Shown here: positions 1-64,000 of the stretch, piece by piece | Numbering within the stretch: the first letter of the stretch is position 1 | Layout: every line of letters begins with the position of its first letter | NCBI RefSeq assembly: GCF_913055835.1 | Contig: NZ_CAJXKQ010000010.1 | Coordinates: 1-64,000 of the forward strand | Reading direction: 5' to 3' | DNA: 64,000 bases | Source of the DNA: an uncultured Marinobacter sp. | GTDB taxonomy: Bacteria > Pseudomonadota > Gammaproteobacteria > Pseudomonadales > Oleiphilaceae | Notes under the pieces: generated by a model | Database searches by the model: none | What the model was told of the DNA's origin: nothing | The model's input: the letters and a program-made list of their open reading frames with translations, nothing else | Made by a program: the position numbers and the translations under genes

Positions 1-27
1 TAGCAACGATAGCAGATAGGGGCGTCT

Positions 28-1032
28 ATGCAGCGTTCAGTACATGAGTTATTGACACCTCGTACCATTGACGTGAAGGAATCAAGCGCTACACGTGCCA
101 AGGTTACGCTTGAGCCTCTGGAAAGAGGCTTTGGTCATACCCTGGGCAGTGCACTGCGCCGGATTCTCTTGTCTTCGATGCCGGGCTGCGCCGTGACTGA
201 AGCGCAGATCGACGGTGTCCTGCACGAGTACAGCGCCATTGAGGGTGTCCAGGAAGACGTCATCGAGATTCTTCTGAATCTCAAGGGCGTTGCCGTAAAA
301 ATGAACGGTCGGGACGATGCCGAGCTTACGCTCAGCAAGAAAGGCCCGGGCGTTGTGACAGCCGGTGATATCAAGCTGGATCATGACGTTGAGATTGCCA
401 ACCCGGAGCACGTGATCTGTCACCTTAGCGAGAATGGTGAAGTGAACATGCGTCTCCGTGTGGCTCGCGGTCGCGGCTATGAGCCGGCGGACCAGCGTGG
501 TCTCGACGAGGACGAAACTCGCGCCATCGGACGCCTGCAGCTGGATGCAACATTCAGCCCGGTTCGTCGCGTGGCTTACGCCGTGGAAAGTGCACGGGTA
601 GAGCAGCGGACCGATCTGGACAAGCTGGTTATCGACCTGGAGACCAATGGCACCATCGATCCGGAAGAAGCAATTCGCCGGGCGGCCACCATCCTCCAGC
701 AGCAACTGGCGGTGTTTGTTGATTTCGATCATGAGAAAGAGCCCGAGCGCGTAGAGGAAGAGGAAGAAATTGATCCGATCCTGCTGCGTCCGGTTGATGA
801 TCTGGAATTGACAGTGCGTTCAGCTAACTGCTTGAAGGCTGAGAACATTTACTACATCGGCGATCTTATCCAGCGCACAGAAGTTGAGCTGTTGAAGACG
901 CCTAACCTTGGTAAAAAGTCGCTGACCGAGATCAAGGACGTTCTGGCGTCCCGTGGTCTGTCACTGGGCATGCGTCTTGATAACTGGCCGCCGGCTAGCC
1001 TTCGTGGCGACGACCGGGTTCTGGGCGGTTAA
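28..1032 (+). CDS. rpoA: RNA polymerase alpha subunit
   Basis: Encodes the 334-residue alpha subunit, close to the roughly 329 residues usual in gammaproteobacteria. It nucleates RNA polymerase assembly and contacts promoter UP elements and activators. The N-terminal dimerisation domain (about residues 15-235) contains the conserved stretch with [12 protein letters not shown], and the C-terminal domain (about 250-325) contains the conserved region around [11 protein letters not shown]. An acidic linker (EEEEE region near residue 245) joins the two domains. rplQ follows 33 bases downstream, which is the normal end of the alpha ribosomal-protein operon. Start ATG at 28 gives the standard N-terminus. 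Confidence 0.98.
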
Positions 1033-1065
1033 TCGCCGATTAGTTTAAGGTAAGGAATAAGAGCA

Positions 1066-1464
1066 ATGCGTCATCGTAAGAGTGGTCGTAAGTTCAGCAG
1101 GACCAGTGCGCATCGCAAGGCCATGTTCCGTAACATGACTGCGTCACTGGTTGAACACGAGCTGATCAAAACAACGCTGCCGAAAGCCAAAGAGCTTCGT
1201 CGGGTAGCCGAGCCTTTGATCACGCTTTCAAAGAATGATTCGGTCGCGAATCGTCGTCTGGCGTTCTCACGCCTGCGTGACGATGCTGCGGTTGCCAAGC
1301 TGTTTGATGAGCTTGGTCCCCGTTACAGCGAGCGTCCGGGTGGATACCTTCGTATCCTGAAGTGTGGCTTCCGTGCCGGCGACAATGCCCCGATGGCATT
1401 TGTTGAGCTGGTTGGTCGTCCGCTCGATATCGAAGCGGAAGAGGTGGACGAAGACGAGGATTAA
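1066..1464 (+). CDS. rplQ: 50S ribosomal protein L17
   Basis: Ribosomal protein L17, 132 residues, a structural protein of the large subunit near the peptide exit tunnel. The N-terminus [20 protein letters not shown] is diagnostic. The C-terminus ends in an acidic tail ([10 protein letters not shown]), slightly longer than in E. coli. A Shine-Dalgarno-like taagga lies ahead of the ATG. It is the last gene of the alpha operon and is followed by a rho-independent terminator. Confidence 0.98.
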
Positions 1465-1491
1465 TTTCTTCGGCTTTGGTCAACCACGAAG

Positions 1492-1523
1492 AAACCGGGT
1501 TCCGTGAGGTTCCCGGTTTTTTT
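1492..1523 (+). terminator. Rho-independent terminator after rplQ
   Basis: A stem of aaaccggg (1492-1499) pairs with cccggttt (1512-1519) and is followed by a run of T. It lies 28 bases after the rplQ stop and ends the alpha operon. Confidence 0.85.
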
Positions 1524-1570
1524 GTGTCTGGTTTTTGGGAGTTCGTAGTCGTCGAGGTCAGGTGGCTGGC

Positions 1571-1659
1571 CCGGGGGGTGAGGGTGTATTTTCTTTGGAA
1601 AAACAACTCGCTTCGCTCAGACATCTTTTTCCGGCAGAAAATACACCCTCACCCCCTGG
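1571..1659. repeat. Long inverted repeat between convergent rplQ and uvrA
   Basis: Two 24-base arms (1571-1594 and 1636-1659) are reverse complements with one mismatch; their core is ggtgagggtgtattttct. A nested second stem (ggaaaaa at 1598-1604 with tttttcc at 1626-1632) closes around a short loop containing cgcttcgctcag. It lies in the 222-base gap between two convergent genes. It looks like a dispersed palindromic intergenic element and could also act as a bidirectional terminator. I see no coding potential. Confidence 0.7.
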
Positions 1660-1686
1660 CCGACAGACCTCTCCAATGCTCGGCAA

Positions 1687-4509
1687 TTACTTCTTTAGCA
1701 TGGGCTTCAAATAGCGGCCTGTGTGGGACGCAGGGTTCTTGGCAACGTCCTCCGGGGTTCCCTCAGCAATGATCTGGCCGCCGCCAGAGCCGCCTTCGGG
1801 GCCAAGATCGATAATCCAGTCTGCGGTCTTGATGACGTCGAGGTTGTGTTCGATGACCACGATGGTGTTGCCGTGGTCACGGAGTCTCTCCAGAACATTC
1901 AGCAGTTGCTGGATATCGTAGAAATGCAGGCCGGTGGTTGGTTCGTCCAGGATATAGAGGGTCTTGCCGGTGTCACGCTTGGAAAGTTCTTTGGCAAGTT
2001 TGACCCGCTGGGCTTCGCCGCCGGAGAGGGTTACGGCGCTCTGGCCCAGGCGGATGTAGGACAGGCCCACATCGATCAGGGTCTGGAGTTTCCGGGCGAT
2101 GAAGGGAACGGCGTCGAAGAATTCGCGGCCTTCTTCTACGGTCATTTCCAGCACTTCGTTGATGTTTTTGCCCTTGTAGCGGACTTCCAGGGTTTCGCGG
2201 TTATAGCGTTTGCCCTTGCAGACGTCGCAGGGGACGTAGACGTCGGGCAGGAAGTGCATCTCTACCTTGATCACACCGTCGCCCTGGCAGGCTTCGCAGC
2301 GGCCGCCTTTGACGTTGAAGGAGAATCGGCCGGGCTTGTAGCCCCGTGAGCGGGCCTCCTGGGTGCCGGCGAAGAGTTCCCGGATCGGGGTAAACAGACC
2401 GGTATAGGTGGCCGGATTGGAGCGAGGGGTGCGGCCGATGGGGCTCTGGTCGATGTCGATGACCTTGTCCAGGTGATCCAGGCCCTTGAGCGATTGGTAG
2501 GGCGCGTGGTTCAGGCTGGTGGCCTTGTTGAGTTTGGCCGCGGCGACCGGATACAGGGTGCTGTTGATCAGCGTGGATTTGCCGGACCCGGAGACGCCGG
2601 TGATGCAGGTCATGATTCCCAGGGGCAGGTTCAGGGTTACATCTTTCAGGTTGTTGCCGCTGGCGCCAGCGAGTGTCAGTGACTTCCCGCCGCCTTTGTT
2701 TCGCTGGCTGGGCACGGCTATCTCCCGGGTGCCCTTCAGGTACTGTCCGGTGAGTGATTCCGGGTTGTCGATAATTTGTTGAGGTGTGCCGTGGTCGATG
2801 ATGTGGCCGCCATGAACGCCGGCGCCTGGCCCGATATCGATTACATGATCCGCTGCGCGAATGGCGTCTTCATCGTGCTCGACGACAATCACTGTGTTGC
2901 CCAGGTCACGCAGGTGGGTGAGGGTGGCCAACAGGCGGTCGTTGTCGCGCTGGTGCAGCCCGATCGAGGGTTCGTCCAGAATGTACATAACGCCTACCAG
3001 CCCCGCGCCGATCTGGCTTGCCAGACGAATGCGCTGGGCCTCGCCGCCGGACAGGGTGTCGGCACTGCGCTCCAGGGTGAGGTATTCCAGGCCCACGTTT
3101 ACCAGGAACTGGAGCCTCTGGCGGACTTCCTTCAGAATTTTCTCGGCGATTTCGCCTTTTCGCCCGGGCAGCGCCAGGGTTTCGAAGTAATCGTGGGCTT
3201 CGCCAACCGGCAGGTGGGTAACGTCAGAGATATTGTGCTCTTCAATAAAAACATGGCGCGCGCTGCGGCGCAGGCGCGAACCCCCGCACTCCTTGCACGG
3301 CTGGGTGCTGAGGTTGCGGGCCAGCTCCTCCCGCATGCTCTGGGAGTCGGTTTCACGGTACCGCCGCTCAAGATTGGGCAGAATGCCCTCAAACGGATGA
3401 GCCTTCTCCATGATATGGCCGCGGGAGTTCACATAGCGAAAAGGAATGTCCTCTTCCCCTGAGCCATAAAGCAGCACCTTGCGGAAGTCTTCGGGCAGAT
3501 CCACCCAGGGCGTTTCCAGATCAATACCGTAATGGTCTGCCACGCTGCCCAGCATCTGGAAGTAGTAGACGGCCCGGCGATCCCAACCCTTGATGGCCCC
3601 GGATGCCAGCGTTGCCTCCGGGTGTTGAACAATTTTTTCCGGATCGAAGAACTGCTTGACGCCCAGGCCGTCGCAGGTGGGGCAAGCGCCTGCGGGATTG
3701 TTAAAGGAGAACAGCTTTGGCTCCAGTTCACTCAGCGCATAGCCGCACTGGGTGCAGGCGTACCGGGCGGAGAAAGTGTGTTCTTCGCCCTCGCCACTCA
3801 TGGGTGCTACCAGGGCAATCCCGTCCGCCAGGTGCAGGGCGGTCTCGAAGCTTTCCGCCAGACGCTGCTCGAGGCCGGGTTTGACCTTGAACCGATCAAC
3901 GACCACATCGATCTGGTGTTTGCGTTTTTTATCCAGGGCCGGGACATCGTCAATGTCGTAAACGGTGCCGTCTACCCGCAGGCGGATGAAGCCCTGGCTG
4001 CGCATGGTTTCGATAACCTGCAGATGTTCCCCTTTCCGGTCCCGGATCACCGGGGCAAGGATCATCAGCTTGCTGTCCTCGGGCATGGCGACCACCTGGT
4101 CCACCATCTGGCTGATGGTCTGAGCTTCCAGGGGCTGGCCATGGTCGGGGCAGCGAGGCTCTCCGGCACGGGCAAAGAGCAGGCGCAGGTAATCGTATAT
4201 TTCGGTGATGGTACCAACCGTCGAGCGCGGGTTGTGGGAGGTGGACTTCTGCTCGATGGATATGGCGGGCGACAGGCCTTCGATATGGTCCACATCCGGC
4301 TTTTCCATCATCGAGAGAAACTGTCGGGCATAGGTGGATAGAGATTCCACGTAGCGGCGCTGACCTTCGGCATAAAGGGTGTCGAACGCAAGGGAAGATT
4401 TACCGGAACCGGAGAGGCCGGTAATCACGATGAGCTTGTCCCTTGGCATATCCAGGTCGATGTTCTTCAGGTTGTGGGTTCTCGCCCCTTTGATCTGGAT
4501 ATGGTCCAT
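1687..4509 (-). CDS. uvrA: UvrABC excinuclease subunit A
   Basis: 940 residues, the same length as E. coli UvrA. This ABC-type ATPase recognises DNA damage in nucleotide excision repair, loads UvrB onto the lesion and then leaves. The first Walker A is GLSGSGKS (31-38) and the second is GVSGSGKS near residue 645. ABC signature sequences (LSGGEAQR) are present in both halves. Zinc-finger cysteines are seen in CTQCGY...CPTCDG, CKECGG and CEACQGDG...CDVCKG. It is transcribed towards rplQ and diverges from the MFS gene. I did not find a convincing LexA box in the upstream 185 bases. Confidence 0.98.
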
Positions 4510-4694
4510 AACACCTCGCTCGGATAAAAACGAAAATTATACCGCGTTGGGTTGGTCGCGGCGAAGATGATACCGGGATCTGCGTTACGGGACCTGTCCC
4601 CCGTCAGCGCCCCTTCTGCTACAATGCGCCGCCTGCGAAGGGTATTTGCACCCAATCTGACCGCTTTCAACCCCGGCTGAGGTACGTAATTGCC

Positions 4695-6065
4695 ATGAAT
4701 GCGCTGGAAAAACGCTCCGTTTTCGCGCTGGCGTCGGTATACGCCATGCGCATGCTCGGACTGTTCATGGTGCTGCCGGTATTCATGCTGCTTGGCGAAG
4801 ATCTCCAGGGAGCAACGCCAGCCTTGCTCGGTTTTGCCATAGGTGCATACGGACTCAGCCAGGCCCTATTGCAGATCCCCTTTGGCATGCTGTCTGACCG
4901 GGTTGGTCGTAAGCGCATGATCTACATCGGGCTCGTACTGTTTGCCGCCGGCAGCCTTCTGGCCGCGGCCACGGACTCCATATACGTTGTGATTGCCGGT
5001 CGGATTCTTCAGGGAGCCGGCGCGATCGCCAGTGTGCTGATGGCATTGCTCAGTGACCTGACCCGCGAGGAGGAGCGGACCAAGGCCATGGCGACGGTGG
5101 GGATCACGATTGGATTGTCCTTTTCGGTCTCGCTGGTGCTGGGCCCCGTTCTCGGTGCCTGGTGGGGGCTCTCCGGAATTTTCTATACCACGGCCGCACT
5201 GGCTGTGGTGGCCCTGGTGATCGTAAGCCGTCTGGTGCCGACGCCTCATCAGCACAAAACCAGCGCCGATACCCATCCCGCCCGGGAGATGTTGGGCCGC
5301 GTTCTTTCAGACGGCCGTCTGCTGAGGCTGGATTTCGGTATTTTTGCTCTGCATCTGGTATTGACTGCTCTGTTCCTGGTGTTTCCCTCCATGCTGCAGG
5401 ATCAGTTCGGGCTTGCCACCAGTTCTCATTGGTGGTTCTACCTGAGCGTGATGGTCACGTCTTTCTTTGCCATGGTGCCGTTCATCATCATCGGCGAGAA
5501 AAAACGCAGGATGAAACCGGTTCTTTGCGGGGCGATTGCATTACTGACACTGGCCACTGCCGGATTTACCGGCGTGTCTGGTAGCCTGGTCGCGGCCTGG
5601 GCTGTTCTGTTTTTCTTCTTTATGGCCTTTAATTTGCTGGAGGCCAGCCTGCCGTCGCTGATCAGCAAGGAAGCCCCGGCCGCCAGCAAGGGAACAGCGA
5701 TGGGCGTCTACTCCACCTCCCAGTTTATGGGCGCGTTTCTTGGCGGTGCGTTGGGTGGCTTTATGCTGGAGGGTGGCGGTATCCAGGGTGTGCTCTGGTT
5801 TATGGTGGCAGTGCTTGGTCTCTGGTTGCTGGTGGCACTTACCATGCCCGCGCCCGGTCACACCACCAGTTTCGTGGTACAGTTGCAGCAGGTAATGAAC
5901 GAGCAGTACGACGATATCGATGACAATCTCCGCCGCCTCCCGGGCGTGCAGGACGTGGTGATTGTGGAAGAGGCGGCCACCGCCTATCTTAAGGTGGATC
6001 GGAAGCAATTTGATGAAGCGTTACTTGCGGACTTTTCCTTTGTCCGGCAGGCTAGCAATTCTTGA
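4695..6065 (+). CDS. yajR: YajR-type MFS transporter with C-terminal YAM domain
   Basis: A 456-residue inner-membrane transporter of the major facilitator superfamily with about 12 hydrophobic segments. MFS motif A is visible as [11 protein letters not shown] (64-74). After the last membrane segment a soluble tail of about 60 residues (393-456) follows. It has the mixed alpha/beta pattern of the YAM domain that distinguishes E. coli YajR from other drug:H+ antiporter family members. The substrate is unknown. A gene of this type between uvrA and ssb is a recurrent gammaproteobacterial order. The family call is firm; the YajR assignment rests on the tail domain. Confidence 0.85.
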
Positions 6066-6121
6066 AATCCGGAAGTCCGCACGGAACGCGGGCGTCCCTG
6101 AAACAGAGTCAGGAGCAGAAA

Positions 6122-6646
6122 ATGGCACGAGGCGTAAACAAGGTAATTCTCATCGGCAATCTGGGGCAGGACCCGGATACCCGCTACACCCCTAACGGCA
6201 ACGCCGTAGTAAACCTGAATCTGGCAACAGACGAAAGCTACAAGGATCGTCAGACCGGCCAACTGGTGCCGAAAACCGAATGGCATCGGGTTGTCATGTT
6301 CGGCAAGATCGCTGAAGTAGCAGGGCAGTATCTGCGCAAGGGTTCCAAGGTTTACATCGAAGGAAAATTGCAGACCCGTAAATGGCAGAACAAGGAAGGT
6401 CAGGACGTCTATACCACCGAAGTTGTGGTGGATATCAATGGCCAGATGCAGATGCTTGACAGCCGTGGCGGCGAAGGCGGTATGAGTCAGGGCGCACCGG
6501 CGGGGCGGCCTCAGCAGTCTGGCTATAATGCGCCGGCGGGACAACAGAACAATCCGCCGCCTCAATCGGGTGGTTACAGCAATCAACCTTCGCAAGGCAG
6601 TATGCCAGAGCCAGTTGACGATTTTGACGACGACATCCCGTTCTAG
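6122..6646 (+). CDS. ssb: Single-stranded DNA-binding protein
   Basis: 174-residue SSB. Residues 1-110 form the OB fold ([19 protein letters not shown]...). Residues 115-165 are a Gly/Gln/Pro-rich linker. The C-terminal acidic tip DDFDDDIPF is the docking peptide for replication and repair partners. The ATG at 6122 has caggag upstream and gives the standard N-terminus. It is the last core gene before the island; its terminator follows at once. Confidence 0.97.
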
Positions 6647-6665
6647 CGGATTATTTATGTAAAAC

Positions 6666-6676
6666 GTAACGTTTTA
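6666..6676 (+). repeat. Candidate left end repeat (attL-like) of the island
   Basis: The word gtaacgtttta occurs here, 20 bases after the ssb stop, and again at 29606-29616 near the other end of the foreign segment. The shorter gtaacgtttt occurs at 19799 and inverted at 29654. More copies of gttacg/cgtaac lie nearby at 6742 and 6791. It is a plausible crossover or recombinase-binding site, but the exact junction is not proven. Confidence 0.4.
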
Positions 6677-6694
6677 GAAGAGCGTAGTATTTTA

Positions 6695-6721
6695 AAGCCC
6701 CGCTAATGCGGGGTTTTTTTT
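6695..6721 (+). terminator. Rho-independent terminator after ssb
   Basis: The stem ccccgc/gcgggg with loop taat is followed by eight T. It lies 49 bases after ssb. A nearly identical stem lies at 29821-29847 beyond the other end of the island. Confidence 0.85.
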
Positions 6722-6810
6722 ATTCCGAGCCTTTTTCTTGTGTTACGAAAAAACTTTGCTTTTTTGGGAGTTAGTGGTAATTTGTAATTTGTAACGAATA
6801 GGGGGCTTAG

Positions 6811-8034
6811 ATGGAGTTCAAGGTTGAAGTGCTGAAGATGGAGGACGGGCGTCGAATTGCACTCCTGCAAAAAGATGGCATACCTATGTATTACCCATCC
6901 TTATACATCACTACCCGGAAGCGAAATAGCTCTTACAACACTCAAAGGAATATTCAGCAGCATATCAAGCTGCTTCAGTCCTGGTGCGAGATAGAAGGGG
7001 TAGTTTTGGAAAAGCGTTTCAGCAATGGTGAGGAGCTTTCTGGAAGAGAGTGTTTAAGTTTAATAGATTTTTGTGCTTGGGATTCTGACACCATTAAGAG
7101 GATGCGTTCTGGCATCAGGATGTTGAGTTCAGCATATACAGAGGTTGGTCGAGAGGAAGCATCGACGAGAGTTATTAATATCAAAGGCTACCTTGAGTTC
7201 CTTTTTAGGCGGTTAACGGGTTGTGGCGATGATGACCCACGATTGGCCGCAATGCTCAAAGATTTAGAATCCCAAATGCCGAGAGTTAAAAAGTTTCGCC
7301 AGATCGATGTGGTGGAGCTCACGAAGCATCAAGAGGCAGTGCTCAAAGAGAAGATAATGCCTAAGCATCCCGACAATCCATGGCCAGGACTTTGGGAGGT
7401 GAGGGTTCGCAATCTCTTGATAGTTCATTTGCTATTCGAAACTGGTATGCGCCGCAGCGAGCTCGCAGCACTGCATGTGAGTGACGTTGATATCGATGGG
7501 TGCAGCGTCTCGATATACCGGCGACACGACAATCGGGAGGATGATCGTCGCCAGCAACCCAATGCAAAAACCGGAGAACGGACACTTCCACTTAGTCGGG
7601 AGCTCGTAGAACAAATTTATAAATATCAAGTAAATATTCGGGCCAAAATTCAAGTGGCTCGAAGGCACCCATTTTTGTTTGTGGCTCACCGGCGGAATGA
7701 AGGTAAGGCGATTAGCCTCAACACGATAAACAAGGTATTTAGTAGCTTATCCAGTACATTTCCGGAGCTTGGGAGGCTGTATCCTCACAAACTTCGTCAT
7801 CACTGGAATTTCGATTTTACGGGAAAAGCTGAAGAGGAGCTAAAGCATTATCCCGCAGATCAGCGCGAAGTAATGATAGAGCAAATGCGAAATCATCTTA
7901 TGGGTTGGAGTAGTAATTCGAAAATGGGCGCTTTGTATAATCGCCGTGCTACAGAGGAAAAAGCAAGAGCTATTCTTGAGAAGCGGGCTTCTAAATTCCG
8001 GATGGTTCAAAAGGAAAATAATCATGCGAGTTAG
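6811..8034 (+). CDS. gmtY: Tyrosine recombinase, GmtY-like
   Basis: A 407-residue tyrosine recombinase that should cut and rejoin DNA during island excision or integration. The catalytic set is complete: Arg in GMRRSEL (214), the H-x-x-R motif HKLRHHW (H326, R329), a downstream His in NHLMGW (362) and the nucleophile Tyr in ALYNRR (376). The start at 6811 has a strong gggggc Shine-Dalgarno. It is the first gene of a four-gene cluster and overlaps the next gene by 11 bases. By size, position and partners it matches the GMT recombinase GmtY; this identification is from memory of the family and needs a profile search. Another possibility is a Tn554-like or recombinase-in-trio member. Confidence 0.75.
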   Translation: MEFKVEVLKMEDGRRIALLQKDGIPMYYPSLYITTRKRNSSYNTQRNIQQHIKLLQSWCEIEGVVLEKRFSNGEELSGRECLSLIDFCAWDSDTIKRMRSGIRMLSSAYTEVGREEASTRVINIKGYLEFLFRRLTGCGDDDPRLAAMLKDLESQMPRVKKFRQIDVVELTKHQEAVLKEKIMPKHPDNPWPGLWEVRVRNLLIVHLLFETGMRRSELAALHVSDVDIDGCSVSIYRRHDNREDDRRQQPNAKTGERTLPLSRELVEQIYKYQVNIRAKIQVARRHPFLFVAHRRNEGKAISLNTINKVFSSLSSTFPELGRLYPHKLRHHWNFDFTGKAEEELKHYPADQREVMIEQMRNHLMGWSSNSKMGALYNRRATEEKARAILEKRASKFRMVQKENNHAS

Positions 8035-9589
8035 ATCTAAGTCCAAGTATGAAATAAATGAACTATTGAATACGCCTCATAAAGCTCAGTCTGGCCTCAC
8101 ATTTACTCCTTTTGAAAGCCGTTGGGTTTTGAGACACAAAAGTGCATCAATCAATCTATCTGGCGCTGCTCAGATTATTTTTCCGGAAGAGGTATGGCCC
8201 TATTTCAAGCTTGCTCTTGCGCGGTACGCGGCCTCTCACAAAGTGGCCTCTGTTCGTGCAATCGTCGAGAGCTTGAACTTTTTCGCCGCGAGTTTCGGTT
8301 CTGACCAGAATATTATGGATGATGCTGACTTTATATCTTTAAAGCCAAAGCTTGGTGTAAATTTAGAGTATCAGCTTTCCAGGGTGCGAGGCTTCTTCAA
8401 ATATTGGTTTGAAACTGGAATTGGCGGAATTTCAAAAGATTTCATTGATGCGATATCTCAATTAAAGCTAAAAGGCAACGTAAAAGGGGAAGCTGTTAAA
8501 TCACATGACCCTTATGTGGGTGCATATACCCCTATAGAACTACAAGGGATCGCTGAGGGGCTAAACAATGCCTATATAGACGATCAGATATCTTTGTCTA
8601 GTTACATTCTTGCCTACCTGCATTTGCAACGCGGTAGCCGAACTAATCAAATAAAGAATCTGAGGGTTGGTGACTTTTCCATTACGCAAAAAGGTGCAAA
8701 AGTAAAAATGCCCCGCGCCAAGCAGCGTAATGTGCCGTTCCGAAAGCAGTTTAAGGAATACCCCATTTCAAAAGATCTCTACCAACTGATTCAAATACTT
8801 AAGAACGACTCATTAGACGAAATCATGAGACGTCTCCCTGACTCTGAACAGCCCTTGATTCAGCAAGTTACAGATGACCTCCTGCCTGTCTTTGGAGATT
8901 GGGACAGCTTTGCTCGTCAGCTTCCTCTCATTATTCGTGCCCAGGAGACATCCGAGGAATGTCATTTATCGGAGGGTGCGCTTCAATACCGGCTTCTGAG
9001 AGTTGCGGATATTATAAATGTTTTCTCAGAGCGTACTGGAGAGAAAATGAAGCTCACAGCTTTGCGGTTTCGGCGAACGCTTGGCACCGATATTCATCGA
9101 GAGGGTGGTGGTGTTGGGGCCATCGCGTATGCTTTGGATCACGAAGACTATCAAAATGCGGGAGTTTATGTAGAGACGACAGCTGACGTTGCCACTCGGC
9201 TGGACATGAAAATTGGTAAGTTGTTAGCGCCGTTGGCGCAGGCTTTTGCCGGTGTGGTTGTTCGTAATGAGTCTGAGGCGGTTCGTGGTGATGATCCCTC
9301 TAGCCGAATCCGCACCAACGCAGGCTCCGAGAGCGTTGGTACTTGTGGGAACTTTTCCTTTTGTGGTTCTAGGGCACCATTTTCCTGTTATACGTGCATT
9401 AAGTTTCAGCCATGGCTTGACGCACCTCATGAAGAGATATTGTCAGAGTTGTATGAGGAAAGACAGGCGATATTGGATGCAACCGGCGATGAGACCATCG
9501 CACGCCAGTTAGATCGCACGATTCTAGCGGTTGAAGACGTTATTCAACGCTGCGAACAAAAGCGTATTGAAGTTGCCGAGGTCGAGTAG
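8024..9589 (+). CDS. Second tyrosine recombinase of the GMT cluster
   Basis: 521 residues from the ATG at 8024, which overlaps the preceding gene and has aagga nine bases upstream; a longer reading from 7946 would lie inside the previous gene. It is a tyrosine-recombinase-like protein with Arg in RGSRTNQ (206), the box LRFRRTLGTD (first R at 348) and a candidate nucleophile Tyr in AGVYVET (382). The first histidine of the H-x-x-R box is replaced (ALRFR), so activity may be altered. A four-cysteine cluster (C441, C447, C455, C458) follows the catalytic domain and probably binds zinc. A 2-base gap precedes the next gene, implying co-translation. Confidence 0.7.
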   Translation: MRVRSKSKYEINELLNTPHKAQSGLTFTPFESRWVLRHKSASINLSGAAQIIFPEEVWPYFKLALARYAASHKVASVRAIVESLNFFAASFGSDQNIMDDADFISLKPKLGVNLEYQLSRVRGFFKYWFETGIGGISKDFIDAISQLKLKGNVKGEAVKSHDPYVGAYTPIELQGIAEGLNNAYIDDQISLSSYILAYLHLQRGSRTNQIKNLRVGDFSITQKGAKVKMPRAKQRNVPFRKQFKEYPISKDLYQLIQILKNDSLDEIMRRLPDSEQPLIQQVTDDLLPVFGDWDSFARQLPLIIRAQETSEECHLSEGALQYRLLRVADIINVFSERTGEKMKLTALRFRRTLGTDIHREGGGVGAIAYALDHEDYQNAGVYVETTADVATRLDMKIGKLLAPLAQAFAGVVVRNESEAVRGDDPSSRIRTNAGSESVGTCGNFSFCGSRAPFSCYTCIKFQPWLDAPHEEILSELYEERQAILDATGDETIARQLDRTILAVEDVIQRCEQKRIEVAEVE

Positions 9590-9591
9590 AT

Positions 9592-11742
9592 ATGTCTCAA
9601 GTCATAACGTTCAAGCCAAAAGCGAATTTGGAAGCAGAAGAGCAGGTTAATCACTATGTCGCGTTCGCGAAGCGTTTGAATGGCTTTGATAAGCCTGGAA
9701 TGCCTCTCGATTGGACTCAGGTTAACTGGAGTCCTTGGTTAAAAAGTTTGGCGTTTTCAAAGCTCGGCGCCAATGTTAGAAGTAAGACGTTTGGGCTCAA
9801 AGAATTCTTGGATCCGGGGCTCATCGATTTTGCGAAGGCCTACTGTCTTCATCAGCAAACGCTTAATCGTACTAGTGAAGTTGTACAGATAGTTGCTTTG
9901 AGGCTAGTGGAAAAAGCGCTTTTGGATCTTGGCTACCCATCTAACATTTCGCTCGTGAATGCCGGTGTGATGGATCGTGCAGCAGAAATTTGCGATGACC
10001 GGGAGGTTCATAAATCAACCGCAAGAGCCTATCGAATGGGCCAACAGCTTCAACTTCTCGCTGACTTTCTGACCAACAACAAGCTTGTTGTTAAGCCGTT
10101 ACATTGGAAAAATCCTATTCCTCGGCCGAAGGATGCGCTTGGCCATAATAAGCGAGAAGAAGATCGCAAAAAGAAAATGCCGGATGATGCTGTTCTCAAT
10201 GCCTTGGCAGAGATTTGGGTCTCCGAACCGACAGAGCATAGGGACATTTTTACTACATCAAACGCAGTTATCTTGTTATCAGCGCCTGGCCGTGTTGGTG
10301 AACTAGACACTCTCGCCAAAGATTGCGTGATCTGGAAAGAAAATACACAGGGTGAGCAAGAGCTATTTCTTAACTGGTACGGCCAGAAAGGATTTGGATT
10401 TAGTGATAAGCCTGTTCCTAAAACGTTTCAACCCTTCTGTCTTGAGGCGATTGCGAGGATAAAGGCAATAACCGAGGGTCCAAGAAAGCTCGCGAAAGCT
10501 CTCGAAGAGAGCCCAAACGAGTTTCCTATCCATGAAAAATGTCCGAGGGTAGATCAGGATAAAATCCTGACTTACGAGCAAGTTCTTGACGCGATGTGTC
10601 TCGAAGTTAATAACAAAAGTGCTCGGGGTGCAGTTAAAGGATGGCTGAAGGCGACGCTAACGATTTTGCATAAGCGTACTGGGTTCGAAGCCTCGAAAAC
10701 TGTGTTGGAAGAGGCGTTAGATGGGATGTTCGAAGGCAAGCGAGCATCTGGCAAAAGTGACGTATTAACACTCACTTTGCGGAAATTAAATATCTTCGTA
10801 CGCGAATATTGGTTGCCGCCGACGTTCCCATTCACAAATGAATCCAAGAAATTAAGGTTTCAGCATGCGCTTAATTGCTATTACTCTTACCAATTTGAAA
10901 AGAAGTTACAACCTAAGCTCTTTTCAATTGAAACACCCGATAACAACCGGCTAAATGCCTCACTGACCCCGGCTAAAGGGGCCAGAGAGAAAGGGCTTAA
11001 TATATTCTCTCGATGGGGCTATGGCGAAAACTTCGGTCTTACGACGCACCAATTCAGACATTACCTAAACACTATCGCTGCCAAAGGTAATGTTGGTGAA
11101 GTGGAGAGGGCTCGTTGGTCTTCGCGGTTGGACCTTTCCCAAAACGCGGTTTACAACCACCAGACGGCAGAAGACTTTGAAGAGAAGAGTCGGGCATTAG
11201 GACTCGGCTCGACCAACACGAGTCTTGCGGAGCTTTCGGTAAAAAATGAACCTATTACATTGCGAGATCTTGATTTAGATGATGATCGAATCGCGCACAA
11301 AACCCTTTATGGCCTGTGTGTGCATGATTTTGCTGTTGAACCTTGCAGTAAGTTCCGTGGCTGCCTTTCTTGCGAAAAACATAAGTGCATTAAAGGTGAC
11401 GATGAAAAACTTCGTCGAATTAGACTTGAGAGGGATGCTCTTCAGGATAAGCTCGAAACAGTTCAAAAGGGGGCTGATGCCGGCTACTACGGTGCGGACA
11501 AGTGGCTCAGGGATACTGTGAGAGATTACGAAAGAGCCTGTGAACTCGTAAAGATTCTTGAGAATCCTGAGGTTCCGGATGGGTCTGTGGTCACTTGCAG
11601 AGATGATGGCTTTACGAGCATAACGAAGGCGCTAGCAGCCAGAGGAAGATTGGAGGATCCGGATATCCCAAAACTCGAAGTTTCTGCAAGCCCCCAGCCT
11701 GGTTTCGATGAAGATCTTCTTCGCAGAATAATGGGGCGGTAA
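9592..11742 (+). CDS. gmtZ: Large integrase-like protein, GmtZ-like
   Basis: 716 residues with a C-terminal tyrosine-recombinase fold: Arg in PGRVGEL (234), H-Q-F-R-H (486-490) and candidate nucleophile Tyr in AVYNHQ (521). Between them is an unusually long insert of about 250 residues. A cysteine cluster C585, C591, C594, C599 follows the catalytic part. Next comes a charged, probably coiled-coil stretch (about 600-650). Length and layout match what I recall as the VPA1269/GmtZ family of GMT elements. It is separated by 2 bases from both neighbours, typical of a single translational unit. The family call is moderately sure; the biochemical role is inferred. Confidence 0.7.
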   Translation: MSQVITFKPKANLEAEEQVNHYVAFAKRLNGFDKPGMPLDWTQVNWSPWLKSLAFSKLGANVRSKTFGLKEFLDPGLIDFAKAYCLHQQTLNRTSEVVQIVALRLVEKALLDLGYPSNISLVNAGVMDRAAEICDDREVHKSTARAYRMGQQLQLLADFLTNNKLVVKPLHWKNPIPRPKDALGHNKREEDRKKKMPDDAVLNALAEIWVSEPTEHRDIFTTSNAVILLSAPGRVGELDTLAKDCVIWKENTQGEQELFLNWYGQKGFGFSDKPVPKTFQPFCLEAIARIKAITEGPRKLAKALEESPNEFPIHEKCPRVDQDKILTYEQVLDAMCLEVNNKSARGAVKGWLKATLTILHKRTGFEASKTVLEEALDGMFEGKRASGKSDVLTLTLRKLNIFVREYWLPPTFPFTNESKKLRFQHALNCYYSYQFEKKLQPKLFSIETPDNNRLNASLTPAKGAREKGLNIFSRWGYGENFGLTTHQFRHYLNTIAAKGNVGEVERARWSSRLDLSQNAVYNHQTAEDFEEKSRALGLGSTNTSLAELSVKNEPITLRDLDLDDDRIAHKTLYGLCVHDFAVEPCSKFRGCLSCEKHKCIKGDDEKLRRIRLERDALQDKLETVQKGADAGYYGADKWLRDTVRDYERACELVKILENPEVPDGSVVTCRDDGFTSITKALAARGRLEDPDIPKLEVSASPQPGFDEDLLRRIMGR

Positions 11743-11744
11743 GC

Positions 11745-12158
11745 ATGGCGAGGCACCTTACGGAAACTGATGTTCAGCGTATCCTAGCTCTGATAGAGAG
11801 TTGGAAATACGACCTAAAGTGGGACTCGTTGGTTAAAGCGTGCGAAATCGATCTTGGCATTAAAACGACTCGACAAGCTCTTAACCGAAAAGGGCAAATC
11901 AAAGATGCTTTTCAAACTTATAAAAAGACGAAAAAGCTTGATCTGAGCGATGTGGGAGCAGCTAGACCTAACGACATTAATACGGCTCATGCGAGAATTG
12001 AGCGGCTTCTAGAGAGGGTGAAGAAGCTTGAATACGAAAATCGATTGCTCAAAGAGAAATTTTTGACTTGGCAATACAATGCAGAGCAACGAGGTATGAC
12101 TGAGGAGGCTCTCAACAGGCCAATTCCGAAACATGAGAGGACAAAGAAATATACGTGA
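11745..12158 (+). CDS. gmtX: Small GmtX-like protein of the recombinase cluster
   Basis: 137 residues, the fourth gene of the cluster, starting 2 bases after the large integrase. The N-terminal half (about 5-65) looks like a helical DNA-binding region. A heptad-like coiled coil runs from about residue 80 to 108 (ARIERLLERVKKLEYENRLL). The tail is basic. Position and architecture resemble GmtX of GMT elements and, more loosely, the small TnpC of Tn554-type three-recombinase systems. It may be an accessory DNA-binding or targeting protein. The function is inferred from context only. Confidence 0.6.
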   Translation: MARHLTETDVQRILALIESWKYDLKWDSLVKACEIDLGIKTTRQALNRKGQIKDAFQTYKKTKKLDLSDVGAARPNDINTAHARIERLLERVKKLEYENRLLKEKFLTWQYNAEQRGMTEEALNRPIPKHERTKKYT

Positions 12159-12290
12159 GTCCGAACTGTCATGGGGCTGTGAGCTCTCTTATCACTGTCG
12201 TTACTGTTACGGTGAGGTTCAAGAGGGCCAGGTATCAACTTAAGAGTTCATGTTTGGTATAGCTGGCAACGGCGATAAGGAATTTTGAGA

Positions 12291-12998
12291 ATGCCGAATG
12301 ATATGGTGGTTTGCATTGGCGACCAAGTCAAAGATGCGCACCTTGGTAGCCGGTTGATCGTTCAAGGAGTAAATTTCACCTATCGTTTTCTGATCAGAGT
12401 GCTTCATGCAGGAAAACTCTCTGAGGTTCCGATCGACTGGATCAGTGATTCAAGAGGTAATCAGTTGATTCCGGGCTATAACTACAGGGTGACGAAATCG
12501 AGCATTAAGGGAAAAACAGCTATCGCGATTTCTGCTGTAGAAAAGAGAGACGACTTTAACATTTATCTGCGAGGCAGTGGCGATAGCAAGGTAGGCAGAG
12601 GAAAAGTCCTACGTGATATCAAGCAGCTATTTAAGCGAGAGACTGGCTACATTCTCGGGAGTAAACCAGAGGGTTTAACTTTCAGTGTCGGTGACAAGGT
12701 CCGCATGAGGTCAGACTGGGCAACTTGGGAGAACCGGGACGCAATTAAAGACATTGAGATGATTGGACGAGAGGGAGTAATCGAAAAGATTCTAACGGGT
12801 AATAGCACTGTGAGAATTGATTTCAATGGTATTAAGAAGGATTACAAATTAATTCGGCTTGTTGACGTTAATGGAAATACCTTCGAGTACGGGTGGAACT
12901 ATCTGGTCACAAAAAAGCAAAATAGGATGGTTGCCAAACCATTCAGAAAGTGTGATCGAGACCGAATAGGTTGGTCTGGCAACCTACGAGCGAGATAG
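12291..12998 (+). CDS. Unknown island protein with two related halves
   Basis: I do not recognise this 235-residue protein. ATG at 12291 has aagga nine bases upstream; an upstream TTG at 12285 is less likely. It is beta-rich with no membrane segment or signal peptide. A motif of the form D-x-x-GN-x(5)-Y/W-NY-x-VTK occurs twice, once near residue 60 (RGNQLIPGYNYRVTK) and once near 205 (NGNTFEYGWNYLVTKK). This suggests an internal duplication or two small SH3-like barrels. It lies just after the recombinase cluster in the same orientation, so it could be an accessory of the mobile element or its first cargo gene. Confidence 0.6.
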   Translation: MPNDMVVCIGDQVKDAHLGSRLIVQGVNFTYRFLIRVLHAGKLSEVPIDWISDSRGNQLIPGYNYRVTKSSIKGKTAIAISAVEKRDDFNIYLRGSGDSKVGRGKVLRDIKQLFKRETGYILGSKPEGLTFSVGDKVRMRSDWATWENRDAIKDIEMIGREGVIEKILTGNSTVRIDFNGIKKDYKLIRLVDVNGNTFEYGWNYLVTKKQNRMVAKPFRKCDRDRIGWSGNLRAR

Positions 12999-13092
12999 AG
13001 ACGGGTTCTACCCCGTTTCCACGGACGGTTTTAAAACGGCGGTATGCACTGGCCTCTCATGGGGGCTGGGATCTCGATACCCATTGTGCTGG

Positions 13093-13111
13093 TCCGACCT
13101 TTAAGGTCGGA
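13093..13111. promoter_or_regulatory. Perfect 19-base palindrome in the gap before the resolvase
   Basis: tccgacctttaaggtcgga has 9-base perfect arms around one central base. It lies in a 411-base non-coding gap (12999-13409) that also holds the candidate res subsites. It may be an operator or a small hairpin; there is no adjoining T-run, so it is not a terminator. Confidence 0.4.
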
Positions 13112-13270
13112 GACATCGATGATGGCTCGACTTACACTGAGAATGAAAACAGCCCCTAATAAGCCCTCTACGTCCTTAACACCGGACAGTTTTGTAAAGC
13201 TCTGATTTTTGATCAGTCGATTCGAGTTAGAGCTAGGCATGCTCTTATGGCCATAAAGCGGCTCGGGTAA

Positions 13271-13299
13271 TGTCCAGAAACCTATGCTATTTGAACACT
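13271..13299. promoter_or_regulatory. Candidate res subsite (distal)
   Basis: Half-sites tgtccagaaa (13271-13280) and the inverted ttgaacact (13291-13299) flank a 10-base spacer. The same half-sites recur around 13370-13396, directly ahead of the resolvase. An unpaired half gtgtccataaacc occurs at 13331-13343. This arrangement suits the multi-subsite res locus of small serine resolvases. Confidence 0.4.
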
Positions 13300-13367
13300 T
13301 TCAAGCGTTGCAGGAACTGTAGATTCATTCGTGTCCATAAACCTTAGTTTTAATTTCTTTACGGTGC

Positions 13368-13399
13368 GTCCAGAAATGTTATTATATTTCTGAACACGT
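13368..13399. promoter_or_regulatory. Candidate res subsite overlapping the resolvase promoter
   Basis: The inverted repeat cagaaat (13371-13377) with atttctg (13386-13392) extends outward to gtcc and gaacac, so both half-sites match the pair at 13271-13299. It ends 10 bases before the resolvase ATG. Resolvase bound here would also repress its own gene. Confidence 0.45.
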
Positions 13400-13409
13400 G
13401 AGGGATTTT

Positions 13410-13991
13410 ATGACAGGTAAACATGTAGGTTATATTCGGGTCTCCTCTATCAGTCAAAACACTGATCGCCAACTTGATGGAGTAGCGCTTGATAAGGTTT
13501 TCACAGAGAAAATGTCTGGCAAAAGTGCTGGATCGCGAGAGGTTTTAAGCTCGTGTTTGGACTACTTGCGGGAGCATGACACTTTGCATGTTCACAGCAT
13601 CGATAGACTGGCGCGAAATATGACTGACCTGCTCTCAATTGTGGACGATCTGATCCATAGAGATGTGGCGGTGAGGTTTCATTCAGAGAATTTGACCTTT
13701 TCACCAGAAACTAACGATCCCATGGCTTCACTGATGTTGCATATGCTTGGCGCCTTCGCTGAGTTCGAACGCAAGCTTATCGGTCAGCGTCGCAGAGAAG
13801 GTGTTGAGGCGGCTAGAAAGCGTGGCAAGCAAATTGGAAGGCCGAAAGCGCTATCGAAAGATGACCTGGATAATATTCGTCGGAGAATTGCGGCTGGGGA
13901 ATTTAAACGCGATTTGGCGGAGGAGTATGGAGTATCCCGTACAACCTTGTACGCGGCTTTGAATGCATCCTGGCACGACTCAACCCATTAG
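13410..13991 (+). CDS. Serine site-specific recombinase (resolvase/invertase family)
   Basis: 193 residues from ATG 13410, which has gaggg upstream. The N-terminal catalytic domain contains YIRVS with nucleophile Ser12, the DTLHVHSIDRLARN region and the long E helix around MLGAFAEFERKLIGQRR. The C-terminal helix-turn-helix starts at GRPKAL and includes EEYGVSRTTLY. The small size fits Tn3-type resolvases and Pin/Hin invertases rather than large serine integrases. No Tn3 transposase is nearby, so it may resolve island multimers or be a remnant of another element. Candidate res subsites precede it. Confidence 0.9.
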   Translation: MTGKHVGYIRVSSISQNTDRQLDGVALDKVFTEKMSGKSAGSREVLSSCLDYLREHDTLHVHSIDRLARNMTDLLSIVDDLIHRDVAVRFHSENLTFSPETNDPMASLMLHMLGAFAEFERKLIGQRRREGVEAARKRGKQIGRPKALSKDDLDNIRRRIAAGEFKRDLAEEYGVSRTTLYAALNASWHDSTH

Positions 13992-14195
13992 AACCGAGGG
14001 CTCTGTCAGTTACCAGGCCTTCCTCGAGGTTCTTGAATTTATGGAGTTCCGTCCAGTGGAGCATGATTTCACGACTATTGTGCTATCGGTGTTGAGTGAG
14101 AGCCTGTTGCCGTCGCCATGCAGATGGTTTTCGAACAGCTTTCGTTAAATGTGAGACGGACTTGCAACACACTGGCTTAAGGACTGATCGAGCGA

Positions 14196-17100
14196 ATGAT
14201 TAATTACGCAAAAATTAATGCTTTTGAGGAAGGGCAGCGGTCTTCGTTTGAAGAATTGGTTTGTCAGTTGGCCAGGCATGAGGAATTCCCTGATGGGTCG
14301 ATCTATCGAAGGGTTGATGGGGCCGGTGGTGATGGTGGTGTTGAAGCATACTGGGAGAAGCCTAATGGCCGGAAAACCGGATACCAGGCAAAGTTCTTTT
14401 TGCGTTCAAGAGATGTTGATTGGGGGCAAATTGATGAGTCAGTTAACCAAGCGCTGCGATGTCACCCAGAGCTAGAACTCTATGTGGTTGCTATCCCATG
14501 CGACCTTACAGATCGAACTGGCCCTAAGGGCAAAGGTGGCACTGGTTGGGAGCGCTGGAAGGACCGTGTCGCGAAATGGAAAGCTAAAGCCGTTGAAGCT
14601 GGAATTTCAGGTATCGAGTTTGCTGTTTGGACTAGCATCGAGATTTCCGGTCGGCTGATCCAAAGTGATGCGGCGGGTCTAAGAGAGTACTTCTTTGGAG
14701 AGGTACAGTTAGGTCTGGATTGGTTTGCTTCTTCGCTTGATGAATCGATAGCTTCTCTGGATGAAAGATTTCATCCAGAGGACCATGTTGATGTTCGTAC
14801 TGAAAAGCTTTTCCCCGTGATGTCGCGCTCGCCAACCGTTAAAGAAGAGCTATTGCTTGCGCTTGGAGCTGTTAAGCCTTGGCCCTACCCCCATAAAGTT
14901 CCCGAGAGCCTAGTTTCCGGCGATCTTTGGAAAGCAATTGACGGACTCAATAAATCAGTAAATGAGTTGGCAGCTGTCAGGGAACTAATTAATGTTGATC
15001 CACAGCACCGTTGGGATGTGGGCCTTTGGCAAGAATTGGCGATAAAAGTACAAGATAAAGTTCGTATTCTCCAGGAAATGTACCTTGCAGCAGAACACAG
15101 CCTAAGCGAGGACTCCTCCGCTGAAAAGTATGAGCTGAGAGGTTTAACCGAAAAGACGTGGAAGTTCAATGATGCGCTGATGTCGCTAATGAAGCTGCTT
15201 GAATCGCGGTTCATGGTCGCAGAGAAAAGTGCTTTTGCCTTGATTAACGGTAGCGCGGGCTCGGGGAAAAGTCATTTGCTCGCGAAGTGCGCTGAAGATG
15301 CGATCGAGCAAGGTCGCCCGGCGACCATGATATTGGGACAACACCTAAATAGTGATGAGCTCTGGTCTCAAATAGCGAAGATTTTGGGGCTGCCAGATAG
15401 ATCGGCCGATGAGATTCTTGGGGCTTTGGATGCTGCGGGGAAACGTGCAGGTGTCCGTACTCTTTTGTTGATCGACGCTATTAACGAAGGTGTGGGCAGT
15501 AAATACTGGAGAGAGAGCCTGCCGCGATTGATAAAGAAAGTACAGGGGTATAGTCATGTAGCTCTGGTGATTTCGTGCCGAGCTGAATATTTTGAGCTCG
15601 CGCTTCCTGAGTCTATCAGAAGTAATTATCCCATTTTTAAAGTTAAAGGCTTTGAAACCCAGGAAGAACAGTCGAATGCGGCTAGGGTGTATCTTGATAA
15701 GAGGGGAATAGCAAGACCGAGCACTCCTTGGCTTTCTCCAGAGTTTATCAATCCCTTATTTTTGAGGTCCATTTGCACTGCCCTAGAGCACGAAGGTAAA
15801 TCTGAGCTGCCACCAGGCCTAACTGGGACAAAAAGCATGCTCAGCTTTTACCTGAAAGGGATAGGATCTGCCATAACGCACAAAGAAGAAAGTACGAGCT
15901 CATATGCGCCGAAGCTTGGTCGGGCGGTTCTAGAGATCGCGGGCAAGATGGTGGAGCGAAGGTCTGATTTTCTCGATTTGGATACATGTCGCGACATAGT
16001 TTCCCGTCACTTCCAGAATGTACAACCGAGAACTGAGCCGGACTGGCTTTCAGTTTTCATTAACAACGGGGTTCTTCGAAAGGATCCTAATCCAATAATA
16101 GATGCTTTCGTGGATGAAGAGGTTGTTCGCTTTAGTTTTCAAAGGTTTCAAGATTTTCTAATGGCTGAAAAGCTACTCGAGGGAGTAACCGACCCTAGTG
16201 GCTTATTTGAGGAATCCGGAGCCCTTTGCTTTTGTCTTGAGGATGGCCGGCTTGCTTGGCAGTGGGTTGGGCTTATCGACGCCTTGACGACGCTTTTCCC
16301 TGAGGTTTTAAGGACAGAGTTAATTGACGTGTTGCCTGGAAACTTCAGCGATTGGTGGTCTAATTGGGGTGTGCAAGAAGCCTTCGTATCGAGTATCAAG
16401 TGGCGAGATCGTAGGGCTTTCAGTGAACGTACACTTCAGCTCCTCAATAAACTACCTAGCCAAGATTCATTAGACTTGCTGCTTGAAGTCGCGGTTGCTT
16501 TAGACCACCCATACAACGCCGAGCTCCTGCATCGGAACCTTGCAAGGCTCAATCTTCCCGACAGAGATGCTTTTTGGACTTCTTCAATAAACTCTCAAGA
16601 TGAAGAAGGCAGCAATGTTTTTGTGCTGATTGAATGGTGTCTACGGGGGCAAACGGAACGCACTAGCGCGGAAAATCAGTATCTTGCTAGCTTGGTTCTG
16701 TGTTGGCTCTTTACATCCTCCAACAGAGTGATTAGGGACAAAGCTACGAAGGCTCTGGCAAATGTTCTGATCAGCAGTAGTGACATTTTCCCGAAGTTGC
16801 TTGAAAAGTTTGAGGGTGTTGACGACCGATATGTGCTTGAGCGTCTGATTGCCGCTGGATACAGTGCTTGCTGTCTTGATCCTGCCCCAAGCCGACTTGA
16901 GGATTACTCCGAGCGAGTTTTCGATATTATCTTTAGGGATGGATCCCCGCCATACGGAATACTGCTCCGGGATTATGCTCTTGGTATTATTGAGTTGGCA
17001 GATTATCGCTCCAGTTTGCCGACCGCTGTTGACCTCCCGCTCTGCAAGCCTCCATACAAATCACCCAAAATTAGGTTGTCCGTGTCAGAGGCCCAACTCG

Positions 17101-18704
17101 CGAAGGTCGCAAAGCGAGCTGGAGGAGACGAGATCCTGGAATCGACGACGGGATTCATGGGGGATTTCGCAAAGTATGAGGTAGAGCCTCGTGTGCGCGA
17201 ATTCTTGCGTTTTCCTCTCACAAAGCCCGCTCCTCTTACAGGTGAGCAGAAAATAAGAAAGTTTGTGCGCGATGTGATCGGTACAGACTCAGCTAAATCG
17301 TCGGCTTTCGACCATCTAAGAAATAGTACGAGCCCCCTGTCTTCAGGTTTTTGTTCAATAGAAATGATTATGAAGGGGTGGGAGCCAACAGATAAGCAGA
17401 TTGCTGAGTGGGATGCGAGTCTTAGGCGTGCGCGACAAGATCTCTTAGATCTTTTGTCGACGGAAGAAAAGAAACGATTTAATAAAGAAATCTGGCCCCA
17501 TCTTCGCCCGAATCGAAAGGAAAGCAGAGAATACTTGGGCCTTGATTTGGCAGCTGCCAAGCGATGGATCGCAAAAGGTGCATATAGTTATGGATGGACG
17601 TCCCGGCGATTTAGAAACGATCGATATGTGGGCAGTTACTCTCGAGAGAGGTCGCTTACAGAGAGAATTGGTAAGAAATATCAATGGCTAGCTCTCGATG
17701 AGTTTTTGTCGAGGGTTGCTGATAATTACTGGATGACTGGCGAGTTTAGGGATCAGCCTAGGATATATGACGGCCCACTAGATTTGGGGTATGAACGCGA
17801 TATTGACCCAACGATTCTCGCTGAGCATCAAAGCCGTGAACAAATATGCCAAAGGAAAGCCGCATGGGAGTTGGGAGAAGATTTTGACTTGCCTGATGTT
17901 GCTGAAGCTAATCTGAGTTTATGGCCATTTGAGCGAAACCCTGGTGATTCGTTAAAACAACTTCCCATTAGGACTGATCCAGAGGGTGTTGAGTGGCTGG
18001 TTCTCAATGAATACCGGTCATTGTCTGAAAAGTATCCTGAAGGTGTTGTTCGGGAACATGGCTTGAGGATGGAGGAGTTTAGGTTTTTCTCCACAGTTAT
18101 GGTTCACAAATGTAATGCAGCCAGATCAGCGCGCCTCCTGGAAAAGAGACAGTTTGGTAGTGGGCTTGATTGGTGTTGCGATAGTTATGTAGACACTGCG
18201 TATTTGGGCGAGGCGCCTTGGCGTAAATCTTGGAGCCAAGAGAAATGGCAGTGCGATAGTTGGAGGCTGGAAGAGGACTTTCGGTATGCACAGTTAGCAG
18301 TGCGATATGCTTGGGAGTCTCACTTGGATGCCTCTATGCCTGAAGGGTGGGAGTGTCATATCCCATCCCCTTGGCTCGCGCATGAACTCAAGCTTGTATC
18401 GGATAAAAACGAAAGTGGGGTTTGGCGAGACGAGAGCGGTGAGGTGGTATTTCTCAGTTTTTTAGATGAACGACCTTTATCCATCAGCATGCTACGAATG
18501 GACAGCGTTGAGAAGATCATGGGCTCTGAATACACGTTCTTAAGTGCGATGATAGCAGAAAGACGCGCGTGGCCGGGCGGATCTAACGCAAGTGCGACTT
18601 GGCGGAGAGTTGAGGGTGTCTGTTGGCAAGATGGGCGAGGATTGCGTGACCGTCATTGGGTCCAAGACAGCGTCAAAGACAGATCTTATACGGACATGTG
18701 TTAG
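14196..18704 (+). CDS. Avs-like STAND NTPase with N-terminal PD-(D/E)XK nuclease
   Basis: A 1502-residue cytoplasmic protein. Residues 1-150 look like an Mrr-type nuclease: a helix with E19/E20, then the D46-GGVE segment and Q64-A-K66 (the Q-x-K variant of the PD-(D/E)XK active site). Residues about 320-620 form a P-loop NTPase with Walker A GSAGSGKS (352-359) and Walker B LLLIDAIN (423-430), as in STAND ATPases. The remaining 900 residues are alpha-helical without obvious signature and would be the sensor. This order matches Avs (AVAST) anti-phage sensors, which bind phage proteins, oligomerise and activate the nuclease. The Avs class cannot be set by eye. It stands alone in its own transcription unit. 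Confidence 0.75.
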   Translation: MINYAKINAFEEGQRSSFEELVCQLARHEEFPDGSIYRRVDGAGGDGGVEAYWEKPNGRKTGYQAKFFLRSRDVDWGQIDESVNQALRCHPELELYVVAIPCDLTDRTGPKGKGGTGWERWKDRVAKWKAKAVEAGISGIEFAVWTSIEISGRLIQSDAAGLREYFFGEVQLGLDWFASSLDESIASLDERFHPEDHVDVRTEKLFPVMSRSPTVKEELLLALGAVKPWPYPHKVPESLVSGDLWKAIDGLNKSVNELAAVRELINVDPQHRWDVGLWQELAIKVQDKVRILQEMYLAAEHSLSEDSSAEKYELRGLTEKTWKFNDALMSLMKLLESRFMVAEKSAFALINGSAGSGKSHLLAKCAEDAIEQGRPATMILGQHLNSDELWSQIAKILGLPDRSADEILGALDAAGKRAGVRTLLLIDAINEGVGSKYWRESLPRLIKKVQGYSHVALVISCRAEYFELALPESIRSNYPIFKVKGFETQEEQSNAARVYLDKRGIARPSTPWLSPEFINPLFLRSICTALEHEGKSELPPGLTGTKSMLSFYLKGIGSAITHKEESTSSYAPKLGRAVLEIAGKMVERRSDFLDLDTCRDIVSRHFQNVQPRTEPDWLSVFINNGVLRKDPNPIIDAFVDEEVVRFSFQRFQDFLMAEKLLEGVTDPSGLFEESGALCFCLEDGRLAWQWVGLIDALTTLFPEVLRTELIDVLPGNFSDWWSNWGVQEAFVSSIKWRDRRAFSERTLQLLNKLPSQDSLDLLLEVAVALDHPYNAELLHRNLARLNLPDRDAFWTSSINSQDEEGSNVFVLIEWCLRGQTERTSAENQYLASLVLCWLFTSSNRVIRDKATKALANVLISSSDIFPKLLEKFEGVDDRYVLERLIAAGYSACCLDPAPSRLEDYSERVFDIIFRDGSPPYGILLRDYALGIIELADYRSSLPTAVDLPLCKPPYKSPKIRLSVSEAQLAKVAKRAGGDEILESTTGFMGDFAKYEVEPRVREFLRFPLTKPAPLTGEQKIRKFVRDVIGTDSAKSSAFDHLRNSTSPLSSGFCSIEMIMKGWEPTDKQIAEWDASLRRARQDLLDLLSTEEKKRFNKEIWPHLRPNRKESREYLGLDLAAAKRWIAKGAYSYGWTSRRFRNDRYVGSYSRERSLTERIGKKYQWLALDEFLSRVADNYWMTGEFRDQPRIYDGPLDLGYERDIDPTILAEHQSREQICQRKAAWELGEDFDLPDVAEANLSLWPFERNPGDSLKQLPIRTDPEGVEWLVLNEYRSLSEKYPEGVVREHGLRMEEFRFFSTVMVHKCNAARSARLLEKRQFGSGLDWCCDSYVDTAYLGEAPWRKSWSQEKWQCDSWRLEEDFRYAQLAVRYAWESHLDASMPEGWECHIPSPWLAHELKLVSDKNESGVWRDESGEVVFLSFLDERPLSISMLRMDSVEKIMGSEYTFLSAMIAERRAWPGGSNASATWRRVEGVCWQDGRGLRDRHWVQDSVKDRSYTDMC

Positions 18705-18750
18705 TTACAGAAGCCACTGATTAAGGGCAGGCATAGCCCCAATTGATGTG

Positions 18751-18767
18751 TCGGCCCTGTGGGCCGA
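18751..18767. other. Stem-loop between convergent Avs-like gene and phosphoesterase
   Basis: tcggccc pairs with gggccga around a 3-base loop. It sits between two convergent genes. No T-run follows on either strand, so a terminator role is uncertain. Confidence 0.3.
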
Positions 18768-18844
18768 ACCGGCTCGATTTCGTTGCTCCCGACTGAGCGC
18801 TTAAGGCAATCGGTGGCTTGGAATGTTTTCGCCCGGACAGATGG

Positions 18845-19492
18845 CTATGTAGCGCAGATGTCGATTGTGATTGGTGGATTTATCGGTCGATAGAAGCGGT
18901 CACAGGTGCTCGCATTTACAAAAATTACTCCATCGTGTTCTCGAACTCCCGATCCGTACGATTCATGAATGTGCCCGCAGATATGAGCTTTGAGCTTGCT
19001 GAGCTGCTCTATTCTTCTGGCTAACGGAAAGCAGCCTACATGCTCTGCATCTCGAGGTACGTAATCGAGAACACGCCACGCCGGCCCGTGAGTTATCAAA
19101 ATGCTCGTTGAATCTGGGATCCGGGATCGTCGCATGAACATCTCTGTTTCGTCAGCATTAAACGCCATTTGCCTGTACGCTGGAGTCCATGGTGACCCAA
19201 AAAATTCCAGCCCATCGATAGTCCATGTCTCATCTTGAAGATAAACAACTCCGTTCGTTTCGCATATTTCGCGAGATGTGGTGGGATCCTTTTCGAAACT
19301 GGAGTCATGATTCCCGGCAATCAGTACTTTGTGTCTGTGGGGGAGCAAGCCAAACCAGTGAGCGAAATCACTGAGAGCGGCCAGGGATCCGTCACTGGTG
19401 CAATCTCCAGCGTGGACAACCACATCTCCGTCGGGGACAGGAGGCATTTCATTATGTCGGCTGTGCGTGTCGGAAATGCAAACGATTTGCAT
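18845..19492 (-). CDS. Calcineurin-like metallophosphoesterase
   Basis: 215 residues from the ATG at 19492, chosen because agga lies six bases upstream and the protein then starts right at the first metal-binding motif; a longer frame to 19693 lacks similarity. Dinuclear metal motifs are all present: D8-x-H10 (ISDTHS), GD30, GNHD, a further THG and GHIHE near the C-terminus. This is the small single-domain class that includes cytosolic phosphodiesterases. The substrate is unknown. It lies inside the island on the opposite strand to the other cargo and could be nucleic-acid or nucleotide directed, but nothing in the sequence decides this. Confidence 0.85.
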   Translation of the reverse strand: MQIVCISDTHSRHNEMPPVPDGDVVVHAGDCTSDGSLAALSDFAHWFGLLPHRHKVLIAGNHDSSFEKDPTTSREICETNGVVYLQDETWTIDGLEFFGSPWTPAYRQMAFNADETEMFMRRSRIPDSTSILITHGPAWRVLDYVPRDAEHVGCFPLARRIEQLSKLKAHICGHIHESYGSGVREHDGVIFVNASTCDRFYRPINPPITIDICAT

Positions 19493-20191
19493 ATGTAGTC
19501 CTGGGGAACGCTTTAGAGCCCTTATATTATGCCCAGCCCCCTCGTCAGTCCAAGCATGATCTTTAGCTTCTGTAATTAGATCTGCGCCTGCAATGGATGA
19601 CATCGCTAACCCATTAATTCCCCTCGGTTTAGCTTCTCTAAAGCACCGTACGTTTAAATGATAAAAGTTGTTTTTTACCCTATTAGGGTTCATGGATGGT
19701 AGCCAGTTCGCCCTGATTGTTAAGAGTGTCGGATCTTCGTTGTTGTGATCTACAGTCTAGCCTGAAATTTCCGGGTGAAATTTCCCGCTTTTATCGTTGT
19801 AACGTTTTGTTTTAAAACGCTTTTGTTTGAATTTTGATTTTTTATTAATTACTTGGTCGGAATTTTGGGAAGCTTTGGTGGTGAGGGGGCTAGGTTTCTT
19901 TACCCAACGCCCCCCTTTTGAATTGGCAGTGAGGCAACGCCGCCACCCCGTAAGGCACCTTAGTACTTTTGACCGCTCTATCGATGGCTGTCCCGGATTC
20001 TGCGATCGATCGGTGCGAGGTCAAAGTCTAAGCGTCACAATCGATCGCAATCATGGCTGGGGTTGAGTGCTTCCGCGAATCAGGCCCTTTAAGGCTCGGC
20101 TAGACCTAAATGATCGAAGCCCGAACTGCCCTCAGTTTGTGCATTCCGCAATTTTCCCATATTCTCTCAATTCTCTAGGGTGGGGAAAGCA
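19493..20191. other. Non-coding gap of 699 bases inside the island
   Basis: No convincing gene. It contains a near-duplicate gaaatttccgg/gaaatttcccg around 19761-19785, the island-end word gtaacgtttt at 19799, an AT-rich stretch (19800-19850), and cgatcgatcg/cgatcgca words near 20000-20050. It presumably holds the promoters of the phosphoesterase (leftward) and of the restriction operon (rightward). Confidence 0.5.
19799..19808 (+). repeat. Internal copy of the island-end word
   Basis: gtaacgtttt here matches 6666-6675 and 29606-29615. It is followed by ttttaaaacg, making a local dyad. It may mark a junction between two separately acquired segments. Confidence 0.35.
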
Positions 20192-20374
20192 ATGGCTGAG
20201 CAAATATTAACCATCAAGGAGGTTGCTGACTTCCTTAAGCTGACGGAGAAAACGGCTTATCGCCTAGCGGCAGAGGGCAAGTTGCCAGGCTTCAAAGTCG
20301 GAGGGAGCTGGCGTTTTAAGCAATCTGATCTTGACGCCTGGATTGAGGAAAGCAAAACCGAACAAAAGAAATAG
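20192..20374 (+). CDS. Small helix-turn-helix (excisionase/MerR-like) regulator
   Basis: 60 residues from ATG 20192 with gggg six bases upstream; a GTG at 20180 would add four residues. The sequence ILTIKEVADFLKLTEKTAYRL is the classic excisionase-family winged HTH. It continues with KLPGFKVGGSWRF and ends in a basic tail. It is the first gene of a five-gene operon, 11 bases ahead of the helicase. Such proteins occur both as phage excisionases and as control proteins of restriction loci; the operon position favours a regulator. It could also serve island excision. Confidence 0.85.
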   Translation: MAEQILTIKEVADFLKLTEKTAYRLAAEGKLPGFKVGGSWRFKQSDLDAWIEESKTEQKK

Positions 20375-20385
20375 GAACGCAGACG

Positions 20386-23300
20386 ATGCTGTTAGATAAC
20401 AAAAATAGCGGCTATGTGGGCGCGGAACTTAAGGCTCATTCATTTGAAGGCTCGAAACTATCTATTCTGTCTGCGCTGTTCACGCTTTATGGCTTTTCCT
20501 CCTTCAAGACAGAACTCTCGAAACTGTCAGGCGTTCGTTTGTTGCTCACTGGGTGGCCGCATTCGAGTCTGCAATCTCTTATTGGCTCTAACAACGAGCT
20601 ACGGCTGATTAACAAGCTCGACCAGAAACGAATTGCACAGGAATGCGTGAAATGGCTTTCTGGCGGTGTCGAGGTCAGGGCTTCTGAAGGCCTTAACCAG
20701 AGTAATCAAAACCTGTTTCATCTCCACAACCCGGAGAGAGCGGATTTCGCAGTTCATGGCAGTGCTACATTTAGCCCGGTAGGGTTAGGCGAATTGCAGT
20801 CTGACCGCTTTCAGATGAACACCGGCATCAGTGAACCGGAAACAAGCAGGCAGCTACTCGACTGGTTTGACGCGATCTGGGCGGATGAATCAGCGGTAAA
20901 GGACATTAAGGCCGATTTGATCCAGCAACTGGATTTCATCGCAGCTGATCAACCTGCAAACTTCATATACTTCCTGACGCTCTACAACATCTTCAAAGAC
21001 TTCCTCGAAGAGATTGATGAAGAAAACATCATCAAGAGCAAAACCGGGTTTAAGGATACAGCTGTCTGGAACAAGCTTTACAAGTTTCAGAAAGACGGCG
21101 TTCTGGGCGCTATCGACAAGCTAGAAAAGCATAACGGCTGCATCATCGCTGATAGTGTTGGTCTCGGTAAGACGTTCGAAGCCCTCGCCGTTATCAAGTA
21201 CTACGAGCTTCGCAACGACCGCGTCTTAGTGCTTTGTCCGAAGAAACTGCGCGACAACTGGACAATGTACACAATCAATGACAAGCGGAACCTGCTCGCT
21301 GGCGACCGGTTTAACTACGATGTACTGAATCATACTGATCTGAGTCGTGTGAAAGGATATTCGGGCGAAATTAATCTTGAAACCCTAAATTGGGGAAATT
21401 ACGACCTAATCGTTATCGACGAGTCGCATAATTTCAGGAACAACCCGAACAAGTCAGATGGTAAAACCCGTTATGAGCGCCTGCTCGATGACATCATCCG
21501 ATCCGGCGTGAAAACCAAAGTTCTGATGCTGTCAGCAACCCCGGTGAATAACCGGATGAATGATCTCAAAAATCAAATTGCTTTCATTACGGAAGGTCAG
21601 GACGATGCCTTTCAGGATGTCGGTATCAAGAATATTGAAAGCACGCTGCGTCTTGCTCAGCGCCAGTTTAACGCGTGGCTTAATGAGCCAGCTGAAAACC
21701 GCACAACAGCAACGTTACTGGACAGCATGAGCTTTGATTACTTCAAACTGCTAGATGTGGTGACGATTGCACGTTCGCGTAAGCATATCGAGAAATACTA
21801 CGGTACATCTGACATCGGAAAATTCCCGATAAGGTTGAAACCGGTCAATATTTACGCGGATATTGATCTTTCCAACGAGTTCCCGCCTCTGAAAGAGGTT
21901 AACAAGACCATCCGCCGCTTATCACTGGCCGGTTATTCGCCGCTGAAATTTGTTCGAAACGACAAGAAGGAAGAGTATGCGCGCCGGTACGACAAGGCCG
22001 TCGGTGGGGGTAAGGGAGTCTTCAAGCAGATTGACCGTGAAGAAAGTTTGATCCACTTGATGCGGGTAAACTTGCTGAAACGTATGGAAAGCTCCATCCA
22101 GTCATTCTCGCTGACAGTAGAAAAGCTGTTTGCTCAGGTTGATGCGCTACTCAACAAAATTGAAGAACACGAGCAAAGTGACGTCGACGCTCTGAATATC
22201 GAAGATATTCAGGACATTGAGATGGACGCGCCGGAGTTCGAACCTTTCCTGATCGGGAATAAGACGAAAATCCTTCTACAGGATATGGACCTGATCCGCT
22301 TTAGGCAGGAGCTGGAAGCGGATCGGATATTGCTGGAAAGTATTCTTGGGGACGCCCAAAAAGTCTCAGTCGAAAGAGATGCCAAGCTTTCTCAGCTTGA
22401 GACGACGATTGCAAGCAAAGCGAAGAATTCTATAAATCCAGGCAACAAAAAAATCATTATCTTTACAGCCTTTGCGGATACCGCTCAGTATCTGTACGCC
22501 CATTTATCTGGTTGGGCGTCGAGAGAACTGGGCATGCATAGCGCCTTGATAACTGGAACGGGAACTAACAAGTCAACAATTACAGGGCTTGGGTCGGACT
22601 TAAACAACCTTCTGGCGGCTTTCTCACCGGTATCAAAAGAGCGTGCCAAGATCGACCCCGATGCAACGCACGAAATCGATCTTCTCATCGCGACGGACTG
22701 TATCAGTGAAGGGCAGAATCTTCAGGATTGCGATACTCTCATCAACTATGACATCCATTGGAATCCCGTGCGCATTATTCAGCGGTTTGGGCGCATCGAC
22801 AGGCTCGGATCAAAAAATGCCCAGATCCAGCTAATCAATTTCTGGCCGAACATGGAGCTCGATGAGTACATCAACCTAGAGGCCCGGGTTTCTGGGAGGA
22901 TGGTTCTGCTCGATATTTCTGCGACCGGCGAAGAGAATGTCATTGACGAAAACGCCCAAGAGATGAACGACCTCGAATACCGGCGCAACCAGTTGCAGCA
23001 GCTACAGGATACGGTTGTTGATCTGGAAGACATGACCGGCGGCGTCTCTATTACGGATTTAACACTTAACGATTTCCGAATGGACTTGTCGGAGTACCTC
23101 AAAAGTAACAAGACGAGTATCCAGAGATCGCCGCTCGGGCTTTTCGCTGCAATTAAGCTGGATCCAGAGTTAAAAGCGGACGGTTTTGAGCCCGGCGTGA
23201 TCTTCTGTCTGAAGAACATTGGGGCAGGTCGCGATGCCGTTCAGGTTGATGATAACTATCCCTTGGCACCATACTTTCTGGTTTATGTCTCGGATGACGC

Positions 23301-23601
23301 AGAGATTCGACTTAACTTTACCCAGAGTAAGAAAGTTCTTGACTTGATGAAACGTCAGGCGTTCTTGGCCGAAGGTATAGACGATACTGCGGCCAAGGAG
23401 TTCAGCTCGGTCACGAAAAATGGAGCGAACATGGAGCACTACCAGCATTTGCTGGCTGTAGCCGTGGATAGCATTGCCGGGAAGAGTGAAGAAAAAGGAG
23501 TGCAAAGCTTGTTTGCCAGAGGTGGAACTGTGCTGACAGCAACCAGTAGCCAGGGAATAGAAGACTTCTCAGTCGTTTCTTATCTCGTTCTTCTCGATTA
23601 G
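20386..23601 (+). CDS. SNF2-type helicase with degenerate PLD-like N-terminal domain
   Basis: 1071 residues. The N-terminal 140 residues resemble a phospholipase-D-like domain, ending in HGSATFSPVGLG near residue 130, but the expected H-x-K active-site lysine is not evident. The superfamily 2 helicase core has DSVGLGKT (256-263), DESH (345-348), SATPVNNR and motif VI QRFGRIDRLG (799-808), with a long helical insert about 530-690. The C-terminal 200 residues are of unknown fold. It should be an ATP-driven DNA translocase. It lies between the HTH gene and DUF4391 in a restriction operon, with gaps of 11-12 bases, so it is probably part of the same defence system. Confidence 0.85.
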   Translation: MLLDNKNSGYVGAELKAHSFEGSKLSILSALFTLYGFSSFKTELSKLSGVRLLLTGWPHSSLQSLIGSNNELRLINKLDQKRIAQECVKWLSGGVEVRASEGLNQSNQNLFHLHNPERADFAVHGSATFSPVGLGELQSDRFQMNTGISEPETSRQLLDWFDAIWADESAVKDIKADLIQQLDFIAADQPANFIYFLTLYNIFKDFLEEIDEENIIKSKTGFKDTAVWNKLYKFQKDGVLGAIDKLEKHNGCIIADSVGLGKTFEALAVIKYYELRNDRVLVLCPKKLRDNWTMYTINDKRNLLAGDRFNYDVLNHTDLSRVKGYSGEINLETLNWGNYDLIVIDESHNFRNNPNKSDGKTRYERLLDDIIRSGVKTKVLMLSATPVNNRMNDLKNQIAFITEGQDDAFQDVGIKNIESTLRLAQRQFNAWLNEPAENRTTATLLDSMSFDYFKLLDVVTIARSRKHIEKYYGTSDIGKFPIRLKPVNIYADIDLSNEFPPLKEVNKTIRRLSLAGYSPLKFVRNDKKEEYARRYDKAVGGGKGVFKQIDREESLIHLMRVNLLKRMESSIQSFSLTVEKLFAQVDALLNKIEEHEQSDVDALNIEDIQDIEMDAPEFEPFLIGNKTKILLQDMDLIRFRQELEADRILLESILGDAQKVSVERDAKLSQLETTIASKAKNSINPGNKKIIIFTAFADTAQYLYAHLSGWASRELGMHSALITGTGTNKSTITGLGSDLNNLLAAFSPVSKERAKIDPDATHEIDLLIATDCISEGQNLQDCDTLINYDIHWNPVRIIQRFGRIDRLGSKNAQIQLINFWPNMELDEYINLEARVSGRMVLLDISATGEENVIDENAQEMNDLEYRRNQLQQLQDTVVDLEDMTGGVSITDLTLNDFRMDLSEYLKSNKTSIQRSPLGLFAAIKLDPELKADGFEPGVIFCLKNIGAGRDAVQVDDNYPLAPYFLVYVSDDAEIRLNFTQSKKVLDLMKRQAFLAEGIDDTAAKEFSSVTKNGANMEHYQHLLAVAVDSIAGKSEEKGVQSLFARGGTVLTATSSQGIEDFSVVSYLVLLD

Positions 23602-23613
23602 TTAGGGTAAGAA

Positions 23614-24396
23614 ATGGATATTCGCAGCCTCGAAGACTTTCTTGATAGCTTACGTGTTCCTGAGTCCTGTCAACTCAACAAGCCGGTCTACAAGAAAATG
23701 TTCCTTGATATGGGAGCATTGGATGCCACGGATAAAGCCTGCCTCAAGAATGACGTGAGCAAAATTCGTTGGCTCTACACCTTCAAGCCGGCGACGATCA
23801 ATATTCCGGCGTATAAGGACGCAGAACGAGAATATGATGAGGTCGCCGTCCTGTTGGTTGATCTCAACAGCCCAAAACGGATGAAGCGCGTTTCGAGCTT
23901 CATACAGCGCTCGATCCCGTATCCAGTAGTGGTGATCTTCTCTTACGCCATGGCGGGCCAAGACAGCATTGCTGTTGCTGTTTCTGATAAGCGAATCAAT
24001 CAAGCTGACAAAGAGAAGTGGGTGGTTGAGGATTCCGTCTTCACGGACTGGATAGATCTCCAGGCACAGTCAAAGGAGGAGGCTGCCTTTCTGCGCAGTC
24101 TGGCTATCAATAACCTTTCCTATAAAAATTTTTGGGATTTCTACAGGTCGTTCACCGAGCGCGTTATAGCCGTAAACTGCGCAGAACATACTGGCTCGTT
24201 CGGCTTAGATCGTGCTGAGAAGGCGGATCAGGTTGATCGACTCGTACAGCTTAAAGAACTAGAACGGTTAGAGGCTAGCAAAGCAGAGCTCGCGAATAAG
24301 CTGAAGAAAGAAAAGCAGATGAGGCGTCAGATTGACCTCAACACAAAAATTAAACTGATTAAAGACCAAATATCGGCCATCAAGGGCCGCCTTTGA
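23614..24396 (+). CDS. DUF4391 family protein
   Basis: 260 residues. The pattern from residue 18 (CQLNKPVYKKMF, then DKACLKNDVSKIRWLYTFKPATINI) followed by EVAVLLVDL fits DUF4391, a family of unknown activity that is often a neighbour of type III restriction genes. The C-terminal 60 residues are a strong coiled coil rich in Lys, Glu and Leu. It has no membrane segment. Placed 12 bases after the helicase and 34 bases before mod, it is most likely a structural or regulatory subunit of this system. Confidence 0.8.
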   Translation: MDIRSLEDFLDSLRVPESCQLNKPVYKKMFLDMGALDATDKACLKNDVSKIRWLYTFKPATINIPAYKDAEREYDEVAVLLVDLNSPKRMKRVSSFIQRSIPYPVVVIFSYAMAGQDSIAVAVSDKRINQADKEKWVVEDSVFTDWIDLQAQSKEEAAFLRSLAINNLSYKNFWDFYRSFTERVIAVNCAEHTGSFGLDRAEKADQVDRLVQLKELERLEASKAELANKLKKEKQMRRQIDLNTKIKLIKDQISAIKGRL

Positions 24397-24430
24397 TTCA
24401 ATCGAATTTCCGCGCATAGAAGGTAGTTGT

Positions 24431-26443
24431 ATGGACCAAGTGAAACTTGAGGATGGACAAAGTCTGGATTTGGTTTCAGAGAACATTGAAAAGCTAAAGG
24501 AGCTTTTTCCTGAGGCATTCTCTGAAGGTAGAGTGAATTTCGAGACCTTGCGCCAGTTACTTGGTGACTACACGGTCCTGGATGAAGGCGAAGAGAAATA
24601 TGGTCTTAATTGGCACGGAAAGAAGAAAGCTCGGCAAATCGCATTAACACCGTCAGCCGGTACATTATTGCCATGTCCGGAAGAAAGCGTGGAGTGGGAT
24701 GAAACAAAAAATTTGTTTATAGAGGGTGATAATCTTGAAGTGCTTAAGCTTATCCAGAAAGGCTATGCAAACAAGATAAAGATGATCTATATAGATCCAC
24801 CCTACAATAAGGAAAAAGACTTCATATATCCGGATAGGTTTCAGGATGATTTGACCACTTACCTTAGATATACGGGGCAGGTGGATGACGAAGGTCTAAA
24901 GGTTTCGTCAAATACTGAGGTTTCCGGAAGAAAGCATACTCAATGGCTTAATATGATGTATCCGCGCCTCAAGTTAGCTAAATCTTTATTGAAAAAAGAT
25001 GGCGCGATTTTTGTTTCCATTGATGACAATGAAGTAGTAGGTCTTCGGGCTATTTGTGACGAAATATTTGGTGAGGAAAATTTTGTTGCCCAAATTGTTT
25101 GGCAGAAGTCGAAAAAAGGAGACTCAAAGCTGGTTGCTATCGTACATGAGTACATTCTTTGTTATGCAAAGGATAAGTCACAGGCGATAGAGTCAGGTGT
25201 TTGGAGAACTCGAAAAGATGGTGTTGATGAGGTCCTAGAAAAATATCAGTCGCTCCGTGAAAAATATAAAGACGACCACCTCAAAATTCGAGGAGAAATG
25301 ATGACTTGGTATCGGAGTCTAAAGGATTCCGATCCTAGAAAAAACCATAAACACTACAACTGGTCCGATGATAGAGGATTATATTTTCCCGACAACTTTG
25401 CGGGGCCAGATGATGGTCGAGAAAGCAGGCCAAGACATAATATTATTCATCCAATAACAGGTAAGCCTTGCAAAAAACCTTCAACGGGCTGGCGATGGGA
25501 TGAGACAAAGACTGAGTGGGCCTTATCTCAGGAACCGCCAAGAATCCATTTTGGTGAAGATGAAAAAACTATTCCAAATAGGAAAAGTTATTTAAAAGAA
25601 ACAGCGTTGGAGCCGTTTAGTTCAAACTTTTACCAAGATGGCAGAACGGCGACCCTGCAAGTTGAAAGGCTTCTTGGGGAAGGAGTTTTTCAATTTCCAA
25701 AAAATACGTCTGTCTTAGCGAAACTTATTAATCTGGTAACTAAAGATGACGATGTAATTCTGGATTTTTTTGCAGGTTCAGGATCTACCGCCCATGCTTG
25801 CCTTGAGCTGAACCATGAAGAGGAATCTTCACGGAGATTCATTCTGGTACAGCTGCCGGAGCCTTTAGATGGCAGCAAAAAGGAGCAGAAAGCGGCCTAT
25901 CAGTACTGTGTCGATAGTGGCGTGCCAGTGAATATTGCTGAAGTGAGTAAAGCAAGAATTAAGAAAGCAGGAGAGGAGATAAGAGAGAGAAATCCAAGTA
26001 CTCAATTGGATTCTGGATTTAAAGTCTTCAAGCTTTCAAGTTCAAATGTTCAGGCGTGGAGTCCTGATCTTGCGGACCTTGAAAGCAGCCTACTTTCTTA
26101 TGAGGAGCATCTGGTTAAGGGTCGAACCGAACAGGATATTCTGTACGAGTTACTCCTGAAGCGCGGCGTAGACTTGGCAGTTCCCATTGAGAGTCGCGAG
26201 GTAGGAGGAAAGAACATCTACTCCGTCGGCTTTGGTGTTCTATTCGCTTGTCTTGACGAGTCTATAAATCGTGATCAAGTAGAAGATATAGCGCAGGAAA
26301 TTTTAGGTTGGCAGGCTGAACTCTCTCCGAGCTCCGAGACTCACGTGTTTTTCCGAGACAGCGCTTTTGAAGATGACGTTTCCAAAACCAACATGGCAGC
26401 GATTCTTGAGCAGAATGGCATCAGCCATGTGCGCAGCTTGTGA
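24431..26443 (+). CDS. Type III restriction-modification methyltransferase (Mod)
   Basis: 670-residue beta-class N6-adenine or N4-cytosine DNA methyltransferase. The catalytic motif DPPY is at 122-125 and the S-adenosylmethionine motif DFFAGSGSTAH at 445-455. Between them is the target-recognition region (about 200-420). That is the motif order of type III Mod proteins, which protect host DNA and specify the site for Res. aagg lies seven bases before the ATG. The central region is strikingly AT-rich compared with the ends of the gene and with its neighbours, suggesting exchange of the recognition domain. Next to res with an 11-base gap. Confidence 0.93.
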   Translation: MDQVKLEDGQSLDLVSENIEKLKELFPEAFSEGRVNFETLRQLLGDYTVLDEGEEKYGLNWHGKKKARQIALTPSAGTLLPCPEESVEWDETKNLFIEGDNLEVLKLIQKGYANKIKMIYIDPPYNKEKDFIYPDRFQDDLTTYLRYTGQVDDEGLKVSSNTEVSGRKHTQWLNMMYPRLKLAKSLLKKDGAIFVSIDDNEVVGLRAICDEIFGEENFVAQIVWQKSKKGDSKLVAIVHEYILCYAKDKSQAIESGVWRTRKDGVDEVLEKYQSLREKYKDDHLKIRGEMMTWYRSLKDSDPRKNHKHYNWSDDRGLYFPDNFAGPDDGRESRPRHNIIHPITGKPCKKPSTGWRWDETKTEWALSQEPPRIHFGEDEKTIPNRKSYLKETALEPFSSNFYQDGRTATLQVERLLGEGVFQFPKNTSVLAKLINLVTKDDDVILDFFAGSGSTAHACLELNHEEESSRRFILVQLPEPLDGSKKEQKAAYQYCVDSGVPVNIAEVSKARIKKAGEEIRERNPSTQLDSGFKVFKLSSSNVQAWSPDLADLESSLLSYEEHLVKGRTEQDILYELLLKRGVDLAVPIESREVGGKNIYSVGFGVLFACLDESINRDQVEDIAQEILGWQAELSPSSETHVFFRDSAFEDDVSKTNMAAILEQNGISHVRSL

Positions 26444-26454
26444 GGGGTTAGTAT

Positions 26455-29400
26455 ATGAAGCTGCACTTTGAAGACGATTTAGATTACCAGAAATCTGCTA
26501 TCGAATCGGTAGTGGGCCTGTTTAAGGGGCAGGAAATTTCACGCTCCGAGTTTACGGTGACGTATCAGCCTGAATCGGGGCCGCAAACAACATTGGCTTT
26601 CGACGAAAATTCCCTTGGTATCGGCAATCGCTTAAAGCTGATTGATGACGAAATCCTGGAGAACCTCAAGGGAATCCAGCTTGCAAATGGGCTTCGCCCG
26701 TCGGAAAGCCTGACAAGTGGCGACTTTACGGTCGAGATGGAAACGGGGACCGGTAAGACCTACGTCTATCTCCGTACAATTTTTGAACTCAACAAGAATT
26801 ATGGCTTTACCAAATTTGTAATTGTCGTGCCCTCGGTTGCGATCAAGGAGGGCGTTTATAAGACCCTGCAAATTACTCAAGATCATTTTGAAGGCCTCTA
26901 CCCAAAAGCAAAGGGTTACGAGTACTTCCAGTACAACTCATCGAAACTGGGGCAGGTGCGCAACTTTGCGACCAGCTCGAATATCCAGATCATGATCACT
27001 ACCGTCGGGGCCATTAACAAGAAAGACGTCAACAACCTCTACAAAGAGAATGAGAACACAGGTGGCGAGAAGCCAATTGATCTGGTTCGTGCAACGAACC
27101 CCATCATTATTGTGGACGAGCCCCAAAGTGTTGATGGAGGCTTGACCGGGAAGGGGAAAGAAGCTCTTTCCGCTATGAACCCGCTCTGTACGCTGCGCTA
27201 TTCGGCTACTCATATTGATAAGCACCACATGACGTATCGCCTTGATGCGGTGGATGCTTATGAGCGCGGTTTGGTGAAACAGATCGAAGTCGCCTCGCTC
27301 GAAATCGACGGCGGGCATAACAAAGCCTATGTTCGGCTTGTCTCCACCCACAACCGGAAAGGATCGATAACGGCCAAGATCGAGATTGATGTTCAGCGTG
27401 GTAAGAATATCCGCCGTGAAATCCTGACGGTGGAGGACGGTGACGACCTGGAGCAGATCGCTAATCGGGCTATCTATGAAGATATTCAGATAGGAACGAT
27501 TACTTGTGGCAAAGACAATGAATCCATCGAGGTTAAGGGTAATGGCTTTGATGCGGTCCTGAAGCCTGGAGAGGCGATTGGTGGCGTTGATCCGGATGCA
27601 GTGAAGCGCATGATGATCCGCCGGACAATCAAGGAGCATTTGGACAAAGAGTTGACCTTCGCGGCCAATAATCAGCCCATCAAGGTTCTCAGCCTTTTCT
27701 TCATTGATAGCGTTGAGCATTACAGGCAATACGATGAGGATGGTAGGCCTGTGAAGGCAAAATACGCCAAGATGTTCGAAGAAGAATATCGGAAACTGGC
27801 AAAGTCAGCTGACTACCAAAGCCTCTTCGGCGAAATCGACCTCGATACGGATGCGGAAGAAGTTCACGAAGGCTACTTTTCGATCGATAAGAAAGGAAAG
27901 TCTGTCGATACGGCGGAAAACAATCAGGCTAACAGAGACAACGCCGAGCGTGCCTATAACCTGATTATGAAGGATAAGGAAAAGCTCCTTTCCTTCGACA
28001 CCAAGTTGAAGTTCATCTTCTCGCACTCAGCGCTGAAGGAAGGGTGGGATAACCCCAATGTCTTCCAAATATGCTCTCTTCGTGAGATGGGTAGTGAGCG
28101 GGAAAGAAGGCAGACTTTGGGACGCGGCTTGCGACTTTGTGTCAACCAGAAGGGCCAGCGACTTCGCGGGAACGATATCAATACACTGACGGTCATCGCG
28201 ACCGAAAACTACGAACAGTATGCCGAAAACCTCCAAAAGGAGATTGAGGAGGATACTGGCATTCGTTTTGGTATTGTCGAGCAACACCAATTTGCCACGA
28301 TCCAGACGGTAGATGATAACGGCCAGGTCGGCAATCTCGGCGTAGAGCAATCCGAGAAGATATGGAAATTCCTGAAAGAAGAAGGTTTTGTCGATGCCAA
28401 GGGCAAGGTCCAAGACAGCTTACGGGCAGCCATTAAAGACAAAACTTTCGCGCTGCCGGAGGAAATCAAGCATGAGCTGGCCGATCAGCACGGTGATGAA
28501 CAAGCTGAGGCTATTGCTGTAGATGTGCAAGCTGTGCTTCGTAAACTCGCGGGTAAACTGGATATCAAAAATGCCGATGATCGGCGTGTTATCCGGACTC
28601 GGGAAGCTGTCCTTCAGAGTGAGGAATTCAAGGCACTCTGGGGGCGAATCAAGTATAAGACAACCTATCGAGTCGACTTCGATAACAACAAGCTCATTGC
28701 CGATTGCGCGGAGGCCATTCGTGACTGCCCTCCTATAACGAAAACGCGAGCGCAGTTCCGGAAGGCGGATATCGCAATAGGGAAGGGCGGCGTCACAGCA
28801 GGCGAGACATCCACCTCTGGCTATACAACTGTCCATGAGGACGATATCGAGCTGCCAGACATCATTACTGATTTGCAGGACAAGACTCAGCTCACTCGCA
28901 AGAGCATTGTTCAAATTCTTCGCGATTCAATGCGGCTGGAAGACTTCAAACGGAATCCTCAACAGTTCATCGACTATTGTTCGGAAGCCATCAATCGAAC
29001 CAAGCGCCTGGCCCTGGTTGAAGGCATTAAGTATCGTAAGGTCGGTGATGAGCACTTCTATGCTCAGGAATTGTTCGAGCAGGAGGAGCTGAAAGGCTAT
29101 CTCAAGAACACGCTAGAAACTCAGAAGTCTGTCTATACTCATGTTGTATATGATTCAGCAGGTGTGGAGAGAGTCTTCGCCGAGGACCTGGAAAAGAATG
29201 AGAGGGTAAAGGTCTACGCCAAGCTGCCGTCTTGGTTCAAGGTGCCAACCCCGCTTGGAACCTACAATCCAGACTGGGCAGTTGTGGTCGATGATGAAGG
29301 CGATGAGAAGTTGTACTTTGTAGTGGAAACCAAAGGTAGTACTTGGTGGGGAGATTTGCGCCACGCAGAAGGTGCAAAGATCAAGTGCGGCGAAAAGCAC

Positions 29401-29487
29401 TTCGAGGAAATTGCTTCAGGCGTCGATCAGCCGGCGAGATATATAAAGGCTACTGATGTCGACGGAATGATGGGGCACGTATCCTGA
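26455..29487 (+). CDS. Type III restriction enzyme subunit (Res)
   Basis: 1010 residues. Superfamily 2 translocase with Walker A ETGTGKT (96-102), DEPQ (221-224) and motif VI TLGRGLRLC. The C-terminal PD-(D/E)XK nuclease has PDWAVV (D940) and VETKG (E958, K960). With Mod it forms a complex that scans from unmethylated sites and cuts foreign DNA. All motifs are intact. It is the last gene of the five-gene operon. Length is in the usual range for the family (about 970-1050). Confidence 0.93.
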   Translation: MKLHFEDDLDYQKSAIESVVGLFKGQEISRSEFTVTYQPESGPQTTLAFDENSLGIGNRLKLIDDEILENLKGIQLANGLRPSESLTSGDFTVEMETGTGKTYVYLRTIFELNKNYGFTKFVIVVPSVAIKEGVYKTLQITQDHFEGLYPKAKGYEYFQYNSSKLGQVRNFATSSNIQIMITTVGAINKKDVNNLYKENENTGGEKPIDLVRATNPIIIVDEPQSVDGGLTGKGKEALSAMNPLCTLRYSATHIDKHHMTYRLDAVDAYERGLVKQIEVASLEIDGGHNKAYVRLVSTHNRKGSITAKIEIDVQRGKNIRREILTVEDGDDLEQIANRAIYEDIQIGTITCGKDNESIEVKGNGFDAVLKPGEAIGGVDPDAVKRMMIRRTIKEHLDKELTFAANNQPIKVLSLFFIDSVEHYRQYDEDGRPVKAKYAKMFEEEYRKLAKSADYQSLFGEIDLDTDAEEVHEGYFSIDKKGKSVDTAENNQANRDNAERAYNLIMKDKEKLLSFDTKLKFIFSHSALKEGWDNPNVFQICSLREMGSERERRQTLGRGLRLCVNQKGQRLRGNDINTLTVIATENYEQYAENLQKEIEEDTGIRFGIVEQHQFATIQTVDDNGQVGNLGVEQSEKIWKFLKEEGFVDAKGKVQDSLRAAIKDKTFALPEEIKHELADQHGDEQAEAIAVDVQAVLRKLAGKLDIKNADDRRVIRTREAVLQSEEFKALWGRIKYKTTYRVDFDNNKLIADCAEAIRDCPPITKTRAQFRKADIAIGKGGVTAGETSTSGYTTVHEDDIELPDIITDLQDKTQLTRKSIVQILRDSMRLEDFKRNPQQFIDYCSEAINRTKRLALVEGIKYRKVGDEHFYAQELFEQEELKGYLKNTLETQKSVYTHVVYDSAGVERVFAEDLEKNERVKVYAKLPSWFKVPTPLGTYNPDWAVVVDDEGDEKLYFVVETKGSTWWGDLRHAEGAKIKCGEKHFEEIASGVDQPARYIKATDVDGMMGHVS

Positions 29488-29538
29488 CCAGGTGGCGCGT
29501 TGCACGGGAGAAGGGTGTGTGGGACCTTAACCGTAGGG

Positions 29539-29556
29539 GCGGCGACTTGTCGCCGC
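29539..29556. repeat. Short perfect hairpin after res
   Basis: gcggcgac and gtcgccgc flank a 2-base loop, 51 bases after the res stop. There is no T-run. The surrounding word gtaggggcggcgac resembles short dispersed intergenic palindromes. Confidence 0.4.
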
Positions 29557-29605
29557 AGTGTTCAATGGTTAGAGTGCAACCCGCTTTTCACCGAGGAAGT
29601 GTTTT

Positions 29606-29616
29606 GTAACGTTTTA
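29606..29616 (+). repeat. Candidate right end repeat (attR-like) of the island
   Basis: gtaacgtttta, identical to 6666-6676. An inverted copy of its first ten bases follows at 29654-29663 and further gttacg words at 29848 and 29895. It lies about 120 bases after res and 400 bases before mshI. The exact crossover point is unknown. Confidence 0.4.
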
Positions 29617-29820
29617 ACGTGAAATTCCGGCTAAAATCGATAAAATGTGACAGAAAACGTTACGAAGAGGTTTCTGGTTTATCGGTTGGGGTGCTTGAAA
29701 GCCCCTATTTGTGGGCAGCTTTGACTGTCTCTCTTGTTTTTCTTTGGCATCTTACTCCATACTACCATTCTAGATCTGAGTATCTGCGATCTGCAACGAA
29801 GTCAGATCAGGTTGATCTAT

Positions 29821-29847
29821 AAAGCCCCGCTTCTGCGGGGCTTTATT
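29821..29847 (+). terminator. Terminator-like hairpin at the right flank of the island
   Basis: The stem aaagccccgc/gcggggcttt with loop ttct is followed by att. Its left arm matches the ssb terminator at 6695. The 525-base gap 29488-30012 holds this, the end repeats, and presumably the msh promoter; I see no gene in it. Confidence 0.7.
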
Positions 29848-30012
29848 GTTACGGACTTGCAAAAACGATGTGAAATCACTCAAAAAAACGTGGAGTTACG
29901 TTCACTTTCTCATCTATCATGTAATCCATTGTAAAAAGCGCCTATTTTTTGGGCAGCATAATAATGATTTCAGGCTGGCGAGCGGCCTTCGGATCCTTGT
30001 TCAACGAGCTCC

Positions 30013-30945
30013 ATGACAAAGACACCAATATTCAGAAGACTGACCGGTCTGTTCGGACGCTCCGGGGCACGCCTGCGGGTTTGCCTTGAGATTCGTCCGG
30101 ACGGCATTGCCTGGGCGGAATCGGGCGGGCCTGACGTCGGGAGTGCGGGCTTTGCTGATTGTCTGCCTGCCAGGCGTCAAGCGGCACTTGTTGAGTTGGT
30201 CGAGAATCACGGCTGGTCCGGTGCCGCGACCACGCTGGTTCTGCCTCTGGATCAGTATCAGGTGTTCCAGATGGATCGTCCGGAAGGCCTCGAGGAATCG
30301 GAGCTGGGTGATGCCCTCAAGTGGAAGCTGAAAGATTTTCTCGATTTCAGCCCATCCGAGGCGGTTTCGGATGTGTTCCCATTTCCTAAGGATGCTTCCC
30401 GTGGCCGCGGTGAGCTGGTTAACGTGGTCGCCGCCAGAAAAATTCTGGTCTCGGAACTGGTTCGGCTGGTTCAGGAGGCAGGTCTGGAACTGGAGCGCAT
30501 TGATATCGCCGAGCTTGCTTTGCGAAATCTGGTGTGCAGGCTGGATGAAAATGGCCGTGGGGCCGCACTGGTCCATTTGAAAGACAGCTACGGCCAGATG
30601 GTGATCTGTAAAGACAATACCCTTTATCTGTCCCGCCGGCTGGATGTGACTTCCGAGGATCTCCGCGATGCGGCCCGGCAGGAATCGGCGGTTCAGTCCC
30701 TGGCCCTGGAAATGCAGCGCTCTCTGGACTACTACGAAAGCCAGTTGGGACAGGTGCCGCCTGCGATGATCCGTCTTGTTGCCCGCGACAGCGTGTTGCC
30801 ACTTGCTTCCATGCTGTCGTCCTATGTGGCCGCCGGAATAGAAACCCTCGACTGGAGCTCCTTGGGCCTACAGGCCGATCTGGACAGTCGTTGCCTGCCA
30901 GCCTGGAGCGCGGGCCTGCCAACGCCGGAGGGTGGTGGCTCATGA
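30013..30945 (+). CDS. mshI: MSHA biogenesis protein MshI (PilM-like)
   Basis: 310-residue cytoplasmic protein with an actin-like (PilM/GspL) fold, which anchors the inner-membrane assembly platform of the MSHA type IV pilus. The N-terminal region with LRVCLEIRPDGIAWAES and the later LVHLKDSYGQMVI segment fit the family. It is the first gene of a 17-gene msh operon and overlaps the next gene by 4 bases. The island lies immediately upstream, so its promoter must fall in the 29.85-30.0 kb gap or in island sequence. Confidence 0.88.
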   Translation: MTKTPIFRRLTGLFGRSGARLRVCLEIRPDGIAWAESGGPDVGSAGFADCLPARRQAALVELVENHGWSGAATTLVLPLDQYQVFQMDRPEGLEESELGDALKWKLKDFLDFSPSEAVSDVFPFPKDASRGRGELVNVVAARKILVSELVRLVQEAGLELERIDIAELALRNLVCRLDENGRGAALVHLKDSYGQMVICKDNTLYLSRRLDVTSEDLRDAARQESAVQSLALEMQRSLDYYESQLGQVPPAMIRLVARDSVLPLASMLSSYVAAGIETLDWSSLGLQADLDSRCLPAWSAGLPTPEGGGS

Positions 30946-31547
30946 TCCAGCAGGTAAATCTGTACACAGACGAGCTTCGCCCGAGAAAAGAAAGGCTTCA
31001 GGCCGGAACGGCAGTTGGTGTTCTGATCGTCGGGCTGGTACTGGTTGCGTTCTTTGCCGGTTTCCTGACCTATGAGAATTCGGTGATGGCCAATAAGGCG
31101 TCGCGCCTTGATCGGCAGAATCAGCAGCTTGAACAGGTTGTGGCGCAGCTTTCGGCGGAGGTTCAGGCCCGTCAGCCGGATGCCGAAGTGGAAGAGGCCG
31201 TGGAACGCGTCACCCAGACCCTGGCTCGTCGCCAGCGTTTGCTGGAGCGGGTAGAGAGCCTGGTTCTCTCGGAAGGTCGCAATTTCTCGCCGCAATTGTC
31301 AGCACTGGCCCGGCAGATCCCGGAAGATGTCTGGTTGACCGACGTGATTCTGGAATCGGGCCAGGACAGAGTCACCATTGAGGGGCGTACCCGTGATGGC
31401 GCCCTGGTGCCCCTTTACCTGGAAAATCTGGGCGGCGAAGCGGCCTTTACCGGTAAAACCTTTGGTGCTTTCCGGCTGTCACGGTCGGAGGAAGGCCGCT
31501 GGATCGATTTTCATGTTTCCAGTAAACGTGAAGGGGAGGGCAGCTGA
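30942..31547 (+). CDS. MSHA biogenesis PilN-like protein
   Basis: 201 residues from ATG 30942, which overlaps the mshI stop; the frame is open to 30891 but that lies inside mshI. The sequence IQQVNLYTDELRPRKERL is typical of PilN-like proteins. One membrane segment (about 20-45) is followed by a coiled coil and a periplasmic ferredoxin-like domain. It forms the inner-membrane alignment complex with MshI and MshJ. It is sometimes also annotated MshI. Confidence 0.85.
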   Translation: MIQQVNLYTDELRPRKERLQAGTAVGVLIVGLVLVAFFAGFLTYENSVMANKASRLDRQNQQLEQVVAQLSAEVQARQPDAEVEEAVERVTQTLARRQRLLERVESLVLSEGRNFSPQLSALARQIPEDVWLTDVILESGQDRVTIEGRTRDGALVPLYLENLGGEAAFTGKTFGAFRLSRSEEGRWIDFHVSSKREGEGS

Positions 31548-32236
31548 TGGCGGATGCGTCCAACACCTCCCTTGCACGGGCGGCGCAGTGGTATAACCTG
31601 CGCCCGATTCGTGAGCGGGCACTGATCCTGCTGACGGCGCTGGTGCTCGTTCTGGTTCTGGCCTGGGAGCTTGCGGTTACGCCATTGCAGCAGCGCCACC
31701 AGAGCCTGGAAAATCGAGTTCAGACGCTTTCCCTCAGCCGAGACGACCTGTTGGCGCAGCAACAGACGCTCAATCAACAGCTCGCGACCGATCCCTCCCG
31801 GGAACTTCGCAACCAGTTAAACGCCCGGCAACAGAGACTGGAACAGCTCAATCAGCAGATTGCGGATACCACGGGCCAATTGATCGCCCCCACGGCGATG
31901 GTGGCATTGCTCAGGAATATTCTGGCAGCCCAGGACTCGCTCGAGCTGCAGTCCCTTGAGTTACAGACTCCAACCCCGGTTTTCGCGCCGGGCGCACCCG
32001 AGCAGTCCTCTCAAGAGCCGCAGGCAGCGGCTGAGCCCCTGTTGTATGCCCACGATGTCGAGCTCCGGATCAAGGGAAGCTACCTCGATGTGCTGAATTA
32101 CCTGCAGCGACTGGAGGCGATGGATGAGCGGCTCGGGTGGATAAAACTGGAGTACAGTGCGGGTGACTGGCCTTCTGGAGAAGCGATCATAAGGGTGCAA
32201 ACACTGAGCCTGGATCAGGCCTGGCTGGGGGTGTGA
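31547..32236 (+). CDS. mshJ: MSHA biogenesis protein MshJ (PilO-like)
   Basis: 229 residues. A single membrane segment (about 25-45, ALILLTALVLVLVLAWEL) is followed by a long glutamine-rich coiled coil (about 55-110) and a C-terminal globular domain. This is the PilO-like partner of the platform, linking the inner membrane to MshK and the secretin. It shares a base with the previous stop (atga type overlap) and is followed after one base by mshK. Confidence 0.88.
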   Translation: MADASNTSLARAAQWYNLRPIRERALILLTALVLVLVLAWELAVTPLQQRHQSLENRVQTLSLSRDDLLAQQQTLNQQLATDPSRELRNQLNARQQRLEQLNQQIADTTGQLIAPTAMVALLRNILAAQDSLELQSLELQTPTPVFAPGAPEQSSQEPQAAAEPLLYAHDVELRIKGSYLDVLNYLQRLEAMDERLGWIKLEYSAGDWPSGEAIIRVQTLSLDQAWLGV

Positions 32237-32237
32237 G

Positions 32238-32585
32238 ATGAGCAGGCGCTTGCGTGCAGCGGTTATACGGTGGCTTTGCGTGGCAATCGGCGCGCAGTCG
32301 TTGGTGGTGGGTACGGCCCATGCGCTGCAGGATCCGACCCGTCCACCAGGCCCGCAGGCAGCAGTGGCCAAATCGGTCCCAGAGCGGTCTCTTGCTCTGG
32401 ATTCCATTCTTTTCAGCAAGGACAGGCGTGTCGCCGTTATCGAAGGTGAGGCCCTCAGGGAAGGCCAGGGTTTTAACAGCGTGCGGGTTATCCGGATTTT
32501 TGCCGATCGGGTTCTGGTAACGGATAACGGCCGCGAACGGGTGTTGTACCTGGAGAGACTTCCGCAGGTTCGGGGAACTCAATGA
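32238..32585 (+). CDS. mshK: MSHA biogenesis protein MshK (PilP-like)
   Basis: 115 residues with an N-terminal signal peptide (hydrophobic 8-28, then [13 protein letters not shown]). DPTRPP at the mature N-terminus followed by a small beta domain ([20 protein letters not shown]...) is typical of MshK. It is predicted to be a periplasmic link between MshJ and the secretin MshL. Its stop overlaps the mshL start by 4 bases. Confidence 0.85.
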
Positions 32586-34312
32586 CAGATAATCGGATAC
32601 TCATGACAACGATCAGAACAACCGGTGCACTGGCTATTGGCCTGATGTTGGCGGCCTGCAGTAACAACCCGTTGATGCGCTCGGCGACAGCTACCTCAAC
32701 CGATGCCGCGGATGCCATCGACCAAAGCCTCGAGGAGGCTACGCAACCAGAGCCGGCAGCGTCCAAATCGGCCGAGCCTTCAGCGGCCTTGCCTGCCGAC
32801 GTAAGCGCCGCATTGCTGCCGCCACTGTCCGGCGGTGCGGATCTGGACGAGCGATTTGACGTCAATGCCAGGGGCGTGCCTGCCGCAAGCTTCTTCGAAT
32901 CGCTGGTGGAGGGAACCCGCTATAACGTTGTGGTTCATCCTGATGTCACCACCAGTGTCGATCTCCGGCTGGGGGACGTCACCGTCCCGGAAGTAATGGA
33001 TATCGCCGGTGACCTGTATGGCCTGGATATCCGCCGCAATGGCCGTTTGTTCCGGGTACAGGCGGACCAGATCCAGACGCGGATGTTCCCCATTGACTAC
33101 CTGCATTTCAAGCGCAAGGGCGGCTCGGAGACCAGGGTAAGTTCCGGCCAGGTGACCGGCGCCCGAAGTGGTAGTTCCGGTAACAACAATAATGGCGACA
33201 GCACCGGCTCCGGCGAGACCCGCAATCTGGTGGGAACCACCATTTCCACAGAAACAGCGTCGGATTTCTGGCAGGACATCCAGAGCGCCCTGAGCATGAT
33301 TGTCGGTGGTGGTGATGGCCAACAGGTGATTGTTAATCCGGGGGCGGGACTGGTGATGGTCCGGGCCGGTTCCGAGGATCTGCGCATGGTTGAGGAGTAT
33401 CTGCGCCGCACTGAGCTGATTATGCAGCGCCAGGTGATCCTGGAAGCGAAGATTCTGGAGATCGCGCTTAACGAAGGCTACCAGCAGGGCATCAACTGGT
33501 CCGATATCCAGAGTGCATCCAGTATTACCGCCTCCGATGGTCTGCCCGAAGACTTCACCGCTCAGGCGTTGGCCGGCCAGGTTATTCAGACCTCCGATAT
33601 CGGTGGTCTGTTCTCTGCCAGTGTCCGTGCCGGCGACTTTACCGGGCTGATCGAGCTGCTCGGTAAGCAGGGCAACGTGCAGATTCTTTCCAGCCCCCGC
33701 ATCTCAACGGTGAACAATCAGAAAGCCGTGATCAAAGTCGGTACCGATGAGTTCTTTGTGACCGACATTGATTTTGATGACAACAACTCCGCCGTGACGG
33801 CCACGGACTCAACGTCTACCTCGGTGGAGCTGACCCCGTTTTTTTCCGGCATTTCGCTGGATGTAACGCCCCAGATTTCCGAAAGCGGCGTGATCACCCT
33901 GCACGTGCATCCCTCGGTCAGTGAGGTGACCGATCAGGAAAAGGTGATCACCATCGGCGAGCGTGACGTCACGCTGCCTCTGGCCAGCAGCACCGTTCGT
34001 GAAACCGACAGCGTGATCCGTGCCGAAAGCGGACAGATCGTGGTCATCGGTGGTCTGATCCAGAACTCCAGTGAGGACAACAATTCAGCCGTTCCTTTCT
34101 TCAGCGAGATCCCGCTGGTGGGCGAACTGTTCAAGCAGCGGCGGTTCCAGTCCCGCAAGAGCGAGCTGGTCATCCTTCTGCGTCCGGTTGTCGCCGGAGC
34201 GCCCGAGATGAACGCGGATGTGTCTGCCAGCCGTGAGCGCATGAATGTGTTGCGTGAGCTGCTGCAATCATCTGAATCCGTTACCCCGGAGCCGGAGAAA
34301 GCCGTTCGATAG
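32582..34312 (+). CDS. mshL: MSHA secretin MshL
   Basis: 576-residue outer-membrane secretin through which the pilus exits. It is a lipoprotein: hydrophobic signal and lipobox LAAC with Cys26. Periplasmic N domains run to about 260, with a Ser/Gly/Asn-rich loop (about 195-215). The secretin domain follows ([15 protein letters not shown] to the [28 protein letters not shown] signature, then LVILLRPVV). It is translationally coupled to mshK. Confidence 0.95.
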
Positions 34313-34313
34313 C

Positions 34314-35153
34314 ATGTACGAAGCCCATTTCGGACTGCAGGAAGCACCGTTCGCATTGACGCCCAACACCCGCTATTTTCTGCGGGCGCCCAGCCATGGT
34401 GATGCCCTGGAACTGTTGCTGGTGGCTCTGAAAGAGCGGGAGGGCTTCATCAAGATCTCCGGAGAGGTGGGCACAGGCAAAACCCTGTTGTGCCGGCTGT
34501 TGCTCAATGAACTCGAGCCAATTGCGCACACGGCCTATATTCCCAATCCCCAACTTACCCCGGATACCCTTTATGAAGCGGTGGCTGAAGAGCTGGGTGT
34601 GGAACTGTCTGGCTGCGGCAATGCCCACCAGGTTCTCAAGGCCATCAACGAAAAACTGATCGCCCGCGCCATGGAGCAGAAGCCGGTTGTCCTGGTTATC
34701 GACGAGGCCCAGGCCATGCCGGAGGAAACCATCGAGGCGCTGCGCCTGCTCACCAACCTGGAGACCGAGAGCGTCCGGCTGCTACAGGTGGTGCTGTTTG
34801 GTCAGCCGGAGCTGGATGTATTACTCCGGAAGCAGAGCCTGCGCCAACTGAACCAGCGCATCACGTTCCATTATCGCCTTGCTCCGCTGGACCGAAACTC
34901 CGTAGCCCAGTATCTGCGTCATCGCCTGGCCCAGGCCGGCTATAACGGCGCCGATCTTTTTGCTCCGAGCGCGCTTCGGCTGATTAGCCGGGCCTCCGGT
35001 GGTATCCCGAGGCTGGTTAATATTCTTGCCCATAAATCCATGCTGGCGGCCTGGGGCAGGGGCGATCGTCTTATTGAGCGGGGCCACGCTATTCAGGCCA
35101 TTCGCGACACCGAGAGCGCCCGCATGCCAGGCCTGATCGGGAGGTGGTTATGA
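34314..35153 (+). CDS. mshM: MSHA accessory ATPase MshM (ExeA-like)
   Basis: 279 residues from ATG 34314, one base after mshL; this start gives the family N-terminus MYEAHFGLQEAPF. AAA+ ATPase with Walker A GEVGTGKT near residue 51 and Walker B VVLVIDEAQ near 125. It is related to ExeA of type II secretion. It probably helps secretin or platform assembly. Confidence 0.9.
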   Translation: MYEAHFGLQEAPFALTPNTRYFLRAPSHGDALELLLVALKEREGFIKISGEVGTGKTLLCRLLLNELEPIAHTAYIPNPQLTPDTLYEAVAEELGVELSGCGNAHQVLKAINEKLIARAMEQKPVVLVIDEAQAMPEETIEALRLLTNLETESVRLLQVVLFGQPELDVLLRKQSLRQLNQRITFHYRLAPLDRNSVAQYLRHRLAQAGYNGADLFAPSALRLISRASGGIPRLVNILAHKSMLAAWGRGDRLIERGHAIQAIRDTESARMPGLIGRWL

Positions 35154-36304
35154 GCCTCCTGAACGATGCCCTGCGGGCGGCAGAACAGCGTCAGAACCGA
35201 CCGGAGGTGGCTGCTGCCTATACAGGGCAGTCACAATCGCGAGGCCGCCCGCGTTCCGGGCTCTGGGCAGTCGTATTACTCTTGGCTGCGGGCTTGGTTG
35301 GCGCTGCTGGCTTCTGGTTCATAACTCATGACAGTGGTGACGGAATGCGGGCCCAGGAAAGCACCGCGCTTGCGTCTGAAACCGTTTCAGAGTCGAACGT
35401 CAGTGGGAATGCCGAGAGCGGAAACGTCCCGGTTCATTCGCAACCGGCGGACGTCAATCAAGTCTCGGAGGTGCCAGTGGCATCTCCGGTCGAGAATGAG
35501 CCGGTCAGCGAACCGCCACCAGTCCCCGAACCCAATGTGGCGGCCCCGTCCGAACCAAAAGCTCAGGCAGTGGTCCGGGAAGCGGCCAAGGTACGTGAGC
35601 CGGAGCCAACGCCCGAACCGGTGAGAGCGGAGGCCTCCGAGCCGGAACCCGTCGTAAGTAAGTCGGTGGTGGCAGAAAACAAGCCTGCCTTGGAAACAGA
35701 GGCGCCAACGCCGCCGGTGAAGCAAGTACGTGAGACGCCCGAAGCCATCGACCGTCGAGTCAGCCGGGAGTTGTCGTCGTTACTCCGAAGCGGCGAAACC
35801 CGGGCAGCCGAGCAAAGGTTGCAGGAACTGACAGCCAGCCAGGTTGCGATAGCCAGCCGGGAAGTCTTTGCCCGTCAGATGCTGGTGCAGGAAATGCCGG
35901 ACCGGGCATTGGCGTGGCTTCCAGAATCGGTGATCGACAGCGATGCGGGGCTGCGCCTGCTCAGAGCCAGGGCGCTTCATGCCAAGGGCGGACTGACAGA
36001 AGCACTGGCAACCCTTGAGAGCGATGTGCCTGCTGTAAAACAGAACGTGGAGTATCGGGTAACCCTGGCGACCCTGCTGCAGCAGGCAGGCCGCGATTCC
36101 GACGCGGCCCGGCACTGGTCGGCCCTGATTGCTGAGGACGACAGCCGCGCTGCCTGGTGGGTGGGCCTGGCGATTGCTCTGGAGACGGGCGGAGAGATCA
36201 ATAGCGCGGTTCGGGCATACAGCCAGGCCGCACAGTTGCCCGGGCTTTCGCCGTCCCTGGCGGATTATGTTCGTGAACGACTGAAGGCGTTGCAGGCGGG
36301 ATGA
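35150..36304 (+). CDS. mshN: MSHA biogenesis protein MshN (TPR protein)
   Basis: 384 residues from ATG 35150, which overlaps the mshM stop and has gggagg upstream. The N-terminus SLLNDALRAAEQRQ is typical. One membrane segment lies at about 40-62. A long Pro/Glu/Val-rich linker (about 75-200) spans part of the periplasm. The C-terminal 180 residues form TPR-like helices. It overlaps mshE by 4 bases. Confidence 0.88.
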   Translation: MSLLNDALRAAEQRQNRPEVAAAYTGQSQSRGRPRSGLWAVVLLLAAGLVGAAGFWFITHDSGDGMRAQESTALASETVSESNVSGNAESGNVPVHSQPADVNQVSEVPVASPVENEPVSEPPPVPEPNVAAPSEPKAQAVVREAAKVREPEPTPEPVRAEASEPEPVVSKSVVAENKPALETEAPTPPVKQVRETPEAIDRRVSRELSSLLRSGETRAAEQRLQELTASQVAIASREVFARQMLVQEMPDRALAWLPESVIDSDAGLRLLRARALHAKGGLTEALATLESDVPAVKQNVEYRVTLATLLQQAGRDSDAARHWSALIAEDDSRAAWWVGLAIALETGGEINSAVRAYSQAAQLPGLSPSLADYVRERLKALQAG

Positions 36305-38073
36305 TGACGACAGAGCCAAAAAAGAAAGTCCGGTTAGGCGACCTGCTGGTCCAGAACGATGTCATCACTGAACAGCAGCTGATGACCGCCCTGCGTGAGC
36401 AGAAAAGCACCGGACGCAAACTTGGCAAGACACTGACGGATCTCGGCTATGTGGACGAGGACAGCCTCCTCAATATCCTGTCCCGTCAGCTGGATGTCCC
36501 CTTCGTTCAGCTGCGTCACTACCAGTTCAACAACGAGCTCGTGAAAAAACTACCGGAGGCGATGGCCCGACGTTTCCGCAGTATCGTGCTGGCGGAGCAT
36601 GGCGGCGAATTGCTGGTGGGGATGGCGGATCCCCTGGATATCTTTGCCTACGACGAGCTGGTACGCATTCTCAAGCAGCCCATCAAACAGGCCGTGGTGC
36701 GTGAGAGCGAACTGCTCAGCACCCTGGATCTGGTCTACCGGCGTACCGATGAAATTGCCTCACTGGCGGAAGAGCTGGAAGACGAACTGGGCGACGATGC
36801 CTTTGACCTGGCGGACCTGTCCGCGGAATCCGAAAGCGCCGAGGCGCCGGTGGTCAAGCTGTTGCAAACGCTGTTCGAGGATGCCGTTCAGGCGCGCAGT
36901 TCGGACATCCACATCGAGCCGGACGAGACTGTGGTTCGCATCCGGCAGCGGGTGGATGGTGTGCTCCAGGAACAGGTGATGAAGGAGAAGCGGGTCAATG
37001 CCGCGCTGGTCCTGCGCCTGAAGCTCATGGCCGGCCTGAATATCTCCGAGAAGCGGATGCCTCAGGACGGGCGCTTCAACGTCCGGGTCAAGGGTCGCAG
37101 TATCGACGTGCGGGTGTCCACCATGCCCGTTCAATATGGTGAATCCGTGGTGATGCGACTGCTGGATCAGAGCCAGGGCATGTTGAACCTCGACGGCACC
37201 GGGATGCCGGCACAGCTGCTGGAGCGGTTCCGCCGGATGATCAAGAAACCCCACGGGATGATACTGGTGACCGGCCCCACAGGTAGCGGTAAAACCACCA
37301 CGCTCTATGGCGCCCTGACCGAACTCAATCGCCCGGAAGTGAAGATCATCACCGCCGAGGATCCGGTGGAATACCGCCTGCCCCGGATTACCCAGGTGCA
37401 GGTGAACCCAAAAATCGGTCTGGAATTCGCCAATGTACTTCGGGCCGCCCTGCGTCAGGATCCCGACGTGATCCTGGTGGGCGAGATGCGGGATCGCGAG
37501 ACCGTGGAAATCGGTCTGCGGGCGGCGATGACTGGTCACCTCGTGCTTTCCACCCTGCACACCAACGACTCCATCAGCAGCGCCATGCGCCTGATTGATA
37601 TGGGCGCCGAACCTTTTCTTGTGGCCAGCTCGCTGCTCGGCGTGGTTGCCCAGCGCCTGGTAAGGCGGGTCTGCGATAACTGTGCCGAGGCCTACACACC
37701 GACGGAACAGGAAATGGTGTGGCTGCGCAGCTTTGATCTGGATCCACTGGATATGGAAGCCGGGTTCGTGCATGGCCGGGGTTGTTACCAATGCAGCAAC
37801 ACTGGCTACAAGGGCCGGATTGGCGTTTACGAAATGCTGGAAATGAATGAGGCCATGCTGGATGCTCTGCGGCGCCAGGATGTCTCGGAGTTCACCAAAG
37901 CGGCACGCCTGAGCCCTTTGTATCGGCCGTTGGGCCAGTGCGCCATGGATTTTGCGTTACAGGGCACCACCACGCTGGAGGAAGTGGCCCGGGTGGCAGC
38001 CACATCCGAAGGTGATTTCTCGCCGGACGACGAGATTCCTTTGCCAGATGAGCCTGTTGGGGGAGGTGCCTGA
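36301..38073 (+). CDS. mshE: MSHA pilus extension ATPase MshE
   Basis: 590-residue hexameric GspE/PilB-type ATPase that powers pilus extension. The N-terminal MshEN domain carries two tandem c-di-GMP-binding motifs of the RLGxxLxxxxxxxxxxLxxxLxxQ type (residues 11-34 and 40-63), so pilus extension should respond to c-di-GMP. Walker A is GPTGSGKT (325-332) and Walker B ILVGEMRD. A four-cysteine zinc motif (CDNC ... CYQC) lies near the C-terminus. Two consecutive ATG codons are possible starts. Confidence 0.96.
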   Translation: MMTTEPKKKVRLGDLLVQNDVITEQQLMTALREQKSTGRKLGKTLTDLGYVDEDSLLNILSRQLDVPFVQLRHYQFNNELVKKLPEAMARRFRSIVLAEHGGELLVGMADPLDIFAYDELVRILKQPIKQAVVRESELLSTLDLVYRRTDEIASLAEELEDELGDDAFDLADLSAESESAEAPVVKLLQTLFEDAVQARSSDIHIEPDETVVRIRQRVDGVLQEQVMKEKRVNAALVLRLKLMAGLNISEKRMPQDGRFNVRVKGRSIDVRVSTMPVQYGESVVMRLLDQSQGMLNLDGTGMPAQLLERFRRMIKKPHGMILVTGPTGSGKTTTLYGALTELNRPEVKIITAEDPVEYRLPRITQVQVNPKIGLEFANVLRAALRQDPDVILVGEMRDRETVEIGLRAAMTGHLVLSTLHTNDSISSAMRLIDMGAEPFLVASSLLGVVAQRLVRRVCDNCAEAYTPTEQEMVWLRSFDLDPLDMEAGFVHGRGCYQCSNTGYKGRIGVYEMLEMNEAMLDALRRQDVSEFTKAARLSPLYRPLGQCAMDFALQGTTTLEEVARVAATSEGDFSPDDEIPLPDEPVGGGA

Positions 38074-39302
38074 TGCAGTTCAGTTACCGTGGCAAGGATG
38101 GTCGTGGCAGCGTTCAGCAGGGTTTGCTGGGCGCCCCGAATGCCGATGCGGCTGCCACTGAGCTGATGCGCCGGGGCATTACCCCGCTCTCCATCCGGGA
38201 GGTGGAGGAGACTGATTCGGTTGTTGATCGACTGAACCGCCTGCCGATCTTCCGCAAGAAGGTCACCCTCGATGAGCTGATTGTGTTCTGTCGCCAGATG
38301 CATGCGCTGACCAAGGCGGGTATCCCCCTGATTCGAACCATGCGAGGCCTTGCGGAAACTACCCGCTCGCCGATGCTGGCAGAAGTACTTGAGGATGTAA
38401 CCACCCGGCTGGAGGGTGGCACAACCATGGCGACGGCCATGCAGGCGCACCCGAAGGTTTTCTCGGAGCTGTTCATCGCCATGATCCACGTGGGCGAGAA
38501 CACCGGGATGCTGGACGACGCCTTCCGGCGGCTATCGGAGATCCTCGAGCTGGAGCGTGACACCAAACGGCGCCTCAAGCAGGCCATGCGTTACCCGATG
38601 TTCGTGATCATTGCCCTGTTATCGGCGCTGATGGTTGTGAACTTTCTGGTTATCCCGAAATTCGCATCGGTGTTCAACAAGCTGGGGGCGGACCTGCCGT
38701 TCCTGACCCAGGTGTTGGTTGGAACCTCCAACTTCCTGCTGGCCTACTGGTACGTGATGCTGTTTGCGGTAGCCGCTGGCGGACTCTTGCTGCGGCAATG
38801 GAAACAGACGGAACAGGGCCGACTGACCTGGGATCGTTACAAGCTCAGATTGCCGATTATCGGACCGTTGCTGGAATTGATCACGCTCAGCCGGTTTGCG
38901 AGAAACTTCGCTACCATGCTGTCCGCCGGCATGCCCGTAACAACGGCGTTAACCGTCGTGGCGGACACCACGGATAATGCCTGGATCTCGACCCACATCA
39001 AGGGTATGCGAGGCGGTATCGAGCGAGGGGAGACTCTGCTTAGAACAGCCAGGCACAGCGAAATGTTCACCCCGCTGATTCTGCAGATGATTGCGGTGGG
39101 CGAGGAAACCGGTTCCGTGGACGACATGCTCAACAATGTCGCGGATTTTTACGATGAGGATGTGGACTACGGACTCAAGCGACTGGCGGAGTCGATTGAA
39201 CCGATACTGATTGTGGCCATGGGCATTCTGGTGTTGATTCTTGCGCTGGGTGTATTCCTCCCGATCTGGGATCTGGGGGCCGCCGCCATGGGGCGGAGCT
39301 GA
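38073..39302 (+). CDS. mshG: MSHA inner-membrane platform protein MshG (PilC/GspF)
   Basis: 409 residues. Two GspF/PilC domains (about 70-195 and 275-395) with three membrane segments (about 170-190, 220-245 and 378-400). The conserved signatures CRQMHALTKAGIPL and GEETGSVDDML are present. This is the platform turned by MshE during assembly. It starts on the last base of mshE. Confidence 0.95.
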   Translation: MQFSYRGKDGRGSVQQGLLGAPNADAAATELMRRGITPLSIREVEETDSVVDRLNRLPIFRKKVTLDELIVFCRQMHALTKAGIPLIRTMRGLAETTRSPMLAEVLEDVTTRLEGGTTMATAMQAHPKVFSELFIAMIHVGENTGMLDDAFRRLSEILELERDTKRRLKQAMRYPMFVIIALLSALMVVNFLVIPKFASVFNKLGADLPFLTQVLVGTSNFLLAYWYVMLFAVAAGGLLLRQWKQTEQGRLTWDRYKLRLPIIGPLLELITLSRFARNFATMLSAGMPVTTALTVVADTTDNAWISTHIKGMRGGIERGETLLRTARHSEMFTPLILQMIAVGEETGSVDDMLNNVADFYDEDVDYGLKRLAESIEPILIVAMGILVLILALGVFLPIWDLGAAAMGRS

Positions 39303-39881
39303 GTGCCGGCGGCACGTATTTCAGACGCCAGCGGACTGGCGATGTCACGCAGGTTCCGCTTTGCGGTGGTGTTGTCGGTCCTTGGAGTGCTCTGGTGGTT
39401 TCTGCTGGGCGTGCTGGAACGAGAAAGCCAAAATGCCGAAGAACGGGCCGCCAACATGGTGATCAGCCAGCTGAGATCCGCCCTGGTGATCAAAGGCGCG
39501 GAAGTGATGCTGAGCCGTGGAGGGCGCCTTGCGGAACATAGGGGCATCAACCCCTTTGAGCTGCTGGAACACCAGTGGGGCAATTACGCAGGGCAATGCC
39601 AGGGTGAAGAGCAGGCACCTGCTACCTGGTGTTTCCGGGTTGGCGAACAAAAAGAAACAGAATACGGGCCCAAAGGCTGGTTAATTTATAAACCGGGGCA
39701 GCCAATAACCATAGATGGTCGGCAAGCCAATCAGCAGCCTCTGGCCTGGGCAGTGACAAACGAATTTGCAGACCGCAACGGGAATGGCACGCGGGAGCAG
39801 GAAGAACGGCTGACGGGGTTGAAACTGGCCCCGGTGTCGTTGACAGAAGAAGCAGCGCAAACGCAGGATGCGCAACGCTGA
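39303..39881 (+). CDS. mshF: MSHA biogenesis protein MshF
   Basis: 192 residues from GTG 39303, directly after the mshG stop and with ggag at 39295-39298; ATG 39342 is an alternative that gives 179 residues. One N-terminal membrane segment (about 20-38) is followed by a periplasmic region. Sequence similarity is weak, but position between mshG and mshB and the single-pass topology match MshF. Its role in the pilus is poorly known. Confidence 0.75.
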   Translation: MPAARISDASGLAMSRRFRFAVVLSVLGVLWWFLLGVLERESQNAEERAANMVISQLRSALVIKGAEVMLSRGGRLAEHRGINPFELLEHQWGNYAGQCQGEEQAPATWCFRVGEQKETEYGPKGWLIYKPGQPITIDGRQANQQPLAWAVTNEFADRNGNGTREQEERLTGLKLAPVSLTEEAAQTQDAQR

Positions 39882-39918
39882 CGAGACGGACGAATGAAAC
39901 CGTAAAGAGGTCGACGCT

Positions 39919-40428
39919 ATGAAGCGGGATACGAGAACGAAAAAACAGCAGGGTTTCACCCTCATTGAGCTGGTGGTCGTCATTGCCATCCTGGCAATTC
40001 TTGCCGCCTTCGCTCTGCCACGATTCGCCCAGCTGTCAGAGCAGGCGCATCAGTCCAGCATTCGGGCAACTGCGGGCGCCCTGGCTGCGGGCGTTGCCCT
40101 GGCAAAAACCCAGTGGGTATCCAACGGCTTCACTGCGGCAGAAACGAATGTGGTGGGCTTTGGCAACGACAATGTGGATGTCAGTGATGACGGCTGGCCG
40201 ACTTCCGTTGGTTCAGATAATACCAGTACCACGATGGATGGCACCAAATGTGAAGAGGTCTGGCTTGGTGTTCTGCAATCCAATGCGCCGACTGTAAGCG
40301 GCACCAATCCTGAATACGCAATATCGATCAGCAGCGGAGACTGCGTATTCACCTATCAAGCAGACAGCCAGGGCAGCACCATTGCGTATGATGCCGACAC
40401 TGGCGAGATAACCACAACCATTAACTGA
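39919..40428 (+). CDS. mshB: MSHA minor pilin MshB
   Basis: 169-residue type IV prepilin. The leader ends KKQQG and is cleaved before FTLIELVVVIAIL; Glu5 of the mature form is present. Two cysteines (KCEE and GDCVF) could form the C-terminal disulfide loop. It precedes mshA as in Vibrio and Shewanella. Confidence 0.88.
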   Translation: MKRDTRTKKQQGFTLIELVVVIAILAILAAFALPRFAQLSEQAHQSSIRATAGALAAGVALAKTQWVSNGFTAAETNVVGFGNDNVDVSDDGWPTSVGSDNTSTTMDGTKCEEVWLGVLQSNAPTVSGTNPEYAISISSGDCVFTYQADSQGSTIAYDADTGEITTTIN

Positions 40429-40470
40429 TAAACCTAAAAAACCAACTGGCGATAAAAACGGAGTACGACC

Positions 40471-40956
40471 ATGAAAGCGATGACAGCCATTGCGGCAAGA
40501 AAAGAAAAAGGCTTCACCCTGATTGAATTGGTCATGGTAATTGTAATTCTGGGGATTCTGGCGGCGTTTGCTCTGCCGCGGTTTGCGGATTTGGGGTCTG
40601 AGGCTCGCACTTCGGCACTGAATGGTGCGATTGGAGCTGTCAAATCTGCAGCTGGCATTGCGCACTCAGCATGTCTCGCAAGAGCCACTTGTGATGACAG
40701 TGACGGAGCAACGTTGGCGTTGGATGGCGATACTATAAACATGGCCAATGCCTATCCCGAGGCAGCGGCGGGTGGAATTGATGATGCAGCGCAAATCGCC
40801 GATGACTTCATTCTTGCTGCTCCCTCAGGAACCGAACCAAACCGCACCATTCTAATCTCTGCAGATAATGGGAATGGGGCCGCTGTGGCTAACTGTAACT
40901 TCACTTACGCTGAGAACACGGGAACCGTTACGGCTTCGAATACAAACGGCTGCTGA
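40471..40956 (+). CDS. mshA: MSHA major pilin MshA
   Basis: 161-residue prepilin with leader ending RKEKG, cleaved before FTLIELVMVIVILGIL. Mature residues include Glu5 and the conserved ALPRFADLG helix. Four cysteines (two near residue 65-75, then ANCNF and the terminal C) allow two disulfides. Assigned as the major subunit by position after mshB and by the terminal cysteine layout; it could in principle be swapped with mshB. Confidence 0.85.
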   Translation: MKAMTAIAARKEKGFTLIELVMVIVILGILAAFALPRFADLGSEARTSALNGAIGAVKSAAGIAHSACLARATCDDSDGATLALDGDTINMANAYPEAAAGGIDDAAQIADDFILAAPSGTEPNRTILISADNGNGAAVANCNFTYAENTGTVTASNTNGC

Positions 40957-41004
40957 TATAGCATTTAGAAGCCTAAGGTCAGCATAGCGTACTGGGTTAG
41001 TTCA

Positions 41005-41087
41005 GTAGGTCGGATTAGCGAAGCGTAATCCGACGATCGGGCTTGAACGATGCTTATGTCGGGTTACGCTTCGCTAACCCGACCTAC
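41005..41087. repeat. Pair of inverted REP-like palindromes between mshA and mshC
   Basis: Two hairpins (41009-41034 and 41058-41083) each have a 9-base perfect stem and an 8-base loop. Loops are gcgaagcg and cgcttcgc, so the units are inverted copies. Stems are gtcggatta/taatccgac and gtcgggtta/taacccgac: they differ by one compensated base pair. Conserved gtag/ctac flank the outer sides. They probably act as a transcript stabiliser or attenuator after the highly expressed pilin gene. Confidence 0.75.
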
Positions 41088-41109
41088 ATTGGGTAGTTCT
41101 GGAGGGGGC

Positions 41110-41568
41110 ATGAGAATCAAGAAGGCCCCGAGTCAATCGGGTTTCACCCTCGTTGAGCTGGTGATGGTCATCATCCTGATCGGAGTCCTCTCCGCTCTGG
41201 GCATTGGCCTGTTCGCCAGCCGCTCGGCCTTTTCCCCTTTGCTGGCCACCCAGCAACTTGCCTCCGCCACGCTGCTTGCCCAGCAGGCAGCGTTGGCGGG
41301 AAATTCCGCTGGAACGGTGACTGTCGAACAAACCTCCGATAACTTTCTGTTTACAGTTGGGGCGGGCACCGGCAATGCCCGTACCTTCAGTGTTGAGCGT
41401 GCTGGCACCAGCCTTGGTGGTGTCGCCCTCCCACTGACCCTCACGTTCACCAAGGAAGGAACCATATCCAGCGGTAGCAACGTTGGCTTAACTTTCACCG
41501 GCGACAGCACCTATCAGACATGTATAAGCTCCCTCGGCGCTGTTTACCGTGGAGGCTGCCAGTCATGA
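41110..41568 (+). CDS. mshC: MSHA minor pilin MshC
   Basis: 152 residues from ATG 41110, which has ggagggggc just upstream. The open frame to 41050 runs into the REP element and is unlikely. Prepilin leader ending SQSG, cleaved before FTLVELVMVIILIG. The C-terminus has two cysteines (CISS, GGC). A pseudopilin-like minor subunit. Overlaps mshD by 4 bases. Confidence 0.85.
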   Translation: MRIKKAPSQSGFTLVELVMVIILIGVLSALGIGLFASRSAFSPLLATQQLASATLLAQQAALAGNSAGTVTVEQTSDNFLFTVGAGTGNARTFSVERAGTSLGGVALPLTLTFTKEGTISSGSNVGLTFTGDSTYQTCISSLGAVYRGGCQS

Positions 41569-42056
41569 ACCGGCGTTCCCGGGGCGCAACGCTGGTGGAG
41601 CTGGTGATTACCATCGTTATTATCAGTGTCGCCATTGCCGGGGTTGTCGGGGCCTTTGCTTTGATCAGTGGCCGAAGTGCCGATCCGCTCAATGAGACCC
41701 GGGCGGTCGCGCTGGCACAGCTTTACATGGACGAAATTATTACCCAGAAATACGATGATCAGACGCCCCAGGGTGGGGTTCCACGGTATAACGGTGGTTG
41801 CTCGATCGGACCTGAAGGATCAGAAACGCGATCAACGTTTGATGATGTAGACGATTATGACGGGCTGAACGATTCACCGCCTGCCAGTGCCCTGTCGGTT
41901 TTGTCTGGCTATTCTGGTTTTTCAGTCGCCGTGACAGTGGTTTGTGCCGGGGATGAAGTGGGGTTGCCCGTCTCACAGGCCAAACGTATAGACCTGACCG
42001 TCTCGGCGCCGGCTGATAGTCAGTTTGTTTTTTCTGCGTACAGGGCGAACTTCTGA
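41565..42056 (+). CDS. mshD: MSHA minor pilin MshD
   Basis: 163 residues from ATG 41565. Leader MNRRSRG is cleaved before ATLVELVITIVII, so the mature protein starts with Ala rather than Phe; Glu5 is kept. Cys pairs occur mid-protein and near the end. It is part of the minor pilin set C-D-O-P that primes pilus assembly. Confidence 0.85.
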   Translation: MNRRSRGATLVELVITIVIISVAIAGVVGAFALISGRSADPLNETRAVALAQLYMDEIITQKYDDQTPQGGVPRYNGGCSIGPEGSETRSTFDDVDDYDGLNDSPPASALSVLSGYSGFSVAVTVVCAGDEVGLPVSQAKRIDLTVSAPADSQFVFSAYRANF

Positions 42057-42841
42057 TGGGCGCAAGCAGGGGCTTTACTCTGGTCGAGCTGGTTATGGTG
42101 ATCGTCCTGCTTGCCATTGTAGCAACGATCTCTGTGCGCTTTGTGGCATTGTCTACCCAGGGGGCGGTCGATGTCGGGTCTCGACAGCTGAGGTCTTTCT
42201 CTGCTGTTGTTATCAGCGAACAAATCAGCCGGGCGCTGCGCGAGGCGTTGCCCGGGTCCATCCGGGTGAACAGTACTGGTTCCTGCCTTGAATGGATTCC
42301 AGTGGTTGCGGTGTCGAACTATCTGAATCTGCCGAAGGGGGCCAACCCGGATTCGTTTGAAGCGGTTCCTCTGGCTGGCGGCAACAGTGCCAACGGTCGT
42401 GTAGTTGTGTACAGCTATGGCAGCAATCTTTATTCAACCGGCAGTCCCGGCCCTGTATCACCTCCTGCAACATTGCCAAGCGGTGCCTCTCCGGTAACAG
42501 TGACGTTTGATGGCGGAGCTAACCACCGCTTTTCTACCCAATCTCCAGAGCGCAAATTCTTCATCATTGATGAGCCGAGAACCTTTTGCCAGCAAGGCAG
42601 GTTTTTGTTCCGTTACCGCGATTACGGGATTCAATCATCAATCGCTTCGGCCTTACCCCCCGGGATGCCTCGCAGAGAAGTGCTTGCAGCCGAACTGGTG
42701 GCCGATTCTCTGCGTTTCGAAGTTGTTTCTCCTTCGCTACAGAGAAATGGGGTGGTGTCTTTCAGCTTCGAGCTGACCAGCCCGGAATCAGGGGAAGTAA
42801 CGAGCGTCAGTCAGGAGGTCCAGATTCGTAATGTGCCCTGA
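42056..42841 (+). CDS. mshO: MSHA minor pilin MshO
   Basis: 261 residues. Leader MGASRG precedes FTLVELVMVIVLLAIV, with Glu5. A larger C-terminal domain than the other minor pilins is typical for MshO (PilW-like). Overlaps its neighbours on both sides (1 base with mshD, 11 bases with mshP). Confidence 0.87.
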   Translation: MGASRGFTLVELVMVIVLLAIVATISVRFVALSTQGAVDVGSRQLRSFSAVVISEQISRALREALPGSIRVNSTGSCLEWIPVVAVSNYLNLPKGANPDSFEAVPLAGGNSANGRVVVYSYGSNLYSTGSPGPVSPPATLPSGASPVTVTFDGGANHRFSTQSPERKFFIIDEPRTFCQQGRFLFRYRDYGIQSSIASALPPGMPRREVLAAELVADSLRFEVVSPSLQRNGVVSFSFELTSPESGEVTSVSQEVQIRNVP

Positions 42842-43244
42842 CAACCTCTTGAACAGACAATCTGGCGCTGGCCTGCCAGTAGCGCTTTTCGTAATCACTG
42901 TTCTGGCTCTGCTTGTCGTTGTCATGGCTCAGCTGCAACAGGGCTCCGGCGAGGCCACGAGCCTGCAAATCCAGTCTCAACGGGCCCTGTTTGCTGCCGA
43001 GAGTGGTGCACAGGTTGCAGTGCGGGAGGCCCTCGACGGGGGTGCTTGCGGCTCGGTCACCTCGCCTAAAATTTTCTCGGTCAGCGGCCTTTCCGGTTGC
43101 CGCGCTGTTCTGACATGCGAGTCAGTCTCAGCAGAGCTGAATGGAAGTGCTCCGATGGAGGAAATCTTTACCCTGACCAGTACCGGCCAATGCGGTGCCG
43201 GTATTGATCGTGCGGAGCGGGTGGTGGAGGTGAAAGTCCGATGA
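42831..43244 (+). CDS. mshP: MSHA minor pilin-like protein MshP
   Basis: 137 residues. The N-terminal helix GAGLPVALFVITVLALLVVVM resembles the PilX/GspK class, in which the usual Glu5 is replaced. The AAESGAQVAVREAL segment after the helix is typical of PilX-like proteins. Overlaps mshO and mshQ. Confidence 0.82.
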   Translation: MCPDNLLNRQSGAGLPVALFVITVLALLVVVMAQLQQGSGEATSLQIQSQRALFAAESGAQVAVREALDGGACGSVTSPKIFSVSGLSGCRAVLTCESVSAELNGSAPMEEIFTLTSTGQCGAGIDRAERVVEVKVR

Positions 43245-46200
43245 CAAAGAGCCACGGAATTCTTGTTTGTGGTGTGGAGCGCCTAGCTTCGCTTGCTGGC
43301 CTGGTGCTTTTGTTAATGGTGCCGCAACTGGCGTATGCCGCCTGTTCTGCGTTTGCGGGTCTGGCGACCATCAACGAGATTTCGGAACAGGACGGATTTA
43401 TCGAGATCAAGTTGCTTTCATCCAGTATAGAGCCATCTGATTACTCGTCCTGGCGGCTTCAGTTCTGTTCAACCGATGGCAAGAACAAGCCCACGATTTC
43501 CTGCAGCGACACGCGGTCTCTCTCGTTGGCGGATCGTCGCGATTCACCTTGGCTGATCATGGGCGGCAATGCGCTCGGTGACACGGACATAAATCTGGCG
43601 GGCATGGACGCAAGGCTTTCAGACGCAGCGGGCAACACCATTGATTACATTCAGGTTGGTAACACGGTTTCTGGTTCAGAGGATGCCTCATGCTCCTCCA
43701 GTCCTGAAGACCTGCCCTTTGATACCGACTTGCCTCTTGTGGGAGGGGAAAGTGGCAAGTACGCCCGTAGGCTCCCCGATGGCACGGGAACCTGGAGCAT
43801 GAGTTCCGGTGCCTCTGGTGGGAAGGATACTGAAGGGGATACCAATGAGGGGGTGATTCCCGGGCCTGACATAAGTCTTGGAAATGTGACGGTGTTTCAG
43901 GGACAGACTGCGAGTTTCAGTATTACTCTTAATACTGCCGCCGACAGGGATGTATCGATCGGCTATCAGACCCGGGATAGCTCGGCAACGGCTGGCACTG
44001 ACTACAGCGCTCGCTCTGGGGCTGTAACAATTCCAGCAGGTCAGGATCAGGCGACCATTACGGTGCTAACATTGCAGTCTGGAAGCCGGGAGCAACGCCA
44101 GTTCTTTCTGGAACTGACATCGGCCCTTGATAACTCTGGAGATCGCTATGGCGTTTTCAGATCCCAGATCGGGGTGGGTACCATACTCCCTGCACCTGTT
44201 GCGGACTGGCATCTCGATAATGGCCCCTGGAGTGGTTCCCCCTCCGAGGTAATTGATTCATCCGGGAATGGTTTGAATGGACGCGCTTTTGGTCCGCCGA
44301 ATTTTGCGACCCAGACGCCAGCGCGTCCCGGAACTCCGGGAACCTGTGGCTACGCGAGCTTTGACGCAGCCAGCAATCACTATATCGAGGTCGGTGACTC
44401 GCCTGCACTGGATCTTTCAGGGCCGCTGACCATTAGTGCCTGGATCAACCCGGCCAGTTTCCCACGCTCTGGTATCCGGACTATCGTCTCCAAAGACGAG
44501 AACTTCGAGTTTCACATCAATTCCAGCCGTGAGATCTATTGGTGGTGGCGAACCGACAATGGTGGCACCTATTCGTTTACCACAAGCGGCGCCAACCTGT
44601 CTGAAAACCGCTGGTACCATATTGCTGTTGTCTACGAGAGTGGGCGCCAGGCCATCTATGTGGACGGCGTTGAATCAGGCTCGGCCAGCCGAAGCGGAAA
44701 CCTGATGACCAATAATGATCCTCTCCACATTGGCCAGGATCAGTTTTTCCAGGGACGTTATTTCGATGGGCGGATTGATGAGGTCGCAGTATTCAGTGCC
44801 GCCTTCGACACAGAGGGCATCAAGCAACTTTACCAGCGTGTCCGTCCTTGTGGCTTTAATCAGTTCGATCGTCTTGAGGTTTTAGTGCCGGCAACCGCCA
44901 GTGTCTGTGAGGGAGCCGAAGTAGTTGTGAGGGCTCTGGACCAGCGTGGCGATCTGATCACAGGGTATGAAGGTACTGTCTCTCTGAGTACCAGTTCTGG
45001 CAGTGGGAACTGGGGCGGCAGCTCTGCGCAACTGACAGATCCCCCCTCGGGGACCCTCATGCCAAGTCCAGATACGGATAATGACGGCCGGGTGGCCTAC
45101 AGGTTCTCCAGCGCAGATAACGGGACGGTGTCTTTGCTTCTGGAAAGCGCGTCCGCAGATGAACTGACGGTGCTGGCGGAGGATCTGGCAAGTGGTCGAG
45201 GTGGTCGTTCCGGGCCGGTCCAGTTTCTTGAAAATGCCTTTGTCATTGAGTCCAACGATACCAATAACCTCGATATCGTGGCCGAAAGGAATCACGACTT
45301 TTTGGTCCGGGCGGTTCGCAGGGACCAGACCACCGGCGAATGTGGCCTGGTAACCGATTATGATGGTGTGATTGATCTTAAAGCATGGCTCTCACGAACA
45401 GGCGATGATCCCGGCGGGGCTGCACCAGAGATCCAAAGCAGCGGGGGTGCTGGGGTGCCTGGGGATTCAAGGCCCGCCACTGACAACGTTGCACTTGCGT
45501 TTAGTAACGGTACCGCGGGCTTTTCACTTTTAACCAGCGATGTCGGCCAGTATCGACTGAACCTTTTGGACGACACCTCCGGGACCTTGGTCGATGCATC
45601 CGGAGGCCCGCTGCCTGTGTCTGGAGTCGGAGGCCTGTGGACGGTCAGACCCGATCGATTCTCTCTTGTTGTCACGGGTAATCCTGCGGCTAACAATGCC
45701 TCCGGAGATGTTTTCAGGGCAGCAGGAGAAACATTCGAGCTGGGCTTTTCCGCATTGGGAGCTGCTGGAAATGCCCTCATCAGCTACGGGCAGGAAGGTT
45801 CGCCACAGGGGGCCGAGCTGACTCACAATCTAATCCAGCCAGTCGGTGGTCAGAGCGGCACTTTGTCAGGATCCCTGCAGGTGTCTGGTAAATCTTTCAG
45901 TGCCGGAACTGCAACTATCAGCGATCTGAGCTGGAATGAGGTGGGCATTCTGGAATTGATTGCCACCAATCCATCGTATCTGGGCGTGGCACCCGGTTTT
46001 AACGGTGTTTCCGGGAACGTGGGACGTTTTGTGCCGGATCGGTTCGAGATTACCGTTCTGTCGGGAGAGCTGGATCCTTTCTGCGACGCAGGCACGCCTT
46101 TTCTTTATGCAGGTCAGCCTACCGGCTGGCTGATCCCTCCGGAATTATTGATCGAGGCAAAAGGCCCCGGAACCTACACTGCCCGGAATTACACCGAGAG

Positions 46201-46903
46201 CGGTTTCATGAAGCTTTCCCCGGGTTCCGTCCTTCGCAGCAGCCCTGTCAAAGACAACAGCGCCACAGATAGCACGGGTGCAGACTACCCGATAACGTCA
46301 TCAATTGAGGCGGGCCTGGTTTCAGTCGCCGCACCTGGCGTGGTGTCCTATGCCTTTTCAACAGCAGATCAAATCCGGTACCAAAAAACCACCTCGTCGC
46401 GAGTTGCTCCGTTCACCCCGGATCTGACCGTGTCAGTGGATTCGGTGCGGGATTCCGACAATGTATCGGCATCGTCAATGCCCGTCCCCGTGAACCCGAC
46501 GGCTCCTTTGGAGCTCCGGTATGGCGCCTGGCGCATGGAAAACGTCTATGGTCCGGAGAATGTAGCGGCCCTCTCAATTCCTTTCAGAGCCGAATTCTGG
46601 AATGGGACTCGTATGGTGACAAATCAGGATGATAGTTGCTCCGCCTGGGCGACTACATCAATATCGGATCCTGAGGTGCACCATTCCCTGGTCTCGGGAG
46701 CCGGCACACTCGCCGGAGGTATCGGTGGTCCGCTCACCCTGCGACCAAAAGGTACGCAAGGCACAGATACCCTTGTTTGGGATATTCCTGTCTGGTTTGA
46801 AGAGGACGATGACGGTGACGGTACTCTGGATAACCCCAGTGCCCTGGCAACGTTCGGCGTCTATCGCGGCCACGACCGTGTGATCTACTGGCAGGAACGA
46901 TAA
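43241..46903 (+). CDS. mshQ: MSHA tip-type adhesin-like protein MshQ
   Basis: 1220 residues, secreted. Signal peptide at 10-33 (hydrophobic core ending AYAAC). A beta-rich N-terminal domain (about 35-190) is followed by a Calx-beta-like repeat (about 205-300), then a LamG/concanavalin-like domain (about 325-545, with ISAWINPASF and NRWYHIAVVYESGRQAIYVDG). A long C-terminal region (about 600-1215) matches the DUF6701 region of MshQ proteins. It is the last gene of the operon. Probably a surface adhesin or tip component; ligand unknown. Confidence 0.88.
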   Translation: MTKSHGILVCGVERLASLAGLVLLLMVPQLAYAACSAFAGLATINEISEQDGFIEIKLLSSSIEPSDYSSWRLQFCSTDGKNKPTISCSDTRSLSLADRRDSPWLIMGGNALGDTDINLAGMDARLSDAAGNTIDYIQVGNTVSGSEDASCSSSPEDLPFDTDLPLVGGESGKYARRLPDGTGTWSMSSGASGGKDTEGDTNEGVIPGPDISLGNVTVFQGQTASFSITLNTAADRDVSIGYQTRDSSATAGTDYSARSGAVTIPAGQDQATITVLTLQSGSREQRQFFLELTSALDNSGDRYGVFRSQIGVGTILPAPVADWHLDNGPWSGSPSEVIDSSGNGLNGRAFGPPNFATQTPARPGTPGTCGYASFDAASNHYIEVGDSPALDLSGPLTISAWINPASFPRSGIRTIVSKDENFEFHINSSREIYWWWRTDNGGTYSFTTSGANLSENRWYHIAVVYESGRQAIYVDGVESGSASRSGNLMTNNDPLHIGQDQFFQGRYFDGRIDEVAVFSAAFDTEGIKQLYQRVRPCGFNQFDRLEVLVPATASVCEGAEVVVRALDQRGDLITGYEGTVSLSTSSGSGNWGGSSAQLTDPPSGTLMPSPDTDNDGRVAYRFSSADNGTVSLLLESASADELTVLAEDLASGRGGRSGPVQFLENAFVIESNDTNNLDIVAERNHDFLVRAVRRDQTTGECGLVTDYDGVIDLKAWLSRTGDDPGGAAPEIQSSGGAGVPGDSRPATDNVALAFSNGTAGFSLLTSDVGQYRLNLLDDTSGTLVDASGGPLPVSGVGGLWTVRPDRFSLVVTGNPAANNASGDVFRAAGETFELGFSALGAAGNALISYGQEGSPQGAELTHNLIQPVGGQSGTLSGSLQVSGKSFSAGTATISDLSWNEVGILELIATNPSYLGVAPGFNGVSGNVGRFVPDRFEITVLSGELDPFCDAGTPFLYAGQPTGWLIPPELLIEAKGPGTYTARNYTESGFMKLSPGSVLRSSPVKDNSATDSTGADYPITSSIEAGLVSVAAPGVVSYAFSTADQIRYQKTTSSRVAPFTPDLTVSVDSVRDSDNVSASSMPVPVNPTAPLELRYGAWRMENVYGPENVAALSIPFRAEFWNGTRMVTNQDDSCSAWATTSISDPEVHHSLVSGAGTLAGGIGGPLTLRPKGTQGTDTLVWDIPVWFEEDDDGDGTLDNPSALATFGVYRGHDRVIYWQER

Positions 46904-46929
46904 AAAAGGGCAGGACGCGAGTCCTGCCC
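46902..46929 (-). terminator. Terminator of ntrBC overlapping the mshQ stop
   Basis: Stem gggcaggac (46908-46916) and gtcctgccc (46921-46929) with a 4-base loop. On the minus strand it is followed by six T, whose complement sits directly after or within the mshQ TAA. A good terminator for the leftward ntrBC transcript; on the plus strand it has no T-run. Confidence 0.8.
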
Positions 46930-46964
46930 CAAAACATCAACGAACCCCGGCGGTTCGCCAATCG

Positions 46965-48392
46965 TCAGTCTTCCTCGTGTTCCGGATGGTCCATCCCCAG
47001 TTCATTGATCTTCCGGGTCAGCGTATTTCGACCCCAACCCAGCAGAATCGAGGCATCCCGTCGACGGCCACCGGTGTGCTTCAAGGCTGTTTCGATCATG
47101 ATTTTCTCGAACTCGGGCACTGCCGTATCGAGAATGCCCTTCTTGCCCCGTTTGAGTTCCTGTTCGGCCCAGTTTTTCAGGCCTTCCTGCCAGGTTGTGC
47201 CGGTGGTTGGCGCCTCTGCCTGGTGCAATAGCTCCGGCGGCAGGTCATCAATGTGGATCTCGCGGCCGCTGGCCATTACGGTCAGCCAGCGACATGTGTT
47301 TTCCAACTGGCGGACATTGCCCGGCCAGGGCAGGGTGGTGAGGTATTCTTCGGCCTCTTCGCGCAGGATCTTGGGCTCGACGGCCAGCTCTTTGGCCGCT
47401 CGTTTCAGGAAATGCTGCATCAGCCTTGGAATGTCTTCCCGGCGTTCGGCGAGCTTGGGCAAATGCACGCGAATAACGTTCAGGCGGTGGAACAGGTCTT
47501 CCCGGAAGGTGCCGCCCTGCACCAGCTTTTCCAGATCCTGGTGAGTTGCTGCGATGATGCGCACGTCCACCTTGATGGGTGTGGTGCCGCCCACCCGGTA
47601 GAACTCCCCATCGGCGAGAACTCGTAACAGTCGGGTCTGGGTGTCGGCGGGCATATCACCGATTTCATCGAGGAACAGTGTGCCGCCGTTGGCCTGCTCG
47701 AAACGGCCCTGCCTTGCGGCGCCGGCGCCGGTAAAGGCGCCTTTTTCGTGGCCAAACAACTCGGATTCAATCAGGTCTTTGGGAATCGCTGCCATATTCA
47801 GGGCGATGAACGGATGGCTAGCCCTGGGGCTGTGGTTATGCAGCGCCTGCGCTACCAGCTCCTTGCCCGTGCCGCTCTCGCCGTTGATCAGAACCGTAAT
47901 GTTGGAGTGGGAAAGCCGGCCAATCGCCCGAAAGACCTCTTGCATGGCCGGTGCTTCACCGATGATCTCGGCGTTGCGCTGGGCCATCTCGGCCTGGGGT
48001 TCACCACTGGCACGCTTCTCGTGGCTGTGGGCAACGGCCCGTTTGACCAGCGCGACCGCGTCATCCACATCGAAGGGTTTGGGGAGGTATTCGAAGGCAC
48101 CGGTCTGGTAACTGGTGACCGCACTCTCGAGGTCCGAGTGCGCGGTCATGATGATGACGGGCACGTCCGGGTGAACGTCCACGATCTGGGAAAGCAGGGT
48201 AATGCCGTCGACCCCCGGCATCCGGATATCGCTTACGATGGCATCCGGCTGTTCGTGCTCCAGCCGCATCATGATGCTTTCACCACTGTCAAAAACTCGG
48301 GGCTGCATACCGGCCTGGTTAAGGGCGCGCTCCAGCACCCAGCGAATACTGCGGTCGTCGTCTATGATCCAGACGTTCGCCGGTTGGCTCAT
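46965..48392 (-). CDS. ntrC: Nitrogen regulation response regulator NtrC
   Basis: 475 residues from ATG 48392 with ggagg upstream. The receiver domain has the acidic pocket DDD (11-13) and phospho-acceptor Asp55 in VSDIRMPG. The sigma-54 AAA+ domain has GESGTGKE and the GAFTGA loop that contacts sigma-54. The C-terminal Fis-type HTH is RRRDASILLGWGRNTLTRKI. It activates sigma-54 promoters such as glnA, whose binding sites are seen in this window. Start overlaps the ntrB stop by 4 bases. Confidence 0.97.
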   Translation of the reverse strand: MSQPANVWIIDDDRSIRWVLERALNQAGMQPRVFDSGESIMMRLEHEQPDAIVSDIRMPGVDGITLLSQIVDVHPDVPVIIMTAHSDLESAVTSYQTGAFEYLPKPFDVDDAVALVKRAVAHSHEKRASGEPQAEMAQRNAEIIGEAPAMQEVFRAIGRLSHSNITVLINGESGTGKELVAQALHNHSPRASHPFIALNMAAIPKDLIESELFGHEKGAFTGAGAARQGRFEQANGGTLFLDEIGDMPADTQTRLLRVLADGEFYRVGGTTPIKVDVRIIAATHQDLEKLVQGGTFREDLFHRLNVIRVHLPKLAERREDIPRLMQHFLKRAAKELAVEPKILREEAEEYLTTLPWPGNVRQLENTCRWLTVMASGREIHIDDLPPELLHQAEAPTTGTTWQEGLKNWAEQELKRGKKGILDTAVPEFEKIMIETALKHTGGRRRDASILLGWGRNTLTRKINELGMDHPEHEED

Positions 48393-49507
48393 GGGGTGTC
48401 CTCCAGAGGCAGGAAGATGATGAAGTCGGTTCGGCCTGGTTCGCTCTCGCATTCAACCAGTCCGCGGTGTTGGCCGATGATGCTCTGGGTAATGGAAAGG
48501 CCCAGACCGGTGCCACTGGCACGGCCACTGATCATCGGATAGAAAATGTTCTGCACCAGCTCCGGCGGAATGCCGGGGCCGTTGTCGATAACGTCGACCC
48601 GGCACACGAGCCTGTGGCGTCGGTTGCCAATCGTGAACTGACGCAGAGTGCGGGTACGGAAGGTAATGGTTGGCGGCTCGTCGGAACTGTGGCTCGCCTG
48701 GTTTTCGAAGGCCGCTTCCATGGCATTCCGGGCAATATTGAGGAACGCCTGGATCAGTTGCTCCTTGTCGCCCTTGAACTCGGGAATGCTAGGGTCGTAA
48801 TCTCGCTCGAAATTCAGTCGTCCCTTGCTTTCCGCCTCAAGCAGGGTGCCCACTCGTTCGAGGATTTCATGGATGTTGGTGGGCGCCAGCTTCAATGCCT
48901 TGTTCGGGCCCAGCATCCGGTCCACAAGGCTTCTAAGCCGATCTGCTTCGTCGATGATGACCCGGGTATATTCTCGCTGGTCTTCACTGTTGAGTTCCCT
49001 ATCAAGAAGCTGCGCCGCGCCCCGGATGCCGCCGAGCGGGTTCTTGATCTCGTGGGCCATGCCCCGGACCAGAATGCGGGTGGTCTCCTGCTGGGAAATA
49101 ATGTCTTCCTCACGGCTGATCCGCATCAGCCTGTCTCTGGGCTGGATTTCGATCAGCAGTTCCGTCGGTTCCAGGCTGATGGGCGTTACGGAATAATCCA
49201 CCGTAAGTCGGGAGCCGCTGGTGAGAAGAAACTCGGCCTCTCTGCGGGTGTAGGATTGCCCATTGCGAACGGCGGCAAAAAGCGTTTTCAGGGCATCCTC
49301 GGACTCGACCAGAATGTCCTGGAAGGGTTGGCCCTGGCTACGGGTCATGCTGGTTTCGAACAGGCTTTCGGCTGCCGGGTTGAGGTACCGGATGGTCAGA
49401 TTATCTTCGAGTACCAGGACGGCCGTGGTGAGGCTGTCCAGGATGCTCTTGTATCCGGTTTGATTGGCCGAAGGCAGTGCCATGCGTGAATCCCGTTGGT
49501 TCGACAT
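48389..49507 (-). CDS. ntrB: Nitrogen regulation sensor kinase NtrB
   Basis: 372 residues from ATG 49507 (ggaag eight bases upstream); ATG 49483 is a close alternative that matches the E. coli start better. A cytosolic PAS domain (about 25-135) is followed by the H-box MAHEIKNPLGG with phospho-accepting His152 and an ATPase domain with NIARNAMEA, DNGPGIP and GTGLGLS. It phosphorylates or dephosphorylates NtrC under PII control. Confidence 0.96.
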   Translation of the reverse strand: MSNQRDSRMALPSANQTGYKSILDSLTTAVLVLEDNLTIRYLNPAAESLFETSMTRSQGQPFQDILVESEDALKTLFAAVRNGQSYTRREAEFLLTSGSRLTVDYSVTPISLEPTELLIEIQPRDRLMRISREEDIISQQETTRILVRGMAHEIKNPLGGIRGAAQLLDRELNSEDQREYTRVIIDEADRLRSLVDRMLGPNKALKLAPTNIHEILERVGTLLEAESKGRLNFERDYDPSIPEFKGDKEQLIQAFLNIARNAMEAAFENQASHSSDEPPTITFRTRTLRQFTIGNRRHRLVCRVDVIDNGPGIPPELVQNIFYPMISGRASGTGLGLSITQSIIGQHRGLVECESEPGRTDFIIFLPLEDTP

Positions 49508-49639
49508 AGTGTGACTTCCGGAGTTTTGCAAAAAGCGAACCACTTTGGGCCAGCTTCATGAATGAGTGGGCAAAGTGCGGGCAGAAGGGCGTATCAGCGC
49601 TGAAAAGTGCCGTAAGCTGGTGCAAATCGGGGAAACGCT

Positions 49640-49678
49640 TCTGATCAGCCCGGAAAATTCGCCCCGTTGCTGATCAGA
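49640..49678. promoter_or_regulatory. Inverted repeat upstream of ntrB
   Basis: Perfect 10-base arms tctgatcagc (49640-49649) and gctgatcaga (49669-49678) around 19 bases, in the gap between the DUF4124 gene and ntrB. No T-run, so more likely an operator pair than a terminator. Confidence 0.35.
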
Positions 49679-49692
49679 GTATGGCTTTTTTC

Positions 49693-49708
49693 TGGTGCGG
49701 CCGCACCA
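49693..49708. promoter_or_regulatory. Perfect 16-base palindrome upstream of ntrB
   Basis: TGGTGCGGCCGCACCA. It has the GGTGC/GCACC words of an NtrC box but in the opposite order, so it is not a standard NtrC site. About 185 bases ahead of ntrB. Possible operator. Confidence 0.35.
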
Positions 49709-49735
49709 AAATAGTGCGATTAGTTCTGGGTGAGA

Positions 49736-50260
49736 TCAGTTTGCGACAGAGGGGCGGTGAACGGTGAAGGTGATCGGTGAGCCGGTTTTCACCTGAACCC
49801 CGTTTTCATCCACGATATGGACGCGGGCTTCGTGGGTTCCACGGAAGACGTTGTTGACGGTGATCGAGCCGGAGGTGCTTTGTCCCACCGGCTGGCCGTC
49901 CAGTGTCACTTCGTATTTGTGGCCTGGCTGGAGGCCGGGGGTGCTGCGTACCTCGAACTGAACGTCGCCGCTGCCGCTGTGGAAGGCCTGGTTGTTATCC
50001 GGATAGGCAAAAGAAACACTGTCGTAAGCGGCGCCCTCTCTCTGCACCTCTTCACGCAGTTTTTCGGTTTCCTGAACCACCTCCGGCTTGGGCAGTGTGA
50101 TGGTCGTGACCGGCTTGACCTCTACAGTCTCGGAGCCTTCGCTAGGCTCGTCTGAGTAGGTGACGTTGCCGTAGGAGTCGACATTGCGGTAGACCTCGGC
50201 AGATACCGGAGCCACCATAAAAAACAGAAGGCCGGTAACCAATCCAGACTTTGGATTCAT
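49736..50260 (-). CDS. DUF4124 periplasmic protein
   Basis: 174 residues with a signal peptide (hydrophobic 7-20, then VSA|EVYRNVDSYGNVTYSDEP). The N-terminal DUF4124 motif (YRxxDxxGxxxYSD) is clear. The second half (about 85-170) resembles an immunoglobulin-like beta domain. Function unknown. A gene of this type between glnA and ntrB is a common order in Pseudomonas and its relatives. Confidence 0.85.
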   Translation of the reverse strand: MNPKSGLVTGLLFFMVAPVSAEVYRNVDSYGNVTYSDEPSEGSETVEVKPVTTITLPKPEVVQETEKLREEVQREGAAYDSVSFAYPDNNQAFHSGSGDVQFEVRSTPGLQPGHKYEVTLDGQPVGQSTSGSITVNNVFRGTHEARVHIVDENGVQVKTGSPITFTVHRPSVAN

Positions 50261-50378
50261 AAGCTCACCTGTTATTGGGTTTCCCCGATTATCTGCGGCG
50301 CCCGGGCTCTTTTCAACGCCTGGAGCCCGGTTGTTGGTTACATATCGTTAAGGGCTGCAGGCACTGTGCTTCGGCTCA

Positions 50379-50407
50379 CAAAAAAGCCCCGCACGATGGC
50401 GGGGCTT
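50379..50407 (-). terminator. Rho-independent terminator of glnA
   Basis: Stem aagccccgc (50384-50392) with gcggggctt (50399-50407) around a 6-base loop. On the minus strand it is followed by T-residues. 27 bases after the glnA stop. Confidence 0.88.
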
Positions 50408-50433
50408 GTCTGCGTTTCCTCTAAGGTGAGGTT

Positions 50434-51837
50434 TTAGCAGGAGTAGTACAGATCGAACTCGATCGGGTGAGTGGTCATGTTCAGCTTCTCGACTTCACCG
50501 CGCTTCAGATCGACGTAGCCCGCGATCATGTCTTCGGTGAACACGCCGCCGCGAGTCAGGAACTCGTGATCTGCTTCCAGGCAGTCCAGGGCTTCGGACA
50601 GAGTCTCGGCCACAGTCGGAATGCTCAGGGCTTCTTCCTTCGGCAGGTCGTACAGATCCTTGTCCATGGCATCGCCCGGGTGGATCTTGTTCTGGATACC
50701 GTCGAGGCCAGCCATCATCAGAGCTGCGAACGCCAGGTACGGGTTGGCGGACGGGTCAGGGAAGCGAACTTCGATACGACGCGCTTTCGGGCTGTTCACG
50801 TACGGGATACGGATAGAGGCAGAGCGGTTACGGGCAGAGTAGGCCAGCATAACCGGTGCTTCGAAGCCCGGAACCAGACGCTTGTAAGAGTTGGTTGAGC
50901 TGTTGGTGAAGGCGTTGATGGCCTTGGCGTGCTTGATAACACCGCCAATGTAGTACAGAGCGGCTTCGCTCAGGCCCGCGTAGCTGTCACCGGCGAACAG
51001 GTTTTTGCCGTCTTTGCTCAGGGACATGTGAACGTGCATGCCCGAACCGTTATCGCCAACCACCGGCTTGGGCATGAAAGTGGCCGTCTTGCCGTAGGCA
51101 TGAGCAACGTTGTGCACGCAGTACTTGAGGATCTGAACTTCGTCAGCCTTCTTGGTCAGCGTGTTGGCGCCAACGCCGATTTCACACTGGCCAGCGGTGC
51201 CCACTTCATGGTGGTGTACTTCGATTTCCAGGCCCATGGATTCCATGGCGGCACACATGGCGCCACGCAGGTCGTGGAGGCTGTCAACCGGCGGAACCGG
51301 GAAGTAACCACCTTTAACACCCGGGCGGTGACCAATGTTGTTGCGGTCGAAATCTTCGCCGGAAACCCAGGCAGCTTCCTCAGAGTGGATGTGGTACATC
51401 GCACCCTGCATGTCTACGTTCCACTTTACGGAGTCAAACACGAAGAACTCCGGCTCCGGGCCAAACAGAGCGCCGTCGGCGATGCCGGTGGACTTGAGGT
51501 ATTCCTCGGCGCGACGGGCCACGGAACGCGGGTCACGCTCATAACCCTGCATGGTAGAAGGCTCTACAATGTTGCAGGTGATATTCACGGTGGTCTCTTC
51601 GGTGAACGGATCGAGTACAGAAGTCTCGTCGTCCGGCATCAGGATCATGTCGGATTCGTTGATACCCTTCCAGCCCGCGATAGAGGAGCCGTCAAACATC
51701 TTGCCATCGGTGAAAAAGTCTTCATCTACTTCGGTGGCAGGCAGTGTAACGTGCTGCTCTTTACCGCGACTGTCAGTGAAGCGCAAGTCGACCCATTTGA
51801 CTTCGTGTTCTTTGATCAAATCAACTGTCTTGGACAT
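50434..51837 (-). CDS. glnA: Glutamine synthetase type I
   Basis: 467 residues, close to the E. coli 469. Makes glutamine from glutamate, ammonia and ATP as a dodecamer. Catalytic signatures include [17 protein letters not shown] and the ATP-binding [16 protein letters not shown] stretch. The adenylylation site is Tyr396 in [11 protein letters not shown], the target of GlnE, which is also in this window. ggag precedes the ATG. Expression is expected to depend on NtrC and sigma-54. Confidence 0.98.
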
Positions 51838-51992
51838 TGTGCATGCTCCGTAAGTTATACCGCACAGGCGGCTGTATTCATGTTCGTGGCGCCGGATCGC
51901 CCGGGTTAACGGGTTCCGATCTGTATCTCAGGTTCGCGCAGCTTAGCAAATGCCGTTGCGACTTACCTGCAAATTTCGGCTGATTTCGATAA

Positions 51993-52008
51993 AGCAAGGC
52001 GCTTGCCA
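51993..52008 (-). promoter_or_regulatory. Sigma-54 promoter of glnA
   Basis: Minus strand TGGCAAGCGCCTTGCT matches the -24 GG / -12 GC consensus with the exact 10-base spacing. It predicts transcription start near 51981, about 145 bases ahead of the glnA ATG. Confidence 0.8.
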
Positions 52009-52092
52009 ATTTTTAGGGCGTGCTCCAGAACGGCGCAACTGCAAGGGTTTGGGGCACATAATAAGTAAATCAGTTGCTCTGGACTGAAAACC

Positions 52093-52122
52093 TGCACTTA
52101 ATTGGTGCACTGTGTTGGTGCA
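52093..52122 (-). promoter_or_regulatory. Two overlapping NtrC binding sites upstream of glnA
   Basis: TGCACTTAATTGGTGCA (52093-52109) and TGCACTGTGTTGGTGCA (52106-52122) are 17-base sites of the TGCAC-N7-GTGCA type that share four bases. They lie about 112-141 bases upstream of the predicted start, the same distance as the E. coli glnA enhancer. A weaker third match lies at 52136-52152. Confidence 0.8.
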
Positions 52123-52396
52123 ATTATTGGTTTTGCGCCCCAATTGGGTGCGGTTGCTCCCTGTAGAGAATAGGCGTTTTTCTTCATATTAACGACACGG
52201 ACTTTTCGATATACTGCGCGCCGCTTCATTTTTACCCTGCCTTTTCCAGATCCATGATCAGAAAACACCGTGCAGGGTGCCGGGCAGCCAGCTCCGGTGA
52301 ATGAGTTCATTTTACGGATTTGAGACGGCATGTGGTGGGAATTCCCCTGCGAACGACCTTCTCAGGTCATTGAGTGCATGCCGCAGGAATATTTTT

Positions 52397-54208
52397 GTGA
52401 TTGAAAAACTTCGTAATATCGCCATCATCGCCCACGTTGACCATGGTAAGACCACACTGGTAGACCAGCTTTTGCGCCAATCCGGCACGTTGGATCGGAA
52501 AGAGCTGGATAGCGAACGTGTCATGGATTCCAACGATCAGGAAAAAGAGCGGGGCATTACCATTCTGGCAAAAAACACCGCCCTGAAATGGAATGGCTAC
52601 GACATCAACATCGTCGACACCCCGGGCCACGCTGATTTTGGTGGTGAGGTTGAGCGGGTCATGAGCATGGTGGACTGCGTGTTGCTGGTAGTCGACTCTA
52701 TCGATGGCCCCATGCCCCAGACCCGTTTCGTTACCCAGAAGGCATTTGCTGCGGGCCTGCGCCCGATCGTGGTGGTCAACAAAATCGACCGTCCCGGCGC
52801 CCGTCCGGACTGGGTTGTGGATCAGGTGTTTGACCTGTTCGACAACCTGGGCGCCACTGACGAGCAGCTTGATTTCCCGATCGTCTACGCCAGTGCCCTG
52901 AACGGTATTGCCGGGATGGATCATGAAAATCTCGACGACAACATGGACGCCGTGTTCCAGGCGATCGTGGATCATGTCCCGGCGCCGAACGTTGATCCGG
53001 ACGGCCCCTTCCAGATGCAGATCTCCCAGCTGGACTACAACAGCTTCCTCGGTGTAATCGGCATTGGCCGCATCATGCGGGGCAAGATCAGGACCAACTC
53101 TCCGGTCACCGCGATCGGTGCCAACGGCAAGAAGCGCAACGGCCGTATCCTCAAGATCATGGGGCATTCCGGACTGCAGCGTGTTGAGGTGGATGAAGCC
53201 CAGGCTGGCGACATTGTCTGTGTTAGCGGTATGGATGAGCTGTTCATTTCCGACACCCTGTGTGATCAGGCCAATGTTGAAGCGCTGCCGGCACTGACGG
53301 TGGATGAGCCGACCGTGTCCATGACCTTCCAGGTCAACGACTCGCCGTTTGCCGGCAAGGAAGGCAAGTACGTCACCAGCCGGAACATCAAGGAGCGGCT
53401 TGAAAAAGAGCTGCTGCACAACGTGGCGTTGCGCGTTGAAGAGGGCGACTCTGCCGACAAGTTCAAGGTATCCGGCCGTGGCGAGTTGCACCTGTCCGTT
53501 CTGATCGAGAACATGCGTCGCGAGAACTTCGAGCTGGCGGTCGGTCGCCCGGAAGTTGTTATTCGCGAAGTCGATGGTGAAAAGCAAGAGCCGTACGAGA
53601 ACGTTATTGTTGATATCGAAGAGCAGCACCAGGGCGCCGTGATGGAGCAAATGGGTCTGCGCAAGGGCGACCTGACCAACATGGTGCCGGATGGCAAGGG
53701 CCGGATGCGCCTGGACTATACCATTCCGGCACGGGGCCTGATTGGTTTCCGGAATACCTTCCTGACCATGACCTCGGGCACAGGCATCCTGACTTCAACC
53801 TTCAGCCACTACGGGCCGATCAAGGTTGGCGATGTCACCAGCCGCCAGAACGGTGTCATCGTGTCCATGGCTACGGGTACCGCGCTGACCTACTCGCTGG
53901 AAACCCTCCAGAGCCGCGGCAAGCTGTTCCTGGATCCGGGGCAGGAAATCTATGAAGGCCAGTTGTGTGGTATCCACAGCCGGGACAACGACCTGGTGGT
54001 GAACCCCACCAAGGCCAAAAAGCTCGACAATATGCGCGCTTCGGGCAAGGACGAGGTCATTGGTCTCGTGCCGCCGATCAAGTTCACCCTTGAGCAGGCG
54101 CTTGAGTTCATTGACGACGATGAACTGGTAGAAGTGACCCCGAAGTCGATCAGGCTGCGGAAGAAACTTCTGACCGAGAACGAGCGTAAGCGCGCCAACA
54201 AGAAGTAA
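52397..54208 (+). CDS. typA: Ribosome-associated GTPase TypA/BipA
   Basis: 603 residues from GTG 52397, chosen because agga lies eight bases upstream and it gives the family start [20 protein letters not shown]; an upstream ATG at 52301 would add 32 unrelated residues. Translational GTPase with G1 AHVDHGKT (12-19), switch [16 protein letters not shown] and NKID. Domains resemble EF-G/LepA with a BipA-specific C-terminus. Needed for ribosome assembly and stress growth. Confidence 0.97.
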
Positions 54209-54216
54209 TCCCGGGA

Positions 54217-54252
54217 AAAGGGTCAGATGAAAGCGTTCATCTGACCCTTTTT
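54217..54252 (+). terminator. Rho-independent terminator of typA
   Basis: 14-base perfect stem (aagggtcagatgaa with ttcatctgaccctt) around a short loop, followed by T-residues. Ten bases after typA. Confidence 0.9.
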
Positions 54253-54327
54253 CATCTCTCCCCACGCTGTGCCCCTTTCCTTTTGCTTGAGCTAAACTCC
54301 GGTTAAATTCTCAACACGGAGCGCTCC

Positions 54328-55290
54328 ATGCTCACCCTGTATCCGGAAATCAAGCCCAATGCCCAGCACCGTATTGCCGTTGATCCGCCTCACGAGCTCT
54401 ATGTTGAAGAAAGCGGGAATCCTGACGGGATACCTGTTCTTGTGGTTCACGGTGGCCCGGGTGGCGGGTGCGAGGATTACCACCGGCGCTTTTTCGATGC
54501 TGAACGATTCCGGATAATCCTCATGGATCAGCGTGGCGCCGGCCGGTCCACTCCGCTGGCCGAGCTCGAGGGTAACAGCACCGACAAGTTGGTTGAGGAT
54601 ATGGAGGCGGTGCGTTCGTTCCTCGGTATCGACAAGTGGCTTCTGTTTGGCGGCAGTTGGGGCTCGACCCTGAGTCTGGTTTATGCCCAGGCGCATCCGG
54701 AGAGAGTATCGGGGCTGGTTCTGCGTGGCATCTTTTTGTGTCGTCCCCGTGATATCCAGTGGTTCTATCAGGAGGGTGCCAGCCGCGTGTTCCCGGACTA
54801 CTGGTCTGAGTTTGAGGCGCAAATTCCGGTACACGAGCGGGAAAACATGGTGTCGGCCTATTACCGCAAACTGACCAGTTCCAACGAGCTGGAGCAGATT
54901 CAGGCGGCCAAGGCCTGGTCGGTCTGGGAGGGCCGATGCGCAACCCTGCATCCGAACCCGAGGGTGGTGGAGCATTTTGGTCATCCCCACGTGGCTATCG
55001 CGCTGGCCCGGATCGAATGCCACTATTTCATGAACTCCGCCTTTCTTGAGTCAGATCAGATCATTCGCGATGCCCGCCGCCTGGCAGATATTCCAGGCAT
55101 TATCGTTCACGGAAGGTACGATATGGTATGCCCGCTGGATAATGCCCTGGCACTCAGCAAAGCCTGGCCGGAGGCGGAATTCCAGATCATTCGCGATGCT
55201 GGTCATTCGGCTTCAGAGCCAGCCATTATCGATGCCCTGATTCGCGGAGTTGAGTCCGTTGTCGCGAAAACTGAGAAAAGTGCTGGCTGA
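54328..55290 (+). CDS. pip: Proline iminopeptidase
   Basis: 320-residue alpha/beta hydrolase that removes N-terminal proline from peptides. The oxyanion segment HGGPGGG is near residue 40, the nucleophile elbow is GGSWGS, and the Asp and His of the triad fit YDMVCP and DAGHSA. Length and whole-protein pattern match the Pip family. ggag precedes the ATG. dtd follows 92 bases later, an order common in pseudomonads. Confidence 0.94.
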   Translation: MLTLYPEIKPNAQHRIAVDPPHELYVEESGNPDGIPVLVVHGGPGGGCEDYHRRFFDAERFRIILMDQRGAGRSTPLAELEGNSTDKLVEDMEAVRSFLGIDKWLLFGGSWGSTLSLVYAQAHPERVSGLVLRGIFLCRPRDIQWFYQEGASRVFPDYWSEFEAQIPVHERENMVSAYYRKLTSSNELEQIQAAKAWSVWEGRCATLHPNPRVVEHFGHPHVAIALARIECHYFMNSAFLESDQIIRDARRLADIPGIIVHGRYDMVCPLDNALALSKAWPEAEFQIIRDAGHSASEPAIIDALIRGVESVVAKTEKSAG

Positions 55291-55382
55291 ATTCCGTTTT
55301 CAGGCTTGCGGCCGGTAACTGCCATGGATACACTCTTGCCCGATCTTAATTTTTGCCTGTTCAATCGTCCTCAAGGCAGTTG

Positions 55383-55841
55383 ATGAAAGGATTGATCCAG
55401 CGAGTTTCGCAAGCCAGTGTTACCGTGGGCGGTGAGCAGATAGCCTCGATCGATGCAGGCCTTTTACTGTTGCTGGGTGTCGAAAAAGGAGATAGCGAGC
55501 GCGAGGCAAGGGAACTTTGCCGAAAAATCCTCACTTACCGTGTGTTTCCGGATGAAGCAGGGCGGATGAACCGCAGTCTGCTGGATACCGGTGGTTCCCT
55601 CCTTGTTGTTCCACAGTTTACTTTGGCGGCCGATACCTCTTCCGGAACCCGGCCCGGTTTCTCCCTTGCTGCGGGACCGGACGCCGCCAACAGGCTCTAC
55701 GAATTGTTTGTGGCAGACGCAAGGTCTCGTTTGGGCTCGGACAGAGTGGGTGAAGGCCGGTTTGGCGCAGATATGAAGGTAGGTTTAACGAATGACGGGC
55801 CCGTCACCTTCATGCTTGAGATTGGACAAAGGCGCGCATAG
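55383..55841 (+). CDS. dtd: D-aminoacyl-tRNA deacylase
   Basis: 152 residues from ATG 55383; the frame extends to 55353 but the family starts MKGLIQRVSQASV. It hydrolyses D-amino acids from tRNA, acting as a proofreader. Conserved elements are VPQFTLAAD (SQFTL-type motif) and the C-terminal LTNDGPVTF (NxGPVT motif), which together form the chiral pocket. Confidence 0.96.
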   Translation: MKGLIQRVSQASVTVGGEQIASIDAGLLLLLGVEKGDSEREARELCRKILTYRVFPDEAGRMNRSLLDTGGSLLVVPQFTLAADTSSGTRPGFSLAAGPDAANRLYELFVADARSRLGSDRVGEGRFGADMKVGLTNDGPVTFMLEIGQRRA

Positions 55842-56082
55842 GTAGTTGCACTAGTATTGTGCGCAGGCCGTCATGCTGGCCTGCAATGGTGCGAAAACGC
55901 CATGTGAGACGTTGGTTTGGGGCAATTTTTACGGCCTAAGCTTCTGTTAATAAAAGGTTAATGGTGAACTGGCCTCGGATTTGAAACGCAACTGTAACGC
56001 AGCCCCAGAGTGCTGAAATGCATAAATAATTGCGTTTCTGGTGCCAAAAGAGCTAAAAATGCAGCGCAGTTAATTTGCAAAA

Positions 56083-56097
56083 TGAGAATGATTGTAT
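56083..56097. promoter_or_regulatory. Fur-box-like site upstream of the porin gene
   Basis: TGAGAATGATTGTAT matches the TGATAAT-N-ATTATCA 7-1-7 Fur consensus at 11 of 14 informative positions. It lies about 230 bases before the porin ATG in a 487-base gap (55842-56328). The gap is AT-rich and otherwise shows no gene. Confidence 0.4.
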
Positions 56098-56328
56098 TAA
56101 AACAGTTTCATCATTCAGGACTTTAAGAAGATCCTGTAAGTGATTGAGCTATATACATCTGGAATTTTCAGATTTATTCGAAAAAGAAGAAAAGTTACTC
56201 GTTTGTCATCAAATTGACATAAGGGTAATGCAGAATCGGCCTCATCCAGCCTGGCTGGTGAAGCCTTACAAAATCGGGATAAGAACCCGTCGCTAAAACC
56301 TGAGTTAACTCAAAAAGGAAGACGCAAC

Positions 56329-57336
56329 ATGAAAAAAACGCTCATCGCATCTGCTATTGCAGCCGCTACCTTCTCTGGCAGTGTGTTCGCACAGGCTGAA
56401 ATGTCAGCTTCCGAACTGGCGGCCAAGATGGACTCCATGCCTTCTGTATACGGCAACATCCAGTACGTGCTGAAGCACACCAACGTTGATGGCGGCGGCT
56501 CCGAGGTTGAGCACGCTGACAACGGTTCCACCCTGGGCGTTAAGCACGACCACGAAATTGCTCCGGGCATCACCGGCTTCTTCAAGCTTGAGCTGGAAGG
56601 CATCAATGCTGACGACAAGTCCAGCAGCGACGGTATCGACGCTCTTGACGAAGCCTATGTTGGTGTTAAAGGTGACAGCTTCGGTCAGATCTGGGTCGGC
56701 TCTGATGACTCTGTTTACGAAAGTGCCATCGTCAAGATCGGTAACTTCCACGAAGTAGGTTCCGACATTTTCGGTAACTACTCCACTGGTGAAGGTGACC
56801 TGGTTCAGTACATGTCTCCGTCCTTCGGCGGTCTGACTGTGTCTGCCGCTGTTCAGGTTAACGGCGACAGCGACACCAAGGGTGGCGCGGACAAATCTTA
56901 CCCGTACCAGTTGGTTGCGACTTACGCTGTAGACGCTCTTGAAGTGTCTTTTGGTATGGACTCCAACGATGGCGGCGCTGCAGCCGACAACAATGAAAAC
57001 AGCTATGGTCTGACTGCAACCTACAGCGCTGGCGACTTCAGCGTGATCGGTGAGTACCAGACTCGCAAAGACGTGAACGACATTGTTGGCGTAATGGGTG
57101 TTTACACCATGGGCGCGAACCAGTTTGCTCTGTCTTACCAGATGCTGGACGACGACGCTTCTGGCGACAAAAAGGACACTATCATCCTGCAAGCTCTGCA
57201 CAACGTGTCTGACCACATGTACGTTTACTTCGAAGGCTACCTCTCCGGTTCCGACGCAGCTAACGAGTACACCCTGGAAGGCGCGTCTGGCGACGAGCAG
57301 TCCATCGCTTCTGTGGGTGCTGTTTACTACTTCTGA
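56329..57336 (+). CDS. Gram-negative porin
   Basis: 335 residues with a signal peptide (MKKTLIASAIAAATFSGSVFAQ) and a 16-strand-type beta-barrel pattern. The C-terminal residue is Phe (GAVYYF), as required for outer-membrane insertion. The body is rich in Asp and Gly. General diffusion porin of the OmpC/Porin_4 kind; specificity is not evident. Strong codon bias and a good terminator suggest high expression. Confidence 0.92.
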   Translation: MKKTLIASAIAAATFSGSVFAQAEMSASELAAKMDSMPSVYGNIQYVLKHTNVDGGGSEVEHADNGSTLGVKHDHEIAPGITGFFKLELEGINADDKSSSDGIDALDEAYVGVKGDSFGQIWVGSDDSVYESAIVKIGNFHEVGSDIFGNYSTGEGDLVQYMSPSFGGLTVSAAVQVNGDSDTKGGADKSYPYQLVATYAVDALEVSFGMDSNDGGAAADNNENSYGLTATYSAGDFSVIGEYQTRKDVNDIVGVMGVYTMGANQFALSYQMLDDDASGDKKDTIILQALHNVSDHMYVYFEGYLSGSDAANEYTLEGASGDEQSIASVGAVYYF

Positions 57337-57365
57337 TCAGCCAACCGGCTAATCCTGTAGTATGG

Positions 57366-57395
57366 AAACCGGCGACCTTTGGGTCGCCGGTTTTT
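57366..57395 (+). terminator. Rho-independent terminator of the porin gene
   Basis: 11-base stem aaccggcgacc with ggtcgccggtt around a 4-base loop, ending in a T-run, 30 bases after the stop. Confidence 0.9.
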
Positions 57396-57428
57396 GCGTT
57401 TAAGAATGCCGCAAAACAGGGCGTTGAT

Positions 57429-58292
57429 ATGGCTACCGAACTGGAAATCAAACTCAGTGTTTCCGAAGCTGCACAGGCGCAGGCTTTGAAGTGGCTTTCC
57501 TCCCGTTCTGAGGTGCGCCCCGGAAAAACCAGATCCCTGATCAATCGCTATTTCGACACGCCCAATGCCGACTTGAATCGGGCCAAAGCCGCTTTGAGAA
57601 TCCGTAAAGCCGGTGACGACTACATCCAGACCCTGAAAACCCGGGGTGAATTTGTCGATGGCGCCCACCGACGTGAAGAGTGGGAGTGGCCGGTATCCGG
57701 TCCGGATCTTGATCTGTCGTTATTGCTGGATACACCTCTGAGTGCCGAGCTTGACCTGAGCAGACTTCAGGTGGTGTTTGAAACCAACTTTCAGCGTCAG
57801 GTGCTCTGGCTGGAACGAGGGCAGAGTGTTATCGAGATCGCCGTCGATTCCGGCAGTGTGGCGGGCAATAATGCCAGATTGCCACTGCACGAAGTGGAAT
57901 TTGAACTGAAAGGCGGGGAAGGTGGCCACCTGGCGACGTGTGCGCTTGAGCTGGCCCGGGAAGTTCCCGTTTTCCTGAATCTCGTCAGTAAGGCCGAGCA
58001 GGGCTATTTTCTCGCGGGCCTTTACTGTCCGGAGATTATTGACACTGGTGAGCCGCTTACCGTGACTGAATTCCTTCAGGCGTTGAGCGTCTGTTGGCTG
58101 CTCGACACGCCATTTCCTGCAGGCCAGTGTGAGCTCTCGCGTGTAGCAAGCGCAGCGTATACAGCAGGGTGTGGCGAACTATGGGAGCGCGTTATCGTTG
58201 AGCTGATCCGCGGCGTAAAGATTCGTGATTTCTCCGAAAACTCCACGCAGTTGGGTGTTCTCCAGTTGCAGCTTGCCACTGCAGGGCAGTAG
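57429..58292 (+). CDS. CYTH domain protein (inorganic triphosphatase-like)
   Basis: 287 residues. The N-terminal motif E4-x-E6-x-K8 (ELEIKL) defines the CYTH fold, a beta tunnel that hydrolyses triphosphates or binds nucleotides (about 1-200). The remaining 85 residues are helical; a full CHAD domain as in YgiF is not present. Likely a triphosphate tunnel enzyme; substrate not decided. Confidence 0.85.
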   Translation: MATELEIKLSVSEAAQAQALKWLSSRSEVRPGKTRSLINRYFDTPNADLNRAKAALRIRKAGDDYIQTLKTRGEFVDGAHRREEWEWPVSGPDLDLSLLLDTPLSAELDLSRLQVVFETNFQRQVLWLERGQSVIEIAVDSGSVAGNNARLPLHEVEFELKGGEGGHLATCALELAREVPVFLNLVSKAEQGYFLAGLYCPEIIDTGEPLTVTEFLQALSVCWLLDTPFPAGQCELSRVASAAYTAGCGELWERVIVELIRGVKIRDFSENSTQLGVLQLQLATAGQ

Positions 58293-58319
58293 CTGGTTGC
58301 TCATGGAGACTGGTGCTCT

Positions 58320-59498
58320 CTAACCCGGTGAGTTGTTCTTTTCCGGCTCTGCTTCGCCGGTTTCCTGTGCGGCGGAATGGGCGCGCCACTGCTTCAGAAA
58401 TATCCGGTATCTCTCCAGGGCCTCCTCCACCACGGAGACTTCCGGGGTTTCCGCGGATTTAACCAGTACAATCAGTCCCTTACCTTCAATCTCTTCGTTG
58501 GTTGGTGGATGGCAGACAACCTCGCCATCTTTATCGATATAGGCCAGAGCGGTGCCTATGCCGTGGCGGACCAATGCGCTTACGATGTCGGCCCAGTTGA
58601 GGTCGTCCAGCTTCAGGTCATACCGATGGGGATGATCGTGTTCGTAGTTGAAAAGATCCTCCAGAACCTTTTCCGAGCCGGGCGCAACAACCGAACGCAC
58701 CATGATTTCAGGGTAGGTCCGAACCGGACGGAGAACGGTGCGAATACCGAGAGCTTTGAAACGCCCCCGGTTCTGGTCGTTGACGCACTCGACGATGGTG
58801 TGACTGCCGAGATTCAGCTCCGTCAATCGATGAGCAATGTCGAACGTCAGGCTATCGGAATAGGGGTCGGCTTCGTCAGCCGCTAGCACAATGATATGCC
58901 TCGCACTGCCGGCGTGGACGGCCTTTAACGCCTCGGGGTCAAATCCTGCACCGTGATGGTGCACCACTCCGATGTCGGAGAGCTCTGTGGGTAGTCCCAT
59001 CGGAAACTGGCGAGTCAGAATCATGATTGGAATGGTTTCGTAGCCAGGGATCTCACGTATCTGGGAAGCAAACCTCATGAAATACTGGTCGCCCCCATGC
59101 TGCGGCGTGTTAACAATAATAATGTGGTCATTCATTTTATAGATCCACCTTCCTGTCAGAATCCGTTCCCGTCGATAAAACCGATACTCGATATAGTCGC
59201 TTACGATCAGTGTCAGCAACGTAATTGAGGTGATAAACATCAGAACAATCGTGCTGAATCGGCCGATCATGGTTTGGGGCGCGTAATCGCCGTAACCCAC
59301 CGTCACCAGCGTGGTCATGGTCAGCCAGGCGGCTTCAAACAGGGAGAGGTCCTCGACCGCCCAGATAATCAGAACCTGTACTGAAAGCAGCACGCCCAGT
59401 ATCGCGAACAGGCGCTTCATCCGGCTCCGAATCAGTCCACCCATGGGCAGGTGGGTTTCCTGGTGCTCCGGATTCAGTGGGCGGCGGTTTCGTTGCAT
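58320..59498 (-). CDS. Potassium channel protein with TrkA-N domain
   Basis: 392 residues. Two membrane helices (about 30-50 and 82-104) flank the pore with selectivity filter TVGYGD (66-71). A cytoplasmic RCK/TrkA-N domain (about 120-250) and a TrkA-C-like region follow. Start could be at 59498 or at the internal Met codons at 59444 or 59420. Divergent from glnE with 80 bases between. Confidence 0.88.
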   Translation of the reverse strand: MQRNRRPLNPEHQETHLPMGGLIRSRMKRLFAILGVLLSVQVLIIWAVEDLSLFEAAWLTMTTLVTVGYGDYAPQTMIGRFSTIVLMFITSITLLTLIVSDYIEYRFYRRERILTGRWIYKMNDHIIIVNTPQHGGDQYFMRFASQIREIPGYETIPIMILTRQFPMGLPTELSDIGVVHHHGAGFDPEALKAVHAGSARHIIVLAADEADPYSDSLTFDIAHRLTELNLGSHTIVECVNDQNRGRFKALGIRTVLRPVRTYPEIMVRSVVAPGSEKVLEDLFNYEHDHPHRYDLKLDDLNWADIVSALVRHGIGTALAYIDKDGEVVCHPPTNEEIEGKGLIVLVKSAETPEVSVVEEALERYRIFLKQWRAHSAAQETGEAEPEKNNSPG

Positions 59499-59578
59499 CC
59501 GTGTCGGCGGCCTGTTCAGTTGCGGGGAAGTTCGTTATACAGTACCGGAAATATAACAGAGAGACAGGGGTTTGCATT

Positions 59579-62485
59579 ATGTCCGAGCCATGGCACAGCC
59601 TTCCGAAACTGCTGGCGGATGATGTCGCCGGGTGTTGGGGATCGGTGTTTCCGGAGGGCGTTCCGACCTGGCTGAGCTCATCGGAGGGCATGGATGACAC
59701 TGTGTTGGCGACCGCAATTTCCCGAAGCCTGTTTCTGCGCCAGACTCTGGAGCGCCATCCAGGGCAGATTCAGGCCCTGTTAACCGCCCGTTCGTTGGCA
59801 GAACCGACTACCCCTGAGTCCCTCGAAAAACGCTGGCAGGAGTACCTGTCCGAAGTGGATGGAGAGCCTGCACTGCATTCGGCGCTTCGGCGATTCCGCA
59901 TGGAATCCCAATTTCGAATTATCTGGCGGGATCTGATGCGATGGGCGGACCTGTCTGAAACCATGGCGGCTACGAGTGCGTTTGCGGATATCTGCATCGA
60001 TGGAGCGCTTAACTGGTTGTACCGTGACGCCTGTGAGCAGTATGGCACCCCTCGCGGTGCTGATCCGGTTACCGGTCAGGAAGCAAACCAGAAAATGGTG
60101 GTCCTGGGCATGGGTAAGCTGGGTGGTCGGGAACTGAACGTGTCCTCGGACATCGACCTGATTTTTGCCTTCCCGAGCAAAGGGGAAACCGTTGGCGGGC
60201 GTCGCTCGCTGGACAATCAGCAGTTTTTTGTCCGGCTGGGGCAGCGGTTGATTCAGGCTCTGGACCAGATAACGGCAGACGGCTTTGTGTTCCGAGTGGA
60301 CATGCGCCTGCGGCCATACGGGCAGAGTGGTGCCCTGGCGTTGAGTTTTGCCGCCCTGGAAACTTATTACCAGGATCAGGGGCGCGACTGGGAGCGCTAT
60401 GCCATGGTCAAGGCCCGTGTGGTGGCCGGCGACCAGAGAGCGGGCAAGGTTCTGATGGAGAGTTTGCGCCCCTTTGTCTATCGCAAGTACATCGATTTCA
60501 GTGCCTTCGAGTCCCTTCGCAGCATGAAGGCCATGATCGGTCGTGAGGTTCGTCGAAAGGGTCTCGAAAACAATATCAAGCTGGGCAGTGGCGGCATCCG
60601 TGAAATCGAGTTCGTGGTTCAGGCGTTCCAGCTCATCCGCGGGGGGCGGGACCGGGAGCTACAGCAGCGCGAGCTGCTGGTGATTTTGAAGGAGCTTGAG
60701 GAATTGGAGCTGTTGCCCTCACCAGTGGTTCGTGAGCTGCGGGACGCCTATGTGTTCCTGCGAAACCTGGAGCATGCGCTTCAGGGCATGGAAGACAAGC
60801 AGACCCAACTGCTTCCGGAGGATGAGCTGTCCCAGGCCCGGGTAGCCACCATCATGGGGTTCGAAACCTGGCAGGCTTGTGAGCAAAGCCTCGCCGAGCA
60901 CAGGGAACGCGTTGCCACCCATTTTGCCAATATTATCGCCACCGAGGATGAGGAGGATGAGGGCCCGGAAGCGCTTGAAGAGGGCTGGTTTGAACTCTGG
61001 CTCGCTGAGATGGAAGAGGGCGCAGCCGCCGACTGGCTGAAAGCCCGGGGCTATGAAGACCCTGAAAAGACGTTGTCGGAGCTGGCCGAGCTGCGGGAAA
61101 ACCGGACCGTACAGAATCTCCAGACCCAGGGGCGGAGGCGGCTTAATCAGTTCATGCCGATGCTGCTGGAGGCACTCACTCAGGTTGATAACCCTTCCGA
61201 GACACTGTCGAGGGTGTTGCAATTGGTAGAGGCCATTCTGCGGCGAACGGCCTACATGGTGTTGCTGCTCGAGAACCCGGGCGCCTGCACCCAACTGGTG
61301 CGGTTGTGCAGTGAGAGCCCCTGGATTGCCAGGCAGCTGGCGGAAACACCGCTCCTGCTGGATGAGTTGTTGAACGCCGAGAGCCTGTACAGCCCACCCG
61401 CGAAAGCAGAATTGCAGGATGATTTGCGCCAGCAGATGCTTCGGATTCCGTTTGAGGATCTGGAAGAGCAGATGGAGTCCCTGCGGCATTTCAAGAAAGC
61501 CCATATCCTGCGGGTTGCGGCGTCCGAACTGAAAGGCACATTACCGTTGATGAAGGTCAGTGATTACCTGACCTGGATCGCCGAGGTGGTTCTGGATCAC
61601 GTGGTAGACGTGGCCTTCGCCAACCTGGTCAGTCGCCATGGCTATCCGCGCAGGCAGGATGGATCCGCCTGCGAGACCGATTTCGCGATTATTGGCTATG
61701 GCAAGCTGGGCGGGATCGAGCTTGGCTATACCTCCGACCTTGATCTGGTGTTTGTGCACAAGGCCGATCCGGAGCTGGCTACCGATGGTGAAAAGCCCAT
61801 CGACAATGCGGTTTTCTACACCCGGTTGGGACAACGGATTGTCCACATTCTCAACACCCAGACGCCCTCAGGACAACTCTACGAGGTAGATATGCGCCTG
61901 CGGCCCTCCGGCAACTCAGGCCTGCTGGTGAGTACACTGCAGGCTTTCGAAAAATACCAGCGTGAAGATGCCTGGACCTGGGAGCATCAGGCGCTGGCCC
62001 GGGCCCGGGGCGTTGCCGGATGCAGTGAAACTCTCGAAGCCTTTGAATCCATCCGCCACGACATCCTCTGTCACCCCCGTGACCGTGAAAAGCTTCGTAG
62101 TGAGGTGGTTGAGATGCGGGAGAAGATGCGAGCCAGTCTCGCCACACCGGAGAGCCGGCAGGCCGAGGTGTTCCATATCAAGCATGATACCGGTGGCATC
62201 GTGGATATCGAGTTCATGGTGCAGTACCTGATGTTGGCCTGGTGTGCCGAACACCCGGAGCTGACCCAGTGGTCCGACAACATTCGCCAGATGGAAGAGT
62301 TGGGGCGCGCAGGTGTAATGGCTGTGGAGGATGCCGAGAAACTCAGAGAAACCTTTATCGCCCTACGCTCCACCATCCATAGGCGGGCGCTCCAGAACCT
62401 CAATAGCCAGGTGGAGGGCGATGCCTTTACCGAGGAGCGTGACTACATCCGCGCCATGTGGAAAAAAGTGATGATTGATGCCTGA
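59579..62485 (+). CDS. glnE: Glutamine synthetase adenylyltransferase / adenylyl-removing enzyme
   Basis: 968 residues from ATG 59579 with cagggg eight bases upstream; the open frame reaches 59477 but that would overlap the channel gene. Two nucleotidyltransferase domains are visible: SDIDL (D191, D193), the adenylyl-removing half, and SDLDL (D720, D722), the adenylylating half. Each is followed by VDMRLRP. It modifies the GlnA tyrosine (Tyr396 here) under PII control. Confidence 0.96.
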   Translation: MSEPWHSLPKLLADDVAGCWGSVFPEGVPTWLSSSEGMDDTVLATAISRSLFLRQTLERHPGQIQALLTARSLAEPTTPESLEKRWQEYLSEVDGEPALHSALRRFRMESQFRIIWRDLMRWADLSETMAATSAFADICIDGALNWLYRDACEQYGTPRGADPVTGQEANQKMVVLGMGKLGGRELNVSSDIDLIFAFPSKGETVGGRRSLDNQQFFVRLGQRLIQALDQITADGFVFRVDMRLRPYGQSGALALSFAALETYYQDQGRDWERYAMVKARVVAGDQRAGKVLMESLRPFVYRKYIDFSAFESLRSMKAMIGREVRRKGLENNIKLGSGGIREIEFVVQAFQLIRGGRDRELQQRELLVILKELEELELLPSPVVRELRDAYVFLRNLEHALQGMEDKQTQLLPEDELSQARVATIMGFETWQACEQSLAEHRERVATHFANIIATEDEEDEGPEALEEGWFELWLAEMEEGAAADWLKARGYEDPEKTLSELAELRENRTVQNLQTQGRRRLNQFMPMLLEALTQVDNPSETLSRVLQLVEAILRRTAYMVLLLENPGACTQLVRLCSESPWIARQLAETPLLLDELLNAESLYSPPAKAELQDDLRQQMLRIPFEDLEEQMESLRHFKKAHILRVAASELKGTLPLMKVSDYLTWIAEVVLDHVVDVAFANLVSRHGYPRRQDGSACETDFAIIGYGKLGGIELGYTSDLDLVFVHKADPELATDGEKPIDNAVFYTRLGQRIVHILNTQTPSGQLYEVDMRLRPSGNSGLLVSTLQAFEKYQREDAWTWEHQALARARGVAGCSETLEAFESIRHDILCHPRDREKLRSEVVEMREKMRASLATPESRQAEVFHIKHDTGGIVDIEFMVQYLMLAWCAEHPELTQWSDNIRQMEELGRAGVMAVEDAEKLRETFIALRSTIHRRALQNLNSQVEGDAFTEERDYIRAMWKKVMIDA

Positions 62486-62561
62486 GGCAAATTCAATTCC
62501 GGCAGATTTTCCTGCTAGAATGCCGGTTCCCCGAAAAACGCTTTTTTAGGAGCAATGAAGA

Positions 62562-63488
62562 ATGTCGATGGCTGATCGCGATGGCGTTATCTGGCTGGAT
62601 GGTGAAATGGTTCCCTGGCGGGAAGCCAAGACGCACGTCCTGACTCACACCCTGCACTACGGCCTTGGCTGTTTTGAAGGTGTGCGGGCCTACAACACCG
62701 CGAATGGCCCGGCCATTTTCCGCCTGAAAGAGCACACGGACCGTCTTTTCCGTTCCGCCCACATCCTGAACATGAAAATGCCGTTCAGTAAGGACGAGAT
62801 CAACGAGGCCCAGCGGGCAGCGGTACGGGAAAACAATCTGGATGAAGCCTACCTGCGCCCGATGGCGTTTCTCGGTTCCGAGGGCATGGGGCTCAGGGCC
62901 GATAACCTCAAGGTCCACGTAATGGTGGCGGCCTGGAGCTGGCCCTCCTACATGTCCCCGGAAGCAAAAGAAATGGGGATCAAGGTGCGCACCTCGTCCT
63001 ACACGCGCCACCATGTGAACATCACCATGTGTAAGGCCAAGGCCAACGGCAACTACATCAACTCGATGCTGGCCCTGAACGAGGCCATTTCCGGTGGGGC
63101 CGAGGAAGCGCTGTTGCTGGACAACGAAGGTTACGTCGCTGAAGGTTCCGGGGAAAACATCTTTATCATTCGTGATGGTGTACTGCACACACCAGAGCTT
63201 ACCTCCTGCCTGGAAGGGATCACCCGTGCCACCATCCTGGATTTTGCCCGCGATCTGAATATTCCCGTGAAAGAGCGCAGGATTACCCGCGATGAGGTCT
63301 ATGTTGCCGAGGAGGCCTTCTTCACCGGCACGGCGGCGGAAGTACTGCCGATCCGCGAGCTTGATGGGCGCGTGATCGGTGCCGGCAAGCGCGGACCGGT
63401 CACCGAGAAGCTTCAGGCCATGTATTTTGATGCGGTCAAGGGCAAGCTGGCGGAACACAGTGGTTGGCTGACCCACGTTAAAGGCTGA
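62562..63488 (+). CDS. ilvE: Branched-chain amino acid aminotransferase
   Basis: 308-residue fold-type IV PLP enzyme for the last step of Val, Leu and Ile synthesis. The Schiff-base Lys160 is in KAKANGNYINSM. THTLHYGLGCFEGVRAY and the C-terminal FFTGTAAEV match IlvE. aggag lies nine bases upstream of ATG 62562; an ATG at 62555 opens only a five-codon frame. Follows glnE, as in Pseudomonas. Confidence 0.96.
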   Translation: MSMADRDGVIWLDGEMVPWREAKTHVLTHTLHYGLGCFEGVRAYNTANGPAIFRLKEHTDRLFRSAHILNMKMPFSKDEINEAQRAAVRENNLDEAYLRPMAFLGSEGMGLRADNLKVHVMVAAWSWPSYMSPEAKEMGIKVRTSSYTRHHVNITMCKAKANGNYINSMLALNEAISGGAEEALLLDNEGYVAEGSGENIFIIRDGVLHTPELTSCLEGITRATILDFARDLNIPVKERRITRDEVYVAEEAFFTGTAAEVLPIRELDGRVIGAGKRGPVTEKLQAMYFDAVKGKLAEHSGWLTHVKG

Positions 63489-63575
63489 TTACAGAGCACA
63501 CTCAAGCCGCCGTTGACTGTTGCAGCCCGGCGGCTTTGTTGTTTAACACACCCTGTTTACTGGCGGGACGAGCAA

Positions 63576-63983
63576 ATGGCAGACGTTATCAAGGTACCGG
63601 TATCCTTCGGCGAGGTGCTGGACAAAATCACCATTCTCGAAATCAAGTCCGAGCGGATCAAGGATGAAGCGAAGGTCAGGAACGTTCGGCTTGAACTGGA
63701 TGAACTGAGTGCCACCTGGGACGAGGCGGTGAAGGACAAGGCTGCTGAAATCGCCGACCTTCGCAAACAGCTGAAAGCGGTAAATGAAGAACTGTGGGTG
63801 ATCGAAGACGACATTCGTGATCAGGAAGCCGCCCAAGACTTTGGTCCGAGGTTCATCGAGCTGGCCCGCGCCGTGTACGTCACCAATGACAAGCGCGCCG
63901 CCATCAAGAAAGAGGTCAACCTGGCCTTGGGGTCTCGCTTCGTCGAAGAAAAGTCCTACCAGGATTACACGGCCCGAAAGTAA
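63576..63983 (+). CDS. DUF6165 family protein
   Basis: 135 residues from ATG 63576 (frame open to 63513). The sequence VPVSFGEVLDKITILEIKSERI and a following coiled coil fit DUF6165, which is often placed beside lipopolysaccharide genes. Function unknown. Complete in the window, which ends 17 bases later. Confidence 0.75.
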   Translation: MADVIKVPVSFGEVLDKITILEIKSERIKDEAKVRNVRLELDELSATWDEAVKDKAAEIADLRKQLKAVNEELWVIEDDIRDQEAAQDFGPRFIELARAVYVTNDKRAAIKKEVNLALGSRFVEEKSYQDYTARK

Positions 63984-64000
63984 AGATCCGGGCCAGATAA

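Follow-up and report, generated by a model that had tools for sequence, protein, structure and literature searches.

In the textbook view, type III restriction is the work of two genes. The window analysed here (64,000 nucleotides from an uncultured Marinobacter sp., contig NZ_CAJXKQ010000010.1) carries a mod-res pair behind genes for a Snf2 helicase, a DUF4391 protein and a small HTH protein, which raises the question of whether the additional genes are part of the restriction machine. The ORF check and family scans bore out the preliminary description of a five-gene operon in this order with gaps of 11–34 bases: five plus-strand ORFs (HTH, Snf2 helicase, DUF4391, Mod and Res) occupy positions 20192–29487 and are separated, from 5′ to 3′, by 11, 12, 34 and 11 bases.

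20192..20374, + strand: HTH_17 (excisionase-like) protein, 60 aa (ORF; Pfam HTH_17, 71 bits; NCBIfam NF047737 MAD1, 84 bits, cut-off 80)
20386..23601, + strand: Snf2-family DNA motor protein, 1071 aa (PADLOC C3a139 'HKD+Snf2', 437 bits)
20386..20910, + strand: degenerate PLD domain of the helicase, approximately residues 1–175 (HxK lost in alignment)
23614..24396, + strand: DUF4391 protein, 260 aa (Pfam DUF4391, PF14335, 215 bits, cut-off 29.9)
24431..26443, + strand: Mod, type III beta-class adenine methyltransferase, 670 aa (PADLOC MTase_III, 708 bits)
24971..26050, + strand: variable segment of Mod, approximately residues 181–540, probable target recognition region (identity drop versus relatives)
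26455..29487, + strand: Res, SF2 helicase with C-terminal PD-(D/E)xK nuclease, 1010 aa (PADLOC REase_III, 1244 bits; Pfam RE_endonuc, 126 bits)

Promoter-like and terminator-like sites within 19600–30100 (9 versus 11.0 in shuffles, and 16 versus 10.8 in shuffles with sd 3.6, respectively) were not clearly more frequent than expected by chance and gave no sign of the operon being broken up. DNA similarity to the closest relative, locus L040, extends over window positions 20137–29475, covering the HTH gene, with an interruption within Mod. Avs2 lies directly upstream of the operon. The HTH protein, which is 93% identical between the window and L040, is a probable operon regulator. Its gene is an optional component among relatives: of the loci with enough upstream room, 12 of 77 in genomes and 17 of 59 in the viral set have it.

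The type III pair is complete, as first described, with the active-site motifs of both proteins intact. The window encodes a beta-class Mod with DPPY ahead of FxGxG and a Res that combines an SF2 motor with a C-terminal PD-(D/E)xK nuclease, and mod and res are adjacent in one operon. Among high-scoring relatives, DPPY together with the F and first G of motif I is invariant in 113 Mod proteins, GKT and DEPQ are invariant in 101 Res proteins, and PD and ExK are invariant in the 100 Res proteins readable at that region; the window Res matches that of EcoP15I with E = 1.4e-71. When Mod was compared with its L040 counterpart in 60-residue steps, identity was 77–100% outside the variable segment and 15–53% within it (Res and helicase being 92% and 89% identical, respectively), and L049 and L017 gave a similar pattern. 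The Mod recognition region has been replaced while the other operon proteins remain 74–93% identical; from these alignments, the variable segment is the probable target recognition region. Some plasmid copies of Res are broken: a 160-aa piece remains in Desulforapulum and two pieces flank an IS in Acetobacter. Mod-Res pairs also exist without the helicase and DUF4391, as at L214, L222, L223 and L227 and in EcoPI, and at L211 a Res 67% identical to that of the window is accompanied by a partial Mod, with no helicase or DUF4391 in the 7.6 kb upstream. Thus, type III restriction in general can do without the two additional genes.

Analysis of gene neighbourhoods showed that, in this lineage, they are nevertheless near-constant. 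In genomes, 52 loci offer 9 kb or more of sequence behind the helicase, and at 50 of them DUF4391, Mod and Res follow in order, a figure that applies to close relatives because the 80 genome loci were chosen as the helicases closest to that of the window out of at least 582 confirmed. On viral contigs, with the same 9-kb minimum, the order is found at 32 of 35 loci, whereas every other gene cluster, at the clustering settings used, stays at or below 16 of 141 loci. Such four-gene loci occur in many phyla, and the order is repeated on plasmids of Acinetobacter gerneri, the archaeon Methanomethylovorans, Providencia, Paraburkholderia, Aeromonas, Lactococcus and Enterococcus, with additional genes intervening in some of these operons. 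Among 369 genomes of the class, DUF4391 is present in 15, the helicase in 16 and both in 14 (Fisher p 2e-22), two of the 14 being of the sister type discussed below. A phylum check centred on DUF4391 found it in 23 of 398 genomes; of the 22 loci read, 14 have all four genes, seven are cut by contig ends but consistent and one disagrees. At L312, DUF4391 lies at a contig edge and Mod and Res are absent over ~9 kb, and at L033 the helicase-DUF4391 half and the Mod-Res half are in reversed order. A viral scan using the DUF4391 protein alone found nothing and, in E. coli, a search for near-identical DNA by megablast alone, a weak test, was also negative.

The operon is not a chance pile-up. The expectation in the preliminary description that the helicase-DUF4391-mod-res order would recur across distant phyla agrees with the survey, and the opposite outcome, in which the helicase and DUF4391 rarely accompany mod-res, was not observed (50/52 loci; both genes in 14 of 369 genomes). 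Since distant phyla have the helicase and DUF4391 beside Mod-Res in this order, a machine larger than the two-gene type III enzyme, as initially suggested, is likely, and the four genes very probably work as one system. Partial rank correlations of distances in 88 systems are highest for helicase-Res (0.48) and Mod-Res (0.46), followed by DUF4391-Res (0.31), DUF4391-helicase (0.21), helicase-Mod (0.20) and DUF4391-Mod (0.13). The last value, the weakest of the six, counts against a DUF4391 that docks purely onto Mod.

What could the motor contribute? Its AlphaFold2 model (mean pLDDT 79.5) aligns with Isw1 in VIA (Z 22.6, rmsd 4.0, 415 residues) and has RapA as the best Foldseek match (1e-15), with a sequence match to RapA as well. 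The Walker A motif GLGKT is invariant across 157 aligned helicases, as is DESHN, with the exception of one D to E replacement. The PLD assigned to this protein in the preliminary description did not survive as a nuclease: a Pfam scan found no PLD domain in the window helicase, and its N-terminal region, judged from the alignment, is homologous to PLD but has lost the catalytic HxK. This motif is absent in 154 of the 157 helicases, including that of the window (H alone is kept in two and K alone in three; in L060 an HxK lies five residues off the aligned position and was not scored as intact), and an active PLD nuclease was rejected for the Mod-Res-type helicase. The three proteins that retain HxK all come from the sister type, and Pfam PLDc_2 matches two sister-type helicases (6e-10 and 2e-8).

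The sister type is rarer, with four clear loci and one more distant. In it, the neighbour of a helicase with an intact PLD is a fusion protein made of a DUF4391-like domain and an Eco57I-type methylase, and Res was not seen at the loci where the neighbourhood could be read. The four sister-type helicases form one clade (SH-aLRT 100). The two other Snf2 proteins used to root the helicase tree sat on branches of length 10, so that the change is read as a loss of PLD activity on grounds of plausibility. DUF4391 is related to the N-terminal domain of the sister-type methylases by hhalign (probability 93.7, E 1.9e-7), whereas Pfam DUF4391 gives 21–23 bits on three of the fusions, below the cut-off of 29.9, and misses that of L260.

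The AlphaFold2 model of the window DUF4391 protein (pLDDT 95.9, pTM 0.91) consists of an alpha/beta domain followed by a C-terminal helical hairpin. Fold searches gave no match at E ≤0.001 (the best being 0.03 in PDB and 0.004 in viral models), and among the matches listed by VIA only the hairpin (residues 199–260) was aligned, which leaves the alpha/beta part without a named fold but does not prove it novel. An ELK at the aligned strand of three sister-type domains prompted the idea of a degenerate PD-(D/E)xK nuclease; it was dropped, as the two remaining sister-type domains read DLT and TLD, and only six of 71 free DUF4391 proteins have an acidic residue and K at both positions. We tentatively suggest, at somewhat less than even odds, that DUF4391 couples the motor to the methylase.

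Taken together, we favour, with a probability of roughly 0.6, a four-component, methylation-guided restriction system in which type III Mod-Res works with a Snf2 motor and DUF4391. Mod would mark an asymmetric site specified by its swappable recognition region, and unmarked DNA would engage Mod-Res. DUF4391, which has a relative built into the sister-type methylase, may dock Mod or Mod-Res onto the Snf2 protein, which would travel on duplex DNA and load, displace or activate Res. Within the core, the PD-(D/E)xK domain of Res appears to be the only live nuclease visible, and the small HTH protein probably adjusts how strongly the operon is expressed.

A different, rather unlikely role for the helicase and DUF4391 would be that of control subunits that remove Mod-Res from host DNA or hold it back there, be it at hemimethylated forks or in a newly acquired operon. 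RapA, to which the motor is matched in both structure and sequence, recycles RNA polymerase, and type III systems are stated to require control during establishment (passages of PMC12707154). EcoPI, however, works without such subunits, and the nuclease motif is apparently intact in the sister-type helicase, which speaks for an offensive role of the helicase family.

Somewhat less likely still is a tandem of two systems: a conventional type III Mod-Res and, next to it, an independent helicase-DUF4391 defence that steps in once restriction has been evaded. The halves are separable, since L159 and L260 pair the same helicase family and a DUF4391-like domain with another methylase and no visible Res, and L033 has the halves inverted. 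Yet gene order is almost fixed among close relatives, helicase-Res distances co-vary as strongly as those of Mod-Res, and the loss of HxK in 154/157 helicases leaves the helicase-DUF4391 pair with no visible effector. For this last reason, the two-tier response proposed in the preliminary description is not supported as written: such a tier would lack any nuclease that can be seen in it. Guest genes, found within 49 of 112 complete operons (~44%; none in the window operon) and almost always co-directional with them (52 versus 2), would be a more plausible source of a second tier. Although the frequency of these guests, the clustering of defence genes and the upstream Avs2 might suggest an ordinary type III system with passenger genes of a defence island, guests change from locus to locus while the helicase and DUF4391 stay, and the survey makes this very improbable.

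The four-component system may itself be one version of a broader design. It is possible, though a little short of an even chance, that the helicase and DUF4391 form a chassis with exchanged marking and cutting modules, a PLD with a DUF4391-Eco57I/PglX-like methylase in one type and a dead PLD with acquired Mod-Res in the other. If so, type III restriction would share a single mechanism with BREX-related and DISARM-like families, namely a motor-coupled methylation checkpoint whose nuclease is swappable, and some of the systems annotated as type III would really be four-subunit machines.

The lineage, found on chromosomes, plasmids and viral contigs of bacteria and on at least one archaeal plasmid, is large and, from its spread, probably old. 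It apparently represents a widespread form of anti-phage restriction system, undescribed so far: no description of the combination was found in the literature, which in the open-access part alone is no proof of novelty, nor do the passages of PMC12839542, PMC10853773, PMC12458937, PMC10059834, PMC2292703, PMC12707154 and PMC7784981 describe it. In the open-access literature searched, DUF4391 (PF14335) turned up in a single paper, which tabulates Pfam domains of Actinomyces according to host class. The family is unnamed in PADLOC (2023) and NCBIfam (2026), and a PADLOC scan would therefore name only Mod, Res, the HTH (MAD1) and the helicase (C3a139). The constant company of motor and DUF4391 with the marking and cutting enzymes suggests that part of what is catalogued as plain type III restriction consists of larger machines. 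DUF4391 gains a setting as companion of a Snf2 motor and Mod-Res, the lost nuclease motif of the motor gains a testable reason, and a bridge between restriction-modification and newer methylation-based defences becomes possible.

Among known systems, the operon shares with type III enzymes (EcoPI, EcoP15I) the adjacent mod and res, the beta-class Mod motifs and the SF2 motor and PD-(D/E)xK domain of Res, and differs in its two near-constant additional genes, the Snf2 motor and DUF4391. Its Res is 31% identical to that of EcoPI over 59% of the query, and EcoPI Res branches elsewhere in the midpoint-rooted Res tree. The HTH protein exceeds the NCBIfam MAD1 cut-off (NF047737, 84 versus 80 bits), whereas none of the five operon proteins matches a remaining MAD component (Avs2 alone gave a MAD8 match, of 15 bits). 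DISARM class 1 provides the best-scoring NCBIfam model for the helicase, DrmD, but at 160 bits against a curated cut-off of 610 (117 against 950 for a second model); the methylase here is a type III Mod, and PADLOC models of DrmA, DrmB and DrmC gave only helicase cross-matches among the five operon proteins and Avs2 (for the helicase, among the best 25 of its 47 matching families). In the passages of PMC12839542, BREX-related type 2 (Hma-like) systems combine a Snf2 helicase with N-terminal HKD (PLD), which serves as nuclease, an adjacent adenine methylase, a DUF499 ATPase, DUF3780 and backup nucleases within the operon, such as GmrSD. A family scan of the five operon proteins found neither the DUF499 ATPase nor DUF3780. 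Membership in MADS, DISARM and BREX-related systems was rejected because the other MAD components, DrmA–C and DUF499/DUF3780 were not seen among the proteins scanned, the DrmD score is below its cut-off and the helicase has lost the HxK of its HKD region. As far as those passages go, the window operon resembles BREX-related type 2 in placing a Snf2 helicase with an N-terminal HKD-homologous region next to an adenine methylase, and differs in its lost HKD motif, its DUF4391 and its live Mod-Res module; the sister type is the closer of the two to BREX-related type 2.

The operon appears from its gene content and conservation to be a real and widespread variant of type III restriction, undescribed as far as literature searches reach.

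20192-29487, forward strand: five co-directional genes, separated by gaps of 11, 12, 34 and 11 bases

Family scans identified their products, in order, as HTH_17, a Snf2-type helicase, DUF4391 and the Mod and Res of a type III system, and there are no guest genes between the core ones (the last four). The top PADLOC model for the helicase was C3a139 'HKD+Snf2'; DUF4391 received no name from the PADLOC or NCBIfam scans of the operon proteins. The HTH protein (20192-20374) scores above the NCBIfam cut-off for MAD1, yet the operon is not MADS, and this score reflects either an annotation pitfall or a regulator common to methylation-based defences.

A search of genome contigs with the helicase as bait yielded at least 582 confirmed relatives, the best 80 of which were kept, and a viral search yielded 61 loci; profiles derived from the window's own proteins were used to score all of these loci. 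Among these best 80 genome loci, 52 had room for the set (at least 9 kb downstream), with DUF4391 and Mod in 52/52 and Res in 50/52; the full set in order was found in 50 (exceptions, loci L086 and L119). Room was available in 35 of the 61 viral loci, 32 of which were complete and ordered (exceptions, L120, L156 and L159). Thus, the conserved extra subunits that the preliminary description had placed beside Mod-Res are borne out. According to the record titles, complete loci occur in phyla that include Pseudomonadota, Bacillota, Bacteroidota, Chloroflexota, Nitrospinota, Verrucomicrobia and Candidatus Melainabacteria, and a plasmid of the archaeon Methanomethylovorans has the complete set; the second archaeal locus, L086 of Methanobrevibacter, has no Res recognisable by profile. 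The HTH gene is optional in relatives (12/77 genome loci among the best 80, 17/59 viral loci) and no additional shared gene cluster extended beyond 16 of 141 loci (L040–L180) under the clustering settings used. In L033, Mod-Res lies ahead of helicase-DUF4391 on the same strand, and therefore the two halves can be rearranged. Ten viral contigs (L155, L156, L160, L161, L163–L166, L168 and L177) have neighbour genes and at least this helicase in common, so that a single phage lineage may employ the system against other phages.

With DUF4391 as bait, matches were obtained in 15 of 369 genomes of the class (13 above the cut-off) and the helicase in 16 (E 1e-60), with both in 14 (Fisher p 2e-22), two of which (G183 and G254) belong to a rarer sister type described below; the unshared genomes are G205, with a broken DUF4391, and G196 and G329, with the helicase close to contig ends. 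In the phylum sample, DUF4391 was matched in 23 of 398 genomes, and 22 loci from 21 of these were read (G000 and G323, the remaining two, were already covered; one short match in G505 was left out). All four genes were present in 14 loci and seven others, cut by contig ends, were consistent as far as visible; only L312, with neither Mod nor Res within ∼9 kb, disagreed. Among the genomes of the window's genus listed in this sample, DUF4391 was found in G525 and not in G427 or G490.

The reverse check covered 18 Res loci of the class without an adjoining DUF4391 match, none of which had DUF4391 by profile or this helicase, L213 scoring 87 bits to the helicase profile. Four of them (L212, L215, L218 and L219) are cut by contig ends and uninformative on this absence, four (L214, L222, L223 and L227) had sufficient room yet neither gene, and L211, whose Res is 67% identical to that of the window and whose Mod is only partial, had neither in 7.6 kb upstream. 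EcoPI of phage P1 consists of two genes. A Res tree combined 39 system proteins (the window plus 38 of the 73 remaining from 99 after removal of near copies) with 19 others, including cut loci; on it the system label switches 8 times versus a shuffled mean of 16.2, and EcoPI Res lies outside under midpoint rooting. The reverse check and the tree therefore place the helicase/DUF4391 association in a type III lineage, with some losses or exchanges, and not in all type III systems.

Active-site motifs of the helicase motor, Mod and Res are strongly conserved. The helicase Walker A is invariant in 157/157 and DESHN is altered once (D to E); DPPY of Mod is invariant in 113 proteins above 600 bits, as are GKT and DEPQ of Res in 101 proteins above 1100 bits, with PD and ExK in all 100 readable there. 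The preliminary description had also labelled the helicase PLD/SNF2, and the expectation of an active PLD nuclease does not hold: the catalytic HxK of the N-terminal PLD region is missing in 154/157 helicases, including that of the window (114 of the 154 have Res in the fetched stretch), and is found in L038, L039 and L159 only. These three and L260, which form a single clade in the helicase tree, constitute the sister type, in which a PLD helicase with intact HxK...GSSN adjoins a fusion of a DUF4391-like domain with an Eco57I-type or N6 methylase domain. The Pfam DUF4391 model scored 21–23 bits, below cut-off, on three fusions and missed that of L260; the window-derived profile matched all four (40–68 bits), and hhalign of the DUF4391 alignment against three fusions gave a probability of 93.7 (E 1.9e-7). 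A more distant fifth locus, L330 on a Planktothrix plasmid, has HAK...GSSN intact (helicase profile, 580 bits) and an N-terminal domain that is alignable, yet without a DUF4391 profile match. Res was not found by profile in L159, L260 or L330; the L038 and L039 stretches stop within the fusion and say nothing on Res.

The DUF4391 model (pLDDT 95.9) comprises an alpha/beta domain and a C-terminal helical hairpin, with no fold match at E 0.001 in PDB or viral models. This hairpin may explain why the gene at the DUF4391 position of phage phi1605 (L281, 12252-12965) bears the annotation methyl-accepting chemotaxis protein, and a DUF4391 on a Vibrio plasmid that of 'chemotaxis protein'. The helicase model is weaker (pLDDT 79.5), with a Snf2 motor by structure (Z 22.6; Foldseek top match RapA). 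The four protein distance matrices co-vary across 88 systems, left from 97 complete ones after removal of near copies, the highest partial correlations being helicase-Res (0.48) and Mod-Res (0.46), values that common inheritance alone would also produce. Mod would mark host sites and unmarked DNA would engage Mod-Res, Res being, to judge from its motifs, the sole live nuclease visible in the core. Beyond the observed gene set and motifs, we infer that DUF4391 couples the methylase side to the Snf2 motor, a role suggested by the fusion of its relative to a methylase in the sister type, and that the motor powers Res loading, displacement or activation.

The unit probably moves laterally. Its closest relative, L040 of Marinobacterium, shares 93% identity in HTH, 92% in Res, 89% in helicase and 74% in DUF4391, dropping to 15–53% in Mod residues ∼181–540; DNA similarity runs from 20137 to 29475, interrupted in Mod, and stops short of the fetched flanks. 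We read this Mod segment as a swapped recognition region, a label based on the organisation of beta-class methylases. The order is repeated on annotated plasmids of Acinetobacter gerneri, Methanomethylovorans, Providencia, Paraburkholderia, Aeromonas, Lactococcus and Enterococcus, additional genes lying in between on some of them; the Desulforapulum and Acetobacter plasmids carry a broken Res, and that of Acinetobacter johnsonii has Res in fragments. The surroundings of the operon comprise:

6600-30015: low-G+C island, bounds set by eye from translations
6811-8034: phage-integrase gene, confirmed by Pfam
13398-13991: resolvase, confirmed by Pfam
14196-18704: Avs2-like STAND defence gene, a short way upstream of the operon (PADLOC Avs2, 1806 bits)
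18845-19693, minus strand: calcineurin-like phosphoesterase (Pfam), between Avs2 and the operon

The stretch holding the operon has a G+C content of ∼0.43–0.50 versus 0.51–0.62 in the flanks, and by eye the island is edged by ssb (6062-6646) and the MSHA pilus genes (from 30013). The sequence GTAACGTTTTA occurs at 6666 and 29606, with an inverse copy near 29654, and these copies are possible recombination sites. Judged by eye, the large ORFs 7946-9589 and 9592-11742 look like recombinases; the latter has no Pfam match. On the NCBIfam Avs2 model the Avs2-like gene reaches 733, short of the cut-off (1000), and is therefore a divergent Avs2.

Gaps of more than 250 bases between core genes occur in 58 of 112 complete systems, and 49 of the 112 (e.g. 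L017, L025, L031, L132 and L175) have a co-directional ORF inside them that is 120 aa or longer; where the longest gap ORF reaches 200 aa, 52 are co-directional versus 2 opposite (L105 and L148). A Pfam scan of 20 hand-picked, mainly long guests recognized GmrSD (5), PLD nucleases (2, both retaining HxK and GSxN), RhuM (2) and one each of Bro-N, Schlafen, AAA-PDDEXK_9, DUF1016/YhcG, UvrD-like and winged helix proteins, with no match for five. Backup effectors of a similar kind are reported inside BREX (PMC12839542).
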